From assembly GCF_038396765.1 (NCBI RefSeq), contig NZ_CP150096.1:3455001-3519000 (forward strand): a stretch of DNA of 64,000 bases, written 5' to 3'. The notes under the pieces were generated by a model, which had not been told where the DNA came from, did not search any database, and saw only the letters and a program-made list of their open reading frames with translations. Shown here one piece after another: positions 1 through 64,000 of this stretch (position 1 is its first letter; each line of letters opens with the position of its first letter). The position numbers were made by a program, and so were the translations under genes. The stretch is from Chitinophaga caseinilytica. GTDB lineage: Bacteria > Bacteroidota > Bacteroidia > Chitinophagales > Chitinophagaceae.

Positions 1-1
1 G

Positions 2-526
2 GGCAGCACCCCGTTCCAGTACCGCTCACTGTACATCCCCGAAGCAGAAGCGATCGATACTTTCGCCACCGCCTGGGCATCCGATGTGCTGCCGGAGTAT
101 TTCACCTTCGACCGGTCCAACTGGGAAGTGCTCGCCGTATCTGATGAAACCGCATCTGACGGCGGCGGAAAGGCGACGCTGATAGACGGCGACCACGGTA
201 CCTACTGGCATTCCCAATGGGGGCCGGACATCGCTTTGCCCCACTGGGCGATCATCGACATGAAATCGGTGAAGAACATTTCCTATTTCACCATTTATCG
301 CCGTAACAATAATACCAACACGAAATCCGTGGAGCTGTACGTCGGTAACAGCAGCGATCCCAACGGTACGTGGACGCTGGCGGCCTCGGGCACGTTCGCG
401 TCCGGCAACCAGATGACGATCAACAATACCACGGGAGCCACGGGGCGCTACCTGAAAATGCTGCTCCCCGACAGTAACAACCCGCCCTTCACCAGCGTGG
501 CGGAAATCTACATGTATGGAAAGTAA
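2..526 (+). CDS. DUF4998/discoidin surface lipoprotein, C-terminal part (partial)
   Basis: The reading frame is open from the left edge, so the start lies outside the window. The visible 174 residues begin with a linker (FQYRSLYIPEAEAIDTF) like the one that follows DUF4998 repeats in Bacteroidota PUL lipoproteins. The rest is a jelly-roll carbohydrate-binding module of the F5/8 type C (discoidin) kind, with the signature stretches LIDGDHGTYWHSQW and ATGRYLKMLL. Family knowledge suggests an outer-membrane lipoprotein that binds glycan beside a SusC/SusD pair. The complete DUF4998 protein at 30832-31890 has a different C-terminal domain, so the two are relatives rather than duplicates. A hairpin terminator follows 28 bp after the stop, so this is the last gene of its operon. 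Family assignment is good for the discoidin part and inferred for the missing N-terminus. Confidence 0.72.
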   Translation, partial: GSTPFQYRSLYIPEAEAIDTFATAWASDVLPEYFTFDRSNWEVLAVSDETASDGGGKATLIDGDHGTYWHSQWGPDIALPHWAIIDMKSVKNISYFTIYRRNNNTNTKSVELYVGNSSDPNGTWTLAASGTFASGNQMTINNTTGATGRYLKMLLPDSNNPPFTSVAEIYMYGK

Positions 527-553
527 TTGAAACGGACAACCGGCTTCAGAAAA

Positions 554-578
554 GGCAGCGCTTCGGTGCTGCCTTTTT
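554..578 (+). terminator. Rho-independent terminator after the discoidin gene
   Basis: A GGCAGC/GCTGCC stem encloses an 8-base loop containing TTCG and is followed by TTTTT. It closes the operon that enters from the left edge and separates it from the dehydratase gene. Confidence 0.8.
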
Positions 579-664
579 CGTTTTCGGGGGCAGGACGGAA
601 CGGGATGCAAGGGGTGGAAAATTTCGTATTTTGATAGGCATCTTCAACACACGAATTCAATTCC

Positions 665-2377
665 ATGGAAAAACAACTCAGGAGCCGGCAGTGGTTCGGG
701 AAGAAAGGGAAAGACGGGTTTATCTACCGCGCCTGGATGCGTAACCAGGGCATCCCGGACGATCAGTTCCGCGGAAAGCCCGTTATCGGCATCTGCAATA
801 CCTGGTCGGAGCTGACGCCCTGTAACGCGCATTTCCGCGAACTGGCGGAGTCGGTAAAGCGCGGCATCATCGAAGCGGGCGGTTTTCCGCTGGAATTCCC
901 GGTCATGTCGCTCGGCGAAACGCTCATGAAACCCACCGCCATGCTGTACCGCAACCTCGCCAGCATGGAAGTGGAAGAGGCCATCCGCGCCAATCCGCTG
1001 GACGGGGTGGTGCTGATGTGCGGCTGCGACAAAACGACGCCTTCCCTCGTCATGGGCGCCTGCAGCGTGGATGTGCCGGCCATCGTCATTTCCGGCGGCG
1101 CCATGCTCACGGGCAAGTTCAGGGGGCGGGATATCGGGACCAGCGACCTGTGGCGGTTTTCGGAAGATGTAAGGTCGGGCGTGATGAGCGAGGAGGAACT
1201 GAACGAGGCGGAAGCCGGGATGTGCCGCAGCCGGGGGCATTGCGCCGTGATGGGCACCGCCTCCTCGATGGCCTGCATGGTGGAGGCTTTGGGGCTCTCG
1301 CTGCCAGGGAACGCCGCTATTCCCGCCGCAGACGCCAACCGCAAGGTGCTCGCACAGCTCACGGGCAGGCGGATCGTGGAAATGGTACATGAAGACCTGA
1401 AACCTTCCGATATCCTCACCCGCGAAGCGTTCGAGAACGCCATCGCCGTAAACGCCGCCATCGGAGGTTCTACCAACTTCGTCATTCACCTGCTGGCCAT
1501 CGCGGGGAGGGTAGGCGTGCCGCTGGAACTGGAGGATTTCGACCGCTTTTCGCGCCAGGTCCCGCTCATCGCCAATCTCCAGCCGTCCGGCCGGTATTTC
1601 ATGGAAGACCTCTATTACGCCGGTGGCTTGCCGGCCGTGATGAAGCAGATAGCAGAAAAATTGCACGGCGGATGTACAACCGCCAACGGAAAATCCATCG
1701 CGGAAAACATCCGTACGGCCAAAAGTTGGGACACGAACGTCATCGCCATGGCGGATGCGCCCGTGAACCCGCAATCAGGGATCGTGGTGCTGCGGGGTAA
1801 CCTTTGCGAGAACGGCGCCATCATCAAGCCGTCTGCCGCTACGCCGGCGCTGATGCAACACCGCGGAAAAGCGGTCGTATTCCGCGATATCGAAGATTAC
1901 AAGCAGCGGATCAACGACCCCGCGCTGGATGTGGACGCAAACAGTGTGCTGGTATTGCAGCACGCCGGTCCGAAAGGCTACCCGGGCATGCCGGAAGTCG
2001 GCAACCTGGGGCTGCCCGCAAAATTGCTGCAGCAGGGGGTGACGGATATGGTCCGTATTTCGGACGGGCGCATGAGCGGAACGGGGTTCGGCACGGTAGT
2101 GCTCCACGTTTCCCCCGAAGCAGCCGAAAACGGCACTTTCTCGCTCGTCGAATCCGGCGACTGGATTTCGCTGGACGTGGAAAACAGGCGCCTGGAGTTG
2201 GAAGTGGATGATATCGAATTAGCGGAAAGGCGGAAGAGGAAAGCCGCCTTCCAGAGCCCCTACACCCGCGGCTACGTCCGGCTTTTCGTGGAACATGTGG
2301 AGCAGGCGGACAAAGGCGCGGATTTCGATTTTCTCAAAGGAAGCTCCGGCAGCCAGGTAACGCGGGATTCCCATTAA
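665..2377 (+). CDS. IlvD/Edd family dehydratase, probable sugar-acid (arabonate/xylonate-type) dehydratase
   Basis: This 570-residue cytoplasmic enzyme belongs to the IlvD/Edd family, which removes water from 2,3-dihydroxy acids to give 2-keto-3-deoxy acids. The N-terminus WFGKKGKDGFIYRAWM and the block ICNTWSELTPCNAHF are typical of the sugar-acid branch (L-arabonate, D-xylonate dehydratases) rather than of the valine/isoleucine enzyme. Candidate [2Fe-2S] ligands are C53 (TPCNAH), C121 (CGCDK) and C193 (GHCAVMGTA). K123 matches the lysine that is carbamylated in this branch. An SDR gene follows after 31 bp, so the pair could feed a pentonate or hexonate pathway for sugar released by the neighbouring PULs. 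The exact substrate cannot be read from the sequence, and dihydroxy-acid dehydratase activity is the alternative. Confidence 0.88.
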   Translation: MEKQLRSRQWFGKKGKDGFIYRAWMRNQGIPDDQFRGKPVIGICNTWSELTPCNAHFRELAESVKRGIIEAGGFPLEFPVMSLGETLMKPTAMLYRNLASMEVEEAIRANPLDGVVLMCGCDKTTPSLVMGACSVDVPAIVISGGAMLTGKFRGRDIGTSDLWRFSEDVRSGVMSEEELNEAEAGMCRSRGHCAVMGTASSMACMVEALGLSLPGNAAIPAADANRKVLAQLTGRRIVEMVHEDLKPSDILTREAFENAIAVNAAIGGSTNFVIHLLAIAGRVGVPLELEDFDRFSRQVPLIANLQPSGRYFMEDLYYAGGLPAVMKQIAEKLHGGCTTANGKSIAENIRTAKSWDTNVIAMADAPVNPQSGIVVLRGNLCENGAIIKPSAATPALMQHRGKAVVFRDIEDYKQRINDPALDVDANSVLVLQHAGPKGYPGMPEVGNLGLPAKLLQQGVTDMVRISDGRMSGTGFGTVVLHVSPEAAENGTFSLVESGDWISLDVENRRLELEVDDIELAERRKRKAAFQSPYTRGYVRLFVEHVEQADKGADFDFLKGSSGSQVTRDSH

Positions 2378-2408
2378 ACGATCATCCAACGGAAAAAGCT
2401 ATACGAAC

Positions 2409-3167
2409 ATGGACTTCAAGCATAAAACAGCCATCGTCACCGGCGCAGGCAGCGGGATCGGTTTTGAAATGTGCCGGCAACTGGCGCATCACGGCGCTAC
2501 GGTATTCCTCAATGATGTCGATGCCGCGCTTTGCCGCGAAGCCGCCGGGAAGATCAGCGCGGAATACGGACATTGCTTTCCCGTTCCGGGAGATTCGGGC
2601 CACGAGGGATTTGTCAACGAGCTGGTAAAAGCCGCCGTGGAGCAAACCGGCCGGCTGGATATCGCCATCGCCAATGCGGGGATCACCCTGTTCGGGGAAT
2701 TCCTTTCCTATCCTGCGGAATCGCTGTTCCGGGTGTTGCAGCTCAATATCGGGGGCACTTTCTTTCTCGCCCAGGCTGCCGCCCGGCAAATGATCGGCCA
2801 GGGGAGCGGAGGCGCTTTGCTGTTCACTTCTTCCGTGACCGGCCACCAGGCCCATAAAAACCTCGCGGCCTATTCCATGACCAAAGCCGCACTGGAAATG
2901 CTGGCGAAGAACCTCGTGGCCGAAGTCTCCGGTTTCGGCATCCGCGTCAACACCGTGGCCCCCGGCGCCACGCTCACGGAACGGACCACCACAGAACCGG
3001 ATTATGAAGCGGTATGGTCGCGCATTACGCCCATGGGCCGGCCCGCCAGCGTGCAGGACATCGCCCATGCCGCGCTGTTCCTCGTTTCCGACCAGGCACG
3101 CCATATCACCGGCCAGAGCCTCGTGGTGGATGGCGGGTGGACGGCCACCAGTCCTTCCCCATATTGA
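2409..3167 (+). CDS. SDR family NAD(P)-dependent oxidoreductase
   Basis: This is a 252-residue classical short-chain dehydrogenase. The cofactor motif TGAGSGIG is at residues 11-18, the NAG motif is near 89-91, and the catalytic Ser-Tyr-Lys set is S141 or S142, Y155 and K159 (YSMTK). The C-terminal GQSLVVDGGWT is typical of the FabG-like branch. It lies 31 bp downstream of the sugar-acid dehydratase on the same strand and is probably co-transcribed, which suggests oxidation or reduction of a sugar, sugar acid or keto-deoxy acid. The following gene is convergent and begins 2 bp after this stop, with no hairpin visible between them. The substrate is unknown. Confidence 0.9.
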   Translation: MDFKHKTAIVTGAGSGIGFEMCRQLAHHGATVFLNDVDAALCREAAGKISAEYGHCFPVPGDSGHEGFVNELVKAAVEQTGRLDIAIANAGITLFGEFLSYPAESLFRVLQLNIGGTFFLAQAAARQMIGQGSGGALLFTSSVTGHQAHKNLAAYSMTKAALEMLAKNLVAEVSGFGIRVNTVAPGATLTERTTTEPDYEAVWSRITPMGRPASVQDIAHAALFLVSDQARHITGQSLVVDGGWTATSPSPY

Positions 3168-3169
3168 CG

Positions 3170-6100
3170 CTATAAAATTTCCAGGAGATCGGATTTGGAC
3201 ATTTGCTGCAGCATCGTACCGTCGGTTTTCACCAAATCCAGCGCCAGTTGGCTTTTCCGCTGTTGCAATATCCTGATCTTTTCCTCGATCGTCCCGGAAC
3301 AGATGAGCCGCACCGCTACCACGTTCCGGTGTTGCCCGATGCGGTGACTGCGGTCGATGGCCTGGTTTTCCGCGGCAGGGTTCCACCACGGGTCTACCAG
3401 GTATACGTAATCGGCGCCGGTGAGGTTCAGGCCCACGCCGCCGGCTTTCAAACTGATGAGGAACACGCGGACGGCATCGTTGGTCTGGAAGTTGGTCACT
3501 TTGGCGCCGCGGTCTTTCGTTTGCCCCGTTAAGTATTCGAATGGGATTTTCCGGTTCTCCAGCTCCGTCCTGATAAGGTCCAGCATGCTGGTGAACTGGG
3601 AAAAGACGAGGATTTTATGCTCGCGGGATTTGTTTTCGATCTGCTCTGACAGCACTTCTATCTTGACGGAATTTTCGCCGGAATGGCCTTCTTTCAGCAA
3701 AACAGGTGAATTGCATATCTGCCGCAGCTTGGTGAGGCCGGTGAGCACGTGCATGCTGTTGCGGTGGATTTCGTCGTCAGATTTATTGGCGATGTAATCG
3801 CGCAGTTCCTGTTCGTACGCATCGTAAATCTTCCGCTGTTCGGCGTTCATTTCACAATAGATGGTCATCTCCGTTTTCTCCGGCAGTTCCCGCGCCACCT
3901 GCTTCTTCGTCCTGCGCAGGATGAAGGGTTTCACTTTCTGCTGCAATTCCATCGCCCGCTTCGAGAATCCGAAACGGTCGATGGGGATGGAATAGATTTC
4001 CCGGAAATATTGCTTGCTGCCCAGCAGGCCCGGGCATGCGAACGACAGCTGGCCGTACAGGTCTACCGTATTATTTTCCACCGGCGTGCCCGTCAGCACG
4101 ATCCTGTTGCGGGATTGCAGGAGCCGCGCGGCTTTGTACCTTTCCGAATTCGGGTTTTTGATGGCCTGCGATTCGTCGAGGAAGACATAACCGAACCGGA
4201 ACGTTTTCAGGAAACCGATATCGGAAATGAGCGTCCCGTAGCTGGTGAGCACCACATCGAAATCGCCTGCGCTGTCCGCCGACTTCAGGCGGTTGGCGCC
4301 GTAATGCAGCTGCACGGAAAGGGAAGGCGCGAAACGCTGCAATTCCTCCTGCCAGTTGAACAGCAGGGAAGTCGGTGCCACCACGAGGTGGGTGGCATGC
4401 CCGTTTTTTTCTTGCTGGGACAGGATAAAGGCGATGATCTGCACGGTTTTTCCCAATCCCATATCGTCCGCCAAACATCCGCCGAAATTAAATCCATCGA
4501 GATAATTCAGCCAGTTCAGCCCCTCGCGCTGATACGCCCGCAGTTCTGCCTGCAAGCCCGCGGGAACAGGCGTTTCGGGGATTTCTTTCGCCGGCAGGAA
4601 TGCTTGCCCCAGTTGCGCGATCTCGATCTGCGATTCCTGGCTCAGCACTTCCCTGTCGAACATCGCCGAAATTTCGGAAAAATTGATCTTCGGGAATTTC
4701 AGCATGTCGGCGTCTATCTCGCCTGCCTGGAAGTATTTTTCGAGTCGGTGTATCCATTCATCGGGCAGCAGGCCGCTGGTGCCATCGCCCAGCTCCACGA
4801 ACCTGCTTTTGTTGCGGATGGCTTTGTGCAACTGCTTGAGCGAAGCGGATTTATTGCCGAAACTGACTTTGAGGTGCGCGTTGAACCAGTCGATCCCGCT
4901 GTTCACCTCGATCTGAACACGGGCTTTGTGCGGGTTCCTTTTGTTACCGGGCAGTTCGTTGAAACCCAGGATGGTAATGCCTTCCTTCCGCCAGGTCTCG
5001 AACGCGTCGAGGAACCAGTCTTCGTCGAGGAATTTATTTTTATGGAGATAGAAGTATTCGTACTCGCGGACCTGGTCGTTGAAATCCGGGTGCTGGTGCA
5101 TGACGAGGGTGGTCAGCGCCACTTCGGCCTCGTTATCGCGCCGGATCTTGAATTCATTGCCGTTCCGGTCGGTATCCGTGAGCTGCTTGCGCGAATACAC
5201 CGGCACTTCCACACCGCCGTATTTCATGACGGGCGTGATGTAGATGTAATTGTCGCGCTGCTGGAGGTACACCAGTCGCTCCGTCGTGTACATCCTTTCC
5301 GCGAGTTGCGCGGGAGTCGCCTGTTGAATGTAGCTGTAGTCGATCTGAACGAGGTGTTCCAGCGATTGCAGCACGGACTGCAGGAAAGCTTCGTATTTCG
5401 ATGCGTGGACGAGCAGGATCTCGTTGTTCTTTTTGAAGAAACGGATCACGCGGAGCATGTCCGGGTTATCGACGAGGTAATAGGTTTGGCGGTAAAAAAT
5501 GAAGTATTGATGGCGCAGCACGAGCTTGTCGAACGGGATGGCCGTATCGTTCATGAGCAACTTTCCCGTGATCTCGTAAAACGGGGATTTTTTGAAGACG
5601 GACAGGGAAATTTCCGCCTGGAGGATTTGCAGGTGAACGGGTGAGAGCGACCGTGCAGACATGGATTCGGACACGGAGCGGTCGTGATGGTAGACGTCCA
5701 GCTGCATGGGATTTTCGAAAATGAGCCGCAGGGCGTTGTTATCTGTGGGTTGCCCGAATTCGATTTCCTTTTGGGAGAAAGTGGAAATGGCGGTGAGGAA
5801 TTTGATGACCGCGGGGTCCTGGCTTTCCCAGATGCGCTGCAGCGGGTCGATTTTATCGATCGGGTTTTTGAGTTTCCCGGTCTGGGTGACGTCGGCCTGC
5901 ATGAGCTGAAAAGCGGGCTGGTTGTATAAGCGGTGCTTGTCGATCAGGAGGATGGTGCGTTTCTCCGTATCGTCGGTTTGCGGCGGTTTGGGTGGGGAGC
6001 TGCGCAGGGGGAGGAGCTCGTCGCGGAAGAGCTTGTCGTTGATGGGGAGGAGCGCTTTGACGAGGGGCTCGATGAGGATATCGTCGCCCTTGACGCTGAT

Positions 6101-6508
6101 CCTGAAATATTCGTCCAGGTCGGGCTCTTCTTCCAGTCCGTATTCCTTCGCCGTTTTGAGGAGTGTTTTGTGGCGGAGGGGTTTGTCGAAGAAGACGCGG
6201 AGCTGTTTTCTTTCGATGATGGCGTAGAGCACTTCCGCCTGGTGCTCGCAAAGACTGGTGTCTGTACCGCCGCAGGCGCAGGAGGAAACGATGGAATTCC
6301 CGGTCTGGCAAACGGAAACGGCGGGGAAATGGACGGCCGCTTTTCGTTTGGTGAACACGCCTTCATTCAGTTCCAGCGAAACGGGGAAGATGTCTCCCAG
6401 CTCCCGGGACTCCAGGAAGCTTCCGTTCCGGGCATATTGCAACAGGCCGTACCCGGAAAGCGTCGCGATTCCCGAAGCCGGAATCCTGCATTCTTTCGAA
6501 AAATCCAT
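3170..6508 (-). CDS. SNF2-family DEAD/DEAH helicase with SWIM zinc finger
   Basis: This is a bacterial Swi2/Snf2-like ATPase of 1112 residues. The N-terminal region (about residues 70-100) holds a SWIM-type zinc motif, SSCACGGTDTSLCEHQ. Helicase motif I, DDMGLGKT, is near residue 685, motif II is DESQ near 776, and motif VI (HRIGQH) is near 1056. The family translocates on double-stranded DNA and remodels protein-DNA complexes, and bacterial members (RapA/HepA relatives) are linked to transcription recycling or DNA repair. The frame could extend to a TTG at 6526, but the ATG at 6508 is preferred because a -7 box lies 5 bases upstream, which would give a leaderless or nearly leaderless message. 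It does not appear to belong to an operon. Confidence 0.9.
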   Translation of the reverse strand: MDFSKECRIPASGIATLSGYGLLQYARNGSFLESRELGDIFPVSLELNEGVFTKRKAAVHFPAVSVCQTGNSIVSSCACGGTDTSLCEHQAEVLYAIIERKQLRVFFDKPLRHKTLLKTAKEYGLEEEPDLDEYFRISVKGDDILIEPLVKALLPINDKLFRDELLPLRSSPPKPPQTDDTEKRTILLIDKHRLYNQPAFQLMQADVTQTGKLKNPIDKIDPLQRIWESQDPAVIKFLTAISTFSQKEIEFGQPTDNNALRLIFENPMQLDVYHHDRSVSESMSARSLSPVHLQILQAEISLSVFKKSPFYEITGKLLMNDTAIPFDKLVLRHQYFIFYRQTYYLVDNPDMLRVIRFFKKNNEILLVHASKYEAFLQSVLQSLEHLVQIDYSYIQQATPAQLAERMYTTERLVYLQQRDNYIYITPVMKYGGVEVPVYSRKQLTDTDRNGNEFKIRRDNEAEVALTTLVMHQHPDFNDQVREYEYFYLHKNKFLDEDWFLDAFETWRKEGITILGFNELPGNKRNPHKARVQIEVNSGIDWFNAHLKVSFGNKSASLKQLHKAIRNKSRFVELGDGTSGLLPDEWIHRLEKYFQAGEIDADMLKFPKINFSEISAMFDREVLSQESQIEIAQLGQAFLPAKEIPETPVPAGLQAELRAYQREGLNWLNYLDGFNFGGCLADDMGLGKTVQIIAFILSQQEKNGHATHLVVAPTSLLFNWQEELQRFAPSLSVQLHYGANRLKSADSAGDFDVVLTSYGTLISDIGFLKTFRFGYVFLDESQAIKNPNSERYKAARLLQSRNRIVLTGTPVENNTVDLYGQLSFACPGLLGSKQYFREIYSIPIDRFGFSKRAMELQQKVKPFILRRTKKQVARELPEKTEMTIYCEMNAEQRKIYDAYEQELRDYIANKSDDEIHRNSMHVLTGLTKLRQICNSPVLLKEGHSGENSVKIEVLSEQIENKSREHKILVFSQFTSMLDLIRTELENRKIPFEYLTGQTKDRGAKVTNFQTNDAVRVFLISLKAGGVGLNLTGADYVYLVDPWWNPAAENQAIDRSHRIGQHRNVVAVRLICSGTIEEKIRILQQRKSQLALDLVKTDGTMLQQMSKSDLLEIL

Positions 6509-6513
6509 ATCCG

Positions 6514-6547
6514 CAAATATAGGCAAGCCCCGGGGATGCTGATCAAA
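6514..6547 (-). promoter_or_regulatory. Bacteroidota-type promoter of the SNF2 gene
   Basis: On the minus strand TATATTTG (6521-6514) matches the -7 consensus TAnnTTTG. A TTTG element (6547-6544) lies 22 bp upstream. The -7 box ends 5 bases before the preferred ATG at 6508, so transcription would start at or within a few bases of the start codon. Confidence 0.5.
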
Positions 6548-6601
6548 ACAAGGCCATCGCCCCCAAAGGAAAATATTTGAATATTTTGTATTATTACGGG
6601 A

Positions 6602-7177
6602 ATGAAGGACGAATCGAACATCTCCGCCTCCCTGGCCAACGACGCGCTGCGTAACCGGGATGTAACGGTCTTCCAGGAATTATATACGACCTACAGCGAG
6701 CCCCTTTACCTGCTGGCATTCCGGTGGGTGAAAGACAGCAGCCTGGCCAAGGATATCGTCCATAATCTTTTCGCCCATTTGTGGGACAGGGGAGGCGACA
6801 TCGTTATTACCGGGCAGGTCCGCAGTTACCTGTACCGCGCCGTCACCAACCTGTGCATCAACGAGCTGAAGCGGCGCAAGCGCCACATCGGCGAGGAAAT
6901 CCTCCAGTTCCAGGCGGATGGCCATTCTTTCTTCGAAATATCCGATTATATCCTGTTCCAGCAAGAGTTGATGCAGCACCTCGGCGCCCTGGCGCCCCGT
7001 TGCCGCGAAATCCTCCTCCTCAGCCGCGTCCACGGCCTGGAGCCTTCCGAGATCGCGGAAAAGCTGGGCATTTCCGTCAATACCGTTTACTTTCAGCTCT
7101 CCGTAGCCCTGAAATCCCTCCGCGGCCGGATCGGCCCGAAAAAAATTCCTGAAGGCATCAAAGTATCCCCTTTCTGA
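6602..7177 (+). CDS. RNA polymerase sigma-70 factor, ECF family
   Basis: This is a 191-residue ECF sigma factor of the Bacteroidota FecI-like group. Region 2 is visible in LYLLAFRWVKDSSLAKDIVH and the following LFAHLWDRG. Region 4, with its helix-turn-helix, is in EPSEIAEKLGISVNTVYFQL. The FecR-type anti-sigma gene begins 22 bp downstream, followed by SusC and SusD. The usual model for this arrangement is that SusC signals to FecR when substrate is bound, which frees the sigma factor to transcribe the transport genes. The ATG at 6602 is the first good start. Confidence 0.93.
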   Translation: MKDESNISASLANDALRNRDVTVFQELYTTYSEPLYLLAFRWVKDSSLAKDIVHNLFAHLWDRGGDIVITGQVRSYLYRAVTNLCINELKRRKRHIGEEILQFQADGHSFFEISDYILFQQELMQHLGALAPRCREILLLSRVHGLEPSEIAEKLGISVNTVYFQLSVALKSLRGRIGPKKIPEGIKVSPF

Positions 7178-7199
7178 ATTGTCTTAATACTATAAGCAT

Positions 7200-8165
7200 A
7201 TGGAAAACGACCTGTCCCAATTCATAATCGACTACCTGGCCGATAGCGGCAACCCGGAAAAGCAGCGGCGGATGAACGACTGGCTGAATGCCGGGGAGGA
7301 GAACCGTCGCCGGTTCGACGAGGTGCGCCGGGCCTGGGAGGCTGCCGGGCAACTGCCCGAGCCTTTCGATATGCAGGCCGGTTGGAGCAGGATGCGCGAC
7401 CATATGGCGAATGCGCCCCAATCCGCAACGGTGCGCACGATACCCGCGCGGCGCACCTGGTGGCGTGCCGCCGCCGTGATACTGCCCGTGGTAATATTGG
7501 CCGGGTATTGGTGGATGAAGGGGACAGACGGGGGATGGACTTCCTATACCGCGCAGCACGCCGTGAAAGACAGTCTCCGCCTGCCCGACGGTTCCGATGT
7601 TTTCCTGCGCCCCGGCGCCACGGTACAATATAAGATAGACAACAACGAAAGATCGGTGCGGCTCACGGCCGGCGAGGCTTTCTTCCGCATCAGCCCCGAT
7701 GCGCACCGGCAATTCAGCGTGCAGTTGGAGAAAGGGCTTGTAAAGGTGTTGGGGACTTCATTCAACATCAATACCACCAAAGGTTTCAGTGATGTAGCCG
7801 TATGGGATGGTAAAGTGAGCGTGGAAGGCAACGGGAAGAAAGTGGTGCTCACCGCCGGGAATATGGCGGTGGTGGATGCGAAAACAGGGGATGTGGAGCA
7901 GCCGGAAGGCAATTACGCATACCGCTGCGGATGGGGCAACAGCGACCTGTCGTTCAGCGACCAGTCGCTCCAGGTAGTGCTGGAAACGCTGGGCTCCTAT
8001 TATCGCGTTTCGCTGGATGTGAAAGACGCGCAACTGCTCGGCAGCAGGATCACCGTTCGCTTTAACAACATGCCATTGAACGAGGCGCTGACCGTTCTCT
8101 CCGAAATGCTCGACCTCCGTGTTAACCGCCGTTCAGACAAAGACTATGAATTGATACGCAAATAA
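7200..8165 (+). CDS. FecR family anti-sigma factor
   Basis: This is a 321-residue single-pass inner-membrane regulator. A short cytoplasmic N-terminal part binds the sigma factor, one membrane helix (AAAVILPVVILAGYWWM, about residues 90-106) follows, then a periplasmic FecR domain (about 120-215, including LRLPDGSDVFLRPGA and VLGTSFNINT), then a C-terminal DUF4974 domain (about 245-320) that resembles the STN domain of SusC partners. Its place between the ECF sigma gene and an STN-containing SusC fits a trans-envelope signalling chain. Confidence 0.93.
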   Translation: MENDLSQFIIDYLADSGNPEKQRRMNDWLNAGEENRRRFDEVRRAWEAAGQLPEPFDMQAGWSRMRDHMANAPQSATVRTIPARRTWWRAAAVILPVVILAGYWWMKGTDGGWTSYTAQHAVKDSLRLPDGSDVFLRPGATVQYKIDNNERSVRLTAGEAFFRISPDAHRQFSVQLEKGLVKVLGTSFNINTTKGFSDVAVWDGKVSVEGNGKKVVLTAGNMAVVDAKTGDVEQPEGNYAYRCGWGNSDLSFSDQSLQVVLETLGSYYRVSLDVKDAQLLGSRITVRFNNMPLNEALTVLSEMLDLRVNRRSDKDYELIRK

Positions 8166-8353
8166 ATCCGTAACAGCGAAACTTAAAACCAGAATCAAAA
8201 GAAAGCAAAGCTTACCGTAGTTCCCATTTTATCACCGGTGCCTGCCGGTTTGGAGATGTATTGCCCGCCTTTGGGGGATTAGCCGGCTGATCCTGAAGGG
8301 AGCGTTATGTCTGCCAACATCGCCGGCGGCAGATCACATCTTAAAATGAAAAG

Positions 8354-11300
8354 ATGAAAAGAATCCCTTGTATTACACTGATCATAGCCATGGTCTGCGC
8401 GTCGTTCGCCGCCATCGCGCAACGCCAGCCCGATGCCCTGTCGAAAAAGCTCACGGTGGCCATCGAAGACAAGCCTGCCGAAGCGATCCTTACCTTGCTT
8501 GAAAAGCAGGCTGGCGTATCTTTCGCATATCCCACCGGCGTGCTGGCCAATCGCCCCAAATATTCCATCAGCCGGAAAGACGCTACGCTGCAGCATTTGC
8601 TGGAAGTCATCTTTCCCCCGGCCCAATATTCCATCAAAGCCATCGGCAACCAGATCATCATCAAACAGGCGGCCGCCGGCCCGGCCGCACCAGCCGATAC
8701 CAACGCCCCGCAGCGTGTGATCGATATGAATACCGTGGTGGTTACCGCACTGGGGATCGGGCGGCAGCAACGCTCGCTCGGCTACGCGTTCACCGACGTG
8801 AAAGGGAGCGACCTCACCCGCGCCCGCGAAACCAATCCCATCCAGGCGCTCACCGGCCGCGTGGCGGGGCTCGACGTCAACGCTACCAACAGCGGCGTGG
8901 GCGGCTCCGTGAAAGTGACCCTCCGCGGCGTGAAAGTGATCGGCGGCAACAACCAGCCCTTGTATGTGATAGATGGCATCCCGGCGGATAATTCCTCGCC
9001 CGGACAGGCAGACCGGTACGGCGGGTACGACCTCGGCGACGGTTCCTCCATCATCAACCCCGACGAAGTGGCCAGCATATCCGTCCTGAAAGGCGGCGCC
9101 GCCACGGCGCTCTACGGCAGCCGCGCCGCCAACGGTGTGATCCTCATCACCACTAAAAAAGGCAGCCGGCAAGGGCTGGAAGTGGAAGTTACCTCCAATT
9201 CCGTGCTCGAGAAACTGAACGCCAGCTACGAATTCCAGGATACCTACGGCAATGGCCGCGACGGCATGCTCCCGCGCGATGTGGCCACCGCCCGCGGCTA
9301 CTCCCAGGCGAGCTGGGGCCCGAAAATGACCGCCGACAGCCTCACCTGGCTCTGGAACGGCAAACAGGTGCCCTACAGCAAAGCCCGCAATCCCATCCCG
9401 AACTTCTTCCGCACCGGCCTTACGCTCACCAACTCGGTTTCCGTGTCTACCGGCAGCGATAAAGCCCAGCTCCGGTTTACCTATACCAACGTCAACAATA
9501 AGGACATCGTTCCCGAAAGCGGCCTGAACCGGCATAACTTTTCCCTGCGCGGTACTTCGCAGCTGACGTCCAAACTTACCATGGACGCCAAGATCACCTA
9601 CCTCAACGAAAAGGTAAACAACCGTCCGGCCCTGTCAGACAATCCGAACAACATCGGGTACGTGCTGAGCGGGATCGCGCCCAATATCGACATCAACTGG
9701 CTCAAGGAATATAAAGACCCCGTTACCGGGAACTATATCAACTGGAACAACCAGCAATACCAGGTAAACCCTTACTGGGCCATTTACGAACAGCCGAACG
9801 ACAGCCGCCAGGACCGCCTCAACGGTTTTGTGCAGTTTAAATATCAATTACTCCCCGAACTGTCTGTCCAGGCCAGGACGGGAACGGATTACTCGCGCTT
9901 CGGGTTCCGGGAGTTCATGGAAGTGTCGACCCCGTTCAACCAAAGCGGGATGATCAACCTGAAAGACCGCGTTTTCCGCGAAACCAATACCGAAGTGATG
10001 CTGAACTATGGCAAACAGGTGAAACGTTTCTGGATCGGCGGCAACCTCGGCGCCAACCGCATGGATTACCGCGAAAACCTCCTCAATACGACCGGCCGGG
10101 ATATGAGCGTGCGCGGTGTGCGGAGCATCAATAACTTCAAAACGAAACTGAGCAATGAGCAGATTCTACGCAAACGCATTAATTCCGTGTATGGCGCCGT
10201 GAACCTGGCTTACGAGAATTTCCTTTATCTGGATTTGACGGGCAGGAACGACTGGTCGTCGACGCTCGCCATGGGCCGGAATTCCTTCTTCTATCCCTCG
10301 GCGTCGCTCAGTTTCGTGTTTACGGAGCTGTTGCCGAAAAGCGGGGCATTGACTTTCGGGAAACTGCGCTTCTCCGCTGCGCAAACAGGAACGGACGCTG
10401 TTGAGCCTTATCAGCTGAAGCTGACCTACGGCAGCAATCCCGATGTGCCGATCGTGGGTGGATATGCGATCGGCGGGGTGGCGGTGGACAAGGTGCCGTT
10501 CAGCGACCTGAAGCCCAGTATCAGCAAGTCGTACGAAGCCGGCGCCAATCTCGTCTTCTTCAACAACCGCCTGAACCTGGATGTTACCTGGTACCAGTCC
10601 AACACCCGGAACCAGATACTCAACGCGCCGATCTCCTCATCCAGCGGGTATACCAGCGCCGTGATCAACTCCGGGAACGTGCGCAACCGCGGCATCGAGG
10701 TGACGTTGCTCGGCAAACCCGTCACCACCAAGCACTTCAACTGGGATGTGAATGTGAACTTCGCGCGGAACCGGAACAAGATCCTCGAACTGAGCCCGCT
10801 CGTGTCCGGATATTATACCCTGGCGCAGGCGCGTTGGGCCAATGCCTCGATCGTGGCGGAAGAAGGGGAGGAATTCGGGATCATCGTGGGGAGGAAGTTC
10901 CTGCGCAGCCCGCAGGGCAAGATCGTGCTCGACGCCAACAACCTGCCGCTGTACGACCCTACGGATACGCAGATCGGCAGCGGACAGTACGAATGGATCG
11001 GCGGTGTCAACAACCGGTTCACCTATAAAAACATTTCCCTCGGCATTTTGCTGGATATCAAGCAGGGCGGGCACATCTATTCCATGACCAACCTCCTCGC
11101 GCATGCCAACGGCCGGCACAAAGCCACGCTGGAAGGCCGCGAAGGCTGGGCGGAATCTGAAAGGGCGCGCCTGGCGGCAGGGCAAACGCCCGGCAACTGG
11201 AAACCGACCGGCGGCCGTTCGGTAAGCGGCGTTCGCCAGACGGGGACCGATGCAGACGGGAAGCCCATTTACGAAGACGTTTCCGCATTCGTGAGCCCCC

Positions 11301-11596
11301 AGGCATGGTGGCAACGCGTGACCGACAATATTCCCGAACAGTTCATCTACGACGCCTCTTTCGTGAAGATCCGCCAGCTGAATATCGATTACACCTTCCC
11401 GAAATCGTTCCTGGGGAACGGGATTTTCAGGGAACTGGCGATATCGCTCATCGGGCGGAACCTGTTCACCATCAGCAAGCACGTACCCAACGTAGACCCC
11501 GAATCCAGCTACAACAACAGCAACGGCCAGGGTTTTGAGTACGGATCGCTCCCCACGCGCAGAACCTACGGCGTCAACCTTTATGCAAAATTCTAA
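8354..11596 (+). CDS. SusC/RagA TonB-dependent outer-membrane transporter with STN domain
   Basis: This 1080-residue protein has a signal peptide ending near IAQ (residue 23). An STN domain (about residues 30-105) follows, which in FecR-regulated systems contacts the anti-sigma factor. The plug begins with NTVVVTALGIGRQQRS and contains PLYVIDGIP and GSRAANGVILITTKKG. The remainder is a 22-strand-type barrel ending in an aromatic residue (YGVNLYAKF). Unusually, only about 20 residues separate STN and plug, so the carboxypeptidase-like Ig domain normally found there is missing. It lies 188 bp after FecR and 10 bp before SusD. No CAZyme accompanies this pair, so the cargo could be a glycan, a peptide or something else. 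Confidence 0.94.
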   Translation: MKRIPCITLIIAMVCASFAAIAQRQPDALSKKLTVAIEDKPAEAILTLLEKQAGVSFAYPTGVLANRPKYSISRKDATLQHLLEVIFPPAQYSIKAIGNQIIIKQAAAGPAAPADTNAPQRVIDMNTVVVTALGIGRQQRSLGYAFTDVKGSDLTRARETNPIQALTGRVAGLDVNATNSGVGGSVKVTLRGVKVIGGNNQPLYVIDGIPADNSSPGQADRYGGYDLGDGSSIINPDEVASISVLKGGAATALYGSRAANGVILITTKKGSRQGLEVEVTSNSVLEKLNASYEFQDTYGNGRDGMLPRDVATARGYSQASWGPKMTADSLTWLWNGKQVPYSKARNPIPNFFRTGLTLTNSVSVSTGSDKAQLRFTYTNVNNKDIVPESGLNRHNFSLRGTSQLTSKLTMDAKITYLNEKVNNRPALSDNPNNIGYVLSGIAPNIDINWLKEYKDPVTGNYINWNNQQYQVNPYWAIYEQPNDSRQDRLNGFVQFKYQLLPELSVQARTGTDYSRFGFREFMEVSTPFNQSGMINLKDRVFRETNTEVMLNYGKQVKRFWIGGNLGANRMDYRENLLNTTGRDMSVRGVRSINNFKTKLSNEQILRKRINSVYGAVNLAYENFLYLDLTGRNDWSSTLAMGRNSFFYPSASLSFVFTELLPKSGALTFGKLRFSAAQTGTDAVEPYQLKLTYGSNPDVPIVGGYAIGGVAVDKVPFSDLKPSISKSYEAGANLVFFNNRLNLDVTWYQSNTRNQILNAPISSSSGYTSAVINSGNVRNRGIEVTLLGKPVTTKHFNWDVNVNFARNRNKILELSPLVSGYYTLAQARWANASIVAEEGEEFGIIVGRKFLRSPQGKIVLDANNLPLYDPTDTQIGSGQYEWIGGVNNRFTYKNISLGILLDIKQGGHIYSMTNLLAHANGRHKATLEGREGWAESERARLAAGQTPGNWKPTGGRSVSGVRQTGTDADGKPIYEDVSAFVSPQAWWQRVTDNIPEQFIYDASFVKIRQLNIDYTFPKSFLGNGIFRELAISLIGRNLFTISKHVPNVDPESSYNNSNGQGFEYGSLPTRRTYGVNLYAKF

Positions 11597-11606
11597 AACG
11601 GTCAAC

Positions 11607-13154
11607 ATGAAAATCGTTCCATATATACTGATCAGTTGCCTGGCCCTCGTGGGCGCCGGCAGTTGCACGAAAGATTTCGATTCCATCAATACAGACCCGA
11701 CGCGCGGCGCGGAGATCGCCCCGGGGCAGCAGTTGACCGCCGCGGCCTATTACCTGAGCGGCGGCAGGGAAACGGGCTATCCCATCATGTATTATTTCCT
11801 GCCGCGGTCGCAGTACGTGAGCGGCGCGTGGGGCATGCGCTTCGGCGGGAAATACATCCGCAACGATTTTTACGGCGAGCGGATGTGGGAGATCTTCTAC
11901 GGGAGAAGCCTCAAACAGCTCATCGATATGATCGAACGCTCAAAGAACGATCCTGACCTGGTGAACTATATCGCCGCCGGCCGCATCCTGAAAGCGTACA
12001 TCTTTTCGCTGTTGACGGACGCCTACGGCGATGTGCCCTATTCCCAGGCCGGCATCGCTTATTACGGCAAGATCTATACGCCGAAGTACGACCTTCAGCA
12101 GGAAATCTACAAAGACCTGTTCAAGGAACTGACCGAGGCAACGGCCCAGTTCGACGCCGGTAAACAGGCGCTCCTGAACGATATCGTCTTCAACGGCAAC
12201 GTAGACCGCTGGAAGAAACTGGCCAATTCGCTCCGGTTGCGGCTCGGCATGCGCCTGTCCAAAATCGACGCCAACATGGCCGCGCGGGAAGTGAAAGCGG
12301 CGGTGGATGCGGGCGTGATGGCGAGCGCCGACGATAATTTCAAGATCATCCACGAAAACTTCGGTTTCCCCGACCTCCGCGGCAACGGCCTCTCACAGGC
12401 TTTCCATGAAGAATCCTCCTTCCTGTATACGATCGGTACCAACACCTTCGTGCAATACCTGAAGTATCACAGCGATCCCCGGCTGTCGCGCTTCTTCATC
12501 AACCGCGACCCTGCCGGAGAAGATATCACCGCTTTAACGGGTTATATGTCCGTGCAGTCCGGCCTTTACTGGTGGGATAACTGGGGAGATTTTACCGCGC
12601 CCGGTGGCCGCGTCATCCCCCATGCCAACAAATTCTGTGTCATCAACCGGCCTTTCGTCCAATTACAAGCCTCCTTCCTGCACATGGGGTATGCCGAAGT
12701 ACAGTTCCTGCTGGCGGAAGCGGCCGCCCGTGGCTGGGCTGGCACCAACCCGCAACAGTTCTACCATAACGGCATCCGCGCCGCCATGAAGCAGCTGGAA
12801 ATGTACCCCGGAATGGACCCCGTTCCGCAACCGCAGGTAGACGCTTTCGTGACAGCGCATCCGCTCACGGGGCTGCCGGCAGACACGGTGCTCAAGCACA
12901 TTAATATGCAGAAATGGGTGGCGCTCTTCCCCAACGGCTACGAATCGTTCGCCAACCAGCGCCGCACGGGGTATCCGGTATTGGAAGAGATCGAAGATGT
13001 GGGTACCGAATCGGAAACGAATAAAGTCCCTTTCCTACGGTTGTTCTATCCCGGAACGGAAGCGTTCAACAACACGGCCAACTACCAGGAAGCCCTGCAA
13101 CGGATGGGTGGAAAAAACGACTGGCTCAAGCCGGTTTGGTGGGATAAGAGATGA
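11607..13154 (+). CDS. SusD/RagB family outer-membrane lipoprotein
   Basis: This is the substrate-binding lipoprotein that caps the SusC barrel encoded just upstream. The ATG at 11607 is preferred because it gives a proper lipoprotein signal (LALVGAGSC, C20). An earlier in-frame start at 11535 would lie inside SusC. The mature protein of about 495 residues has the SusD-like helical TPR layout, with the family stretch MGYAEVQFLLAEAAARGW near residue 360. It looks like the SusD-like type 2 subfamily. A strong palindromic terminator follows about 105 bp after the stop. Confidence 0.92.
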   Translation: MKIVPYILISCLALVGAGSCTKDFDSINTDPTRGAEIAPGQQLTAAAYYLSGGRETGYPIMYYFLPRSQYVSGAWGMRFGGKYIRNDFYGERMWEIFYGRSLKQLIDMIERSKNDPDLVNYIAAGRILKAYIFSLLTDAYGDVPYSQAGIAYYGKIYTPKYDLQQEIYKDLFKELTEATAQFDAGKQALLNDIVFNGNVDRWKKLANSLRLRLGMRLSKIDANMAAREVKAAVDAGVMASADDNFKIIHENFGFPDLRGNGLSQAFHEESSFLYTIGTNTFVQYLKYHSDPRLSRFFINRDPAGEDITALTGYMSVQSGLYWWDNWGDFTAPGGRVIPHANKFCVINRPFVQLQASFLHMGYAEVQFLLAEAAARGWAGTNPQQFYHNGIRAAMKQLEMYPGMDPVPQPQVDAFVTAHPLTGLPADTVLKHINMQKWVALFPNGYESFANQRRTGYPVLEEIEDVGTESETNKVPFLRLFYPGTEAFNNTANYQEALQRMGGKNDWLKPVWWDKR

Positions 13155-13258
13155 TTCCCTGATAATATCGCAGCGATGCACAGGCAGGAAGCCGGAGATC
13201 GGCTGGGGGCGGGGATTTTCGAGAGCGAAGCAACCGTCCCCGAATCCTGTCGGAACAC

Positions 13259-13288
13259 AAAAGGCCTCCCGGTACCGGGAGGCCTTTT
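13259..13288. terminator. Bidirectional terminator between SusD and GH2
   Basis: This is a perfect 30-base palindrome with AAAAGGCC at one end and GGCCTTTT at the other and a GC-rich centre. It gives a T-tailed hairpin in both directions. It lies between two convergent genes that end at 13154 and 13304. Confidence 0.85.
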
Positions 13289-13303
13289 GTATGTGCAATG
13301 AAT

Positions 13304-15322
13304 TTACCTGTTGACCGGGACCGATATCACAGCGTACCCGCCGGGGCGACTGAACACTACCTGCCTGTTTTCCCCATCCTGGTTTTTTAGTGTGAATTTG
13401 TATTGTTTTCCCGGTTCCATGATGGGCAGCCGCAGCATTTCGCCCGCGTCCGATGCGCTGGAAACCCGCGCCGTATATCCTTTTAACGTGTACGCCGGCA
13501 TGCCGCCCGGAATGGTAACGGTGACGGATATATTTTCCCGGTCGGGGGAAGATTGCATGCTGGTCACGATGATCGGGCTGAAGAGGTTTTTCAGCATGTG
13601 ATAGGAGGGTTTCAGCTCACCATCGAGCGAGATCATGCCGTGCACCCTTTGGCGGCGCTTGCCCGTTCCTTCTTCACCGATGAACGTCCGGTAATCGTTC
13701 AGGGAAAAGTAAATGGCGCCGGCTACGAAAGGCCGTGTTTCGTAAAGGGCAGTATGACTGATCATGTGCGCGATCCGGCGGGGATCGCCGCCGCTGAACG
13801 CCGGCTCGCAAAGCCCGTATTCCGAAACAACGATGGGTTTTTCCGGGTGGTATTTGTGGATGCTGTCCAGCATCGCCGGGGCATCCGTCATTTTGCCGCC
13901 GAACCAGGTCTCGAAATATTCGTTCCACATAATGACGTCCCCAAAAACGGTGGCGTCCAGTTTGGGATTGTACTGGATGGTATTGCTGACGTAATTGACG
14001 AGGCGGCTGCTGTCCATCGCCTTGATGTATCCGTACATGTGTTTTACATAGTCGTGCGTAGGCTGGTATTGGCCGGAATGCTCGTTGCCCACGCCCCAGG
14101 CGATGACGGAAGGGTGGTTGAAATGGTGGAGCACCATTTCATCGGCCTGCATCATGGCAACGGATTTGATGGAATCGAGCACGGTAGCGCCACCCCAAAG
14201 CGGTATTTCTTCCTGGACGAGCAGGCCGTTTCGGTCGCACCAGTCCAGCAACGTCTCATCCTGCTGCCAATGGAACCGGGTGAAAACGGCGTTCAGTTTT
14301 TTGAGGTGTTCCAGGTTGCCGTAGAGGATAGCCGCGGGTTCGGCCATGCCGTAGTCCGGATGGGAGCCAGGCATCCATTCCACGGCAGACAATCTTACCG
14401 GTTCGCCGTTCAAAAAGATTTTTCCATTGCGGGCCTCGATGCTGCGGAAGCCGACGGGGACGGTTTTGGTGGCGATAACAGTGTTTTTGTCCATCACCTC
14501 TACGCGTACCTGGTAGAGGTTCGGGTGATCGAAATGCCAGCGCTGGACTTCGGGGATTTGTACCGTTGTTGTCAGTTTGCCGTTTTGCGGCGTTCCGTTT
14601 TGCGTTTGCGTAAATACGGTCTGTTGTGCCGCATCGGTCACGGATACGCGGGTGCGCAGTGGTTTTTGGGATTTTCTGTCGAGCAGGACGGTCTGGACCC
14701 GCAGTTGGCCGGCTTTCGTTCCGGGAACGGGTCTTGCATCGGCCAAAATATAATCGATGCCCGATGGGTTGGAAATATGGAGGGATACGCTTCGCGTGAT
14801 ACCGCCGTCGTTGGCCCAGTCGAACGATTTGCCGTAAGGGAGCGCGGAGGTGGAGAATTGATTGTTCACGGAAACGGTCAGCAGGTTTTTCCCTTTCCGG
14901 GCCGCTTTCGACGCGTCTGCATAAAAAGCAGTGTAGCCGGAACCGTAGTGTTTTGCGATTTGCTGGCCGTTGAGATAGATAACGGCGTCGCGGTACACGG
15001 CGTTGAATTTCAGGCGAACGGTCTTGCCTTTCGTTTCCTGCGGGATGTCGATTTCCCGTTGGTACCAGGCGGTGCCGTAGTATTCTTCGGTGCCGGGGTC
15101 AACATTCCAGGTGTGCGGCACTTTTACCGTTCTTGATATTTGGGCCGGGAGTGTTGTGGCAAACCAGCGCGCAGGGGCCCCTGCATCCAGCGAGTCGATA
15201 CAAAACAACCAATCCCCGTCCAGGGAAACCGTTACCTCTTCCGGTGATGCAACGCGTTGGGCGAAGGTCTTGCATTGAAACAGCAGTAACGCGGCCGTGA
15301 GAAATGTGAATGTCCATCTCAT
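13304..15322 (-). CDS. Glycoside hydrolase family 2 (beta-galactosidase-like), secreted
   Basis: This 672-residue enzyme has a signal peptide (cleavage near TFAQ, residue 21), a sugar-binding jelly roll (TWNVDPGTEEYYGTAWYQRE), an Ig-like middle domain and a (beta/alpha)8 catalytic domain. The predicted acid/base is E414 in WGVGNEHSG, and the predicted nucleophile is E501 in VVSEYGLCEP. GH2 enzymes include beta-galactosidases, mannosidases and glucuronidases, and the exact sugar cannot be fixed here. It is divergent from the SusC gene at 16009 and shares its intergenic region, so it probably acts in the same PUL as the second GH2 at 20928. At 672 residues it is shorter than LacZ-type enzymes (about 1000), which suggests no extra C-terminal domains. 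Confidence 0.9.
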   Translation of the reverse strand: MRWTFTFLTAALLLFQCKTFAQRVASPEEVTVSLDGDWLFCIDSLDAGAPARWFATTLPAQISRTVKVPHTWNVDPGTEEYYGTAWYQREIDIPQETKGKTVRLKFNAVYRDAVIYLNGQQIAKHYGSGYTAFYADASKAARKGKNLLTVSVNNQFSTSALPYGKSFDWANDGGITRSVSLHISNPSGIDYILADARPVPGTKAGQLRVQTVLLDRKSQKPLRTRVSVTDAAQQTVFTQTQNGTPQNGKLTTTVQIPEVQRWHFDHPNLYQVRVEVMDKNTVIATKTVPVGFRSIEARNGKIFLNGEPVRLSAVEWMPGSHPDYGMAEPAAILYGNLEHLKKLNAVFTRFHWQQDETLLDWCDRNGLLVQEEIPLWGGATVLDSIKSVAMMQADEMVLHHFNHPSVIAWGVGNEHSGQYQPTHDYVKHMYGYIKAMDSSRLVNYVSNTIQYNPKLDATVFGDVIMWNEYFETWFGGKMTDAPAMLDSIHKYHPEKPIVVSEYGLCEPAFSGGDPRRIAHMISHTALYETRPFVAGAIYFSLNDYRTFIGEEGTGKRRQRVHGMISLDGELKPSYHMLKNLFSPIIVTSMQSSPDRENISVTVTIPGGMPAYTLKGYTARVSSASDAGEMLRLPIMEPGKQYKFTLKNQDGENRQVVFSRPGGYAVISVPVNR

Positions 15323-15429
15323 GATGTGGAAAGTTTACAATCGATTGGGTGAAAAGTGGAATCCGTACATGCATCCTGCATGCGGGAACAAGATACATAC
15401 GATTCGGAAAGACTGCCTGCGGATCATAA

Positions 15430-15490
15430 GATTGTCCATTCTATCAGTTAGTTAGTCCATTGGCCGGGCTATGGATTACGCCTAGTTTTG
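15430..15490 (+). promoter_or_regulatory. Paired direct repeats and -7 box, candidate AraC-type operator
   Basis: GATTGTCCATT (15430-15440) and GTTAGTCCATT (15451-15461) are direct repeats whose starts are 21 bp apart. TAGTTTTG (15483-15490) matches TAnnTTTG exactly and is centred about 30 bp after the second repeat. A similar pair occurs before the SusC gene at 24479. Repeats two helical turns apart next to a -35 region are typical of AraC-family activators. The target would be the SusC at 16009 through a leader of about 515 bases. A role in control of the divergent GH2 is also possible. Confidence 0.42.
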
Positions 15491-16008
15491 TAGCGTTACC
15501 GTTGGTTTTGACGTGCGCGTCATCGTTACGGTAACATCCGCGAACAGTACTCGAAGTTTTGTATGATATAAGCAGTGAGCAATAAGTCAGAAGTGTGGCG
15601 AGGCGATCGGATAGCAGTGAAATGAATAGCGCCCGTTTCTTTCCCGTATTGTTGTAAACCCGGTATGATAAGCAACACAGGAAGCCATTATTAAAACCTG
15701 AACATACCGCGAAACCATTAGCCTGGCGAACGAAAGCTGCACTGCGCTGCAATGCGCATGTATGGAACGAAAGGTAATTATTATGAATCCGGCGCCGGAT
15801 GAAGCATGATTGGCGCCACATTCCATGGTCTTACAGTTATGAAAAACGACGATTAGCACCAGACATCAGCATTTTTGACGAAACAGCATTTCCGTCTTAC
15901 CATTTGATACATGCGGCCATGCATGTCTATTTCCGGGCGATCCCTGATCGGCCATCGGCATCCTGTTGGGAAACAGGTTCAGGTATACTAAACTAAAACA
16001 CGCATCTA
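15491..16008 (+). other. Long gene-free region or leader before SusC
   Basis: These roughly 520 bases hold no convincing gene. Short frames (for example 15799-15996) have no family resemblance. If the -7 box at 15483 is the SusC promoter, the whole stretch is a 5' leader. GTTACC and GGTAAC blocks occur at 15496 and 15526. No clear hairpin-plus-T terminator or known riboswitch core was recognised. Confidence 0.35.
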
Positions 16009-19000
16009 ATGAAATTGGGTAAACAACACCACGTTCTTCCTTTGGTCAGTGGATTATTCATCCTGCTATTCCAGTTCATCCATTTCCCGGGCTTTTCGCA
16101 GGCTACGCGGAAGGTGACGGGAACGGTGGTGAATGAACAGGGCCAACCCTTACCGGGTGCTACCATTTCCATCAAGGGCCGTCCGGCCAACGCGATTACG
16201 GACGATAACGGCAAGTTCTCCATTTCCGTTTCTGGGGAAAATGTGGTGCTCGTGGCCACGCACATGGCTTCGTCGCCCATGGAGATCGCGGTCGGCGATC
16301 AGACCGATATCCGGTTCGTGCTCCAGCCGCTCGACAAAAAACTGGACGAAGTGATCGTGGTGGGATATGGCACGCAGAAGCGTACCTCGCTCACGGCGGC
16401 CGTTTCCAGCATCAAGGGCTCCGAAGTGGCGAGCCTGCCGGTGGCCAACCTCAGCAACGCGCTGGGCGGCCGCGTGCCGGGCGTGATCTTCAAGCAGGGA
16501 AGCGGCGAGCCCGGCTACGATGGTTCTTCCATCCTCATCCGCGGCTTCAGCACCACCGGCAACACCGCGCCCCTGGTGATCGTAGACGGCGTCCCGCGCA
16601 GCTTCCAGCAGCTGGACCCCAACAGCGTGGCCAGCTTCACCATCCTGAAAGACGCCGCGGCCGTAGCGCCCTACGGCGTAGCGGGCGCCAACGGCGTGAT
16701 CCTCGTGACCACGAAAAAAGGTTCCGCCGGCAAACCGCAACTGTCTTACAACGGCTATTACGGCTGGCAAAACCCGACCGTGCTGCCGAAAATGGTGACC
16801 TCCTTCGAATACGCCACCATGCGCAATGCGGCCGCCGCCAACGCAGGCACGGCGCCGGTGTACGACGATAACGCGCTCCAGAAATACAAAGACGGCTCCG
16901 ACCCCGACCTGTTCCCCGTGAACGATCCGCTGCGCACGCTCATCAACCGGAACGCGCCCATGATGGGGCACAACCTGTCCGTTTCCGGCGGCTCGGAGAA
17001 AGTGAAATACTTCGGGGCGCTGGGGTACCTGTCGCAGGACGGCATGTGGGGCCCCACCAATTTCAAACGCTATAATCTTACATCGAACGTAGAAGCCCAG
17101 GTAACGAACACCACGAAGTTCAGCATATCGCTGAGCGGCAGGGTGGAAGACAGGCGCTATCCCGCCCGTTCCGCCGGCAGCATATTCGACCAGCTGTACC
17201 GCACGCCCCCCGTGGCGCCGGTGCTCTTCAGCAACGGGCTCTGGGGCTCGTACATCGGTCGCTCGGCATACGGTAACATCTACAAAAGCGGCTATTCCAA
17301 CGATCTCCGCCAGATTCTCCTGAGCCAGGTGAGCGTGGAACAAAAGCTGCCCCTCAAAGGCCTTACCGCCAAAGCCGTGTTCAGTTATGACTACAACGAT
17401 CCCAACGGCGGCACGGTGAAAACCTGGGCTACGCCCATCCCGTATTATGCGATCACGGATGCGTCTACCCGTCCATATACCATCACGCAGATCGGGTCTG
17501 ACGGGCCGCAGAAACCTACGTACAACGTTTCTTTCGGGCAAAGCCAGGCATTCACCTACCAGGGCTTCCTGACATATGCCAACAGCTTCGGCAAGAGCGA
17601 TGTGGGCGCCACGCTGGTACTGGAGTCCCGCAACACCAAATCGACCAGTTTCGGGGCGGGACGGGTAAACTATAACGTAGGGATTCCGGAGCTGAACAAC
17701 GGCAGTTCCAATGCCAACGACCTGTCGAACAGCGGCTCTTCGGGAGAGTTGAAGCAGCGGGGGATGATCTTCCGCCTTACCTATGCGTACGCCGGCAAAT
17801 ACATGTTCGAAGCTTCCGGGCGGTACGACGGGCATTACGTGTTCGCGCCCGGGCAGCGGTACCAGCTCTTCCCGGCGTTCTCTGCGGGTTGGAGGGTTTC
17901 AGAAGAGAAGTTCATGGAAAACGTTGCCTGGCTGGATAATCTGAAGATCCGTGGCTCCTACGGCGAAAGCGGCGCCCTGCCTTACATCGGGGGTGTGTTG
18001 GCGCCGTTCCAGTACCTGAGCGCGTTTTCGCTGTTGAGCAACAATGCCGTTTTCGGTGGCGCCAGCTCGCAGGGGCTCCAGGAAACAGCGCCTGGCAACG
18101 CGGCCATCACCTGGGAAAAAGCCAAGAAAACGAACATCGGGTTTGAGATCTCCGTGCTGAAAGGCCTGTTCACCATGGAAGCCGATTACTTCATCGAGAA
18201 GCGCAACGATATCCTCATCGCCAACCAGAACAAGGTGCCGGCGGAATACGGGATAGGGCTGCCGCAGTCGAACTCCGCGGCGGTTAGCAACCGAGGTTTC
18301 GATTTCAGCATCGGATCAACCTACGACATCACGCGGGATTTGCGGGTGAGCCTCGTGGCCAACGCTACTTACGCGAAGAATAAATACGTGGAGATTTTCG
18401 AACTGCCCGCTACTTTCAACAATCCCAACCGGAAGCAGACCGGCCGGCCCATCGGCACGCAGTTCGGCTATCACGCCATCCGCCTCTTCCAGCAAAGCGA
18501 CGATAAGAACGGCAACGGCATCATCGATGGCGGGGAGTACGATGTGGCGCAATTCGGCACCCTCCGCCCGGGAGATATCATGTACGAAGACGTGAACGGC
18601 GACAAGAAGATCGACGCCAACGACCAGAAAGTCATCGGCAACCCGTCTACGCCCCAGCTGATCTACGGTTTCTCGCCCACCATCTCCTACAAAGGCATCG
18701 ACCTGAACCTGCTCTTCCAGGGCGCCGGCGCCGGGAGTTTCCTGCTGAACGGCCAGGCCGCGTACCCTTTTTTCAACAGCGGCTCTGCATTGGCCACCAC
18801 GCTCGACTACTGGACGCCCACCAACACCGGGGCGCTCTATCCCCGCGTACTGCCGCAACCCAGCCAGAATTCCACGCAGGTGTCTGACTGGTGGATGCGG
18901 AAAGTGAACTACCTCCGCATGAAATCCGTGGAACTGGGATATTCCCTGCCGAAAGACCTCGTCGCAAAAGCGCGCCTGCAGTCCGTCCGCGCATATGTGT

Positions 19001-19125
19001 CCGGGCAGAATCTCATTACCTGGGCAAAAGACATGAAGGATTTCGACCCGGAAGCGAGCGCCAGCAACGGGAACTATTATCCGCAGCAGAAAGTGATCAC
19101 CGTGGGCTTAAACGTTAATTTCTAA
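16009..19125 (+). CDS. SusC/RagA TonB-linked outer-membrane protein
   Basis: This 1038-residue transporter has a signal peptide ending near GFSQ (residue 31). The carboxypeptidase-like domain (about 35-110, VTGTVVNEQGQPLPGATISI) is followed by the plug with DEVIVVGYGTQKRTS, TAPLVIVDGVPR and ANGVILVTTKKG, then a large barrel. There is no STN domain, so control is not through FecR. The SusD gene starts 13 bp after the stop. Together with the two flanking GH2 enzymes it forms a PUL for a galactoside or related beta-linked glycan, which is an inference from the enzyme types. Confidence 0.95.
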   Translation: MKLGKQHHVLPLVSGLFILLFQFIHFPGFSQATRKVTGTVVNEQGQPLPGATISIKGRPANAITDDNGKFSISVSGENVVLVATHMASSPMEIAVGDQTDIRFVLQPLDKKLDEVIVVGYGTQKRTSLTAAVSSIKGSEVASLPVANLSNALGGRVPGVIFKQGSGEPGYDGSSILIRGFSTTGNTAPLVIVDGVPRSFQQLDPNSVASFTILKDAAAVAPYGVAGANGVILVTTKKGSAGKPQLSYNGYYGWQNPTVLPKMVTSFEYATMRNAAAANAGTAPVYDDNALQKYKDGSDPDLFPVNDPLRTLINRNAPMMGHNLSVSGGSEKVKYFGALGYLSQDGMWGPTNFKRYNLTSNVEAQVTNTTKFSISLSGRVEDRRYPARSAGSIFDQLYRTPPVAPVLFSNGLWGSYIGRSAYGNIYKSGYSNDLRQILLSQVSVEQKLPLKGLTAKAVFSYDYNDPNGGTVKTWATPIPYYAITDASTRPYTITQIGSDGPQKPTYNVSFGQSQAFTYQGFLTYANSFGKSDVGATLVLESRNTKSTSFGAGRVNYNVGIPELNNGSSNANDLSNSGSSGELKQRGMIFRLTYAYAGKYMFEASGRYDGHYVFAPGQRYQLFPAFSAGWRVSEEKFMENVAWLDNLKIRGSYGESGALPYIGGVLAPFQYLSAFSLLSNNAVFGGASSQGLQETAPGNAAITWEKAKKTNIGFEISVLKGLFTMEADYFIEKRNDILIANQNKVPAEYGIGLPQSNSAAVSNRGFDFSIGSTYDITRDLRVSLVANATYAKNKYVEIFELPATFNNPNRKQTGRPIGTQFGYHAIRLFQQSDDKNGNGIIDGGEYDVAQFGTLRPGDIMYEDVNGDKKIDANDQKVIGNPSTPQLIYGFSPTISYKGIDLNLLFQGAGAGSFLLNGQAAYPFFNSGSALATTLDYWTPTNTGALYPRVLPQPSQNSTQVSDWWMRKVNYLRMKSVELGYSLPKDLVAKARLQSVRAYVSGQNLITWAKDMKDFDPEASASNGNYYPQQKVITVGLNVNF

Positions 19126-19138
19126 AATTTTGACCGAG

Positions 19139-20803
19139 ATGATGAAAAAGCATATATCGATAATCGGATGCTGTTTGTTGATGGGGGCAGCTTCGCTGAC
19201 ATCCTGTTCAGACAAACAACTGGATGTGGAACCGCGCGACAGGCTTACAGACGCCAATGTCTGGACCGATCCCGGCGCTTCCGACCTTTTCCTGAACGAT
19301 ATCTACCGCAGCCTGCCCGACGGCAACAACTGGTACGATCCGGTAGAGAACTGGTCAGACAATGCGATCTGCGGATTTGCCTGGCCCACCTCCCGGACGC
19401 TCGTCCAGCAAGCACTCTATTCTCCCGCAAACGCAGGCCTGTCGGGCGAAGTGAGCAATATGTACAACTGGTCTACCAACTACACCTATATTCGCAAATG
19501 CAACGTGTTCATCAAGAACGTGACCGCATCTTCCTCTCTTTCCGCCGATTATAAAAAAGGAAGGCTGGCCCAGGCCCGCTTTCTGCGCGCCTATTTTTAC
19601 CACAACCTCTGGATGGCCTTCGGCGGCGTACCCGTGATCACCGATGTGCTCGACGTGGAAACACAGGGCAACGACGTGTTCCGGGCACGCAACACTTCCG
19701 CAGAAACACTGAAATTCATTACCGACGAATGCGCCGCCATCTACGCCGACCTGCCGCCCGTGCCAAATTCCGGCAAGATCGGGAAAGGTGCCGCCATGGC
19801 GCTGAAAGGCTGGTGTGAGCTGTTTGCCGGGAATTGGGCCGCCGCTGCCGCGAGCAATAAAAAAATCATGGACGAGCTGGATTACGACCTCGATCCCGAC
19901 TACGCGGCGCTGTTCCTCAGCAAAGGCAACGCCAGCAAAGAATCCATTCTCTACCGCGAATACGCGCCCCCGGGATCGGGCAAAGGCGGCAGCCTCGACG
20001 GGCTCATCGGCCCCACGTTCACCAAAGGCGGCGCAGAAACCTCCTGGGGCGGCATGAACCCCACGCAAGACCTCGTGGAAGACTATGCCATGGCCAACGG
20101 GAAAGTCATCACCGACCCCACGTCCGGCTACAACCCGCAAAAGCCGTACGAAAACCGGGAAAAACGTTTTTACCAGTCTATCGTATATGACGGCTCCTGG
20201 TTCTACAACGATACGATTTTCACCCGCCGCGGGATCGGAAGCCCCAACGAGATAGACCTCACCGACCGCGACGATGCCGGCCAAACCGGGTATTATCCCC
20301 GCAAGCGCATGGCCACCGATATTACGCTGGGCGCCGCCAGCTGGGACGGCTTCACCAGCTACCAGAACTACATCATTTTCCGGTATGCGGAAGTGCTGCT
20401 GAACTATGCCGAAGCGCAGAACGAAGCCGTAGGCCCCGATGCAACGGTATACGCCGCGGTAGACGCTGTACGTGGCCGCTCCGATCTCACCGGCCTGCCG
20501 GCGGGCATGGGCAAAGACCAGATGCGCACGGCCATCCGCCGGGAAAGAAGGGTGGAATTGGCGTTTGAAGACAAGCGTTACTGGGACCTCATCCGCTGGA
20601 AAATCGCCGAAGTGAACCTGAACCGCCCCCTGCGCGGGATTTCCATTACCGTGGCGCCCAACGGATCGCTGCAATACGCGCCGGTAGACGCGCGCGGCGG
20701 CGACCGGAAATTTTTCGCCAACAAAAACTATTTATTCCCCATACCGCAAAGCGTGATCGAACAGAATCCGAAATTGCAGGGCAAACAAAACCCTGGCTAC
20801 TGA
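19139..20803 (+). CDS. RagB/SusD family nutrient-uptake lipoprotein
   Basis: This is the partner lipoprotein of the preceding SusC. The preferred start is the ATG at 19139 (a TTG at 19130 is also in frame), giving 554 residues with a lipobox at LTSC (C23). The N-terminal SusD-like domain (DANVWTDPGASDLFLNDIYR) and the C-terminal RagB/SusD domain (FRYAEVLLNYAEAQNEA, RRERRVELAFEDKRYWDLIRW) are clear. It probably binds oligosaccharide at the cell surface and hands it to SusC. A weak hairpin terminator follows. Confidence 0.94.
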   Translation: MMKKHISIIGCCLLMGAASLTSCSDKQLDVEPRDRLTDANVWTDPGASDLFLNDIYRSLPDGNNWYDPVENWSDNAICGFAWPTSRTLVQQALYSPANAGLSGEVSNMYNWSTNYTYIRKCNVFIKNVTASSSLSADYKKGRLAQARFLRAYFYHNLWMAFGGVPVITDVLDVETQGNDVFRARNTSAETLKFITDECAAIYADLPPVPNSGKIGKGAAMALKGWCELFAGNWAAAAASNKKIMDELDYDLDPDYAALFLSKGNASKESILYREYAPPGSGKGGSLDGLIGPTFTKGGAETSWGGMNPTQDLVEDYAMANGKVITDPTSGYNPQKPYENREKRFYQSIVYDGSWFYNDTIFTRRGIGSPNEIDLTDRDDAGQTGYYPRKRMATDITLGAASWDGFTSYQNYIIFRYAEVLLNYAEAQNEAVGPDATVYAAVDAVRGRSDLTGLPAGMGKDQMRTAIRRERRVELAFEDKRYWDLIRWKIAEVNLNRPLRGISITVAPNGSLQYAPVDARGGDRKFFANKNYLFPIPQSVIEQNPKLQGKQNPGY

Positions 20804-20829
20804 TTTTAATACAATCTTGATTGATAAAC

Positions 20830-20860
20830 ACTCTCTGATTTTCCAGTCGGGGAGTTTTTA
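20830..20860 (+). terminator. Probable terminator after SusD
   Basis: ACTCTCTGA (20830-20838) pairs with TCGGGGAGT (20847-20855), with two G-T pairs and an 8-base loop, followed by TTTTT. It is of moderate strength and could allow partial read-through into the GH2 gene. Confidence 0.6.
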
Positions 20861-20927
20861 TTTGTCAAGCCCCTCATCCATTGTTTGTAACGCCGATTCC
20901 TTGTACTTTGAACGAACAACTTAATTT

Positions 20928-23900
20928 ATGAAACTGAGAACGAACGATTGGATATTGGGATCGATGCTGTTTGCCGGCATGGCCGCCACGCTGCCTTCGC
21001 AGGCGCAGGAACGGATGTCGCTCGCCGGGAGGTGGGCCGTGCAGCTGGATGCGGACAGCGCATATTTCAACCGGAATACACCGCCGCGCACTTTTCAGCA
21101 TACCATGCAATTGCCCGGGACCACCGACCAGGCGCGTATCGGACAAAAAACGACGGGCTCCGATTACGGTATCCTGACCCGTGCCTACAAACATGTTGGT
21201 CCCGCCTGGTATCGCCGGCAGATCACCGTACCGGCGGGCTGGGCCGGGAAGGAGGTGAGCCTGTTCCTGGAGCGGGTGTTGTGGGAAAGCAGGGTTTTTA
21301 TCGACGGAAAGGAAATCTCCCGCCTGTCGCCCCTCTACGTTCCGCACCGCCATACCCTCGGCAAACTGGCGCCCGGCACCCATACGATCGATATCTGCGT
21401 GAACAACGATCTCATTCATAACATCGGCGATAAAGGGCACGGCTATACGGAATACACCCAAAGCATCTGGAACGGCATCGTGGGCCGGCTGGAATTGCAG
21501 GCCACACCGGCTTTTTCCATCGAAAGGGCGAAGTTTTACCCGGATGCGGAAAAAATGGAGATGCGGGTGGAAGTAATGGTGAAAAGCGATGTTGCCACGG
21601 ATGTGGAAGCATCGGTTGTCGTGAACGATCCGAAAACGGGTAAAGTGGTGAAGAACACCGTCCGCAAGTTGCGTATTCCAGCCGGCGATACCCTGGTGGC
21701 GTTTGCTCCCGTGGGCTGGGACCATGTCCGGCTGTGGGACGAATTCAGTCCAAATCTATACGATGTAAAGGTGGAATTGAAGCAGGGGGAAAATACCGTT
21801 CAGTGGAACGATAAGATCGGGTTCCGGAAAGTGTCTGCTTCGCGGAATAAAATCCTCGTGAACGGAAAGGCGACGTTCGTCCGCGGGAACCTCGACTGTG
21901 TACATTTCCCCCTCACCGGCTATCCTTCCTGCGACGTGAAAGAATGGGAGCGGATATTCCAAAAGTACCAGGAATTCGGGCTGAACACCGTCCGTTTCCA
22001 CTCCTGGACGCCGCCGCGCGCGGCTTTCGAAGCGGCAGACAAAATGGGGATTTACATCCAGACGGAAATCATCTGGCTGGATTGGTGGATGGCCGGCGAA
22101 CAGAAAACCCGGCCGGAGATGAACACGAAAAACTATCCCCAGGGGCTGGGCAAGAACCCCAGTGCCGACGCTTTCGTGCAGGCGGAAATGAAACGCGTGA
22201 TCGACGAATACGGCAATCATCCGTCGTTCCTCTTTTTCTGCATCGGCAACGAACTGGGCAATTCCGATTTCGACGTGATGCAAAAGTGGATCGAAAAGGC
22301 CAAGGCCGACGATCCGCGCAGGCTGTATTCCGTGTCTACGGCGCGGAAGATCATGCCGGTGGATGATTACATGGTGACGCACAACATCCCGGAGGTGGGC
22401 GGCACTTACGGATACAGCATGAACAAAACCGACGCGGGGCTGGAAGCCAATTACAGCCGGGCGAACATTCCCGTTATCGCGCATGAAGTAGGGCAGGCGC
22501 CCGTTCATCCGCTGTGGAGCGAGATCGGGAAATACACCGGCGTGCTGAAAGCCCGCAACCTCGAAGGTTTCCGGGATATGGCGCTGAAAAACGGTGTGGC
22601 TTCGCAGGATAAGGATTTTCACAGCTCCACGGGCAAGCTGCAGCAACTGTTGTATAAAAACCTCATCGAGAATATCCAGCTGGCGCCCTCCAGCGCCGGG
22701 TTCCAGCTGCTGAGCCTGCAGGATTACCAGGGCCAGGGCGAAGCGCTCATCGGGTGGCTGGATTGTTTCTGGGACGATAAAGGCACCACTTCCGCGAAAG
22801 ATTTTCGCGGGTACAGCAATGCCGTAGTGCCGCTGGTCCGCACGCCTACGTTCACCTACACCCACGCCGATACGCTGCGCATGGGCATGGAAGTGGCGAA
22901 CTTTTTCAAATCCGACCTGAATGGACCGCTGCTTTGGGAAATCACCGATGCCGCCGGAAAGAAGCTGCATAGCGGAAAGGCCCGCCAGTCGGTATTTCCG
23001 CAGGGCGCGCTCACGAAAGCGGATAGCCTCAACCTGCCGTTGGGGGATTTCCCCGGCCAGGCAGGCCAATATACTTTCCGGTTGTATTTCGCGGACAATA
23101 AGTATAGCAACAGCTGGCAGTTCTTCGTGTTCCCGCCGGCGGAAAAACATACGGTCAATACCGACGGCATTTATGTAAGCGATGCCTGGAACCATTCGGT
23201 AGACAGTGTGCTGGCGAAAGGAGGGAAGGTGTTGTTGCTGGCAGACAAGCTCGGCAACAAGCGGACCTCGGCGCCGGTGAGCTTTGCGCCGCTTTTCTGG
23301 AGCGCCAGTTTCTTCCCGGGCCAGAGCAATGAAACGCTCGGCTCGCGCATCGATACCAGCAGCGAAGCGTTCCGCCATTTCCCGACGAGCGATTTCACGA
23401 ACTGGCAATGGTTTAGAATTACGCCCGGTGCGAAGTATTTCAAGCTGACCGGCATGCCGGCGGCATATACACCCATCGCGCAGCCTGTTTCCGATTTCCA
23501 TTTCAACGAAAAACTGGGCAGCATTTTCGAAACGCGCATCGGCGCCGGGAAGTTGCTGGTTTGCGGATACAACCTTCGTCAACCTGCGAACGCATACGCC
23601 CATCAATTGTACTACAGCCTCGTGCAATACATGAACAGCGCGGCTTTCAGTCCGAAATCGGCACTGCCGGAAGCGCGGTTGAAGGAAATCCTGGCCCAAA
23701 CCGAGGTGGCGGCCCCCACTTCGCCGCTGCCCAACGAGTTCAACGGCGCGGCATTGTTCATCAGCGCGGGCCGGAACGCTTCCGCTTCCAAAGACTGGGC
23801 TGCGGAAGACGATGCCGTGATCGCCAGCAAAGGTTATAAATACAGCGCCACCGGCCTGCGGACCATCCGCCGCGACAGCGTCAGCGCCTGGGCCGGGAGG

Positions 23901-24167
23901 AATTTTTCCATCGAGCTCCAACCGCCCGCCGGCGTTAAGGGATATGTATATCTGCATCTCCTGAACGCCCGCAGCGGCAAGGCCTCCGGTCTCATCACGA
24001 TCGAAGGCAGGGAGCTGAAAACCGGCGACATCCCGGCAACAGGGAAATGGATCAAAATTTTCATGATGCGGGAAGATACCAACGATGGCAAGGTAGCCAT
24101 CCAGTTCGCCGCCGACAATAACAGCGGGCTGGTCGTGGACCAGCTTGTGGTGATGGAAGAAGACTAA
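20928..24167 (+). CDS. Glycoside hydrolase family 2 protein, large secreted form
   Basis: This 1079-residue enzyme has a signal peptide (cleavage near SQAQ, residue 26). A sugar-binding jelly roll (AWYRRQITVPAGWAGKE) precedes an Ig-like domain and the catalytic barrel. The predicted acid/base is E442 in CIGNELGNSD, and the predicted nucleophile is E520 in VIAHEVGQAP. The HEVGQ block differs from the SEYG block of classical beta-galactosidases and matches a group of Bacteroidota GH2 proteins whose substrate is poorly known. About 550 further residues follow the catalytic domain and include a C-terminal beta-rich module (about 960-1079) that may bind carbohydrate. It lies in the same PUL as the SusC/SusD pair directly upstream. 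Confidence 0.88.
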   Translation: MKLRTNDWILGSMLFAGMAATLPSQAQERMSLAGRWAVQLDADSAYFNRNTPPRTFQHTMQLPGTTDQARIGQKTTGSDYGILTRAYKHVGPAWYRRQITVPAGWAGKEVSLFLERVLWESRVFIDGKEISRLSPLYVPHRHTLGKLAPGTHTIDICVNNDLIHNIGDKGHGYTEYTQSIWNGIVGRLELQATPAFSIERAKFYPDAEKMEMRVEVMVKSDVATDVEASVVVNDPKTGKVVKNTVRKLRIPAGDTLVAFAPVGWDHVRLWDEFSPNLYDVKVELKQGENTVQWNDKIGFRKVSASRNKILVNGKATFVRGNLDCVHFPLTGYPSCDVKEWERIFQKYQEFGLNTVRFHSWTPPRAAFEAADKMGIYIQTEIIWLDWWMAGEQKTRPEMNTKNYPQGLGKNPSADAFVQAEMKRVIDEYGNHPSFLFFCIGNELGNSDFDVMQKWIEKAKADDPRRLYSVSTARKIMPVDDYMVTHNIPEVGGTYGYSMNKTDAGLEANYSRANIPVIAHEVGQAPVHPLWSEIGKYTGVLKARNLEGFRDMALKNGVASQDKDFHSSTGKLQQLLYKNLIENIQLAPSSAGFQLLSLQDYQGQGEALIGWLDCFWDDKGTTSAKDFRGYSNAVVPLVRTPTFTYTHADTLRMGMEVANFFKSDLNGPLLWEITDAAGKKLHSGKARQSVFPQGALTKADSLNLPLGDFPGQAGQYTFRLYFADNKYSNSWQFFVFPPAEKHTVNTDGIYVSDAWNHSVDSVLAKGGKVLLLADKLGNKRTSAPVSFAPLFWSASFFPGQSNETLGSRIDTSSEAFRHFPTSDFTNWQWFRITPGAKYFKLTGMPAAYTPIAQPVSDFHFNEKLGSIFETRIGAGKLLVCGYNLRQPANAYAHQLYYSLVQYMNSAAFSPKSALPEARLKEILAQTEVAAPTSPLPNEFNGAALFISAGRNASASKDWAAEDDAVIASKGYKYSATGLRTIRRDSVSAWAGRNFSIELQPPAGVKGYVYLHLLNARSGKASGLITIEGRELKTGDIPATGKWIKIFMMREDTNDGKVAIQFAADNNSGLVVDQLVVMEED

Positions 24168-24190
24168 GCATGCTACTCTCTGTTATATAA

Positions 24191-24229
24191 AAAGGGTTTG
24201 GTGAATGTATTTTCATCAAACCTTTTTTT
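24191..24229 (+). terminator. Rho-independent terminator after the large GH2
   Basis: GGTTTGGTGAA (24195-24205) pairs with TTCATCAAACC (24212-24222), followed by a run of seven T. It ends the 16009-24167 gene set. Confidence 0.85.
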
Positions 24230-24385
24230 GTGGCTGGTTTTGTTTTTTGTTTAGTAATAGTAAAATGCATGCCGGTGCGGACGGATAGCGCCGTTACCGT
24301 AGCATGCAAGGTGTTGAAATTCTTAAGTTCCCTGTGAGTTGGCGGCTTAATGTGTTGATGGACATCCTTGCGCAGAAGTCCGTAA

Positions 24386-24444
24386 GATAGTCCATCCCGC
24401 TGCACGATTGTCTATTGTTTAGGCTTGCTAAATGGGTAATTTCA
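24386..24444 (+). promoter_or_regulatory. Paired direct repeats and -7-like box upstream of SusC 24479
   Basis: GATAGTCCATC (24386-24396) and GATTGTCTATT (24406-24416) are direct repeats whose starts are 20 bp apart and which resemble the pair at 15430-15461. A weak -7-like box TAATTTCA (24437-24444) is centred about 30 bp after the second repeat, the same spacing as in the other promoter. The stretch 24230-24385 before it shows no gene. An AraC-family gene lies at the end of this locus (32030) and is a candidate binder. Confidence 0.45.
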
Positions 24445-24478
24445 CACTACAGTTTTTTCAACCAAATACAAATACGTT

Positions 24479-27400
24479 ATGACGATCCGCTACTCGCCGT
24501 TCAGGGGTGGGAGGGCCTCCCTATTCCCGCATCCGACGGTCCGTTGGCAGCATCTACTGTTATGCTGCGTTTTAGTATGTATGTCCTGGATACCTGGCTA
24601 TACACAACAATCTACCAGTAAAAAAATCACCGTCACGGGAACGGTTCAAGACAGTACGGGCATGCTGCTTCCCGGTATCAGCATCGGGGTGATGGGCAGC
24701 CAGGGCGTGGGCACTTCCACCGACATGAACGGCAAATTCGTGCTCGATGTTCCGGCCGACGGTGCGCTGCAGGTATCTGCCATTGGGTATGTTCCCCAAA
24801 CCATCCAGGTGAAAGGCCGCGCGGTGATCGACATCGTGCTGGAGATCGCCACCAGTAAGCTGCAAGACGTGGTGGTTACGGCTTTCGGGCGGAAGCAGCG
24901 CCGCGAGGCCACCGTAGGCTCCGTCACTTCCATCAACCCCCAACAGCTGAAAATCCCTTCCAGTAACCTCACCACCGCATTAGCCGGGCAACTGGCGGGC
25001 ATCGTGGCGTACCAGCGCAGCGGGCAGCCGGGCGCGGATAACGCCAATTTCTTCATCCGCGGGGTTACGACTTTCGGGTATAAGAACGACCCGCTCATCC
25101 TGGTCGACAACGTGGAGCTGACGGCCACCGACCTGGCGCGTTTGCAGGTAGACGATATCGCCAGTTTTTCCATCCTCAAGGATGCCAGCGCCACCGCGTT
25201 GTATGGCGCACGCGGCGCCAATGGCGTGATCCTCGTCACCACCAAGGAAGGCAAGGAAGGAAAGGCCATGATCAACTTCAGGCTGGAGAACAAAATCTCC
25301 CAACCCACGAAGGAAATCAGTCTCGCCGATCCCTTCACCTACATGCGCCTCTACAACGAAGCCAATTACAATTCCGGTATCCTGGAACCGCGCTACAATG
25401 AAAAGGAAATCCGCATGCGGCAGGATCCCAACCGCAATCCGTATGTGTACCCGGTGGTGGACTGGATGAAGGAAATCACCCGCCGCAGCACCTTCAACCA
25501 ATCCGGGAACTTCAGCGTGAGCGGAGGCGGAAAGGTAGCACGGTACTACATTTCCGGCGCCGCCAATCGCGACAACGGGACGTTGAAAGTGGACAAGATG
25601 AACAGTTTTAACAGTAATGCAAAGTTGAACAACTACCAGCTCCGCTCCAACGTGAATGTGAACATCACCAAAACTACGGAAGCCGTGGTGCGCCTGTCCG
25701 GTAACTTCGACGAATACACGGGGCCCATCGCGCCGGCGGGCTCCATTGCAACGGACATGTATTACCAGGTGCTCCATACGAGCCCGGTGGATTTTCCGGC
25801 GTATTACGCGCCGGATTCCGCCAACCAGACTACGCGCCACATTCTTTTCGGCGGTACGCCGGAGTATGGGTACACGAACCCGTACGCCAGCATCATGAAA
25901 GGGTATCAGAATTTCTCGCAGTCGCGCATGTCTGCCCAGTTCGAGGTCACGCAGAAACTGCCGTTCGTGACAGAGGGGCTTACGTTCCGGGGGCTCATTT
26001 CCACCAACCGGTTTTCATTTTTCGATGTGGTGCGGCAGTATAAGCCGTTTTACTATTATGTGGACCCGGTGACGGGGTACGACAAGCTCACGGACAAATA
26101 TACCCTCACCTGGCTGAACCCCGATCCCGGCGCGGCTACGGAATATATCGATTACGTGGCTACGCCCGGCAACCGGAAGATTTCCTCTTTCCTGTACATG
26201 CAGGGCGTGCTGGATTACGACCGCCAGTTCGGGGCGAGCAACGTGAGCGGATCGCTGGTGGCCACGCGGCAGCAGACGCTCAATGCGCAGGCTACCGATC
26301 TTCAGTCGTCTTTGCCATTCCGCAACATCGGGCTGGCGGGGCGTGCTACGTATGCCTACAAGAGCCGGTATTTCGCGGAGTTCAACTTCGGGTACAACGG
26401 CTCGGAGCGTTTCGCGGAGAAGAACCGGTTCGGGTTCTTCCCGACGTTCGGTGTGTCGTGGGTACCGTCTAACGAAGAATTCTGGCGGAACGGCGGCATT
26501 TCCGATTTCGTGCAGCGGATGAAGATCCGTGCCAGTTACGGGTTGGTGGGGAACGATGCCATTGCCGGCACGCGGTTCTACTATCTTTCCAACCTGAACC
26601 TCAACGGTGGTAATTCGTCGGTTTTCGGGATCAACAATAATTATGTCCGCAACGGCGTCCGCATCCTCAGTTACGAAAACAACGACGTAACCTGGGAAGT
26701 GGCCCGTACCACCAATATCGCCGTGGAGCTGGAAATGTTCCGCGGGTTCAATATCACGGCGGAAATCTACCGGCAGCAGCGGGACAGGATCCTCCAGGCC
26801 CGCAGCGCCATCCCCACCAGCATGGGCCTGGAAGCCACGGTGAGCGCCAATCTCGGCAAAGCCGAAGCGCGCGGGCTCGACCTGCAGGCCGATTACAAAC
26901 GGAATTTCGCCGGGGAGAAAGGATGGGTACAGGCCCGGGGGAATTTCACCTTCGCGCAGAATGAATACGTAGCGTACGAAGAACCGATGTGGGACGAGCC
27001 CTGGCGCCGCGCTGTGGGCAAAAAGCTCAACCAGGCGAAAGGGTTTATCGCGGAAAGATTGTTCGTGGACGATAAGGAAGTTGCCGCTTCGCCGGTGCAG
27101 AACTTCAACGGCGTGCCTACCCGCGGCGGCGATATCAAGTACCGTGACCTCAACGGCGACGGCGTCATCACCGAGCGCGACGAAACCTATATCGGTTACC
27201 CCACCACGCCCGAGATCGTGTACGGCTTCGGCTTGTCGGCCGGCTACAAGGCCTTCGATATTTCCGTGTTTTTCCAGGGGGTAGACCGGGTGTCTTTCTT
27301 CATCGATCCCAACGCCACCGCGCCTTTCGTGGGCAATACGCAGCTGCTGAAGGCGTATGCGGACGATCACTGGTCGGAAGAAAACCAGGACCTCATGGCC

Positions 27401-27688
27401 ACCTGGCCCCGCCTCACGGCGAACGCCAATCCCAACAACACGTTCCGGCCCAGCACCTGGTTCATGCGGAACGGCGCGTTTTTACGGTTGAAGTCGGTGG
27501 AACTGGGGTACACCCTGCCCAAGCGCATCGCGAAGAAAGCGTATATGGAGAACTGCCGGATTTACGCCAGCGGACTGAACCTCCTGACCTGGAGCGCCTT
27601 CAAGATGTGGGACCCCGAGCTGGCGGGTTCGGGCATGAACTATCCCGTGCAGCGGGTTTTCAACCTGGCCCTCAACGTTAATTTTTAA
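24479..27688 (+). CDS. SusC/RagA TonB-linked outer-membrane protein
   Basis: This is a 1069-residue transporter. A long signal region ends near GYTQQ (residue 43). The carboxypeptidase-like domain (VTGTVQDSTGMLLPGISIGV) leads into the plug, with LQDVVVTAFGRKQRREATVG, PLILVDNVEL and GANGVILVTTKEG, then the barrel ending in LALNVNF. No STN domain is present, so regulation is likely by a transcription factor rather than a FecR system. SusD follows after 18 bp, and two surface lipoproteins complete the operon. Confidence 0.95.
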   Translation: MTIRYSPFRGGRASLFPHPTVRWQHLLLCCVLVCMSWIPGYTQQSTSKKITVTGTVQDSTGMLLPGISIGVMGSQGVGTSTDMNGKFVLDVPADGALQVSAIGYVPQTIQVKGRAVIDIVLEIATSKLQDVVVTAFGRKQRREATVGSVTSINPQQLKIPSSNLTTALAGQLAGIVAYQRSGQPGADNANFFIRGVTTFGYKNDPLILVDNVELTATDLARLQVDDIASFSILKDASATALYGARGANGVILVTTKEGKEGKAMINFRLENKISQPTKEISLADPFTYMRLYNEANYNSGILEPRYNEKEIRMRQDPNRNPYVYPVVDWMKEITRRSTFNQSGNFSVSGGGKVARYYISGAANRDNGTLKVDKMNSFNSNAKLNNYQLRSNVNVNITKTTEAVVRLSGNFDEYTGPIAPAGSIATDMYYQVLHTSPVDFPAYYAPDSANQTTRHILFGGTPEYGYTNPYASIMKGYQNFSQSRMSAQFEVTQKLPFVTEGLTFRGLISTNRFSFFDVVRQYKPFYYYVDPVTGYDKLTDKYTLTWLNPDPGAATEYIDYVATPGNRKISSFLYMQGVLDYDRQFGASNVSGSLVATRQQTLNAQATDLQSSLPFRNIGLAGRATYAYKSRYFAEFNFGYNGSERFAEKNRFGFFPTFGVSWVPSNEEFWRNGGISDFVQRMKIRASYGLVGNDAIAGTRFYYLSNLNLNGGNSSVFGINNNYVRNGVRILSYENNDVTWEVARTTNIAVELEMFRGFNITAEIYRQQRDRILQARSAIPTSMGLEATVSANLGKAEARGLDLQADYKRNFAGEKGWVQARGNFTFAQNEYVAYEEPMWDEPWRRAVGKKLNQAKGFIAERLFVDDKEVAASPVQNFNGVPTRGGDIKYRDLNGDGVITERDETYIGYPTTPEIVYGFGLSAGYKAFDISVFFQGVDRVSFFIDPNATAPFVGNTQLLKAYADDHWSEENQDLMATWPRLTANANPNNTFRPSTWFMRNGAFLRLKSVELGYTLPKRIAKKAYMENCRIYASGLNLLTWSAFKMWDPELAGSGMNYPVQRVFNLALNVNF

Positions 27689-27706
27689 CTCCCAACACCG
27701 CAATGC

Positions 27707-29611
27707 ATGAAAAGATTCGTGATACTGACCTTGCTGGCCGCAACGGCGGCGGGTTTCAATGCCTGTAAAGATTACCTGAACGTGGTGCCCGACAATGCCG
27801 CCACGATCGATTACGCCTTCCGCAACCGGCTGGAAGCGGAAAATTACCTCTTCACCTGTTACAATACCCTGCAACAACTGGGCAATGTGGTACAGCACCC
27901 TGCCTTCACTACTTCGGGAGAAATCGCCCTGCCGCTGAACACCCCGCGCCGGGAATTCCTCAACGATATCGGGTTTACCATCATCACGGGCGGACAAAAC
28001 ATCACCGAACCGATCCTCAACTATTGGGACGGCGCCAACAGCGGCCGGTCGATGTTCACCGCCATCCGCCAGTGCAACATCATGCTGGATAACATCCACA
28101 AACCGATCGATCTGTCGGGCCCCGAGCGCAGCCGGTGGACGGGCGAGGTGAAGTTCCTGAAAGCGTATTACCATTACTGGCTCCTCCGGATGTACGGGCC
28201 CATCCCCCTCATCCGCAAAAACGCCGAGATCGACGCCACCACCGAAGAAGTGCGCGTGCGCCGCGAGCATGTAGACACCGCGTTCAATTACATCGTTTCG
28301 CTGCTGGAGGAAGCCATTCCCGATCTGCCGGAAAAGATCGCGGTGGAAGGGAGCGAGATGGGCCGCATCACCAAAAACATCGCACGGGCGGTGAAGGCGG
28401 AAGTGCGGGTCACGCAGGCGAGCCCGCTGTACAACGGCAACCCCGACTATGCCCGGGTGAAGAATAAGGACGGCCAACTCCTGTTTTCCACCACAGCCGA
28501 TCCGAAGAAGTGGGAAACCGCCGCCACGGCCTGCCGCGAGGCCATCACCGCCGCAGAGGCAGCCAATTACCGGCTGTACAGCTTCGTGCCGCCGGGGAAC
28601 CTCGGCACGGTGAGCGATCAGACGAAGCGCGTGCTCGCCATCCAGGGCGCCGTTACCTTCAAATGGAACGAAGAAATGATCTGGGCGCTCAACCTGCCGT
28701 TCTCCTACCAGCAATACGCCGCGGCCCGCCTCCCGGCCACCGCGCAGGACAACTATCAGCTCATCTCCCGGTTGCCCTCCAACATCAACACCGCAGAACT
28801 TTTCTATACCAATAACGGTGTGCCCATCGATGAAGACCGGAACTGGGATTATGCCCGTCGCTTCAACCCCACGAACGGCAACGCCGACAATAAATTCTAC
28901 GTCCGCGAAGGATATACCACCGCCGGTCTGAACCTCTACCGCGAGCCCCGCTACTACGCCAACCTCGGCTTCGACGGCGGTATCTGGTTCGGGAATGGTG
29001 TGCTGACCGATGCGAGCGCTTTGCACGTGGAAGCCAAGCTCGGCCAAACGGCCGGTGTGATGGACGGTTTCCGGTACAACGCCACGGGTTACTGGCCCAA
29101 GAAACTCGTGCATTACAAATCCGTGTACGACAAAGGGGTGAGCATCACGGAAGATTATCCCTGGCCGATGTTCCGCCTGGCGGCATTGTACCTGCTGTAT
29201 GCCGAGGCGCTGAATGAATCGGCCGGCCCGTCGGACGAAGCGTACGATTACATCAACCGCGTGCGGGTGCGCGCCGGACTGAAAACCGTGCAGGAATCCT
29301 GGGCGCAATATTCCCGTTTCCCCAATAAATACACCACGCAGGCGGGGCTTCGCGCCATCATCCAGCAGGAACGGCGGATCGAATTGTGTTTCGAAGGCCA
29401 GGCAGGATGGGACCTCCGCCGCTGGAAAACCCTCGCCAACGTCATGTCCAAACCCATCCGCGGCTGGGACATCAACAAGGAAACGGCAACAGGGTATTAC
29501 CGCCCGCAATCCATCATCACGCCCGTATTCCAGACGAAGGATTACTTCTGGCCCCTGCGCGACAGGAGCCTGTCCGTCAACCCCAATCTCGTTCAAAACG
29601 CTTACTGGTGA
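27707..29611 (+). CDS. RagB/SusD family nutrient-uptake lipoprotein
   Basis: This 634-residue lipoprotein (GFNAC, C20) partners the upstream SusC. It contains the SusD N-terminal helical domain (FRNRLEAENYLFTCYNTLQQ) and the C-terminal RagB/SusD domain with FRLAALYLLYAEALNESAGP and IIQQERRIELCFEGQAGWDL. It is larger than most SusD proteins (500-560 residues), which suggests extra loops near the binding face. It is 22 bp from the next gene and clearly in one operon. Confidence 0.95.
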   Translation: MKRFVILTLLAATAAGFNACKDYLNVVPDNAATIDYAFRNRLEAENYLFTCYNTLQQLGNVVQHPAFTTSGEIALPLNTPRREFLNDIGFTIITGGQNITEPILNYWDGANSGRSMFTAIRQCNIMLDNIHKPIDLSGPERSRWTGEVKFLKAYYHYWLLRMYGPIPLIRKNAEIDATTEEVRVRREHVDTAFNYIVSLLEEAIPDLPEKIAVEGSEMGRITKNIARAVKAEVRVTQASPLYNGNPDYARVKNKDGQLLFSTTADPKKWETAATACREAITAAEAANYRLYSFVPPGNLGTVSDQTKRVLAIQGAVTFKWNEEMIWALNLPFSYQQYAAARLPATAQDNYQLISRLPSNINTAELFYTNNGVPIDEDRNWDYARRFNPTNGNADNKFYVREGYTTAGLNLYREPRYYANLGFDGGIWFGNGVLTDASALHVEAKLGQTAGVMDGFRYNATGYWPKKLVHYKSVYDKGVSITEDYPWPMFRLAALYLLYAEALNESAGPSDEAYDYINRVRVRAGLKTVQESWAQYSRFPNKYTTQAGLRAIIQQERRIELCFEGQAGWDLRRWKTLANVMSKPIRGWDINKETATGYYRPQSIITPVFQTKDYFWPLRDRSLSVNPNLVQNAYW

Positions 29612-29633
29612 TCTTCAACAAAACAGCCACATC

Positions 29634-30812
29634 ATGAAACATTTCAGATACATTTCCGGCATGCTGCTACTGGCAGGAACGATCCTGGCCGGCTGCAACA
29701 AATCGGACAACTACAAGGGTTTCCCTTCCGAAGACGATACAAAACCCGGCGCGGTGAGCAACGTGCGCGTGGTACCGTTCAACGGCGGCGCGGAGATCAG
29801 TTACGATCTGCCCAAAAGCCCCAACCTGCTCTACGTGCTCGCGGAATACCGGATCAACGACCAGCAGACCCGCCAGGCCAAAGCGTCCTATTATGACAAC
29901 AAGCTCATTGTAGAAGGTTTTAAGGACGCAAAACCGTATGACGTAACGCTCACGGTGGTGACGCGCAGCGAGGCTAAATCCGACCCCGTGAAAGTGACCG
30001 TTACGCCGAAAACGCCCATCTACAAGCTTGTTCGTCAGGAAGTAAAGGTGCAGCCCGATTTTGGGGGGATTTACGTGTCGGCCCTGAACCCGGAGAAGAA
30101 AAGCCTCGGCGTCATCATCCTCGCCAAAGATCAGTACAATGATTGGGAGGTGATCGAACAACTGTTCACGACGCAAGACAGTATCCGCATCAAAGTGCGC
30201 GGATATCCTTCCGTGGAGCGGGAGTTCAGGGTTTTCGTGACGGATAAGTGGAACAATCTTTCCGATACGCTGTCGGTCACGCTGACGCCGATCTTCGAAA
30301 AGGCGCTCGACAAAACCAAATTCAAACAATACCAGCTCCCGACCGATCAGCGCGACGATTACGGATGGATCATGCCTTACCTCTGGGACGACCGGATCGC
30401 GGAGCCGTACGGGTTCCACACGCCCGACGGGTCTAACATGCCGCAGCATTTCACGTTCGATATGGGCGTGGAAGCGAAGCTGAGCCGGTTCAAGATCTGG
30501 CCGCGGACGGGCTCGTTCGTATGGAGCCACGGTAACCCGAAACGCTTCCGGGTGTGGGGCTCCAGGGCGCCTAACCCCGATGGTAGTATGGACGGAACCT
30601 GGGAGCTGTTGGGCGAATACGACTGCAAAAAACCTTCCGGATCGCCGCTCGGCACCAATACCCAGGACGATATCAACGCCGCCGTGGCCGGGTTCGATTA
30701 CGATTTCCCGAGCGCCGCCGGGAAAGTGCGGTACATCCGCTTCGAAACGCTGGAAACGATGTCGGAAGACTTTATGCACCTCATGGAAATGACGATCTGG
30801 GGCGCGGAATAA
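29634..30812 (+). CDS. DUF5000/DUF4959-type surface lipoprotein
   Basis: This is a 392-residue lipoprotein (LAGC, C21). It begins with a fibronectin-like DUF4959 segment (KPGAVSNVRVVPFNGGAEIS), followed by a second beta domain (DUF5126-like, about 130-220). The C-terminal half resembles DUF5000, a discoidin-fold module (MPQHFTFDMGVEAKLSRFKI). Proteins of this layout accompany SusC/SusD in Bacteroidota PULs and are thought to be surface glycan-binding proteins, though few have been tested. The start is supported by the lipobox. The gene is 19 bp from its downstream neighbour. Confidence 0.87.
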   Translation: MKHFRYISGMLLLAGTILAGCNKSDNYKGFPSEDDTKPGAVSNVRVVPFNGGAEISYDLPKSPNLLYVLAEYRINDQQTRQAKASYYDNKLIVEGFKDAKPYDVTLTVVTRSEAKSDPVKVTVTPKTPIYKLVRQEVKVQPDFGGIYVSALNPEKKSLGVIILAKDQYNDWEVIEQLFTTQDSIRIKVRGYPSVEREFRVFVTDKWNNLSDTLSVTLTPIFEKALDKTKFKQYQLPTDQRDDYGWIMPYLWDDRIAEPYGFHTPDGSNMPQHFTFDMGVEAKLSRFKIWPRTGSFVWSHGNPKRFRVWGSRAPNPDGSMDGTWELLGEYDCKKPSGSPLGTNTQDDINAAVAGFDYDFPSAAGKVRYIRFETLETMSEDFMHLMEMTIWGAE

Positions 30813-30831
30813 CCACTTCAAAATCATCAAG

Positions 30832-31890
30832 ATGAAATCATTACGAACGAACATAACCGCCGCACTGATGATCGCCGTCGTTTTCGCCGGCGGATGTAAA
30901 AAGGAAGCGGACGCATTCAAATCCATGCTCGACGGGAAGGAAGTGATCTATCCCGGCCGTATGCAGCAGGCGGCCATCGAGACCGGGAACAAGCGCGTGG
31001 AGCTTTCGTGGTTCCCCAGTACCGACCCGTCTATCCGCAAGCACCGCATTTTCTGGAATAACGGGCAGGATTCGCTGGACACGGAATCCAAGACCACGGA
31101 TCCCTCACAACGCCAGCGGATCGTTATCAACGGGGTGAACGAAGGCACACAGACCTTCGCCATCTATTCGTTCGACGATCTCGGCAACCGCTCTACGCGA
31201 ATGGAACTGGCCAACATCCGCGTGTATGGCGACGTCTACCGTTCGGAACTGTCGAACCGCGCCAGCAGCGGCACTTCGCTCAACGCCGGAAAGCTCGTCA
31301 CCCATTGGTTCACGCCCGACACCGTCAACATGAAAACCGACGTGATGTACACCAGTACCACGGGCGCAGCGAAAACGCTGGAACTGGGGCCGGATGCGGA
31401 AACGCTCGAGCTGCCCGACTGGAAACCTGGCACCATGGTGTATTACCGCTCGTTTTACCGCCCCTATTCCGCATCCATCGATACTTTTGGCGTTACTTAC
31501 CGCGATTCGCTGGAGTACATCTATCCGTATGAAGGCAATTACACGGCCGTTGGCACCCGGTACAATTACAGTGCCGACGGAACGCTGGCGGGCTCGGTGG
31601 CGATCAATCTTGCCAAACAGTTGGGAAAAACGAATACGCGCCTGGCATATGAATCCGACGATATTGCCAATCTCGCCAACTACGCCAACAGTAAAATGAC
31701 GCTGACCATCCACCCGGAAAACAATACCATCGATGTATCCGGTTATATTAGCGGTACGAACCCGATCACGAACCACCCCACGGCCGGGAAGAGCTATTTC
31801 GATCCGGCAACGGGGCAACTCGTATTGCGGTATAAGTATACCAATGCCGATGGTTCATTCCGCCTGATGGAAGAAGTCTGGACGAAGTAA
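30832..31890 (+). CDS. DUF4998 domain-containing surface lipoprotein
   Basis: This is a 352-residue lipoprotein (AGGC, C22). The N-terminal two-thirds form a DUF4998 region of fibronectin-like strands (RVELSWFPSTDPSIRKHRIF, AIYSFDDLGNRSTRMELANI). The C-terminal third (about 240-352, YTAVGTRYNYSADGTLAGSV) is a separate beta-rich domain resembling those of other PUL accessory lipoproteins. It is the last gene of the operon and probably a surface glycan-binding protein. The fragment at the left edge of the window appears to be a relative with a discoidin end instead. Confidence 0.87.
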   Translation: MKSLRTNITAALMIAVVFAGGCKKEADAFKSMLDGKEVIYPGRMQQAAIETGNKRVELSWFPSTDPSIRKHRIFWNNGQDSLDTESKTTDPSQRQRIVINGVNEGTQTFAIYSFDDLGNRSTRMELANIRVYGDVYRSELSNRASSGTSLNAGKLVTHWFTPDTVNMKTDVMYTSTTGAAKTLELGPDAETLELPDWKPGTMVYYRSFYRPYSASIDTFGVTYRDSLEYIYPYEGNYTAVGTRYNYSADGTLAGSVAINLAKQLGKTNTRLAYESDDIANLANYANSKMTLTIHPENNTIDVSGYISGTNPITNHPTAGKSYFDPATGQLVLRYKYTNADGSFRLMEEVWTK

Positions 31891-31923
31891 ACAGCCTTAA
31901 CAGTGAACAATAGATGAACGTAA

Positions 31924-31959
31924 GCCTGAAGTTCGCATAACATGCGGGCTTCAGGCTTT
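31924..31959 (+). terminator. Terminator of the 24479-31890 operon
   Basis: GCCTGAAG (31924-31931) pairs with CTTCAGGC (31949-31956), and an inner CGCAT/ATGCG stem extends it. A short TTT follows. It lies just before the AraC-type gene, which therefore needs its own promoter. Confidence 0.75.
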
Positions 31960-32029
31960 ATGGAAACCGACGATTAACCCATTCAGTTACAACAACGTGT
32001 CCGATTCACCCACGCCATACCGACCAGAT

Positions 32030-32920
32030 ATGAAGAAGCACGACGGATTTCAGGGACAAAAAGCAGTGATCATTCCGCGGCACATCTACCAGCGTGCCTG
32101 CCGGGACCAGCCCGCCATTTCCGGGCTTTTTATCACCGATATCGGGTATTATCCCAATGCCCATTACCATTTCCGCGAACGGGCCGCCGGCGCGGAGCAA
32201 CACATCCTCATTTATTGCAAGGAAGGCCGCGGAAAAGTGCAGTTGGCCGATGCCGCGTATACCGTGGAGCCGGGCGAATGTTTCCTCATCCCCAGGGGCG
32301 TTCCACATGCCTACGCCGCCAACGAAGTGCAACCCTGGACGATTTACTGGCTCCATTTCGCCGGAAGCGCCGCCGATGCCCTCGTGGAAGGACTGCGGCA
32401 GGGCAACGCCCTCATCAAGAAATTCATCCACTTTTCCAATGAGCGCGAGGCGTTTTTCAACCAGCTGTACGACCGCCTGGAGCGGGGCTTCAGCACCGAT
32501 AACCTCCTGTTCGCCAACCTGCACCTGCCGGGCTTCCTGGCGGATTGTCTTTTCGAAGAAGTGCCGGCCGCCTACAGCGAAGAGTTTTCCGCGAACATGA
32601 TCAACACCGCGATCGACCATATGCAGAAACGATTGGCCGGAAAGTGCCGCCTGGCCGATCTGGCGGCTGTCCTCAACGTGTCCGTGTCCCATCTCTGTTA
32701 TCTATTCAAACAGAAAACCGGTTTTTCGCCTATCGAGTATTTCAATCACCTGAAGATCCAGCAGGCCTGTCAATACCTGCTGTTCACGGATTTGCGGGTG
32801 AATGAAGTAGGGGTGCGGCTGGGGATGGAAGATGCGTACTACTTTTCGCGGTTCTTTAAGCGGCAGATCGGGATGTCGCCGCAGGCGTACCGGAGCCGGC
32901 GGAAGAAGGAAGCGGGATAG
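32030..32920 (+). CDS. AraC family transcriptional regulator
   Basis: This 296-residue regulator has an N-terminal cupin-type ligand-binding domain (about 1-150, including YTVEPGECFLIPRGVPHAYA) and a C-terminal pair of helix-turn-helix motifs (RLADLAAVLNVSVSHLCYLF and VNEVGVRLGMEDAYYFSRFF) ending in MSPQAYRSR. The ATG at 32030 is preferred over a GTG at 31997. Such regulators of the AraC/XylS type sense a sugar and activate nearby genes. Its position directly after the SusC/SusD/DUF operon makes it a likely local activator and a candidate for binding the repeats at 24386 and perhaps 15430. Confidence 0.9.
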   Translation: MKKHDGFQGQKAVIIPRHIYQRACRDQPAISGLFITDIGYYPNAHYHFRERAAGAEQHILIYCKEGRGKVQLADAAYTVEPGECFLIPRGVPHAYAANEVQPWTIYWLHFAGSAADALVEGLRQGNALIKKFIHFSNEREAFFNQLYDRLERGFSTDNLLFANLHLPGFLADCLFEEVPAAYSEEFSANMINTAIDHMQKRLAGKCRLADLAAVLNVSVSHLCYLFKQKTGFSPIEYFNHLKIQQACQYLLFTDLRVNEVGVRLGMEDAYYFSRFFKRQIGMSPQAYRSRRKKEAG

Positions 32921-32940
32921 GGTGGATGCGGCGGGCAGGG

Positions 32941-33024
32941 TGATAAGGATCAGCTTTGCTGCGATTACGGTCATTTTCCATGCAGGGGAATTCAGTGAAC
33001 TTGTTAATGTCGGAAATAACATTG
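32941..33024 (+). promoter_or_regulatory. FNR/CRP-type palindrome upstream of the AI-2E family gene
   Basis: TGAT-AAGG-ATCA lies at 32941-32952. The best -7 candidate is TAACATTG (33017-33024), centred 74 bp downstream. That is about two helical turns further than at the other promoters of the island, so the site would lie near -82. Confidence 0.55.
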
Positions 33025-33042
33025 TTCACTTGAAATCACCAC

Positions 33043-34104
33043 ATGCAACCAGTCCGCAATACAGATAATCTGGCCAGGAGCCTGGTGCTCGTACTGGCTG
33101 GCGGGTCATTGCTTTATTTCGGAAAGCCGCTTTTCGTACCGCTGTTTATGGGTTTATTGGTAGCGATGATCATGTACCCGGTTTGTACAACCCTGGAGCG
33201 GTGGGGCGCTTCCAGGACGGTGGGGGTTACGGTTTGCCTCGTTATCGTCATCGCGCTGTTTGCAGCGCTGTTGGCGCTGCTTGTCTGGCAACTCCGATCG
33301 TTCCTGGGTGATTGGCCTATGCTGGCGGCTAAGCTGGAAGGATCGCTGACGGATGTAAAACAATGGCTGGCGTTGAACTTCCGGATCACGCTCGAGGTGC
33401 AGGATAACTGGCTGCACGACCAGGCGGGCCAGGTCATGGGGTTCATTGGCCCTGTGCTGAGGGGCACGGTCAATGTAACGGCGAATACGCTTTTTATGTT
33501 GTTTATGACGCCTGTTTTTGCCGCGCTGTTTTTGTTCCACCGACGGGTTTTTGTATTGTTCCTGGAGAAGATGGCGGGCGACCGTTACGCGCATAAACTG
33601 GAAACGATCCTGCGGCAGGTGATCCGGACATATTTTCAGTATGTCAAAGGCATGATTCTCGTGTACCTGGTCGTAGGTGTCCTCAATACCATCGGGCTAT
33701 ACCTTCTCGATGTGCCGCATGCCTTTCTCTTCGGGATGCTTACGGCCATTATGACCATCATTCCCTATTTCGGGATCATTGTGAGCGCATTGCTGCCAAT
33801 TTCAGCGGCGTGGACCGTCCATGGGTCCATTTGGTACCCAGTCGGGGTTATCGGGGTTTTCAGTTTTGTGCAATACCTGGAAGCCAACATCATCTTCCCG
33901 AAAATAGTAGCCGCGCAATTGAACGTGAGCACCTGGGCTACGCTGGTAGCTATTCTTGCCGGCGGGATCGTTTGGGGAGTTGCCGGTATGGTCCTGTTCA
34001 TCCCATTCGTGGCTATGGCCAAAATAGCGGCAGACCACCTGGATGAATGGGCGCATTGGCGGTTGTTGTTGGCCCGTGCAGCATCCGGAAAGGGGAGTGG
34101 ATGA
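33043..34104 (+). CDS. AI-2E family transporter (PF01594-type permease)
   Basis: This is a 353-residue integral membrane protein. Three membrane helices lie in the first 85 residues (LVLVLAGGSLLYF, PLFVPLFMGLLVAMIMYPV, VTVCLVIVIALFAALLALLV). A soluble insert follows (about 90-145), and five or so further helices include the family block YVKGMILVYLVVGVLNTIGL. The family includes TqsA (AI-2 export) and sodium/proton antiporters, so the name does not fix the substrate. It is the first gene of the FNR-box island and seems to be a single-gene unit. Confidence 0.88.
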   Translation: MQPVRNTDNLARSLVLVLAGGSLLYFGKPLFVPLFMGLLVAMIMYPVCTTLERWGASRTVGVTVCLVIVIALFAALLALLVWQLRSFLGDWPMLAAKLEGSLTDVKQWLALNFRITLEVQDNWLHDQAGQVMGFIGPVLRGTVNVTANTLFMLFMTPVFAALFLFHRRVFVLFLEKMAGDRYAHKLETILRQVIRTYFQYVKGMILVYLVVGVLNTIGLYLLDVPHAFLFGMLTAIMTIIPYFGIIVSALLPISAAWTVHGSIWYPVGVIGVFSFVQYLEANIIFPKIVAAQLNVSTWATLVAILAGGIVWGVAGMVLFIPFVAMAKIAADHLDEWAHWRLLLARAASGKGSG

Positions 34105-34166
34105 TATCGATCAGGCAACCGCCGTATTTGCGTCATTCTTTGTCGGGACAATCCTGGGTAATTTTC
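34102..34166 (+). promoter_or_regulatory. FNR/CRP-type promoter of hsp20
   Basis: TGAT-ATCG-ATCA (34102-34113) overlaps the stop codon of the AI-2E family gene. The -7-like box TAATTTTC (34159-34166) is centred 55 bp downstream. This places the activator site near -62, the class I position for FNR/CRP proteins. Confidence 0.65.
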
Positions 34167-34209
34167 AATCATGGAAATTTCATCTCATCACTTATAAATC
34201 TGAAGTATC

Positions 34210-34644
34210 ATGAAAACGCTTTCTTTACAACCCGACACGATGTTCCCGGCCCTGTGGGACGACTTCTTTTCCGGATGGCTCGATATGAACGGGAAGAAGA
34301 ATAAACCGTTTCTGACCGTTCCGGCGGTGAACATCAGTGAAGGCAAAGATGCATTCAAAATCGCCATGGCAGCGCCTGGCATGAAGAAGGAAGATTTCAG
34401 GATCGATGTATCGGAAGGGTTGCTGACCGTCAGTTCCCAAACGGGATCGAAGCATGAGGAGGAAAAGGATAACTACCGGAAACAGGAGTACAATTACAGC
34501 AGCTTCACGCGCGCTTTCGAAATCCCGGATTCGGTGATCGCCAGTAAAATCGAAGCGAAATATACCGATGGCGTCCTCGAGATCACATTACCGAAAAAGG
34601 AAGAAACAAAAACATCTCCCACCGTGAACGTAACGGTGAAGTAA
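34210..34644 (+). CDS. Hsp20/alpha-crystallin small heat-shock protein
   Basis: This is a 144-residue small heat-shock protein, an ATP-independent holdase that binds unfolding proteins in the cytoplasm. The alpha-crystallin domain spans about residues 38-144, with FKIAMAAPGMKKEDFRIDVS and the characteristic GVLEITLPKKEE near the end. The N-terminal arm is short (MFPALWDDFFSGWLDM). In this island it is driven by an FNR/CRP-type promoter rather than an obvious heat-shock signal, and a strong terminator follows the gene. Confidence 0.95.
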   Translation: MKTLSLQPDTMFPALWDDFFSGWLDMNGKKNKPFLTVPAVNISEGKDAFKIAMAAPGMKKEDFRIDVSEGLLTVSSQTGSKHEEEKDNYRKQEYNYSSFTRAFEIPDSVIASKIEAKYTDGVLEITLPKKEETKTSPTVNVTVK

Positions 34645-34664
34645 GGCAATTTGCTGCAACTGCT

Positions 34665-34692
34665 GCCCCGCCGGTCAGGCGGGGCTTTTTTT
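34665..34692. terminator. Terminator after hsp20, overlapping the nuclease 3' end
   Basis: GCCCCGCC (34665-34672) and GGCGGGGC (34678-34685) form the stem with loop GGTCA, followed by TTTTTTT. The last codons of the convergent nuclease gene (stop at 34675) lie inside the hairpin. Confidence 0.88.
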
Positions 34693-35552
34693 GTCTTTAT
34701 GTGGTTGATGGTGCTGCACTTTTGCGCAGAGTGTACTGGCCTCTTTCAATACCCTATCCGCTTTTCCGGGTGGAACGGCCACTTCGTTCAGGGCATCGGG
34801 CCGCCCGAGCAGATCACTGCAAAGCACGACCCCCAGGTGCAGCAACCTGGATTTTTCGTAATGACTGAGGGTGGTGAGGCAGGTCACCGGGTAAAGTTGC
34901 TGCTGGTCGATGACGTCGCGAAGGCCTTTGCCGGAAGGGTGGTCCCAGGACAGTAACTGCAATCCCACACAGTTGCTGTACTGGAGCGCGTCCGACGAAA
35001 AGCGGGAATTGGTAATGAGCCAACCCGACAGTTTGCCTGGGCTGGATTTTTCGAATGAGCGGGCGATGTCCTGGAACCGAGCATGTACGTAAAGTGCCAC
35101 CTTCACATCGCATTTGATGCCTGCCTGGTGGTACTTGCATTCGATGAAGTTTTTTTCTCCGGCCGTAGTGGCCATTACGTCAACTTCATGCCTGACGCAG
35201 TGGCCGGTGATGAACTGGTTGGTTTGTACGGTATAGCCCCTGCGGCGGAAGAGCTCCCCGATAAATTGTTCGAACGGGAAACCCGACGGCCCCAGTTCCA
35301 GGATGGCCCTTTTCAGATGGTAGCGCGCTGCGGCGGGGCGCATCCTGTCTTTCAGCATGCCGAAGGCCAGGTCATAGATCTCCCGCGTGGGAATGCCGGG
35401 GTAGAGCCTGGGCCGCAGGGAAGCGATGATCCCGTCTGCCGTATCCTCCGAAGCGCCGGAGCGGGTGAGCGACCGGCGCAGTTTTTTTCCGAGAATGCCG
35501 CCAGTCCCCCGTCCGATTTCCGGACGTACTGTATCGCTTGTTTTTCTTCCAT
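34675..35552 (-). CDS. ATP-cone plus Mrr-like PD-(D/E)XK nuclease, split by a -1 frameshift
   Basis: Two overlapping frames encode one protein of about 292 residues. The first, from the ATG at 35552, gives the ATP-cone start (MEEKQAIQYVRKSDGGLAAF, then SEK). After the A7 run at 35482-35488 the homology continues in the -1 frame with KKLRRSLTRSGASEDTADGI. The ATP-cone ends near residue 95. The rest is a restriction-endonuclease fold with GELFRRRGYTVQ and the catalytic pattern HEVDVMATTAGEKNFIECKY. In the zero frame the run reads GAA AAA AAC, an A AAA AAC slippery heptamer in the correct phase. An uninterrupted frame also exists from 35619 but starts with unrelated residues and loses the ATP-cone N-terminus. 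An FNR box and -7 box at the island's standard distances precede 35552, which supports that start. The function (DNA cleavage gated by nucleotide binding) is inferred. Confidence 0.72.
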
Positions 35553-35566
35553 ATGCAGCGTTTTTA

Positions 35567-35631
35567 CCAAAGTACGAAGTTGGCGGGTCACAGACGCTGA
35601 CGGCCGTACGCATCGCCATTGATCGTGATCA
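35567..35631. promoter_or_regulatory. FNR/CRP-type site between the nuclease and lipoprotein genes
   Basis: TGAT-CGTG-ATCA lies at 35620-35631. For the minus strand, TACTTTGG (35574-35567) lies 55 bp away centre to centre, the standard class I spacing of this island. For the plus strand the nearest good -7 candidate is TAACTTTA (35708-35715), 86 bp away, which would be about three helical turns further out. Confidence 0.62.
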
Positions 35632-35733
35632 GCCGGGCTGGCCCGGCGATGTATGAACGTCATCAAGACACTGTATTTACATCATTTACCCGGCTCCGGT
35701 ACTATGTTAACTTTAGGGTATAAACCACCTACC

Positions 35734-36759
35734 ATGGCGCTCCTTGCAACGATACGGTGCATCGTCCTCGCGGGAATATTGGGTTCCTGTACGGAACGTA
35801 CGGAAATGATACGGCAATTGGGCCGGGAACATATGGATACGGTCCCTGCGGGCATCCGCATCGCGCCGGATTCTCTGCCTCCGGATACTGCCGCCTGGCG
35901 TCAGGCCCTCCGGCATCTGGCGCACGGGGCCCCACTTACCTGGTGGGCTGCCGCCGAAGACGGGCCGCCGCTGCCGGGGGCTTTGTTGCCATATAAAAGG
36001 ATCGTAGCATATTACGGCAACCTGTACGCCCCCGCCATGGGAATACTGGGCGCCCTTCCGGAAGACGCGCTCATGGAAAAATTAGCCGGCGAAATGCGGC
36101 TATGGGAAGCTGCCGATACGATGATCTCCACGGTATCTGCCCTGCATTACATTGCCGTAACCGCCCAGCGAACACCGGGAAGGGACGGCATGTACCGCCT
36201 CCGGATGCCGCACACGGAAATCGACAGGGTCATCGATATGGCGCGCCGGCACCAGGCGATCGTTTTCCTCGATATTCAAACCGGGCACAGCGACGCGCTC
36301 ACGGAAACCAAAGCACTTGCCGGATATCTGGCCATGCCCGACGTGCACCTGGGCCTCGACCCGGAATACAATATGATCGGCGGACAAATCCCGTGCTCCA
36401 CCATCGGCACCATGGACGCGGCTACGATCAATGCCGTTTCCGGTTACCTGGCGGAATTGGTACGGGAAAACGGTTTGCCACCTAAAATCCTCGTCGTTCA
36501 CCGCTTCACCCAGGCGATGGTCACCAATGCCCAGTCGATCACCCGCCGGCCGGAAGTGCAGTTCGTGATGAATATGGACGGCTTCGGCTCACCTGCCAGG
36601 AAAAAGGATACCTACGGGGCATATATCGGAAAAAAGCCGCCGCAGTTTACGGGGTTCAAGTTATTCTACAAGATAGACCCCGCTACCGGCGGGCGCCTTA
36701 TGCTGCCTGCCGAGGTGTTGCTGCTGCAACCTTCCCCGGTTTATATCCAATATCAATAA
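35734..36759 (+). CDS. Uncharacterised lipoprotein, possible TIM-barrel fold
   Basis: I do not recognise a named family. The ATG at 35734 gives 341 residues and a lipobox (AGILGSC, C19). Earlier starts at 35704 and 35653 are possible but fit the -7 candidate at 35708 less well. The sequence alternates predicted strands and helices: KRIVAYYGNLYAP, ALHYIAVTAQ, QAIVFLDIQTGHSD, PDVHLGLDPEYNM, KILVVHRFTQAMV and VQFVMNMDGFGSP. Strands ending in D, H or E residues at regular intervals look like a (beta/alpha)8 barrel of glycoside-hydrolase type. It shares the FNR-type site at 35620 with the divergent nuclease gene, which suggests induction with the stress island. No enzymatic function is claimed. 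Confidence 0.6.
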   Translation: MALLATIRCIVLAGILGSCTERTEMIRQLGREHMDTVPAGIRIAPDSLPPDTAAWRQALRHLAHGAPLTWWAAAEDGPPLPGALLPYKRIVAYYGNLYAPAMGILGALPEDALMEKLAGEMRLWEAADTMISTVSALHYIAVTAQRTPGRDGMYRLRMPHTEIDRVIDMARRHQAIVFLDIQTGHSDALTETKALAGYLAMPDVHLGLDPEYNMIGGQIPCSTIGTMDAATINAVSGYLAELVRENGLPPKILVVHRFTQAMVTNAQSITRRPEVQFVMNMDGFGSPARKKDTYGAYIGKKPPQFTGFKLFYKIDPATGGRLMLPAEVLLLQPSPVYIQYQ

Positions 36760-36815
36760 CTAAAAATCAGTCATATGAGAAAGGCCGAATTGGGCTTTGA
36801 CGGCTCCTGAAACGA

Positions 36816-36879
36816 TGACCACGATCATCGCCGCCACGTCCGCCATCATTCTTCCACCAGGCCGGAAGGCCTAACTTTC
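36816..36879 (+). promoter_or_regulatory. FNR/CRP-type promoter of the Usp-flavodoxin operon
   Basis: TGAC-CACG-ATCA lies at 36816-36827 and TAACTTTC at 36872-36879. The centres are 54 bp apart, and the -7 box ends 15 bases before the ATG at 36895. This fits class I activation at about -62. Confidence 0.65.
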
Positions 36880-36894
36880 ATTAAAATACTCACC

Positions 36895-37725
36895 ATGAAA
36901 AAGATCCTTGCAACCGTAGACGCACTGCATTTCTCGGAACATGAGCTGAGAAGTTACAAATATATCGCTGACAAAGCCCGCGGCGCGCTTACCATTCTTT
37001 TCCTCGAAAACATCGCCGGTGAAGCCGTGCAATATGCGGCGCTGGAATCCGGTACGCTCGATTACCAGGCCATTTTCGCGGAAAGCATGAAGGAAAGGCG
37101 GGAAAAATCCATCGAGAACAAAAAACGCCTGCAGGAATATTACCGGGATAACGGGATGGACGTGACCGTACGCGAACTCCCCGGCGTGCCCATGGTGGAA
37201 GCGGTTGCGGAAAGCCGCTTCGCCGACCTCCTGCTCGTTCGGAACGATACTTCGTTTTCCATGCTCACCGATTCCAATCCCACGCAATTCGTGAAGGATA
37301 TGCTCGTGCAGGCGCAATGCCCGGTGATGGTGATCCCGGAAACGGTCCATTATTTCCGGGAGCTCATATTCTCCTATAACGGCACATTCTCTTCATCGTT
37401 CGCCATCCGCCAGTTCACACAACTGTTCGATACCCTGAGCGAAGTGCCCGTCAAAGTCATTTACATCGCAGAAAACGATGAGCGGAAAATCCCTTCCGGC
37501 AAACTCATCAAAGAATACCTCAACCATCATTACGAAGATGTCACGTACCAGTCGCTCGAAGGCAAACCCGCCGCAGAACTCCTTGCCGCCACCCTGCACA
37601 GCACCCATGGCGTCGTTACCCTGGGCGCATACGGCCGGAGCGCCACTTCCCGGTTCTTCCGCCACAGCGATGCCGAAGCGATCCTGCGGACGGCCAACAT
37701 TCCCGTATTCATTACTCATCCCTAA
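36895..37725 (+). CDS. Universal stress protein, tandem UspA domains
   Basis: This is a 276-residue protein with two UspA-like domains (about 1-147 and 150-276). The second ends in LGAYGRSATSRFFRHS, which keeps the G-x2-G part of the ATP-binding loop but has HS where G(S/T) is expected. The first lacks the loop, so nucleotide binding may be weak or absent. It is the first gene of a four-gene operon (spacing 12 bp, then two 4-bp overlaps). Usp proteins of this kind are induced by oxygen limitation or stasis in several bacteria, in line with the FNR/CRP-type site upstream. Confidence 0.92.
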   Translation: MKKILATVDALHFSEHELRSYKYIADKARGALTILFLENIAGEAVQYAALESGTLDYQAIFAESMKERREKSIENKKRLQEYYRDNGMDVTVRELPGVPMVEAVAESRFADLLLVRNDTSFSMLTDSNPTQFVKDMLVQAQCPVMVIPETVHYFRELIFSYNGTFSSSFAIRQFTQLFDTLSEVPVKVIYIAENDERKIPSGKLIKEYLNHHYEDVTYQSLEGKPAAELLAATLHSTHGVVTLGAYGRSATSRFFRHSDAEAILRTANIPVFITHP

Positions 37726-37737
37726 AATCCACATTGT

Positions 37738-38274
37738 ATGAAAGGGCTAGTCGTTTATAAGGGGCGGTATGGAGCAACGATGCAATACGGCATCTGGCTC
37801 GGTGCGGCATTGAATTATCCTGTCGTTAAATCGGATTTCGTGCGGCCGGAGCAGATCACCCAGGCGGATTGTATCCTGATCGGCACCAGCGTTTACATCG
37901 GACAGTTGCAGGTGAAAAAGTGGTTGCAGGCGAATGCCCCCTTCTTGGAAGGCAAGAAGCTCATCTTTTTCATCGTTGCCGGCGGTGTGCCCGACAACCT
38001 GGCCGAAGTAAAAACCTATGTCGAAAAATGTGTGCCGGCCTCGTTGCAGCCGGGTGCGCAATGCTTCTATCTGCCGGGCCGGTTGAATTTCGGCCTGTTG
38101 TCGCTGAAAGACAAAATATTGCTGCGGATGGGCGCCTGGCTCGCGGCCAGGAAAGGGAAGAAAATAACGGTTACGGATTATAACCACGTGGCCAGGGAGC
38201 ATATCGCTCCGGTGATCGAAGCCGCCCTGCTGATGGCTACAACATCACTCACCTCGCAAAACGCCGCCATATGA
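37738..38274 (+). CDS. Flavodoxin domain protein (HemG-like)
   Basis: This 178-residue protein starts with the flavodoxin phosphate-binding loop (LVVYKGRYGATMQYGIWL). It also has LIGTSVYIGQLQ and the FMN-side loop FFIVAGGVPDN. The layout resembles the menaquinone-dependent protoporphyrinogen oxidase HemG group and other short flavodoxins, so it is probably an FMN-binding electron-transfer protein. Haem synthesis under low oxygen is one possible role, but a general redox partner is equally possible. It is co-transcribed with Usp and overlaps the next gene by 4 bp. Confidence 0.8.
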   Translation: MKGLVVYKGRYGATMQYGIWLGAALNYPVVKSDFVRPEQITQADCILIGTSVYIGQLQVKKWLQANAPFLEGKKLIFFIVAGGVPDNLAEVKTYVEKCVPASLQPGAQCFYLPGRLNFGLLSLKDKILLRMGAWLAARKGKKITVTDYNHVAREHIAPVIEAALLMATTSLTSQNAAI

Positions 38275-38672
38275 AAATGCTCATCACGGAAGAATTCCTT
38301 GTCCGCTACATCCAGGACGAATTTCATATCTGTTACCCGCACCTGAAGCTGGAATTCTTCAGGCAGCCGCACGGCCTCCACGAAGGCAGCCACCGGGTGG
38401 ATAAAGTGCATCCGGATACACATATCGATGAAATCCGGGACTTCCATAGTGCCGCGTGGATCGATTTCGGCGGTTATATCACTGCCGCAGACCTGGAAGA
38501 CCAGTTTACGCATTTGCTGGGCCTGAGCGCACAGGTTTTCCGGAAATCTGGAAATGTCTGGCTCGAAACCACGGAAACTGACGACCTGACGCTGGGCGAG
38601 CTTGAAGAAAGAAGCAGCTATGAGGCTACCCGGGCAGGCATTCCTGATAACGATCTAAACGAACAAACATGA
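38271..38672 (+). CDS. Conserved hypothetical protein in the Usp operon
   Basis: This is a 133-residue acidic soluble protein with no signal peptide or membrane helix. Visible segments include LEFFRQPHGLHEGSHRVDKV and FHSAAWIDFGGYITAADLED, and several histidines are clustered between residues 34 and 59. It overlaps both neighbours by 4 bp (ATGA), which indicates translational coupling and argues that it is a real gene. I do not recognise its family. Confidence 0.75.
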   Translation: MKMLITEEFLVRYIQDEFHICYPHLKLEFFRQPHGLHEGSHRVDKVHPDTHIDEIRDFHSAAWIDFGGYITAADLEDQFTHLLGLSAQVFRKSGNVWLETTETDDLTLGELEERSSYEATRAGIPDNDLNEQT

Positions 38673-39271
38673 AGATGATAATGATTGTTATTGCCGTTGC
38701 CGTGTTGTTGCCGGCATGTTATTCCACGCAGCTTACCCGGATACAACAGCCGGCGGCGGCATCGCCCGTGGCCTGCAAAAAAATACTTGTGCTGGGCATG
38801 ATGCCCGACAGCGTATTGCGGCAGCGGATGGAATCGCATGTTGCGGGAGATCTGACAGATGCAGGCTTTACAGCGGTAACGTCGTTCCAGGGGTTCGATG
38901 CGTTCGAGTTCCTGCAGTCGGAAGACAAAGTGCCGACACAACAATTCGCTGATCGGGGGATCGATGCCGTGCTGACCATTTCCCTGATCAATAAAACGAC
39001 GGAAGGCGTCTTCCTTCCGGTTAGCCTCTATCACCTGCTGACCGACCAATACGCATCGGAATACTACTGGATGCTGGCGCCCGAGCTGCAAAGGGAAGAA
39101 ACCCGGTACGCCTGGGAAAGTGGTCTGTACGACGTGGCGGATGGCCTGCGCAAGTTTGCCGTGCAGTCCGTTTCGTTCGCGCCTTCCTCGCAGGAGCGCA
39201 TGGCGCATGAATACGGCAAGGTGCTGACGCGGGAACTGGTCCGCCGAAAAGCGATCTCCCGGCCCAGGTGA
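38669..39271 (+). CDS. Hypothetical lipoprotein, last gene of the Usp operon
   Basis: This is a 200-residue protein with a lipoprotein signal (AVLLPAC, C17). The mature part opens with CKKILVLGMMPDSVLRQRME, followed by a segment like the periplasmic alpha/beta domain of DUF4136-type lipoproteins (ADRGIDAVLTISLINKTTEG). It ends with a basic tail. Its start overlaps the previous gene by 4 bp, and a strong terminator overlaps its stop codon. The role is unknown; an envelope function is inferred from the lipobox. Confidence 0.78.
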   Translation: MKMIMIVIAVAVLLPACYSTQLTRIQQPAAASPVACKKILVLGMMPDSVLRQRMESHVAGDLTDAGFTAVTSFQGFDAFEFLQSEDKVPTQQFADRGIDAVLTISLINKTTEGVFLPVSLYHLLTDQYASEYYWMLAPELQREETRYAWESGLYDVADGLRKFAVQSVSFAPSSQERMAHEYGKVLTRELVRRKAISRPR

Positions 39272-39285
39272 GCCGGGAGTTTTTA
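39256..39285 (+). terminator. Terminator of the Usp-flavodoxin operon
   Basis: CTCCCGGC (39256-39263) pairs with GCCGGGAG (39272-39279), followed by TTTTT. The stop codon of the lipoprotein gene lies in the loop. Confidence 0.88.
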
Positions 39286-39286
39286 T

Positions 39287-40126
39287 TTAGTGGTGACTGA
39301 TGAACAATGCCTTCGATACGAATTTCGCGAGCGGTTCGGCATGGCTGGCAGACACGAACGCAGACCAGCCGCTTCTTCCATAAGCACCCATCACGATCAG
39401 CAGTTTATCCTTTTCCAGCACATATTCCAGCAACGCGATCCTGCTGTCGTCTCCCGCATTCACGAATTTTACTTCGCGGAAATTTCCCCGCAGCCAATCG
39501 CCCATCAGTTGTAATTCTTTTTTGCTGACCCAGGTTTCGCCATGGGCAGTGAGCACCGTCAGCCTTCTGTCGGTCAGCCGGGGGAAAAGGGCGCAAAACT
39601 GTTTGATGGCGAATACGGAAGAAGGGCTGCCATCATAAGCGAACACGATTTCTTCGAGCCCGTCGAACCTTTCGGGGACGAGGATGACGGGGCATTCCGA
39701 CTGTGAAAGGATATTGCGCGCCATCGACGGCGAATGACCGGCATTGGATACCGACAATCCCAGCGCGGGATCTATCAGCAGCAGGTCCGCATACCGGCAT
39801 TCCGTCACCACCGTATCGGCGATGTGATCGCTGATCAGCAGGGCCTGGGCGTTGAAACCGACTTCGTCGCAGGTATTCCTGAACACCGAAAGGTTCCTTT
39901 GAATACATTCATCCCTGAGTATTTCCATGGGCGTGTCCCGGTTGCAATCCCCGCCGCTGCAGATCATTTCTTCGCGCAGCGCCTTTTCCGAAGCGGAATC
40001 GTGCGCGGCCAGTTCCACAAACAGTCCGGTCAGCGGCGCATGCAGCAACTGGCAAACGAAACCAGCGAAATCCAGCGGATGGCGGTCGATCTTGTAGGCA
40101 TCCGCCAGGTAGAGTACCTTTTTCAT
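39287..40126 (-). CDS. Universal stress protein, tandem UspA domains
   Basis: This is a 279-residue two-domain Usp related to the one at 36895. The start is set at the ATG at 40126 (MKKVLYLADAYKIDRHPLDF), because the frame upstream to 40237 has no Usp similarity and runs through the regulatory site. The C-terminal domain keeps GAYGRSGWSAFVSAS, a partial ATP-binding loop. The gene is alone on the minus strand. Its activator site is only 33 bp from the -7 box, unlike the 54-56 bp seen elsewhere, so it may respond more strongly or differently to the same regulator. Confidence 0.9.
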   Translation of the reverse strand: MKKVLYLADAYKIDRHPLDFAGFVCQLLHAPLTGLFVELAAHDSASEKALREEMICSGGDCNRDTPMEILRDECIQRNLSVFRNTCDEVGFNAQALLISDHIADTVVTECRYADLLLIDPALGLSVSNAGHSPSMARNILSQSECPVILVPERFDGLEEIVFAYDGSPSSVFAIKQFCALFPRLTDRRLTVLTAHGETWVSKKELQLMGDWLRGNFREVKFVNAGDDSRIALLEYVLEKDKLLIVMGAYGRSGWSAFVSASHAEPLAKFVSKALFISHH

Positions 40127-40141
40127 GGTGGAAAGTTTCGG

Positions 40142-40184
40142 GAAAGTTACCGGCATCCGCATCGCCAGACAATGATGCCCGTCA
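40142..40184 (-). promoter_or_regulatory. FNR/CRP-type promoter of the second Usp gene, class II spacing
   Basis: TGAT-GCCC-GTCA (plus-strand reading, 40173-40184) and, on the minus strand, TAACTTTC (40149-40142) are centred 33 bp apart. This puts the site near -41, about two helical turns closer than in the class I promoters. A CTTGCCGC/GCGGCAAG hairpin without a T run lies just beyond (40211-40238). Confidence 0.6.
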
Positions 40185-40240
40185 CGGGAAATGATGATGG
40201 AAAGCTGCTCCTTGCCGCACGATATCACGGGCGGCAAGGT

Positions 40241-41002
40241 TCACTCGCCCAAAACGATGAATTTCCGGAATATTTTTTTCCGCTTTGCCTGGAATTTGAG
40301 GAGAGCTGTTTGCTGGAGGTGGGCAATCGCTTCGGTAATGTCGTCCGTCACCAGGAACAGCTCCAGGTCGGCAGGTGCGATCATGTGTTCTTCCAGCATC
40401 CGGTCGAGCATGGTTTTGACCGGCTCCCAATAATGGCTGCCGAAGAGTACCACCGGGAAATCTAGGATTTTTTTGGTCTGTATCAGCGTCAATGCTTCGA
40501 AAAGCTCGTCCAGCGTGCCGATCCCGCCGGGCATGATGACGTATCCGTAAGAGTATTTGAACATGAGCACCTTCCTGACGAAGAAGTACCGGGAAGTGAA
40601 ATATTTGTTCAGGTAGGGGTTTGGTTTTTGTTCCATCGGCAGCTGGATATTGCATCCCAGGGCAACGCCGCCGCCTTCTCGCGCTCCGCGGCTGGCGGCT
40701 TCCATGATGCCCGGCCCGCCGCCGGTCATGACGGCAAATCCGAGCCCGGCGATGCCGGCGCCCATTTTTACCGCAGCGTCGTAGTGCGGGGTGCCGGGCC
40801 CTACGCGGGCGGAGCCGAATACGGCGATGCAGGGCGGGGAAAAGTGGAAAATGCGGAACCCGCGGACGAACTCCCACAGAATATCCAGCAGGAAGAACAG
40901 CTCGCGGATGCGCGACCGCGGCCCTTCCAGCCAGTACCGCTCTTTTTTGATATCCGCCTCCCGCTTCGCCGGATCAGGCTGGCCGTTGTGTTGTGCATTC
41001 AT
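40241..41002 (-). CDS. LOG family protein (TIGR00730-type Rossmann fold)
   Basis: This is a 253-residue nucleotide-processing enzyme with both LOG signatures: GGGPGIMEAASRGAREGG and MPGGIGTLDELFEALT. Characterised members release the base from nucleoside monophosphates (cytokinin riboside 5'-monophosphate phosphoribohydrolase, or AMP/GMP nucleosidase-like activity). Bacterial members outside plant symbionts are often stress-linked. The roughly 30-residue N-terminal extension is common in Bacteroidota homologues. A canonical FNR-type site lies 73.5 bp upstream of the ATG, next to the 3' end of the regulator gene. Confidence 0.9.
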   Translation of the reverse strand: MNAQHNGQPDPAKREADIKKERYWLEGPRSRIRELFFLLDILWEFVRGFRIFHFSPPCIAVFGSARVGPGTPHYDAAVKMGAGIAGLGFAVMTGGGPGIMEAASRGAREGGGVALGCNIQLPMEQKPNPYLNKYFTSRYFFVRKVLMFKYSYGYVIMPGGIGTLDELFEALTLIQTKKILDFPVVLFGSHYWEPVKTMLDRMLEEHMIAPADLELFLVTDDITEAIAHLQQTALLKFQAKRKKIFRKFIVLGE

Positions 41003-41016
41003 GATAACGGTTTCCG

Positions 41017-41082
41017 GAAAATTAGTTGATCAACGATCTTTGGCCAATATCGGCCATCATGGAAGTGATTGACGGATATCAA
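41017..41082 (-). promoter_or_regulatory. FNR/CRP-type promoter of the LOG gene
   Basis: TTGAC-GGAT-ATCAA (41069-41082) is the best match in the window to the FNR/DNR consensus. The minus-strand -7 box TAATTTTC (41024-41017) is centred 55 bp away, identical in sequence and distance to the hsp20 promoter. Confidence 0.72.
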
Positions 41083-41086
41083 TGGT

Positions 41087-42145
41087 TCAGTTCACCATTC
41101 TTTCCAGTTTACGGATATCCTTGATGTAGATCGCGCCGTTTTGGATGTCGATACTGCCTTCGTCCCGGAAATCGCCCAGGGTGCGGATCAGCGATTCTTT
41201 GGCCACCCCGGCGATGGCGGCGATATTGTCCCGCCCGATGTCGAGCCCGGGATTGGTAACACCCTGGCTGCTGCACCTGCGGAAAAGGTACAGGAGCGCA
41301 TCTGCCACGCGCTTGCGCAGTGAATTGTAGGCCATGCCCAGCAAATGCTGCTGGTTTTCGGACAGGTTGGTGGTGAGGAGCTGAATGAATTTGCGGACAA
41401 CGTCCATATTGCTATAGGCCAGCGATTCGAAATCGCTGCGCGGGATGAGCGCCAGTTCAGTGGGCTCGATGGCTTCCGCCTCATCGTCGTACACCTTGTT
41501 TTCCAGGAGGGATTTGTAGCCGAGGAATTCTCCGGGCCCGTAAACACGTGTAATGATCTCTTTGCCTTCTTCGTTATGGAGGCTCGTTTTGACGCGGCCT
41601 TTGTTGATATAATACAAATAGGCCGGATGGTTGCCGGCCGAATAGATCAGTTGTTTCTTTTTGTAGGTGTTGCAATTCCGGCCTTCCCGCAATTCATCGA
41701 GCAGGGAAGCGCCGTTGGCCACGTTCAGCAATGATCGCAGGCCGGTCATGTCTGGCGTGAACGAGGAACGGAGCTTTTTGCTTTTGCTTAGCCGGACTTC
41801 CACCGCGTGCAGCAATTCCAGCGAATCGAACGGCTTCACGAGGTAATCGTCTGCGCCCAGTTCCATGCCCTTACGTATCTCCGATTTGCCGGACAGGGCA
41901 CTGAGGAAAATGAAAGGCGTGCTCCAGATTTCCTCGCGTTTTTGCAGCATATGCAAAACGCCGTAACCGTCCAGCAACGGCATGCAGATGTCGCAGATAA
42001 TAAGATCGGGTTTCTTTTCGGTTGCAACCCTGACACCTTCCAGGCCGTCTTTTGCATTCAGCACATCGTAGTTGTCCAATTCGAGGATCTCCGTAATATT
42101 GGCCAATACGTCGGGGCTGTCTTCGATGACAAGAATTGTAGGCAT
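41087..42145 (-). CDS. Receiver-CRP/FNR fusion transcriptional regulator
   Basis: This 352-residue regulator joins a response-regulator receiver domain (about 1-125; acidic pair E8-D9, phospho-acceptor D52 in ICDICMPLLDGYG, K104 in DDYLVKPF) to a cNMP-binding beta-roll (about 150-260, INKGRVKTSLHNEEGKE) and a CRP-type helix-turn-helix (about 300-340). The recognition helix AKESLIRTLGDF keeps the Glu and Arg that contact the TGA core in FNR and CRP. Only two cysteines lie outside the receiver, so an FNR-type 4Fe-4S cluster is unlikely. It is the natural candidate for the TGAY-N4-RTCA sites around it. No kinase gene is adjacent. Its own promoter lacks such a site. Confidence 0.9.
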   Translation of the reverse strand: MPTILVIEDSPDVLANITEILELDNYDVLNAKDGLEGVRVATEKKPDLIICDICMPLLDGYGVLHMLQKREEIWSTPFIFLSALSGKSEIRKGMELGADDYLVKPFDSLELLHAVEVRLSKSKKLRSSFTPDMTGLRSLLNVANGASLLDELREGRNCNTYKKKQLIYSAGNHPAYLYYINKGRVKTSLHNEEGKEIITRVYGPGEFLGYKSLLENKVYDDEAEAIEPTELALIPRSDFESLAYSNMDVVRKFIQLLTTNLSENQQHLLGMAYNSLRKRVADALLYLFRRCSSQGVTNPGLDIGRDNIAAIAGVAKESLIRTLGDFRDEGSIDIQNGAIYIKDIRKLERMVN

Positions 42146-42185
42146 GGGGCAAAACTTTTGTCAGAATAACATACGATCAACAATA

Positions 42186-42218
42186 TAAATCTACCGAATT
42201 AACAATTAAACTGACAAA
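42186..42218 (-). promoter_or_regulatory. Housekeeping-type promoter of the receiver-CRP regulator
   Basis: On the minus strand TTTG (42218-42215) and TAGATTTA (42193-42186) are separated by 21 bp, close to the Bacteroidota consensus. No TGAY-N4-RTCA palindrome is present in 42146-42243, so the regulator appears to be made independently of its presumed target sites. Confidence 0.45.
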
Positions 42219-42243
42219 GAGTTCTGCCCATCATGTATTGGAA

Positions 42244-42714
42244 CTACCCATGCGATGTTAAGGCAGATCGTTTCCTGTTGATTTTGAACAGGATGACCAG
42301 GCATGCGGCGGACAAAATGACCGGAGCCGGAAAAGCGGCCCCGGCGCCGAAGGGGGCGATGGCCCAGAAAAAGACCAGCGCGCAAAACAACGCTGCCATC
42401 CGGAGGCTCCCGGATCCGAACAATCCCAGCCCGATCAGTATCTGCGCCAGAGAGATAGATATGACTATCACTTGCATATGTACCCGGAATGATTCATGGA
42501 TCGTTCTCACATACCATTCGTACACCGCCACCGCTTCCAGGTCCAGGTACGTTTCCGGCCATGCAATAAGCACGACGATATTGATGAATGCAGTAAGGAA
42601 AAATACGAGCCCGATCGCTTTGGCGGCCTGATCTGGCCGCCGGAAGGCAAATATGAGGATCAGCAGGCATATCCCGTTGATCACGAAAAACGCGGGTGAT
42701 AATATATTTGTCAT
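42244..42714 (-). CDS. Small integral membrane protein, four to five helices
   Basis: This is a 156-residue hydrophobic protein with predicted helices at about residues 4-24, 32-52, 78-99, 104-123 and 127-145. A soluble loop (ETYLDLEAVAVYEWYVRTIH) lies between the second and third. The size and layout recall DoxX-like or DUF-type membrane proteins, but no diagnostic motif was seen. It shares a bidirectional FNR-type site with the small gene at 42868 and lies upstream of the regulator on the same strand, so it probably belongs to the regulon. A basic tail (KINRKRSALTSHG) suggests a cytoplasmic C-terminus. Confidence 0.75.
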   Translation of the reverse strand: MTNILSPAFFVINGICLLILIFAFRRPDQAAKAIGLVFFLTAFINIVVLIAWPETYLDLEAVAVYEWYVRTIHESFRVHMQVIVISISLAQILIGLGLFGSGSLRMAALFCALVFFWAIAPFGAGAAFPAPVILSAACLVILFKINRKRSALTSHG

Positions 42715-42730
42715 AACGAAGGATTTATTG

Positions 42731-42849
42731 AAAAGCTACCTCAAATCCCCGTCCCGGCCGATGATCCGGCAACGGCGGGGTGTATGATTTCTGTCAGTCC
42801 GGCCGCGGCCTGCCGTCATTGATAAGGCAGCCTGAAAAAACTAGCTTTA
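42731..42849. promoter_or_regulatory. Bidirectional FNR/CRP-type promoter region
   Basis: One palindrome, TGAT-TTCT-GTCA (42785-42796), lies midway between two divergent genes. The minus-strand box TAGCTTTT (42738-42731) and the plus-strand box TAGCTTTA (42842-42849) are centred 56 and 55 bp from it. Both genes can therefore be served in class I geometry by a single site. Confidence 0.7.
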
Positions 42850-42867
42850 ATTTCTAAACTTATTGTT

Positions 42868-43056
42868 ATGGCACACGCAATTTCTCATGCACCCGCTTAC
42901 CCGAGACCAGTTGGAAGAACGAACGTACTTTCCTCGCAGGAGCTTTCCTGGGGCATTGTTTTGCTGTTGGCATGGCTGGGATGGCCCATAGCACGGGATT
43001 TTCTCGCCTGGGTGCTGCTGAAGGCCTACGACCTTTACATTACCTACGTTCATTGA
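42868..43056 (+). CDS. Small single-pass membrane protein
   Basis: This is a 62-residue protein with a hydrophilic N-terminal third (HAISHAPAYPRPVGRTNVLS) and one or two closely spaced hydrophobic stretches (WGIVLLLAWLGWPIARDFLA, then WVLLKAYDLYITYV). I do not recognise a family. Evidence that it is real comes from the class I FNR-type promoter upstream, an ATG at the expected distance from the -7 box and the short 21-bp gap to the next gene. It could be a small subunit or regulator of a membrane complex induced with the island. Confidence 0.65.
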   Translation: MAHAISHAPAYPRPVGRTNVLSSQELSWGIVLLLAWLGWPIARDFLAWVLLKAYDLYITYVH

Positions 43057-43077
43057 TGGCCCGTAAAACATCGTCTT

Positions 43078-43311
43078 ATGAAAACGGAAAATTATACCGT
43101 CAGCATTCAGTTCGACGGCAAGCAATGGGACGTGCCCGTCCGGGTACTTTCCGGCGGCCTGGGCAGGAAAATAACAGTGGTGCTGGAAGGAATGGAGATT
43201 TGCTACGAGCGGGATGAGCACGACGGGCTCCGGGCCGTCAATCACCTGGAAGATTTCAACCCGGAGCTGCTGTACCAGATAGGTAAGAGCTTACAGGAAC
43301 AATGTATCTGA
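43078..43311 (+). CDS. Small conserved hypothetical protein
   Basis: This is a 77-residue soluble protein, MKTENYTVSIQFDGKQWDVP at the start, apparently a compact beta-rich fold with a helical C-terminus (NPELLYQIGKSLQEQCI). There is no signal peptide or cysteine pair. It lies 21 bp after the small membrane protein and 15 bp before the PfkB gene, so the three probably form an operon. Function unknown. Confidence 0.65.
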   Translation: MKTENYTVSIQFDGKQWDVPVRVLSGGLGRKITVVLEGMEICYERDEHDGLRAVNHLEDFNPELLYQIGKSLQEQCI

Positions 43312-43326
43312 TCAATACCCGAAGAT

Positions 43327-44270
43327 ATGTACCCGATCATAACCGTGACGCTAAATCCGGCCGTGGATGTCAGCACCTCCGTACAATCGCTGCAGCCGGA
43401 AAAGAAACTTCGCTGCGCCGCGCCCCGTACGGAGCCCGGAGGCGGCGGTATTAACGTGGCCCGAGTGCTGCACAGGTTCGGTGAAAAAGTGTTGCCGGTG
43501 TACTTTGCCGGCGGTTGCAACGGCGGCCTGCTAACGGCGCAGCTCACGTCTGCAGGAATGGCGGTGGCGCCGGTCGGGATGCTGGCCGAAACACGCGAGA
43601 ACCTGCATGTGTCCGACATTTCCAACGGCCGTCAGTATCGCTTCGTTATGCCCGGGCCTTCCGTTCGCATGCGGAGAACATCGCCATGTTGAACAAACTG
43701 GCGGAAGTGATGCCCGGGGCGCAATACGTTGTGGTCAGCGGTAGCCTGCCGAAAGGTATGGGGCCCGACTTTATGGAAAAACTCGTAGCCCTGGCCGATA
43801 TTCACGATTGCCTCGTGATCGCGGACCTCAGCGGCGACGGGCTACGGCAGGCTATGTTGGCCGGCGTTTACCTGGTAAAGCCCAACCTCGGGGAGCTGGC
43901 GGCGTTGGCCGACCGAAAAGAGCTGAACGAGCGCGGGGCCGTCGAAGCGGCCAAAAGGATCATTGCGGCGGGAGGGGCTGCCGTGGTCGTTATTTCGATG
44001 GGAGCGGCGGGGGCGATTTTGGTAACCGGCGACCTCGAAGAACGGATCCCGGCCCCGGTCGTCAAGCCGGAAAGTACGGTGGGAGCGGGAGATAGCATGG
44101 TGGCGGGGATCGTTTACGGGTTGATGAACGGGTCGGATATTTCGGCCGCCGCCAGGTACGGCGTTGCCTGTGGAACGGCGGCAACATTGGCGAAGGGGAC
44201 AGGGCTCTGCCAGAAAACCGATGCCGACAGGCTGTTCCGGCAGATCGTTCCTGGAAACGGACAGTCGTAG
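43327..44270 (+). pseudogene. PfkB-family 1-/6-phosphofructokinase, frameshifted
   Basis: The first frame (43327 to a stop at about 43690) encodes the N-terminal half of a PfkB sugar kinase, including ITVTLNPAVDVST and the substrate loop EPGGGGINVAR, up to YRFVMPGP. From about 43659 the homology continues in the -1 frame (SHAENIAMLNKLAEVMPGAQ, VVVSGSLPKGMGPDF) through the catalytic anion-hole motif STVGAGDSMVAGIVYGL to the stop at 44270. Restoring one base gives a normal length of about 314 residues. The lesion lies within 43654-43661 (GGGCCTTC), which is not a recognised slippery site. A sequencing deletion or a recent mutation is more likely than programmed recoding. PfkB kinases accompany Hsp20 and Usp genes in dormancy regulons. 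Confidence 0.72.
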
Positions 44271-44272
44271 AT

Positions 44273-44286
44273 CGCTATCGATAGCG
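44273..44286. repeat. 14-bp perfect palindrome after the pfkB gene
   Basis: CGCTATCGATAGCG is a perfect inverted repeat 3 bp after the PfkB stop. No T run follows, so it is not a standard terminator. It could be a protein site or a transcript-end hairpin. Confidence 0.4.
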
Positions 44287-44488
44287 GAGCGATATCTTGC
44301 CGTCAGCATATCGCGGGTCGTAATGGCAGCAGGCCGAGCTGAAAAACGGTAAAGGCCGGGTTGCAAATTTTCCATCGATGTTGGATAATATTGACGATGC
44401 CACATTGGGGTATTTGGCTGAGTTTTGGAATCCGGAGCTGCATATTCTCCGGTAACGATCCGTCAAACCAAACATCCCGGCTCACCTC

Positions 44489-46693
44489 ATGACGATAGAA
44501 AAACATGGCATCCTCGCCGCTATGGCACTTTTTGTACTGGCATGCTGCCTCCCTGCAACGGCGCAGGATATTCAGCTACAAACCGCCCATTCCAGCCTGC
44601 GCATCAATGCCAAAGGCTACATCACCAGCATCCAGGATAAAAAAACAAAAAAGGAATACCATCCCAAAGGCACCATTTCACCCATCCTCGCGCTCCAGAA
44701 AGACAAAAAACCGATCCTGCCCGACGGTGCAAAATGGCTGAAAACCGCCGGGGAATTGCAATTGCATTATCCCAACGGTTCGGTAGCCCGGCTGAAAGCG
44801 GAACAAAAAGGCGACTACTTCCGGTTCCGGTTGCTGTCGCTCGCGCCGCGCAATGGCGTAGACAACGTGGTTTGGGGGCCTTACAATACCACCATTTCCA
44901 AATACATCGGCGAGATCATTTCCGTGGTGCGCAACGACGATTTCGCCATCGGCATGCTGGGCCTCGATGACAATACGACGAGCGGTCCTGCCGTAGACGG
45001 CGGCATGTCGCAGGGTTTTTACATCATCCATTCGCCCGATCCCGTGAAATACCCGCTGCCCGACAGTCTTTACGAAGGCCAGCGGTTCCGCATCGGGGGA
45101 GACGGGATGAACGATGTGGCGTTCTATTCCCATCCGGAAGAATATTTCCGGTACATGAACGGCAACGGCGTGAAGCTGGAGCCTTCGTTCGGCGCGGCCA
45201 TCACCATGCATTCCCGCGACCGCCGCAAACCGGCCACCATTTTCTACCCGCTTTTCAACGACTTTCCCGGCATCAAATCGCCCAGGCATATGGAATTGAC
45301 GCCGGTAGATGTGGATTTCATCGGCTCGTCCATCGCGCTGTACGCCTGTCCGGATACGCTGGGGTTGAAAGTGATAGAAAAGATCGTGAAAAACGAAGGG
45401 CTGCCTTACATCACCCGGAACGGCAAATGGGTGAAAGACCCGGAGAATTTCGAGATCGACATGGCCTGGTCGGGCCGGCACGACAGTCTCGTGAGCTACG
45501 CTAACCAGCTCGGACTGAAAGCCGTGCAAGACGAAGGTATGGGCGAATATTATACCAACCCGGCCGACCGCTGGGCCGGCAAGCGGGTGAGCCTCAATGG
45601 CGAAAAGCGGCCCATCACCGCGCTCACCGCTGAAACGAACAAGCACGGCATCGCATACGGATTGCATACGCTTTGTACTTTCATCCAGCCCCATAGCAGC
45701 GACGTGCAACCCGTTCCCAACAGCGGGTTATGCACCGTGCTGAAAACGGAGATCGCCAGCGCTGTTTCGGCCACAGATACCCTCATCACGGTGGCCGATA
45801 CTTCTTATCTGAACGAAAGCGGCGGCTGGGACGATAACCGTACCAACGTGCTCCGCATCGGCAGCGAGCTGATCAAATACCGCGGCGTAACCACCCAAAA
45901 GCCTTATACGCTCACGGGCGTGGTGCGCGGGGCGTACAAGACGGTAGCGGCGGCGCACCTTGCAGGGGATACCTTATCCAAATTACAGGTCAATTGCTAT
46001 TCGGGCTTTATCCCCGATGTGCAGCTCGGCGACGAATACGCCCTTTTCTACGCCCGGCTCCTTCACGAAGGCGGAATGAACTATATCGATTTCGACGGTT
46101 TCGAGAGCTTTACCTACCAGGGCCATGGGCAATATCCGTTCAAACGTTTCCTGCGGGTCATGTTCGGCGAGTTGCAGCGCCTGGGCGTTCCGTACCTGCG
46201 GGTGATGGGCTCCTGCGTGTTCGAAGGGAACTGGCATTACATGAGCGTCTGCAACGTGGGCGGCGGCAACCATATGTTCGACCCCGTAAGGAATAAATGG
46301 GGGATAGAAGGGAAGGATATCCGCTATTCCTTCAACAGCAATTATTTCCCCTGCACTTTCGGTATCCAGAACATCCAGCAAGACTGGACCGTGCAAACGA
46401 TCGAGAACCTGCAGGCGAAATCCATCGCCTGGGATGCTACCTACATGCTGGGGCTCAGTGAAAAAAGCGTGGAGCAGCGGCAGGATAAGCAGCAACTGTT
46501 CCGGGCGTTCCGGATTTGGCAGGATGCGCGCAGTGCCGGGGTGTTCGACAGGCAACTGAAGGAAGAGATGAAGGAGGAAAGCCATCGCTATCACCTCGAG
46601 CAGCTGGATGCAGACACCTGGACGTTGTACCGGGTGCAGGCGAACGGTGCGCACGGGCAGCCGCGGAAGTTACATCGGCAGCGGGCTGCCTGA
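44489..46693 (+). CDS. Secreted protein, putative glycan-active enzyme of unassigned family
   Basis: This is a 734-residue protein with a signal peptide ending near ATAQ (residue 26). An N-terminal beta-sandwich (about 27-280, LRINAKGYITSIQDKKTKKE) precedes what looks like a (beta/alpha)8 barrel with strand-end acids in FEIDMAWSGRHDSL, AVQDEGMGEYY and MNYIDFDGFESFTYQG. A small beta insert (about 425-500) interrupts the barrel. The layout resembles clan GH-D-like or GH31-like hydrolases, but I cannot assign a CAZy family. The last 12 residues (QPRKLHRQRAA) look unlike a domain end, and a frameshift close to the stop is possible. It lies next to a GH95-like gene on the same strand. Confidence 0.65.
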   Translation: MTIEKHGILAAMALFVLACCLPATAQDIQLQTAHSSLRINAKGYITSIQDKKTKKEYHPKGTISPILALQKDKKPILPDGAKWLKTAGELQLHYPNGSVARLKAEQKGDYFRFRLLSLAPRNGVDNVVWGPYNTTISKYIGEIISVVRNDDFAIGMLGLDDNTTSGPAVDGGMSQGFYIIHSPDPVKYPLPDSLYEGQRFRIGGDGMNDVAFYSHPEEYFRYMNGNGVKLEPSFGAAITMHSRDRRKPATIFYPLFNDFPGIKSPRHMELTPVDVDFIGSSIALYACPDTLGLKVIEKIVKNEGLPYITRNGKWVKDPENFEIDMAWSGRHDSLVSYANQLGLKAVQDEGMGEYYTNPADRWAGKRVSLNGEKRPITALTAETNKHGIAYGLHTLCTFIQPHSSDVQPVPNSGLCTVLKTEIASAVSATDTLITVADTSYLNESGGWDDNRTNVLRIGSELIKYRGVTTQKPYTLTGVVRGAYKTVAAAHLAGDTLSKLQVNCYSGFIPDVQLGDEYALFYARLLHEGGMNYIDFDGFESFTYQGHGQYPFKRFLRVMFGELQRLGVPYLRVMGSCVFEGNWHYMSVCNVGGGNHMFDPVRNKWGIEGKDIRYSFNSNYFPCTFGIQNIQQDWTVQTIENLQAKSIAWDATYMLGLSEKSVEQRQDKQQLFRAFRIWQDARSAGVFDRQLKEEMKEESHRYHLEQLDADTWTLYRVQANGAHGQPRKLHRQRAA

Positions 46694-46771
46694 TGCCGGA
46701 CAAGATCTTCGACCCCTCACTGTGAATAGATATACGATCGAAACTGTCCTCAACAGTAAATGATGACACTT

Positions 46772-46789
46772 TGTTAAGTATGTTAAGTA
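46772..46789 (+). repeat. Tandem 9-bp repeat
   Basis: TGTTAAGTA occurs twice in direct succession just before the terminator of the 44489 gene. It may be a chance tandem duplication or a protein-binding site. Confidence 0.5.
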
Positions 46790-46820
46790 GTAAACCCGCC
46801 TTTCCAGGTGGGTTTTACTT
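46790..46820 (+). terminator. Probable terminator after the 44489 gene
   Basis: GTAAACCCGCCT and AGGTGGGTTTTAC form an imperfect stem with one G-T pair and a TTCC loop, followed by TTT. The T run is short. Confidence 0.6.
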
Positions 46821-46983
46821 TGAATCGGCGTTATGATTTACTTCCGGGCCCGGACAGGATGTTTTTTGCGAAAATTGGTCCTCGATCCGCTAAATATGGT
46901 AAACTTGAAGAAAGGAACGCGCAGTATGTTTGAGTAGATGGCAGCGTCAACCTGTGCCTCACGAAATCAATTACATTCAACCC

Positions 46984-49314
46984 ATGATACCACTGAAAAT
47001 GAAATCCAGATATATCCCGCTATTTGTAAGCTGCAGCCTGTTGCTGATTTCGCTGCACCAGGAAACGTTCGCAGGTTCGCCGGAAGATTCCTTGTTTTTT
47101 GAACGGAAGAAAGGGATGCTCACGGCCACGTGGCGCCAGCCTTTCAGCTATAGCAGCATCAAAAGCAACCATGCGCCGCTGGGCCCGTATTTGGGGAATG
47201 GCGACGTGGGCGTGGTGGCTTTTACGTCAGATAACAGCCAGACGTTGAAGATATCCAAGGTGGATTTTGTGACGGATGGCTGGACGGATTGGGCCGGCAG
47301 CGGACCGGCAGCCCTGCCGGTCGGGGGCGTAACCATCAAGGTGAATTCGCCTGTCCGTTCGGGGTTTGTGACCGTAAACCGGCCCGACTCCATGGGGTTT
47401 AATTACCAGATGGACCAATTGAACAGCGAGCTGCGGATGTCGACCGCTACGGCGCGGCCGGTAAAAATGAAAAGCTGGATGAGCATGGCGGAAAATGTGA
47501 TCATCACAGCATTGACGACCACATCCAAAACGCCGGTAGCCATTTCCGTCGATACCTATGCTGATGATCCATCGGTGGATTACGCCACTGCTGCGGACGT
47601 GAACGGTCAAATTGCGCAGGTGTCCCGGCAAACGAAAACAACCAACGTGCGTTGGATTTCCCACGCCGGGATCTCGACCCGCATCATCGGCGCGAACGCT
47701 GTGCTGCAACGTTTGTCAGGCGCCATGGTGCGATCGGATTTTCAACTGACGGCCGCTGATACGGTGTATATCGCAGTATATGTTTCCGGAGGCGGGAAAA
47801 CCAACGATCCGCAGTTGTCTGTCGCCAGCAAAAGGTTGTCTACCCTTGACGCAGCGGACGTTCTGCGCTTGAAAACCGCGAAAACCGCCTGGTGGAAAGA
47901 CATGTGGACGCGCTCCTACGTAGAAACGAACGATTCGCTGCTCGACCGTCACTACCTGTCGTCCATTTATTTACTGGCCTCCGCTTACAACGAGCATTCT
48001 CCCGTGAGCGGCGGCATGTACGGCGTGTGGAACATGGACGACAGGATGATGTACCACGGCGATATGCATTTCAACTACAACAGCCAGGCCGGTTTTTACA
48101 GCGCCTTTTCCGCCAACCGGCCTGAAATCGCCCTGCCTTTCTATAAAACGGTCGAACTGTTGATCCCCGAAGGAAAGCGGCGTGCGAAAGAGGAGATGGG
48201 GGTCATGCATCCTTCCTGGAAAGGGAAATCCTGCCGGGGATTGCTTTTCCCGGTAGGCGCGCTGGGAATTGGCGTTTTCTACAATTATTATTGGCAGCAA
48301 ACGATGAACGCCCCGTTCAATATTCCCCTGTTCAGCTGGAATTACGAATATACCGGCGACCTGGATTTTCTGCGGGACAAAGCCTATCCCTACATCCGTC
48401 TTTGTGGTGATTTTTACGAGGATTATATGCAGAAGGAGGCTTTCGGCGGAACGTACCGGTATACGATCACCACCGGCGGGCACGAGGGCTCGTGGGATTT
48501 GAACCCGCCTTCGGATCTGGCGTTCGTGGAGCAAACCTTCCGCCTGCTCTTGAAGTACAGCAAACTGCTGGGCGTCGACAAACAGCGCCGTGATAAGTGG
48601 AACGACATCCTCACGCACCTGCCGGCGTACAAAGTGATCACGCCCACCAAAACTCCCAACCAGGGCCTGCCGGTGTTCGCCAAGAATGAAGACGGGTGGG
48701 ATTTGCCCAATCACGCGATCCAGATGCATTCCCTCTATCCCTGCGAAGTGCTGCATCTGGGCTCAGACAGCGCCCGCCTGCAAATCGCCAGGAATACCAT
48801 GTATTACTACGAAGTGTCGCAGAAAGGGTTTTCCGAATCCATGAACGCCCTGGGCCTGAGCGCGTACGTCATGTGGGCGCGTGCGGGACTTGATCCGGAA
48901 ATCCTCATCCATAGCATGAAAGAGCTGATCAAAACGGCCCGCCCCAATTTTATTATCGCCGATGGTCACCATTGTGCCGAGAAAACTACGGTGATTGAAA
49001 CCGTCAATTCGATGATGTTGCAAACGGTGGATGATGTTTTGCATCTTTTCCCCTGCTGGCCGAAGTCACCGGCTTCGTTTACGAGGCTCCGGGCCAAGGG
49101 GGCTTTCCTCGTTTCAGCTGACTACGACGGATCGGCCGTGTCTGCGCTGCAGATTTTCAGTGAAAAGGGAGGCGTGTGTCAATTGAAGTCGCCATGGAAC
49201 GATGCGGGAATAACCGTAACGGTGGATGGGAAACCGGTTTCCGTGAAACGGGAAAACGGTGTGTATGCAATTGTGACGAAGAAAGGGGCAACATATGAGA
49301 TAAGCCGGAAATGA
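46984..49314 (+). CDS. GH95-like (alpha/alpha)6 glycoside hydrolase, secreted
   Basis: This is a 776-residue protein with a signal peptide (about 1-30, ending near TFAG). The ATG at 46984 is chosen, and 46999 is also plausible. It has the N-terminal beta-sandwich motif PLGPYLGNGDVGVVAF typical of GH95/GH65 relatives. The (alpha/alpha)6 barrel includes TTGGHEGSWDLNPPSDLAFV and DGWDLPNHAIQMHSLYPCEV. The C-terminal block DDVLHLFPCWPKSPASFTRL and following RAKGAFLVSADY matches the end of GH95 alpha-L-fucosidases and galactosidases. The activity (fucosidase, galactosidase or other) cannot be set. It probably serves the minus-strand SusC/SusD system that converges on it. Confidence 0.82.
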   Translation: MIPLKMKSRYIPLFVSCSLLLISLHQETFAGSPEDSLFFERKKGMLTATWRQPFSYSSIKSNHAPLGPYLGNGDVGVVAFTSDNSQTLKISKVDFVTDGWTDWAGSGPAALPVGGVTIKVNSPVRSGFVTVNRPDSMGFNYQMDQLNSELRMSTATARPVKMKSWMSMAENVIITALTTTSKTPVAISVDTYADDPSVDYATAADVNGQIAQVSRQTKTTNVRWISHAGISTRIIGANAVLQRLSGAMVRSDFQLTAADTVYIAVYVSGGGKTNDPQLSVASKRLSTLDAADVLRLKTAKTAWWKDMWTRSYVETNDSLLDRHYLSSIYLLASAYNEHSPVSGGMYGVWNMDDRMMYHGDMHFNYNSQAGFYSAFSANRPEIALPFYKTVELLIPEGKRRAKEEMGVMHPSWKGKSCRGLLFPVGALGIGVFYNYYWQQTMNAPFNIPLFSWNYEYTGDLDFLRDKAYPYIRLCGDFYEDYMQKEAFGGTYRYTITTGGHEGSWDLNPPSDLAFVEQTFRLLLKYSKLLGVDKQRRDKWNDILTHLPAYKVITPTKTPNQGLPVFAKNEDGWDLPNHAIQMHSLYPCEVLHLGSDSARLQIARNTMYYYEVSQKGFSESMNALGLSAYVMWARAGLDPEILIHSMKELIKTARPNFIIADGHHCAEKTTVIETVNSMMLQTVDDVLHLFPCWPKSPASFTRLRAKGAFLVSADYDGSAVSALQIFSEKGGVCQLKSPWNDAGITVTVDGKPVSVKRENGVYAIVTKKGATYEISRK

Positions 49315-49507
49315 TGGATGGGTTTAAGTCTGCATGGGGTACTTCAGAAAAATTCAGTCAGCTTTAAGGGGCTGCATTCCTTCAGATTACCCGCGCAAGC
49401 GATAATATAACCAGGATGGGAAAGGTACGGGTAACCGTGCCTTTCCTGCTTTACAGCGCCGTAGGCTTTCGCGGCATTCATGGCGGAGGAAGACCGTATA
49501 CCGGAAT

Positions 49508-49544
49508 AAAAAAAGGGCAAACCGGGAACTTTCCCGGTTTGCCC
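49508..49544 (-). terminator. Terminator of the minus-strand SusC/SusD operon
   Basis: A perfect 14-bp stem (49515-49528 with 49531-49544, GGGCAAACC at its base) is followed on the minus strand by TTTTTTT. It lies 20 bp after the SusD stop codon. Confidence 0.9.
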
Positions 49545-49563
49545 ATGTATTGCGGAGGTAGCA

Positions 49564-51090
49564 TCAATTATAACCCTGCTTCTGCTTCAGTTGCGGGTTT
49601 TTGTCGATCTCGCCCTGAGGGAAGGGCAGTACGTTGTTCTTTTCACCATAACTCAATTGTGCGCCGGCGGGATTTTTCACCAACGCCAGCCGCTCGGCCA
49701 TCTGGTTCCATCTTTTCAGATCGAAATAGCGAAGCCCTTCGCAGGCCAGCTCGATGCGGCGTTCGTGCCGGATGTATTGCCGGAGCGCGTCTTTGCTGGC
49801 GTATTTCAGGCGGTCTACCGGCGGCATGTTCACCTCCGCGCGCCCGCGCACCTGGTCAATGGCGTTATATACAGACGCATCCGGGCCGGAGGCCTCGTTT
49901 TTCGCTTCGGCGTACATCAGCAGCACGTCCGCGAAGCGGATATGGATGATGTTCTGGTCGGTGGAAATGGAAGCACCGCCGCGGGTAAAAGGCAAATGGC
50001 CCATATCGAGATACTTCTGCATGAGGTAAGGCGTCAGCACCGGGTCGGAATGCTGGAATTCCGTTCCATCCGGGTTGATGTATTTTTCTCCGGGCAGCTT
50101 GAGCGTAATATCCATCCGCGGGTCCCGGTTGGCATAAGGCGTAGCCGGATTGTACAGGGGCGATTCGGTGATGGATTTACCGTCGGTACATTCGTAGTCA
50201 TCGCCCAGGTTGGCGTATACCCCGATCGATCCATACCAGCCCACTTCCGTTTCCAGTCCCTCGCCGCCGGCGTGCACATTGTTGGGCGCCAGGTACCGGG
50301 TCGAGAAAAGGATCTCGGGATTGTTCTGCTGGGTGGAGGTAATGAACAATCCGCTGTAACTGGGCGACAAACTGAATTTCCCGCCGGTGATGAGCTGCTG
50401 TGCCAGGGCTGCCGCTTCGCTCCATTTTTCCTGCAGCAGGAACGCTTTCACTTTCAGGCCCATCGCGCTTCCTTTCACGGCATGGCCGTCGTATTTCGTA
50501 TCGGGCAGGGTAGCGATGGCGAAGTCGAGGTCTTCGTGGATGAAAGCCAGTACTTCGCTTTTCGGCGCCGCCGGTATTTTAGCCGCGTCTACGGTGGCGG
50601 GGGCTTTTTTGTAGAGCACCACATCCCCGAAAGCCTGCACCAGTTCCATGTAAAAATGCGCGCGGAGGAATTGCACTTCCGCCTTGTAGATCTTTTTCGT
50701 AGCATCGCCGATCGGCGCCTTGTCTACATTCTTCAGGAAAAAGTTGCAGGCCGCAATGCCCTGGTACGGCGGATCGTAGAAAGTGCCGGGTACGTTGGTG
50801 GGGTTCACCACGCCGGTGGTCATGTTGTTGAACCCGAAGTATCCGAAACGGTCGTACGCGTTATCCGAATACCCGTCCAGGTACACTTTGTTGTAGCTCG
50901 AAAACCCGGTTTGCAGGCGGGAATACACGCCCGCGAGCGCCAGGTTCACATCGGTTTCGTTTTTCCAGAACGTTTCCCCGGAAATAGCGTTCAGCGGGTT
51001 TTTGGTCAGGAAATCCTTTTTACAGGAAGTGGCCAGCGTGCCCGAAAGACCCAGCAGCAGCGCGGCATATATGGAAAGTCGATTTCTCAT
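49564..51090 (-). CDS. RagB/SusD family nutrient-uptake lipoprotein
   Basis: This 508-residue lipoprotein (LATSC, C23) has the N-terminal SusD domain (SGETFWKNETDVNLALAGVY) and the C-terminal RagB/SusD domain (IRFADVLLMYAEAKNEASGP, IRHERRIELACEGLRYFDLK). It is the last gene of a sigma-FecR-SusC-SusD set and starts 20 bp after SusC. A strong terminator follows. The likely substrates are those of the GH95-like enzyme and the 44489 protein, which converge on it from the other strand. Confidence 0.94.
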   Translation of the reverse strand: MRNRLSIYAALLLGLSGTLATSCKKDFLTKNPLNAISGETFWKNETDVNLALAGVYSRLQTGFSSYNKVYLDGYSDNAYDRFGYFGFNNMTTGVVNPTNVPGTFYDPPYQGIAACNFFLKNVDKAPIGDATKKIYKAEVQFLRAHFYMELVQAFGDVVLYKKAPATVDAAKIPAAPKSEVLAFIHEDLDFAIATLPDTKYDGHAVKGSAMGLKVKAFLLQEKWSEAAALAQQLITGGKFSLSPSYSGLFITSTQQNNPEILFSTRYLAPNNVHAGGEGLETEVGWYGSIGVYANLGDDYECTDGKSITESPLYNPATPYANRDPRMDITLKLPGEKYINPDGTEFQHSDPVLTPYLMQKYLDMGHLPFTRGGASISTDQNIIHIRFADVLLMYAEAKNEASGPDASVYNAIDQVRGRAEVNMPPVDRLKYASKDALRQYIRHERRIELACEGLRYFDLKRWNQMAERLALVKNPAGAQLSYGEKNNVLPFPQGEIDKNPQLKQKQGYN

Positions 51091-51110
51091 GATGTTGTGT
51101 TTTTCAGGTA

Positions 51111-54100
51111 CTAGAATTTCACGTTCAGGCCAAGTGTGTAGGTTTTCAGTTGCGGGAACTGCGAGAAGTTGCCGCCGCCCGCACGTTCGGGGTCCGCCCC
51201 TTCATATTTGGTGGAAGTCAGCAGGTTATCGCCCGAAATATATACCGTCAGCCCTTTGGAGCTGATCCTGTCGAGCAGCCGTTGGGGCAGGCTGTACGAG
51301 AGGTACACGTTTTTCAGCCGCAGGTACGACGCGTCCTGCATGAAGAAGGTGGAATTATATCCCGTTACGCCGGGGTAATTGGCCCGGTCGAGGTAAATGG
51401 CGGGGAGCGTTTGGCTGGGGTTCTGCGGCGTCCAGGCGTTCAGCCATTTTTTGGGTGGCGGTGCGCCCTGGCCGAAGGGTTCGATGCCCCAGCCGCGTAC
51501 CAGCAATTTGCGGCCCTGCACGCCCTGGAAGAACACCGTCAGGTTAAATCCTTTCCAGTTGGCGAACATGTTGAGGGAATAGGTGAATTCAGGATAAGGG
51601 CTCATGCGTATGCGGTCTTCAGGCCCTACGGTACCATTCCCGTCCTGGTCTTTGATCTTCAGATCGCCCGGGCGCAGCACGCCGGAGTTGGGTTGCTTCG
51701 CCCATTTGTCGATCTCTTCCTGGCTTTGGAAAACACCTGCCCAGTCGTACAGGTAATACGAATTATACGGAACGCCTACTTCCAGGGTGCCCGGCGTTTG
51801 CACCACTACTTTCTTCACCTGGTTCTTGTACGCGGAATACAGGGCGCTCACGCCGTAAGACACTTCCCCGATGCGGTTGTTGTGCCGCAATTCGAGTTCC
51901 CAGCCTTTGTTTTCCATAGCCCCGGCGTTGAAAGTAGGTGCGGCGAGGCCCACGCTGCCGGGAACGTCTGTCCGTTGGGCGAGGATGCCGCTCGTATATT
52001 TATTGTACCAGCCGGCCGAACCGCCGATCAATCCGTTCAGGAAGTCGAATTCCAGGCCGATGTCGGTGATGCGGGTAGATTCCCATTTCAGGGTTTTGTC
52101 GACCAGCCTTGTGAGCACCGCGCCCTGGTTCAGCGTGGCGCCGAACGGGTACTGGCTGGCTGTGAGGATGTCCTGGTACGGATAATTGGCGATCTCCTGG
52201 TTCCCGAGGTTGCCGATGCCGCCGCGGACTTTCAGGTTGCTGATCCAGGGCATTTTCTCCTTGATGAAGTTTTCTTCAGAAACGCGCCAGCCTGCCGAAA
52301 CACCGCCAAACAAGCCCCAGCGCGTATCGGGCGCCACGCGCGAGGTACCGTCGTACCGGATATTGCCCGTCAGGAAATATTTGCTTTTATAATCATAATT
52401 GATCCTGCCGAAAAGCGATTGCAGCGCCCATTCGGTGGTGTTGCCGGTAGCGGTTTGTCCGGTGGCGGAACCGGCGCCCAACTCGTTGAGGTCGTTGCTC
52501 GGGAATCCGCGGCGGGTACCGGTTAGGTTGGGGCTTTGGTTGCTCTGCTGCTCGTAACCGCCCAGCGCCTGGATGTTATGGTCATTGGCGATGGTGGTAG
52601 TGTAGGTCAGCGTGTTATAGAAAGTTTGCGTGATGCTTTGGGAGAACGTCTGGTTCAGCCCTTCGAACGTGGGCGTTCCATTGTCCGACAACTGGTAAAC
52701 GCCATTCGCATCCGGTTGATAGTAATAAGAAGGCGTGGGGAACTGCCGGTTGCGGTAATCTTCGTTGAAGTACGAAAACGCCCCCTTGGCCTCGTATACC
52801 AATCCTTTCGCGATGTCTACCGTGGCAAAGGCCTGCGCATTCACGTTGTAGCGTTTCGTGTTTTGCCCGCCGCTGGCCAGCACCGCCGGATAGCTCCGCT
52901 GGCCCGCCGATTCTCCCTGGTAGGCGTTAGACGCGATCCGGCCGCTGCCGTCGGGCAGGTAAGGACCGAAAGTGGGAGCGGAGTGGTAGAGGATGAGTAC
53001 CAGCCCGTCGTTCGTTTGCCAGGGCTCGGTGATGAGCTGATGGGAGATGTTCACGTTGGCGCCCACTTTCACGCGTTTATGCACCTGTGTGGTGAAATCC
53101 AGCAGGGCGTTGTAGCGTTTGTAGTCGTTTTTGTCCAGCACGCCGTCCTGCTTCAGGTAATTGAGCGAAAAGTTGTACGTCGTTTTTTCGCTCCCGCCCG
53201 AAAATCCTAAGCGATGGTTCTGTGTGGTGGCGGGGTTGAAGGCGTAATCCATCCAGTTGAAATCGGGATATTTCGTTTTATCCGTCGCGTTTTTATACGC
53301 GTCGATCTTGTCCTGGGAATAGAAAGCCGGTTGCCCCACGCGGATGCTCGCCTGGTTGCGGAGCTCCATATATTGTGCGGAGTTATACACAAGGTCGGGC
53401 AGCCGCGTAGCGGTGCTCCGGCCGATGTTGAAGCTGTATTCCAGTACCGACTGACCTTTCCTGCCTTTTTTCGTAGTAACGAGGATGACGCCATTGGCTG
53501 CCCTGGCCCCATAGATCGCGGCCGAAGACGCGTCCTTCAGCACCGTTACATCGGCGATGTCTTCCGGTGCCAGGTTGGAAATGCTGCCGATCACACCGTC
53601 TACCAGCACCAGCGGGGCAGACGATGACCCGAACGATCCAACGCCGCGGATGAGGATGCTGGCGTTGTCGCGGCCCGGCTGGCCGGTGCTTTGCACGATA
53701 TCGAGCCCTGCCACGCGCCCCTGTAGCAGGTTCTGGACGTTGGGCGCGGGGCGTTTGTTCAGTTCCTGGCCGGAAACGGTGGCCAGCGAACCGGTCTGGC
53801 TCACTTTCTTCTGCATGCCATATCCCACTACCACCAGGTCGTCGAGCTTATTGGGCGATTTTTCCAGCACGATGGTCAGCGTTTTCGCTTCGCCGACCTT
53901 GATCGTCTGCGTCACGAACCCTACGTAGGAAACGATGAGCGTTTGCCCGGGTTCCGCGTCCAGCGAAAATTCCCCGGTTTCGCCCGTGGCCACGCCTTTA
54001 TGCGTTTCCTTCACAGACACGGAAGCCCCCACGAGCAGGTTCCCTTCCGCATCTTTAATGATACCGGTTATTTTAACGAACTGCTGCAGCACTTCCGGCA

Positions 54101-54484
54101 GCCAGTCCTTTTTTCAGCAATGGGCTTCACTACAATGCGCCCCTGCTGTATGGTATAGAAAAACGGTTTCTCTTTGAGGCAGATGTCGAGCACTTCCTCC
54201 ACGGGAATGTTAGTCACGTCTATGCTTACACGACCGGCTTTCTCGAGGAACGATTCATCGAGGAAAACATCGAGCCCGGTTTGTTGCTGGATCTTCCGGA
54301 AAACTTCTTTTAAAGTGGCATTTTTCACGCGCAGCGTCACGTTTTGTCCCGAAACGCTGGCTGCAGCTGCCTGCAGGCAAACGGTGAGGAGGAGAATGGT
54401 TGATAATTTCATTACCCTGAAGATTTTGGTAATACGGTACCACCCGACCGGGCGGCCGGTAAGTACACTTAGAGTTAATTTCAT
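51111..54484 (-). CDS. SusC/RagA transporter with STN domain, interrupted by a -1 frameshift
   Basis: The ATG at 54484 starts a frame with a signal peptide and a full STN domain (VTLRVKNATLKEVFRKIQQQ to FFYTIQQGRIVVKPIAEK), which then runs into a stop at 54068. In the -1 frame the protein continues as DWLPEVLQQFVKITGIIKD, the start of the carboxypeptidase-like domain. It then gives a complete plug (LDDLVVVGYGMQKKVSQTGS, GARAANGVILVTTKKGRKGQ) and barrel to 51111. The break is at an A6 run (54109-54114), and one extra A would restore a 1124-residue protein. Because the upstream sigma/FecR pair needs an STN-bearing SusC, an intact product is expected if the system works. Sequencing error, slippage and decay are all possible. 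Confidence 0.85.
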
Positions 54485-54605
54485 AACTTTGGAATGTTTG
54501 GTGAACTAATAAATGGTGCTTACAGGTGTTGTTTATTGTCAACTAAACATCGCCGCTTCGTCTAGACCACGAAGCGGTTCCTTTTTGGTTGATCGTCCAT
54601 GTTTC

Positions 54606-55769
54606 TTATTTAGCTGTTACAGTCAGGCGTTTTCCTTCTATTTTGAATCCGATATCATTGTCTTTCAATATTTCCAGTACTTGTTGCAGGGTGTTGTTCC
54701 GGCGGACGATGCCGAAAAATTGCCGGTCTGCGGCGGGTTTCCCTTCATACACGACCTCGATATCGTACCACCGCGCAAACTGGCGGAGCACCGTTTCCAG
54801 GCTGGCGTTCTCGAAGTGGAAAAGCCCGTCTTTCCACGCGGCGATCTCGTCGATGTTCACCGTTTCCGCTGCCGCCAGTTGCCCGTTTTCCAGCAGCTTC
54901 GTTTGCTGCCCGGGCGAGAGCATCACCGGCCCGGCGGATTTATCCGGCGTCGATACCTTCACCCGCCCGGTCACCAGCGTGGCTGTGGGCCGCGGCTCGT
55001 CCGGGTAACTGTTCAGGTTGAAGGCGGTACCCAGCGCCAGCACTTCCATTCCGTTCATTTCCGCGATAAAAGGCTGCTGCGGATTTTGCGCCACTTCCAC
55101 GAACACTTCCCCCGTCACCATAATGCGACGCTCCTTTCCGCGGAACGCGGCCGGCAGCTGGACAGACGATGCGGAATTCAGCCAGACCGTTGAGCCGTCG
55201 GCCAGTTTAAATGAGAACGTTTCTCCCTTGTTCGTGGAAATGGTATTGAGGCCTTCGGCGCCGGGCTCGTACACCAGGCTGCCGTCTTCGGCCATCTGAA
55301 CGGCGCCGGAATGGGGTTGGGTGGATGAAAGGCTGTCCAGCACTACGACTTGTCCGTTCGCGAGGGTGAGCTTGGCTTTGTAGGTGCCCGGTTGGGCGTC
55401 TTGTATGTTGTGTTGTATAATGGTCGTTTTGACGGAGGTTTCCCGCTGGGAGATGATCAGCCAGGCCGCCGTTCCGATCACCAGCAGGAGCGAAGCGGCC
55501 GCCGCTATGCGGAACAGCGGGCGGATGCGGGATTTCGGTTTTTCATGTTCCTGCATCCGTTCCTGCAGCCAGGTGTGCAACGCGCGCCGTGCGGCGGGAT
55601 GATCGTCGCCGAGGAACCTGTCGCTCATGAAATCTTCCTGCATGCGCATTTCCAACTCGCCGGCATGCGCTGTTTCCGCGAGCATATCCGCCAGTTGCGC
55701 TTTCCCTTCGGCGGAAATGGTGCCGGTCAGGTATTGGTCCAGTAAATCGCTCAGTGTAGGTTGATCCAT
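54606..55769 (-). CDS. FecR family anti-sigma factor
   Basis: This is a 387-residue inner-membrane regulator. It has a cytoplasmic N-terminus (about 1-82), one membrane helix (FRIAAAASLLLVIGTAAWLI), and a periplasmic FecR domain with LADGSTVWLNSASSVQLPAA and VEVAQNPQQPFIAEMNGMEV. The C-terminal DUF4974 domain (about 315-387, FHFENASLETVLRQFARWYD) is clear. It overlaps the sigma factor gene by 19 bp, which implies coupled translation, and precedes the STN-type SusC gene by 121 bp. Confidence 0.94.
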   Translation of the reverse strand: MDQPTLSDLLDQYLTGTISAEGKAQLADMLAETAHAGELEMRMQEDFMSDRFLGDDHPAARRALHTWLQERMQEHEKPKSRIRPLFRIAAAASLLLVIGTAAWLIISQRETSVKTTIIQHNIQDAQPGTYKAKLTLANGQVVVLDSLSSTQPHSGAVQMAEDGSLVYEPGAEGLNTISTNKGETFSFKLADGSTVWLNSASSVQLPAAFRGKERRIMVTGEVFVEVAQNPQQPFIAEMNGMEVLALGTAFNLNSYPDEPRPTATLVTGRVKVSTPDKSAGPVMLSPGQQTKLLENGQLAAAETVNIDEIAAWKDGLFHFENASLETVLRQFARWYDIEVVYEGKPAADRQFFGIVRRNNTLQQVLEILKDNDIGFKIEGKRLTVTAK

Positions 55770-56410
55770 TTTCGGCTGATTACAATTAAAGACGCGTGAA
55801 AAAGAAAGGGTGGGTGGTTCCTGTCAAAAAAAATGGAAAAAAGGATCATGAGGGCTACAAAATGCCCTTCGGCCTGGAGGTGTTGCCGTAAATAATTAAG
55901 GGATTTCACGATGTGCTCTTTCACCGTGTTCCGTGAAATATTCAGTTGCGCAGCGATCTCTTCATAGCTCAGCCCGTCTATCCGGCTCAGCTTGAAAACC
56001 TTTCTGCGTACGGGCGGCAGCTGTTCGATCACTTCCAGCACCTGTTGATACGCTTCCTTGTACCGCAAAGGATGGTCAGCCTGCATGACTTCTTCATACA
56101 GTTCCGATCCGTCTGGCGCAACGGTTACCTGCAGGTTCCGGCGCATGGCCGAAATGATCTGGTTTTTCCCGACGATGAAGAGGAAATTTTTGAAGCTGGC
56201 GACTTCGGCGAGATGGTCGCGCTTGTGCCAGATATGCAGAAAAATATCCTGGGTGATTTCCTGCGCCTGGGCCTGGCGTTTAGTGTAGGCCAGGGCATGA
56301 CTGTAGACTTTATTCCAGTACATGTCTACCAGCCCGGCAAATGCCTGCTGATCGCCCGATGCCGTTTTGCTGAGCAAATCCTGTTCTGACTGTAAACCGT
56401 GAATAGCCAA
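55751..56410 (-). CDS. RNA polymerase sigma-70 factor, ECF family
   Basis: This is a 219-residue ECF sigma factor. Region 2 includes VDMYWNKVYSHALAYTKRQA and ITQDIFLHIWHKRDHLAEV, and region 4 contains SYEEIAAQLNISRNTVKEHI. The only start giving a complete region 2 is a TTG at 56410. About 35 hydrophobic residues follow region 4 (ALMILFSIFFDRNHPPFLF), an extension seen in some Bacteroidota members. It is expected to drive the SusC/SusD genes when released by FecR. Confidence 0.92.
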   Translation of the reverse strand: MAIHGLQSEQDLLSKTASGDQQAFAGLVDMYWNKVYSHALAYTKRQAQAQEITQDIFLHIWHKRDHLAEVASFKNFLFIVGKNQIISAMRRNLQVTVAPDGSELYEEVMQADHPLRYKEAYQQVLEVIEQLPPVRRKVFKLSRIDGLSYEEIAAQLNISRNTVKEHIVKSLNYLRQHLQAEGHFVALMILFSIFFDRNHPPFLFHASLIVISRKWINLH

Positions 56411-56696
56411 GTACTGCTTTGGATATGTAGCTAAAATAGGGAAATAAAACCGGCTGCGGCAAGCGCAGGTGCAAATACTATCAGGATTTGCGATTCCAGG
56501 CTAAATGTGCGAATCCGCTATCGGTTCCGGCGAATATTTCGTCAGTCGAAACTTAATGGCATACTGTAAAGGCGGGCAGCCGGAAGCCGCCTGGCCGGGA
56601 AACTTTTTTCCTGAAATGCCCGTCCGATTCAGTATCAAACCCGCTGAATTCAGGAAACGGCTGCCGAAAGCTTTTCCGAATCCACATTTTTGTCGC

Positions 56697-57824
56697 ATGA
56701 AATCAAATCCCTCCATTATGCGACGCATCATTTCCCTGATATCCCTCGCTGTTATCATGCAACTGCAGGCCTCCGCGCAGCAGTTTTCCCTGAAAGGCAA
56801 GGTAGATGAGTCTTTCAACGGACAGTACGTCCATTTTTACGGGATCGACTGGTCGGACATGAACCCCAAATTCTCGGACTCCGCACTGGTATCCAACGGG
56901 CGCTTCACCTTCAAAGGCAAGCTCGTAACGGAAGGCCTCCTGTTTTCGGTGTATGTCACGGGCGACAGGCGGTCTTTCACCTAACTCTTTTTCCAGAACG
57001 CCGACATGACGCTGACCCTCAGGGGCAAGGAGTGGTACAAGCCGGGAAATGCAATATTGACAGGCTCTCTGGCCAACGATCATTGGCTGGAGCTGCGGGC
57101 GCTCACCGGAAAGCTGGATGCGGAACGTTATCAGTTGCAGCACCGGGCAGACAGCATCGCCAGGGTTGATTCCACCCGCAACCTGGCATCCATGAAAGAT
57201 TCCGCCGCGGCGCTGAAGCGGAAAGCGATAGCACTGACGCACGATTGGGTGCGCCAGCATCCCGATGCCTATATTTCACTCGTGACGATGGCCTATTCCA
57301 TTTTTTACGACCTGGACACGAGGACGCTGAGCGCGGACTTCGAAGGGTTGTCGCGCCAATTGAAGCAATCCGCCGAAGGTCAGGCCCTCCGCTTCCGGAT
57401 AGACCGCCGGAGCGCCATCCAACCCGGGAATCCCGCGCCGGAACTGGCTGCACGCGATACTTCCGGGAAAGCGGTGCGGTTATCGGATTTCAGAGGACGG
57501 TATGTGTTGCTGGATTTCTGGGCGTCGTGGTGCGGCCCCTGCATCGCACAGGTTCCTGAGCTGAAAAAATTCCATGAAGCCAACCAGGACAAGGCGTTAA
57601 CGGTCATCGGTATTTCACTGGATGATAATGGTGAGAAATGGAAGGCGGCGATCCGGAAGTTCGGGCTGAACTGGGTACATGCGTCCGATCTGCGTGGCTG
57701 GAAAGGGGAGACGGGCAAAAACTATAATATCAGCGCCATTCCGCAGAATGTGCTGGTAGGGCCGGATGGCCGGATCGTGGCCGTCGATATCGATCTCAAA
57801 AAGTATACTTTGTCGCCTCAATAG
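56697..57824 (+). pseudogene. TlpA-like thioredoxin protein with in-frame TAA
   Basis: One frame from 56697 to 57824 encodes a signal peptide (MRRIISLISLAVIMQLQASA), a DUF4369-like beta domain and a C-terminal thioredoxin fold with WCGPC (C279 and C282). It is interrupted by a TAA at codon 96 (56982-56984), inside the DUF4369 domain. Without the stop the product would be 375 residues, a normal length for this group of periplasmic or surface-facing thiol-disulfide proteins. A downstream ATG at 57006 would give a 272-residue product without signal peptide, which could not reach the periplasm. A substitution creating the stop is the simplest explanation, because no frame change is involved. Confidence 0.78.
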
Positions 57825-57847
57825 GAATTTCCTTAATTTTCAAGCTG

Positions 57848-59548
57848 ATGCAGTTATTTCGCCGTTTATATATTGCCGTGTTGCTGGTTTCGGTAACGGT
57901 TGTTGCCGCCTTCGGTCAAAAGACGCCGCGGGCCCATAATTTCGTGTACAACGATTCCACCGTTATCCAGATCGCCAATAACTATACCCTCAATCTCGAC
58001 GTCAATTATCAGCCATACGATATCCGGCTGCCCTTCAACGACCAGCATTACCGGGTGTATGGGAAGCGACTGGCCATTTCGGTATTCCGGATGAAGGAAT
58101 TGCTGGACAATGGCGGTTATTCCATCGGCGGCTCCTTCCGCGACACACTGCCCGAAGATGCTCATGTCTTCGAAACGGCCACTATGTACTATCAGGCCTC
58201 CCGGAACGGAAAAGACGAGACCGGATGGATGCCGGTGGCAAACGCCGGCTGGTACACGGATACATTCATTTCCAATCTCAACAGGAACATAGAATTCTGG
58301 CCCCAGCGCGGCCGGAAATTATTCGACAGCGAACTGGAAAACGGCGACAGCATATCGGTCCGCTTCCGCCAACGCGAAGACGCCCCGTTCCTGACGCTTC
58401 ATTTCCGCAAGGAAGACGCGCTGGAAACGCCGCCTTTTCTCATGCTGGTGATAGATAATCAGCGATCCAACGCCACGCTGACCGAATTCATCCATGAAGT
58501 TTACCAGAAACAATTAGCGTTGGGCGGGAAGTTGAGTGAATTCAGCCGGTTTTATGAAGATTGGCCTGGTGGCAGGGATAAACTGATGACAGGCCAGAAA
58601 AAGATCCCTTCAGATGCAAAATTCGCTTTGGTTTTCCGTCCGCGGAATGACATTCCGCATGATTCCGCGTTCGAATATCGCCTCATGGAAAGCGGTGATA
58701 ATAATACAGCCTGGCGGAAAACAGGGAACGTTGTTATTGTAGCCGGCCTGAAACCCGGAACAAACTACCAGTTGGAGGTGCGCTATGCCGACAGGCGGCA
58801 ACATGTTTTCAGGAAACAGTTTGCCGTAGCCCGCAACTGGTACCAGGCGCCGTGGTTCATCATCAGCATGGCGGTGGTACTGACGTTGCTGGCGGTGATG
58901 ACGTTCCTGTGGACGCGCAACCGCCGCCGCAAGCGCCTGCAGGAAGCGCAGCGCGTGAAAGTGAAGGCACTGTACACCCAGCTCAATCCGCACTTCCTGT
59001 TCAACGCGCTGGGCTCCATACAAGGCCTGCTCAACGAAGGCGAAGTGGAAAAAGCGAACCATTATTTGTCGGGTTTCGGGGGATTGCTGCGCAACACTCT
59101 GCAAAACGGGGAGCGCGACAGCATTTCGCTGGACCAGGAGTTGAAACACCTGCAAAGCTACATCCGCCTGGAGCAGCTCCGCCAGCCATTCGATTTTACG
59201 TTGGAAGTGGCGCCGGGCGTGAATCTGGCGGCCATAGACATGCTGCCCCTGCTGTTCCAGCCCATCGTGGAAAATGCGGTAAAGCATGGTTTCCGGGGGA
59301 AAGGGGAACCGCTGGCCCTGCGGATATCCGTGCGGGCAGAAGGTGCCGATCTGCTGGTGGAAATCGCCGACAACGGGAAAGGGTTCGACGCCAGCCGATC
59401 CGCGGAAGGCAAAGGCCTGCGGCTCACGGCCGACCGGATCGCGCTGTTCAACCAGGCGGAGCGGCGCAAGAAAGTCCGCTTGCAGCTGGAAAGCGGCCAA
59501 TCCGGCACAACGGCGTATTTTACATTCAAAAACTGGCTGGATGATTAA
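57848..59548 (+). CDS. LytS-type sensor histidine kinase
   Basis: This is a 566-residue kinase with a signal peptide or first helix (LYIAVLLVSVTVVAAFG), a large periplasmic beta-rich sensor region (about 25-330), one membrane helix (WFIISMAVVLTLLAVMTFLW) and a His_kinase (PF06580) domain. The phospho-acceptor is H382 in QLNPHFLFNALGSIQGLL. The ATP-binding part has QPIVENAVKHGF and EIADNGKGFD. It overlaps the LytTR response-regulator gene by 8 bp. The periplasmic stretch, not a Y_Y_Y propeller, is the part likely to see the signal, which is unknown. Confidence 0.92.
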   Translation: MQLFRRLYIAVLLVSVTVVAAFGQKTPRAHNFVYNDSTVIQIANNYTLNLDVNYQPYDIRLPFNDQHYRVYGKRLAISVFRMKELLDNGGYSIGGSFRDTLPEDAHVFETATMYYQASRNGKDETGWMPVANAGWYTDTFISNLNRNIEFWPQRGRKLFDSELENGDSISVRFRQREDAPFLTLHFRKEDALETPPFLMLVIDNQRSNATLTEFIHEVYQKQLALGGKLSEFSRFYEDWPGGRDKLMTGQKKIPSDAKFALVFRPRNDIPHDSAFEYRLMESGDNNTAWRKTGNVVIVAGLKPGTNYQLEVRYADRRQHVFRKQFAVARNWYQAPWFIISMAVVLTLLAVMTFLWTRNRRRKRLQEAQRVKVKALYTQLNPHFLFNALGSIQGLLNEGEVEKANHYLSGFGGLLRNTLQNGERDSISLDQELKHLQSYIRLEQLRQPFDFTLEVAPGVNLAAIDMLPLLFQPIVENAVKHGFRGKGEPLALRISVRAEGADLLVEIADNGKGFDASRSAEGKGLRLTADRIALFNQAERRKKVRLQLESGQSGTTAYFTFKNWLDD

Positions 59549-60293
59549 AGCCCTGATCATAGAAGACGAACCGCACAACCGCAACAACCTTCGCGCGTTG
59601 CTGGAGAAGTATTGCGCACAGGTGGAAGTGGTGGGCCTGGCAGCGGATGCGTTCGAAGCGCGGGAATTGATCGGCCGGCTGCAACCGAAACTCGTGTTCC
59701 TGGACGTGCAATTGCCGGGAAAAGACGGGTTCGAAATGTTGCAGGAGCTCGGTACCTACGATTTCGAAGTGATCTTCGTGACCGCTTTCAGCGAATACGG
59801 CATCCGCGCGATCCGGTTTTCCGCCATCGATTACCTGATGAAACCGCTCGACATCCCGGAGCTCGTGGCCGCTGTGGCCCGCGCGGCAGAAAGGATCGCG
59901 CAGAAACAGGAAAACCATAATCTCCGGAACCTCCTCTTCAACCTGCAGAATACCCAAAACCGGAACGATCATCGCATCGCCATCTCATCCCTCAAGGAAA
60001 TGCGGATGGTAGCCGTGCAGGATATTGTGCGTTGCCAGAGCGAGAACTCCTATACATTTTTCTACCTGTCCAACGGGGAAAAAATCCTTTCCACCACTCC
60101 TATCGCCGACTATGAAGAGCTGCTGGCAGGCTACGGGTTCATCCGGTGCCACCAGTCGCACCTCGTCAACCGCAAATACGTCCGCAGTTTGCTGCGCAGC
60201 GACGGCCTCGCGCTGCAAATGGAAGATAACAGCACCGTGCCCGTTTCCCGGCAGAAAAAAGACTGGGTGAAAACGGAACTGCTGCGGAATTGA
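59541..60293 (+). CDS. LytTR family response regulator
   Basis: This is a 250-residue response regulator. The receiver domain (about 1-120) has D55 in LVFLDVQLPGKDG as the phospho-acceptor. The C-terminal LytTR DNA-binding domain (about 145-250) includes DIVRCQSENSYTFFYLSNG and GFIRCHQSHLVNRKYVR. The start at 59541 gives the expected MIKALIIEDEP, and the frame further upstream lies inside the kinase gene. It forms a pair with the overlapping LytS kinase, and a strong terminator follows. Target genes are not evident. Confidence 0.95.
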   Translation: MIKALIIEDEPHNRNNLRALLEKYCAQVEVVGLAADAFEARELIGRLQPKLVFLDVQLPGKDGFEMLQELGTYDFEVIFVTAFSEYGIRAIRFSAIDYLMKPLDIPELVAAVARAAERIAQKQENHNLRNLLFNLQNTQNRNDHRIAISSLKEMRMVAVQDIVRCQSENSYTFFYLSNGEKILSTTPIADYEELLAGYGFIRCHQSHLVNRKYVRSLLRSDGLALQMEDNSTVPVSRQKKDWVKTELLRN

Positions 60294-60311
60294 AGGCCTG
60301 TCGCCGTAATA

Positions 60312-60345
60312 AACAAAGCCTGCCCCATTTCGGGCAGGCTTTGTT
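60312..60345. terminator. Bidirectional terminator after the LytTR gene
   Basis: GCCTGCCC (60318-60325) pairs with GGGCAGGC (60332-60339), and AACAAA pairs with TTTGTT outside it. It can end transcription of the plus-strand regulator, and it also lies past the minus-strand gene ending at 60392. Confidence 0.85.
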
Positions 60346-60391
60346 ATGTTGATGAAATTTGAATACCGGGATTTACGTCCTGACGATATCG

Positions 60392-60880
60392 TCAAAAATT
60401 CAGTTCCACCACATGTTCATCCGGCGGCAGGCATTGTTTGATATCGCAACACTGGAAATACAGTCCCGCCTTGATCTTTCCGCCCGACGGCTCTTTCCTC
60501 GCGAACTTCCGGATGAAAACGGCGGTGTTATTGTAGATCAGCACGCCGGGATCGTGAACGGAAGCGGTTGGAGGCGTTTGCGACCATCCGCCCGCAGGTT
60601 GCAGGGAAGCCGGCGTTTCCAGGATCGGGTCTAACTGAATGTAGGGTTGGTTTTCCGGGACATACGCGTAGATGTGCCAACCCCGCAGAATCTCTGATTT
60701 TACGATCACGGCGAGGCTGTCTGCTGTGGCCACCACCGCCGCGTTCACGGTAACGGGCTTCGATCCGTCTGGCGGCGGGCATTGCAGGGCCGCGGCCTCT
60801 TTTTCGATCCTGTCGCTGAACTTGCTTTGGGAAAGCGCCTGCAACGGGAGCAGCAGGCCAATCAGTAATATGTGCTTCAT
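60392..60880 (-). CDS. Secreted DsbD-N-like domain protein
   Basis: This is a 162-residue protein with a signal peptide (MKHILLIGLLLPLQALSQ). The mature part resembles the N-terminal periplasmic domain of DsbD-type reductases: VVATADSLAVIVKSEILRGW, then HIYAYVPENQPYIQL, and a C-terminal FQCCDIKQCLPPDEHVVEL, with C-x2-K-x-C-like cysteines as in DsbD-alpha. It lacks any membrane or thioredoxin part, so it would be a stand-alone redox acceptor. Its ATG overlaps the stop of the upstream gene by one base, so the two are translationally coupled. Confidence 0.78.
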   Translation of the reverse strand: MKHILLIGLLLPLQALSQSKFSDRIEKEAAALQCPPPDGSKPVTVNAAVVATADSLAVIVKSEILRGWHIYAYVPENQPYIQLDPILETPASLQPAGGWSQTPPTASVHDPGVLIYNNTAVFIRKFARKEPSGGKIKAGLYFQCCDIKQCLPPDEHVVELNF

Positions 60881-62379
60881 CAGTTGTAAGTGTTGATGAC
60901 GAAACGGTAACCGTTGGTTTCGCTGAAGAAGAGTTTTTTCCGGTGGGCCGACAGCCAGGCGCCCCATTCTTTGGCGGTGGTGAAATTCTCTGCGGTATAG
61001 CGTTTCAGCACTTTCAGCGCCAGGTCTTCCCGGTCTTTGCGGCGAAGCATGTCGATGCAGGTATCCAGTAATTTGATGCTGTGGTTGGAAACGCCGATCT
61101 GTGCCACGTCTTCGTCTACCGTCCAGGTAAAGAACGCGGTGGGGTCGCAGTACAGGTAATCGAAATTTTTGGAGATGTAAGCCTGGAAGGCGGATGCATC
61201 GCTCCCGAATTTTCCGTGGTATTTCCCGGTGAGCGATTTCAGGTAATCTTCCCAGCTCGGGATTTCTTCGTCATGGCCGTAGTAGGGGTACATGGTTTCT
61301 TCCTGCGAAGTGAAGGCCTGGCCGGCGGCTTTCTTGGCGTCCAGCCGCGCTTTTTCCTTTCTGTTCTGTTCGTTGAACTGCTGGATTTCCACTTTGGAAG
61401 ATTCGTAAGCTTCGCGGGTAGCGGCGGCGGCGATTTCGCGGACATTGTCGGTGGTGGCCATCCGGTCGTTGTATTTCCGGGCGATGGGCGTTTTGCCGGC
61501 GAACTGCTGCATATAGGCGACGGTGTTGACGAACACTTTTTTGGCTTCGTCCGTCATTTTAGCGGGTGAGGAGCCGAATCCCCAGAGGAAGAAATTGCCA
61601 TGCCGGCCGAGGGCCACGGCCTGCACGTCTTTGGTGCAAACGCCGCTGGAGATCATTTCCGCATCCGGCCCTTCATCGAAACGGTTGCCCCGCGCCACGA
61701 GGCCCACGCGGGCATCTTTGCTCGTCAGGTACCCTTCGTTCTGGACTTTCCACATAGGGATCTGCTTCGGTACGTTTTTGCCGGTGGTATAGTGGAAAAT
61801 GCCTTCCGGCGTTTCTTTCAGCTGCAGCGTCGGTTTCACTTTGGCGACGGGGCCGTTGAAAATCGGGTGTTTTACATTGAGGTGGTGCGCGTCGGCATCG
61901 AGGCATAGGCAGAGCCAGTCGAGCTTCAGGCCGATGGCTTCGCCCATTTCAGGCGCGGTGTTGGCGATGAACACGACGGGCCGGGAGAAATCGTCGGGCA
62001 GGAAAGCAGGGCGCAGCCTGCGTTTCAGGCGCGCGGAATCCTGCTGGGGCAATGGATTGGGCCGGAAATCGAAGATGGTCACATCGTAGGGGTTGGAATC
62101 GGCCGGTTTCCAGTCGCGGCAATCCATCGTTGCCACTTCCGAAAAATACTGGCTCAGGAGGGCTTTGAAGGCGGGCATCCGCACGGGGTATTCCGCGATG
62201 AACCCCTCTTTCGACATACCGCCCGGGGCCGACCGGGTCATTTCCGGAAGGGGGCGGGCCGGGTCGTAGCCGACGAATAATACTTTTAATGGTCGTAACG
62301 GGGGCCTGGATTGCGCTGTGGCGGATGAGGCGAACAGGGCACCGGCAAGCATGAACAGGCATATGAGTCTGGAGATCAT
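60880..62379 (-). CDS. Secreted protein with ThuA-like N-terminal domain, hypothetical
   Basis: This is a 499-residue protein with a signal peptide (CLFMLAGALFASSATAQ). The ATG at 62379 is chosen; the frame extends further upstream without similarity. The N-terminal half resembles a ThuA/glutamine-amidotransferase-like alpha/beta domain (LKVLFVGYDPARPLPEM, VTIFDFRPNPLPQQDS, ending in KKVFVNTVAYMQQFAGK). The C-terminal half (about 320-499) is helical and contains KFGSDASAFQAYISKNFDYLY and SIKLLDTCIDMLRRKD, perhaps a repeat-type module. Bacteroidota ThuA-like proteins are often secreted and linked to polysaccharide use, but no activity can be assigned. It is the first gene of a two-gene unit. 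Confidence 0.7.
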   Translation of the reverse strand: MISRLICLFMLAGALFASSATAQSRPPLRPLKVLFVGYDPARPLPEMTRSAPGGMSKEGFIAEYPVRMPAFKALLSQYFSEVATMDCRDWKPADSNPYDVTIFDFRPNPLPQQDSARLKRRLRPAFLPDDFSRPVVFIANTAPEMGEAIGLKLDWLCLCLDADAHHLNVKHPIFNGPVAKVKPTLQLKETPEGIFHYTTGKNVPKQIPMWKVQNEGYLTSKDARVGLVARGNRFDEGPDAEMISSGVCTKDVQAVALGRHGNFFLWGFGSSPAKMTDEAKKVFVNTVAYMQQFAGKTPIARKYNDRMATTDNVREIAAAATREAYESSKVEIQQFNEQNRKEKARLDAKKAAGQAFTSQEETMYPYYGHDEEIPSWEDYLKSLTGKYHGKFGSDASAFQAYISKNFDYLYCDPTAFFTWTVDEDVAQIGVSNHSIKLLDTCIDMLRRKDREDLALKVLKRYTAENFTTAKEWGAWLSAHRKKLFFSETNGYRFVINTYN

Positions 62380-62609
62380 GACATTGGATTTGACTGGTTT
62401 TTGATAAAATGGTATCCTTCTATATAAGTAGAGACCTGCCGGAAAAATCTGTACGTGGAAAAATTGAAAATTCAGGACTGGAAAGGTTGACGGGGCACCG
62501 GGAGCGGCCATTTTTCAGTTTCTTATAGTATATTGCATTTGCATATGAACCGGGGATCTCCCGGGCATATATAACACGCAGCCATTCCAAAACACTGAAT
62601 TAAACAGAT

Positions 62610-62810
62610 ATGATACTTATTGCAATCCTCCTCCCGGCATTATCCTTTCTCCTCAGGGGCATGATCCTTCATGCGATCCTGTGCCTGGTGCTGCAGATCA
62701 CCCTGATCGGGTGGCTCCCCGCCGCTATCTGGGCCGTTGTGTCGCTGAACAACGCAAGGGCGGAAAGGCGGACAGACCGTATCGTAAGAGCGATGCGGAA
62801 TTCCAGATAA
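62610..62810 (+). CDS. YqaE/Pmp3 family small membrane protein
   Basis: This is a 66-residue proteolipid with two hydrophobic helices (MILIAILLPALSFLL and ILCLVLQITLIGWLPAAIWA) and a basic tail (NNARAERRTDRIVRAMRNSR). The PALSFLL start and the GWLPAAIWA second helix match Pmp3/YqaE proteins, which are linked to salt and membrane stress. The tail is longer than in the minimal 52-residue members, as in other Bacteroidota homologues. A palindromic terminator follows. Confidence 0.85.
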   Translation: MILIAILLPALSFLLRGMILHAILCLVLQITLIGWLPAAIWAVVSLNNARAERRTDRIVRAMRNSR

Positions 62811-62878
62811 CAAAAGCCCGCTTCGATATCCGGATGGACCTGGTCGGTACCAGGTTGATATAAAACTTTGTAAAATAG

Positions 62879-62904
62879 AAAAGGCCTCCCGAAGGAGGCC
62901 TTTT
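62879..62904. terminator. Bidirectional terminator between Pmp3 and SRPBCC genes
   Basis: An 11-bp perfect stem with AAAA/TTTT at its base (62879-62889 with 62894-62904) and loop CGAA lies between two convergent genes and gives T-tailed hairpins both ways. Confidence 0.88.
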
Positions 62905-62936
62905 CTTATGGCAAATAATCGAATATTGCACCCGGG

Positions 62937-63452
62937 TCACGGTGCCTGTTCCATCAATTTTTTCAGGCCGGCCTCATAATTGGCGATTTCCGCGACGAGG
63001 GTGTCTGTCAGGGCTTTCCTGGCGGATTTGTCGCCTTCCATGATGATGGACCAGCGAACGACCGAAGTATCCTTGCTGTCCGGCAGTGATTCTACGAGCG
63101 CGGTAACGATCGCTTTGGAAACGCCCGTCGGCAGCGGATCGGCAACATGGAACACGAAGAATTTGTAAGTATCGTGGATCTGTTCGATTTCATCCGTGCG
63201 CTTGCGGCCGTCTGCGAACACGAGGTCACGGAATTGCGTTCCGCCGACGGTACGGATATTTACTTCCGTGATCGCGCCGTTGGAGTAATCCTTAACTTTC
63301 GGCAGGTCGCGGATGGTTTGCCAGATGGCGGGAGGATCGCTTTTGATCCGGGTTTCGTGGAGATATTCCGGGACGATTTTTTGTGCGGCTCCCATCTGCG
63401 CCATGGCGGTTCCGCTCCAGCAAACCAGGAACATCAGCAGGTACTTTTTCAT
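62937..63452 (-). CDS. SRPBCC-fold protein with signal peptide
   Basis: This is a 171-residue protein, signal peptide MKKYLLMFLVCWSGTAMAQ. The mature part has the START/SRPBCC pattern: an N-terminal strand and helix (SDPPAIWQTIRDLPKVKDYS), a central sheet (FRDLVFADGRKRTDEIEQ, then SVVRWSIIMEGD) and a long C-terminal helix (LTDTLVAEIANYEAGLKKLM). Such domains bind hydrophobic ligands in the polyketide cyclase / Bet v 1 fold. The signal peptide points to the periplasm, which is less common. Ligand unknown. Confidence 0.82.
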   Translation of the reverse strand: MKKYLLMFLVCWSGTAMAQMGAAQKIVPEYLHETRIKSDPPAIWQTIRDLPKVKDYSNGAITEVNIRTVGGTQFRDLVFADGRKRTDEIEQIHDTYKFFVFHVADPLPTGVSKAIVTALVESLPDSKDTSVVRWSIIMEGDKSARKALTDTLVAEIANYEAGLKKLMEQAP

Positions 63453-63556
63453 ACTTCCAGTTGGTTTTCTGAAAAAATAGGGGATATGTCCGGAAACGCT
63501 GTGGTTTTCTGTGCAAACCGGTTAAATGCAGGTACGAACAGGGGGACGGCGATACT

Positions 63557-64000
63557 TTAACTATACACCTTCAGGATTTTGCCGTTCACCGCACCTTCCA
63601 CGCTCAGGATATACGCATTGACCAATTTGCCCATGGGTACGAGATTGTAGCCGGGAAAAGCGGAGCCGTACCGCTCGAAGCTATTCTCCACCAGGCCGGG
63701 GCTCACTGCATTGATCCTTCTTTCTTCCGTCATTTCCTGCGCCGCTCCTAACACGAAGCTGTTAACGGCCCCATTGATCATGGATACACAGGTGCCGTTG
63801 CGGGCGGGGTGTTCGGCGGCAATGCCGGTGGTGAGGGTGAAGGAGCCGCCTTTGGCGAGATAGTCCTGGCCGATCAGCACCAGGTTGATCTGTCCCATTA
63901 GCTTGCCCTGGATACCGGGCATCATCATGTCGGTGGTCATCGTGCGGAACGGGCCGTAATATCCCGTGCCGGCGGTGCAAATTACGGCATTCACGGTGCC
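63557..64000 (-). CDS. Atypical SDR family protein, C-terminal part (partial)
   Basis: The frame runs off the right edge, so the N-terminal cofactor motif is not seen. The visible part has NAVICTAG, the strand and loop GGSFTLTTG, and RINAVSPGLVENSFERYGSA, all SDR-like. At the usual Tyr-x3-Lys position the sequence reads VSMINGAVNSF, so both catalytic residues are replaced. A known SDR subgroup has this change and keeps the NGA block. It may be a non-canonical reductase or a binding protein. Confidence 0.8.
   Translation of the reverse strand, partial: GTVNAVICTAGTGYYGPFRTMTTDMMMPGIQGKLMGQINLVLIGQDYLAKGGSFTLTTGIAAEHPARNGTCVSMINGAVNSFVLGAAQEMTEERRINAVSPGLVENSFERYGSAFPGYNLVPMGKLVNAYILSVEGAVNGKILKVYS

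Follow-up and report, generated by a model that had tools for sequence, protein, structure and literature searches.

Tandem FNR-type operators in promoters of a Chitinophaga caseinilytica gene cluster and a candidate receiver-CRP regulator

FNR, ANR and FixK regulons are built on TTGAT-N4-ATCAA sites. The promoters described here resemble them in the half-site core, in the recognition Glu and Arg of the putative reader and in targets such as the cbb3 oxidase, hemN and universal stress protein (Usp) genes, but as a rule they carry two operators 22 bp apart together with a Bacteroidetes -7 box, and their candidate reader carries a receiver domain and lacks an Fe-S cysteine cluster. The rhizobial FixL-FixJ-FixK cascade shares with the present system a PAS kinase (with FixL as the best solved match), a CRP/FNR-type output and fixNOGS-type targets, whereas here the receiver and the FixK-like part are one protein and the oxygen-contact Arg is mostly replaced. 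In mycobacteria, the DosR dormancy regulon places Hsp20, Usp and PfkB genes under a two-component system; these genes are found together here too, but DosR has a LuxR-type DNA-binding domain and an unrelated operator. To our knowledge, oxygen-responsive regulation is far less studied in Bacteroidia than in Proteobacteria. E. coli Crp activates class I and class II promoters from positions -61.5 and -41.5 (PMC5957442), and the operator centres predicted near -62 and -40 in our promoters are similar to those of E. coli class I/II Crp/Fnr promoters; unlike there, one and the same promoter here carries sites at both positions, in a 22-bp register. In Myxococcus xanthus, NmpRSTU is likewise a two-component system that controls an oxygen-utilisation regulon, and its binding sites are paired; the paper also treats universal stress proteins, but the NtrC-like regulator, sigma-54 promoters, GCGCA-N5-TGCGC sites and preferred spacing of 14-15 bp set it apart (PMC11841059). 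Among the titles and abstract openings listed by searches of open-licence papers, none describes a receiver-CRP regulator of Bacteroidetes or a 22-bp tandem FNR promoter.

Palindromes and promoters of the cluster

The window, that is, the whole 64-kb stretch of DNA analysed, contains nine exact copies of TGAYNNNNRTCA, compared with 2.96 +/- 1.64 (largest 7) in shuffled sequence. A sequence-only reading of this DNA had located seven of them in intergenic spaces, and an exact pattern scan recovered all seven. The region 32000-43500 holds these seven, against a mean of 0.62 and a maximum of 4 in 1000 shuffles. The DNA at the other two (9138 and 25227) translates by eye to NGVILITTK and NGVILVTTK, which we take to be a SusC-like motif, and these two palindromes are thus ascribed to a protein motif. 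Over the genome (6,517,700 bp, one contig) there are 491 palindromes, one per 13.3 kb; a reversed-pattern control gave 81 and was set aside, being judged not matched for coding DNA. The features of the cluster are as follows.

32941..33003, + strand: possible tandem promoter of gene 33043 (AI-2E transporter); distal palindrome 32941-32952, proximal GTCATT 32970-32975 (offset 21, matching 7 of the 8 operator positions), weak box GAACTTG 32997-33003
34102..34165, + strand: hsp20 tandem promoter; distal palindrome 34102-34113, proximal GTCATT 34132-34137, box TAATTTT 34159-34165
34210..34644, + strand: Hsp20 gene (PF00011)
34675..35619, - strand: Mrr_cat nuclease ORF, frame broken near the N terminus
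35568..35631, - strand: nuclease tandem promoter; distal palindrome 35631-35620, proximal GTCAGC 35601-35596, box TACTTTG 35574-35568
35651..35714, + strand: promoter ahead of what is probably the real start of the 35653-36759 gene (profile match 35653-35715); distal site degenerate, GTATGAACGTCA 35651-35662 (6 of 8); proximal site GTATTTACATCA 35673-35684, its right half being ATCATT 35681-35686; box TAACTTT 35708-35714
36816..36878, + strand: usp1 tandem promoter; distal palindrome 36816-36827, proximal ATCATT 36845-36850, box TAACTTT 36872-36878
36895..37725, + strand: universal stress protein 1 (PF00582)
37738-38274: flavodoxin-domain gene after usp1 (PF12724)
39287..40126, - strand: universal stress protein 2 (Pfam scan on 39287-40123; start read from sequence)
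40143..40206, - strand: usp2 promoter; perfect palindrome in the proximal position, 40184-40173, with a degenerate distal copy (6 of 8) lying 22 bp further upstream, box TAACTTT 40149-40143
40241..41002, - strand: LOG-family (Lysine_decarbox) gene (PF03641)
41018..41081, - strand: LOG-family gene promoter; distal palindrome 41081-41070, proximal GATATT 41051-41046 (6 of 8, offset 22), box TAATTTT 41024-41018
41087..42145, - strand: receiver-CRP fusion (Response_reg, cNMP_binding, HTH_Crp_2), the candidate regulator for the cluster promoters
42244..42714, - strand: small hydrophobic protein gene (no Pfam family), 98 bp upstream of the regulator gene
42732..42797, - strand: promoter of the 42714 gene, perhaps also serving the regulator gene that follows; distal palindrome 42796-42785 (shared), proximal ATCATC 42765-42760, box TAGCTTT 42738-42732
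42784..42850, + strand: tandem promoter serving the 42868 gene set; the shared distal palindrome at 42785-42796, proximal GTCATT 42815-42820, box TAGCTTT 42842-42848
43327-44270: split pfkB-like gene downstream of the 42868 promoter

Spacing and the tandem operator

The gap between the end of the palindrome and TAnnTTT is 45 bp for Hsp20, 44 for Usp1, 45 for LOG, 46 for the 42714 gene, 45 for the 42868 gene and 23 for Usp2 (40173), and the box distance is fixed within 1-2 bp across promoters. Six start sites had been credited with a spacing of 54-56 bp; the five that have a strict TAnnTTT box agree with this (53.5-55.5 bp centre to centre), and the nuclease box, at gap 45, is TACTTTG, which fails the strict pattern. 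An eighth start site, that of the AI-2E transporter (32941), has just the weak GAACTTG at gap 44; its palindrome, GTCATT and GAACTTG are present also in the syntenic Chitinophaga locus L154. Palindromes with a box at gap 22-24 or 43-47 occur six times in 11.5 kb, while 1000 shuffles gave a mean of 0.004 and a maximum of 1. When the whole genome was scanned, 20 palindromes had a box at gap 43-47, five of them within this cluster, and seven 20-kb stretches elsewhere in the genome gave 0 matches at gaps 21-25 or 42-48.

The sites reported earlier are one arm of a tandem operator, so that half of the signal had been recognised. The distal TGAYNNNNRTCA is predicted to be centred at about -62 and a second copy at about -40. 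The class I position assigned to the sites is incomplete: a second operator lies, as a rule, 22 bp nearer the start, with its right half RTCAYY 21 bp before TAnnTTT. The single case reported at 33 bp is Usp2 (32.5 bp centre to centre), where the proximal copy is the perfect one.

In 40 related stretches, consisting of DNA around receiver-CRP genes, perfect palindrome pairs were counted without requiring a box: 30 were exactly 22 bp apart and every other distance gave at most 3. The palindrome-to-box gaps in these stretches peaked at 23 (27 matches) and 45 (42 matches) against a mean of 1.03 per gap, and a reversed box gave 0 at both gaps. Selection on the distal palindrome alone revealed the second one, which had not been required (T86 R A83 Y N4 R T93 C86 A86), and the converse selection on the proximal palindrome likewise revealed the distal one. 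Outside the order, 20 stretches contained 19 pairs at 22 bp and 2 at other distances, an excess that is partly by construction since the stretches were picked by profile matches. The proximal copies of the window are mostly half-sites, matching 4 to 7 of 8 positions at offsets 21-23; the offset is 21 instead of 22 in Usp1 and AI-2E, and 23 in the 42714 gene promoter. Both the second operator and the promoter before the 35653 gene had escaped the sequence-only reading.

Conservation and target genes

When this genome was compared with three syntenic Chitinophaga loci (L154-L156), the six palindromes tested were kept in 4/4 genomes, and their inner four bases differed between the genomes. A strict box at the same gap was found in 4/4 genomes for Usp1, Usp2, LOG and 42868, in 2/4 for Hsp20 and 42714, and in 0/4 for the nuclease. 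A profile, R1, was built from 37 promoters of other genomes, this genome being left out; the 37 were chosen by eye out of 53, which favours the tandem pattern in R1. Across the 6.5-Mb genome it matched 20 times at E<1, and 7 of these matches fall in window positions 34101-42850; of the 198 genomes of class Bacteroidia sampled, 104 have a match. The AI-2E promoter did not match R1; the LOG promoter gave no match in this genome (E up to 10) and was matched in the syntenic loci L155 and L156.

The genes behind R1 matches in this genome encode CcoNO, Usp, a protein like cbb3 subunit III and a P-type ATPase similar to heavy-metal pumps, as well as CydA of the bd oxidase (E 0.34); the same oxidase cluster also holds FixG and hemN. 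Targets outside the order include FixS/CcoS and CcoN, and relatives of the 42244..42714 protein follow profile matches in three other loci. The proposal of an FNR/CRP-type regulon with fixed geometry is borne out: relatives keep the geometry, and cbb3 and bd oxidase genes have promoters of the same type. The regulon comprises the cluster sites, but it extends beyond the cluster to profile matches elsewhere in the genome. Judged by gene content, it may be a low-oxygen regulon.

Candidate regulators

The regulator of these promoters is most likely the receiver-CRP fusion of the cluster. Among the matches listed for genomes outside the training set, 39 of 101 R1 matches are no more than 20 kb away from a receiver-CRP gene (nominal binomial 1.6e-40). 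The association is imperfect, with 21/149 genomes having the fusion without a profile match and 23/149 the reverse; the idea that the promoters strictly require the receiver-CRP gene was not supported, as 23 of the 85 promoter-bearing genomes are without the fusion. The receiver domain (PF00072, 92 bits) has the phospho-Asp, acid pair and Lys of a two-component response regulator, and among 46 receiver-CRP proteins the phospho-Asp is present in 46 and the Lys in 45. Glu and Arg of the recognition helix, presumably the FNR/FixK-type DNA contacts for half-site TGAY, are found in all 46. The four-cysteine Fe-S motif of FNR is absent from the fusion sequence, in which the receiver domain precedes the CRP half. 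At the positions that we take to be the cAMP-pocket Glu (aligned to Mtb CRP, 3d0s) and Arg of CRP, Tyr is present in 41/46 and 44/46 receiver-CRP proteins, respectively, with Arg one residue further on in 3/46. The NCBIfam FixK model NF050806 scores the fusion at 69.5 bits against a cut-off of 300, making it a relative and not a member. The FNR/CRP type named earlier therefore applies to the fold, but the best candidate is a receiver-CRP fusion and not a classical FNR or CRP.

A PAS kinase is encoded directly beside the receiver-CRP gene in 34/46 cases; none was found beside it in the window or in L154-L156. The best-scoring solved match of the kinase PAS domain is FixL, whose His and Arg we assume to be the heme ligand and the oxygen contact. 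The heme His is at the aligned place in 24 of the 32 alignable kinases (of 34) and missing there in 8, and Leu or Met replaces the oxygen-contact Arg in 21 of the 32; two kinases, 47-50% identical to FixL PAS, have both residues.

It is probable that the promoters are activator-dependent, with two adjacent FNR-type operators that are read here by the receiver-CRP fusion and/or its paralogues, and that they serve a low-oxygen survival set. We infer the following course of events. A homodimeric activator of the CRP/FNR fold would bind TGAYNNNNRTCA about 62 bp upstream of the start and a second dimer would bind at about -40, as a rule two helical turns (22 bp) nearer, the strong copy being either the distal or the proximal operator. 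The proximal right half would replace the -33 element, and RNA polymerase would be recruited to the Bacteroidetes TAnnTTT box. In this genome, the activator would most likely be the fusion of the cluster and/or its paralogues, with the receiver phosphorylated by a FixL-related PAS histidine kinase. Since the receiver and the FixK-like part are in one protein, the FixJ and FixK steps would be fused, with no separate FixJ. The predicted regulon comprises cbb3 and bd oxidases, universal stress proteins and Hsp20, and in relatives may also take in PAS-kinase/receiver-CRP genes.

An unlikely alternative, although one of some weight, is that the binder is the stand-alone FNR-like protein (G000:1190183-1190797) or another CRP-family protein, the receiver-CRP gene being merely a target. 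HTH_Crp_2 matched 13 times in the genome, 10 times over the cut-off, and some of the proteins have similar recognition helices; the helix TESAIR of the stand-alone protein is close to KESLIR of the fusion. In 7/14 genomes without the fusion, FNR-like genes are found no more than 5 kb from these promoters. However, the third cysteine of this genome's own copy is replaced by Ser, its gene is more than 2 Mb from the cluster with no profile match nearby, and the promoter matches of other genomes cluster beside the receiver-CRP gene. It is distinctly unlikely that the sites repress, or that the signal is general energy or stationary stress instead of oxygen: a site at -40 could overlap polymerase, and Usp and Hsp20 answer to many stresses, but cbb3 and bd oxidase genes, typical low-oxygen targets, are among the genes concerned. 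The operator positions also match the activator positions of E. coli Crp class I and II (PMC5957442).

Slightly less probable still is a single operator per promoter, with RTCATY 21 bp before the box as a -33 element read by a sigma factor. RTCATY is where a -33 element is expected, and in the window the proximal site consistently retains its right half alone. The same stretches hold 33 TAnnTTTG boxes that lack a perfect palindrome, and these show weak enrichment of C (45%), A (42%) and T (55%), which fall at the C, A and last T of RTCATT. This reading is disfavoured by the full palindromes at 22 bp, the sole clearly enriched pair distance; the left half TRAY is conserved too, though not required, and the perfect copy of Usp2 is the proximal palindrome. 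RTCAT was at that place in 0/31 TAnnTTT boxes in own-genome stretches off the cluster (L099-L113), both box samples (33 and 31) being small. That the palindromes are due to chance has a negligible probability: the palindrome alone is common (491 in the genome) and 2/9 window copies look like coding motifs, but shuffles, random stretches and synteny rule out chance and coding explanations, and the relatives also contradict chance.

As to the receiver-CRP fusion as reader, its counterpart in relatives without it would probably be a stand-alone four-cysteine FNR-type protein that reads the same operator. In those genomes outside the training set that are without the fusion, 8/26 of the R1 matches listed are within 5 kb of an FNR-like gene (5.6e-13). 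Such a stand-alone protein was found in 20 of the 23 promoter-bearing genomes without the fusion, and 18 of the 20 have four N-terminal cysteines; genomes with the fusion are mostly without it or without some of its cysteines. The cysteines were intact in 11/20 (without fusion) versus 2/19 (with fusion) by strict alignment columns (p 0.006) and in 18/20 versus 4/19 by reading the sequences, in which the third cysteine of one FNR-like subfamily is placed two residues later, the sample with fusion being biased because it was fetched by this genome's own degenerate copy. An intact FNR-like query scored at least 165 bits in 3/53 genomes with the fusion, 20/23 promoter-bearing genomes without it and 6/17 with neither, at a threshold set after the scores were known (next score below, 160.5). 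With the first, degenerate query, an FNR-like protein of at least 165 bits was found in 14/18 further genomes with the fusion, 7 of them belonging to Chitinophaga, the genus of the window.

We read this as low-oxygen FNR-type promoters that may have been taken over by a FixL/FixK-like two-component system. The chances seem even that a two-operator low-oxygen promoter type with the 22-bp register is class-wide in Bacteroidia and that its reader was exchanged, from a four-cysteine FNR to a PAS kinase plus receiver-CRP fusion, the ancestral FNR being lost or short of cluster cysteines while operators and targets were kept. If so, one operator code would have passed from a sensor that uses Fe-S directly to a two-component sensor, and this sensor exchange under a conserved operator could be tested in pairs of related species. 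The code could be used at once to predict the low-oxygen regulons of a large share of Bacteroidia genomes, and the promoters would offer a natural setting in which to study two CRP-family dimers that abut at -40 and -62.

Palindromes and boxes in the gene cluster

The sequence-only reading had proposed seven TGAY-N4-RTCA palindromes, with a centre-to-centre distance of 54-56 bp to a TAnnTTT-type -7 box at six start sites and of 33 bp at one. An exact scan of the window detected nine occurrences of TGAYNNNNRTCA (shuffle mean 2.96, largest 7), among them all seven at the positions claimed. The other two (9138-9149 and 25227-25238) look by eye like coding motifs and encode the NGVILITTK/NGVILVTTK stretch of what we take to be SusC-like proteins, so false FNR-type sites are possible in scans of Bacteroidetes. 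The proposed distances held for six promoters with a strict TAnnTTT box, but the nuclease box is not strict.

Promoters of the window: gap from palindrome end to box; proximal copy of the palindrome (offset, matching positions)
Hsp20: gap 45; offset 22, 6/8
LOG: gap 45; offset 22, 6/8
42868: gap 45; offset 22, 6/8
Usp1: gap 44; offset 21, 6/8
42714: gap 46; offset 23, 4/8
Usp2: gap 23
Nuclease: gap 45 to TACTTTG; offset 22, 6/8
AI-2E transporter (32941): box only GAACTTG; offset 21, 7/8

Between 32000 and 43500 there are six composites of palindrome and box, where 1000 dinucleotide shuffles gave 0.004 on average. The whole genome (6,517,700 bp) contains 491 palindromes and 20 composites at a gap of 43-47, five of which lie in the window cluster.

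The cluster encodes an AI-2E transporter, Hsp20, an Mrr_cat nuclease, two Usp proteins, flavodoxin, a LOG protein, a split PfkB-like gene and a receiver-CRP regulator (Response_reg, cNMP_binding and HTH_Crp_2; 41087-42145, minus), whose best named matches are in Chitinophaga rhizosphaerae (98%) and two further Chitinophaga genomes (90%). The six palindromes compared are retained in all four genomes (our own and the syntenic Chitinophaga loci) with varying inner bases, and a strict box at the same gap occurs in 4/4 genomes for four of the seven promoters, in 2/4 for two and in 0/4 for the nuclease. Two genes are split by frame breaks, which may reflect sequencing error or real decay. Of the syntenic loci, L155 has both genes split as well, and in L154 and L156 each is a single open frame. 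Another gene encodes a small protein whose look-alikes, recognized by eye, stand directly behind profile matches in L118, L124 and L135 (same genus) and L281 (outside the order).

34675-35619, minus: nuclease gene, split
43327-44270, plus: PfkB-like gene, split
38271-38672: 133-residue protein

The tandem operator

When the promoters were compared side by side, RTCATY was found exactly 21 bp ahead of the box; in Usp2 this motif coincides with the palindrome's own right half. In 40 stretches around receiver-CRP homologues from other genomes, palindrome-to-box gaps peaked at 23 (27 matches) and 45 (42 matches) over a background with a mean of 1.03 and a maximum of 7. Promoters chosen by the distal copy alone carried a proximal copy at +22 (6.64/8 positions, background 2.59), and those chosen by the proximal copy alone showed a distal copy scoring 6.52/8. 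Among perfect palindromes less than 100 bp apart, 30 pairs were spaced at 22 bp and at most three at every other distance, although not all pairs are independent because some stretches come from close relatives. In the window the proximal copies listed above, at offsets of 21 to 23, are degenerate.

Part of RTCATT could instead be a -33 element, since 33 boxes without a perfect palindrome in the same stretches show a weak C-A-x-T signal at that place; however, RTCAT occurred there in 0/31 boxes of own-genome stretches (L099-L113).

A smaller third peak lies 22 bp further upstream, at gap 67 (10 matches versus ~1), which suggests triple operators in some promoters. One tandem promoter of our genome (G000:C1:5910272-5910337; stretch L096 10273-10338, minus), whose two palindromes are both perfect and spaced at 21 bp, faces the 3' end of a receiver-CRP paralogue; no obvious gene follows it, and it perhaps serves an antisense or small RNA.

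Target genes and spread

A promoter profile, R1, was built from 37 promoters of relatives, our own genome being left out. It leans to the tandem pattern, because 16 of the 53 non-redundant promoters offered were dropped by eye, mostly for poorer tandem fit or overlap with another. R1 gave 20 matches in our genome at E<1, seven of them in the window cluster; the LOG and 32941 sites were not among the 20. Further matches lie upstream of ccoNO, of genes for a heavy-metal-pump-like P-type ATPase and a protein similar to cbb3 subunit III, of cydA (E 0.34), of an acetyl-CoA hydrolase/transferase gene and of a Usp gene adjoining a receiver-CRP paralogue, among others.

We surveyed downstream genes for 98 of 192 R1 matches in the window, own-genome and relatives' stretches, taking the stronger ones that reached the box and leaving out L154-L156. 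The 87 with a downstream ORF preceded, mostly by by-eye naming, Usp (17), Hsp20 (7), PAS kinases (5), CcoNO (2), PfkB (2), two unnamed protein groups (10 and 6) and others. Behind profile matches in 10 loci stands a small protein, roughly 125-140 residues long (L136:8770, L118:7303-7683 and relatives); one member scanned had no Pfam match.

At E<=0.01, R1 matched 85 of 149 genomes of the order, and 83 encode the receiver-CRP protein: 62 have both, 21 only the protein, 23 only the promoters and 43 neither (odds ratio 5.5; p 1.2e-6, nominal only because the genomes are related). Across the class, 104/198 genomes matched, 99 of them outside the order; the E-values, themselves rough, predict about 2. 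Twenty stretches around the best matches outside the order contained 19 pairs at 22 bp and two at other distances, partly by construction; the genes downstream include CcoN, Usp, FixS/CcoS (scanned in one of three similar proteins) and, recognized by eye, an FNR-like gene.

Candidate regulators and their possible exchange

Among the stronger matches, those listed for genomes outside the model-building set, 39/101 lay less than 20 kb from a receiver-CRP gene and, where the genome had none, 8/26 less than 5 kb from an FNR-like gene. The phospho-Asp and the recognition Glu and Arg are each present in 46/46 receiver-CRP proteins; the usual cAMP residues are missing, with Tyr at the Glu place in 41/46 and at the Arg place in 44/46. 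A PAS kinase directly adjoins the gene in 34/46, and none is directly beside the window's own copy. The best solved match of the adjacent kinase's PAS is FixL, and the heme His is present in 24 of the 32 kinases alignable to it. Two kinases beside receiver-CRP genes in other families of the order (L139, L141) share 47-50% identity with the FixL PAS and have both the heme His and the oxygen-contact Arg.

We computed promoter geometry, conservation, target genes and association with regulators. In the mechanism that we propose, two dimers would bind side by side: the proximal dimer would stand in for the -33 element, the distal dimer would make contacts upstream, and the kinase would signal falling oxygen. 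The regulator may also drive its own expression, as the promoter of the 42714 gene precedes a gene that lies 98 bp upstream of the regulator's.

An FNR-like stand-alone protein (165 bits or more) was present in 20/23 promoter-bearing genomes without the fusion, 6/17 with neither and 3/53 with the fusion; with another query, it was found in 14 of a second sample of 18 fusion genomes. Half-site, targets and fold of the present system are all FNR/FixK-like. To our knowledge three points are new: that the 22-bp tandem is the rule, that it is spread across the class, and that its reader was possibly exchanged. Searches of open-licence papers listed no description of them.

The cluster cysteines of the FNR-like proteins, read by eye, were intact in 4/19 from fusion genomes versus 18/20 from genomes without the fusion (2/19 versus 11/20 by strict columns). 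The third cysteine is replaced by Ser, Ala, Val, Phe or Lys and the fourth by Ser, Phe, Gly or His; the loss of different cysteines to differing residues would point to repeated loss. In our own genome's FNR-like copy the third cysteine is Ser.
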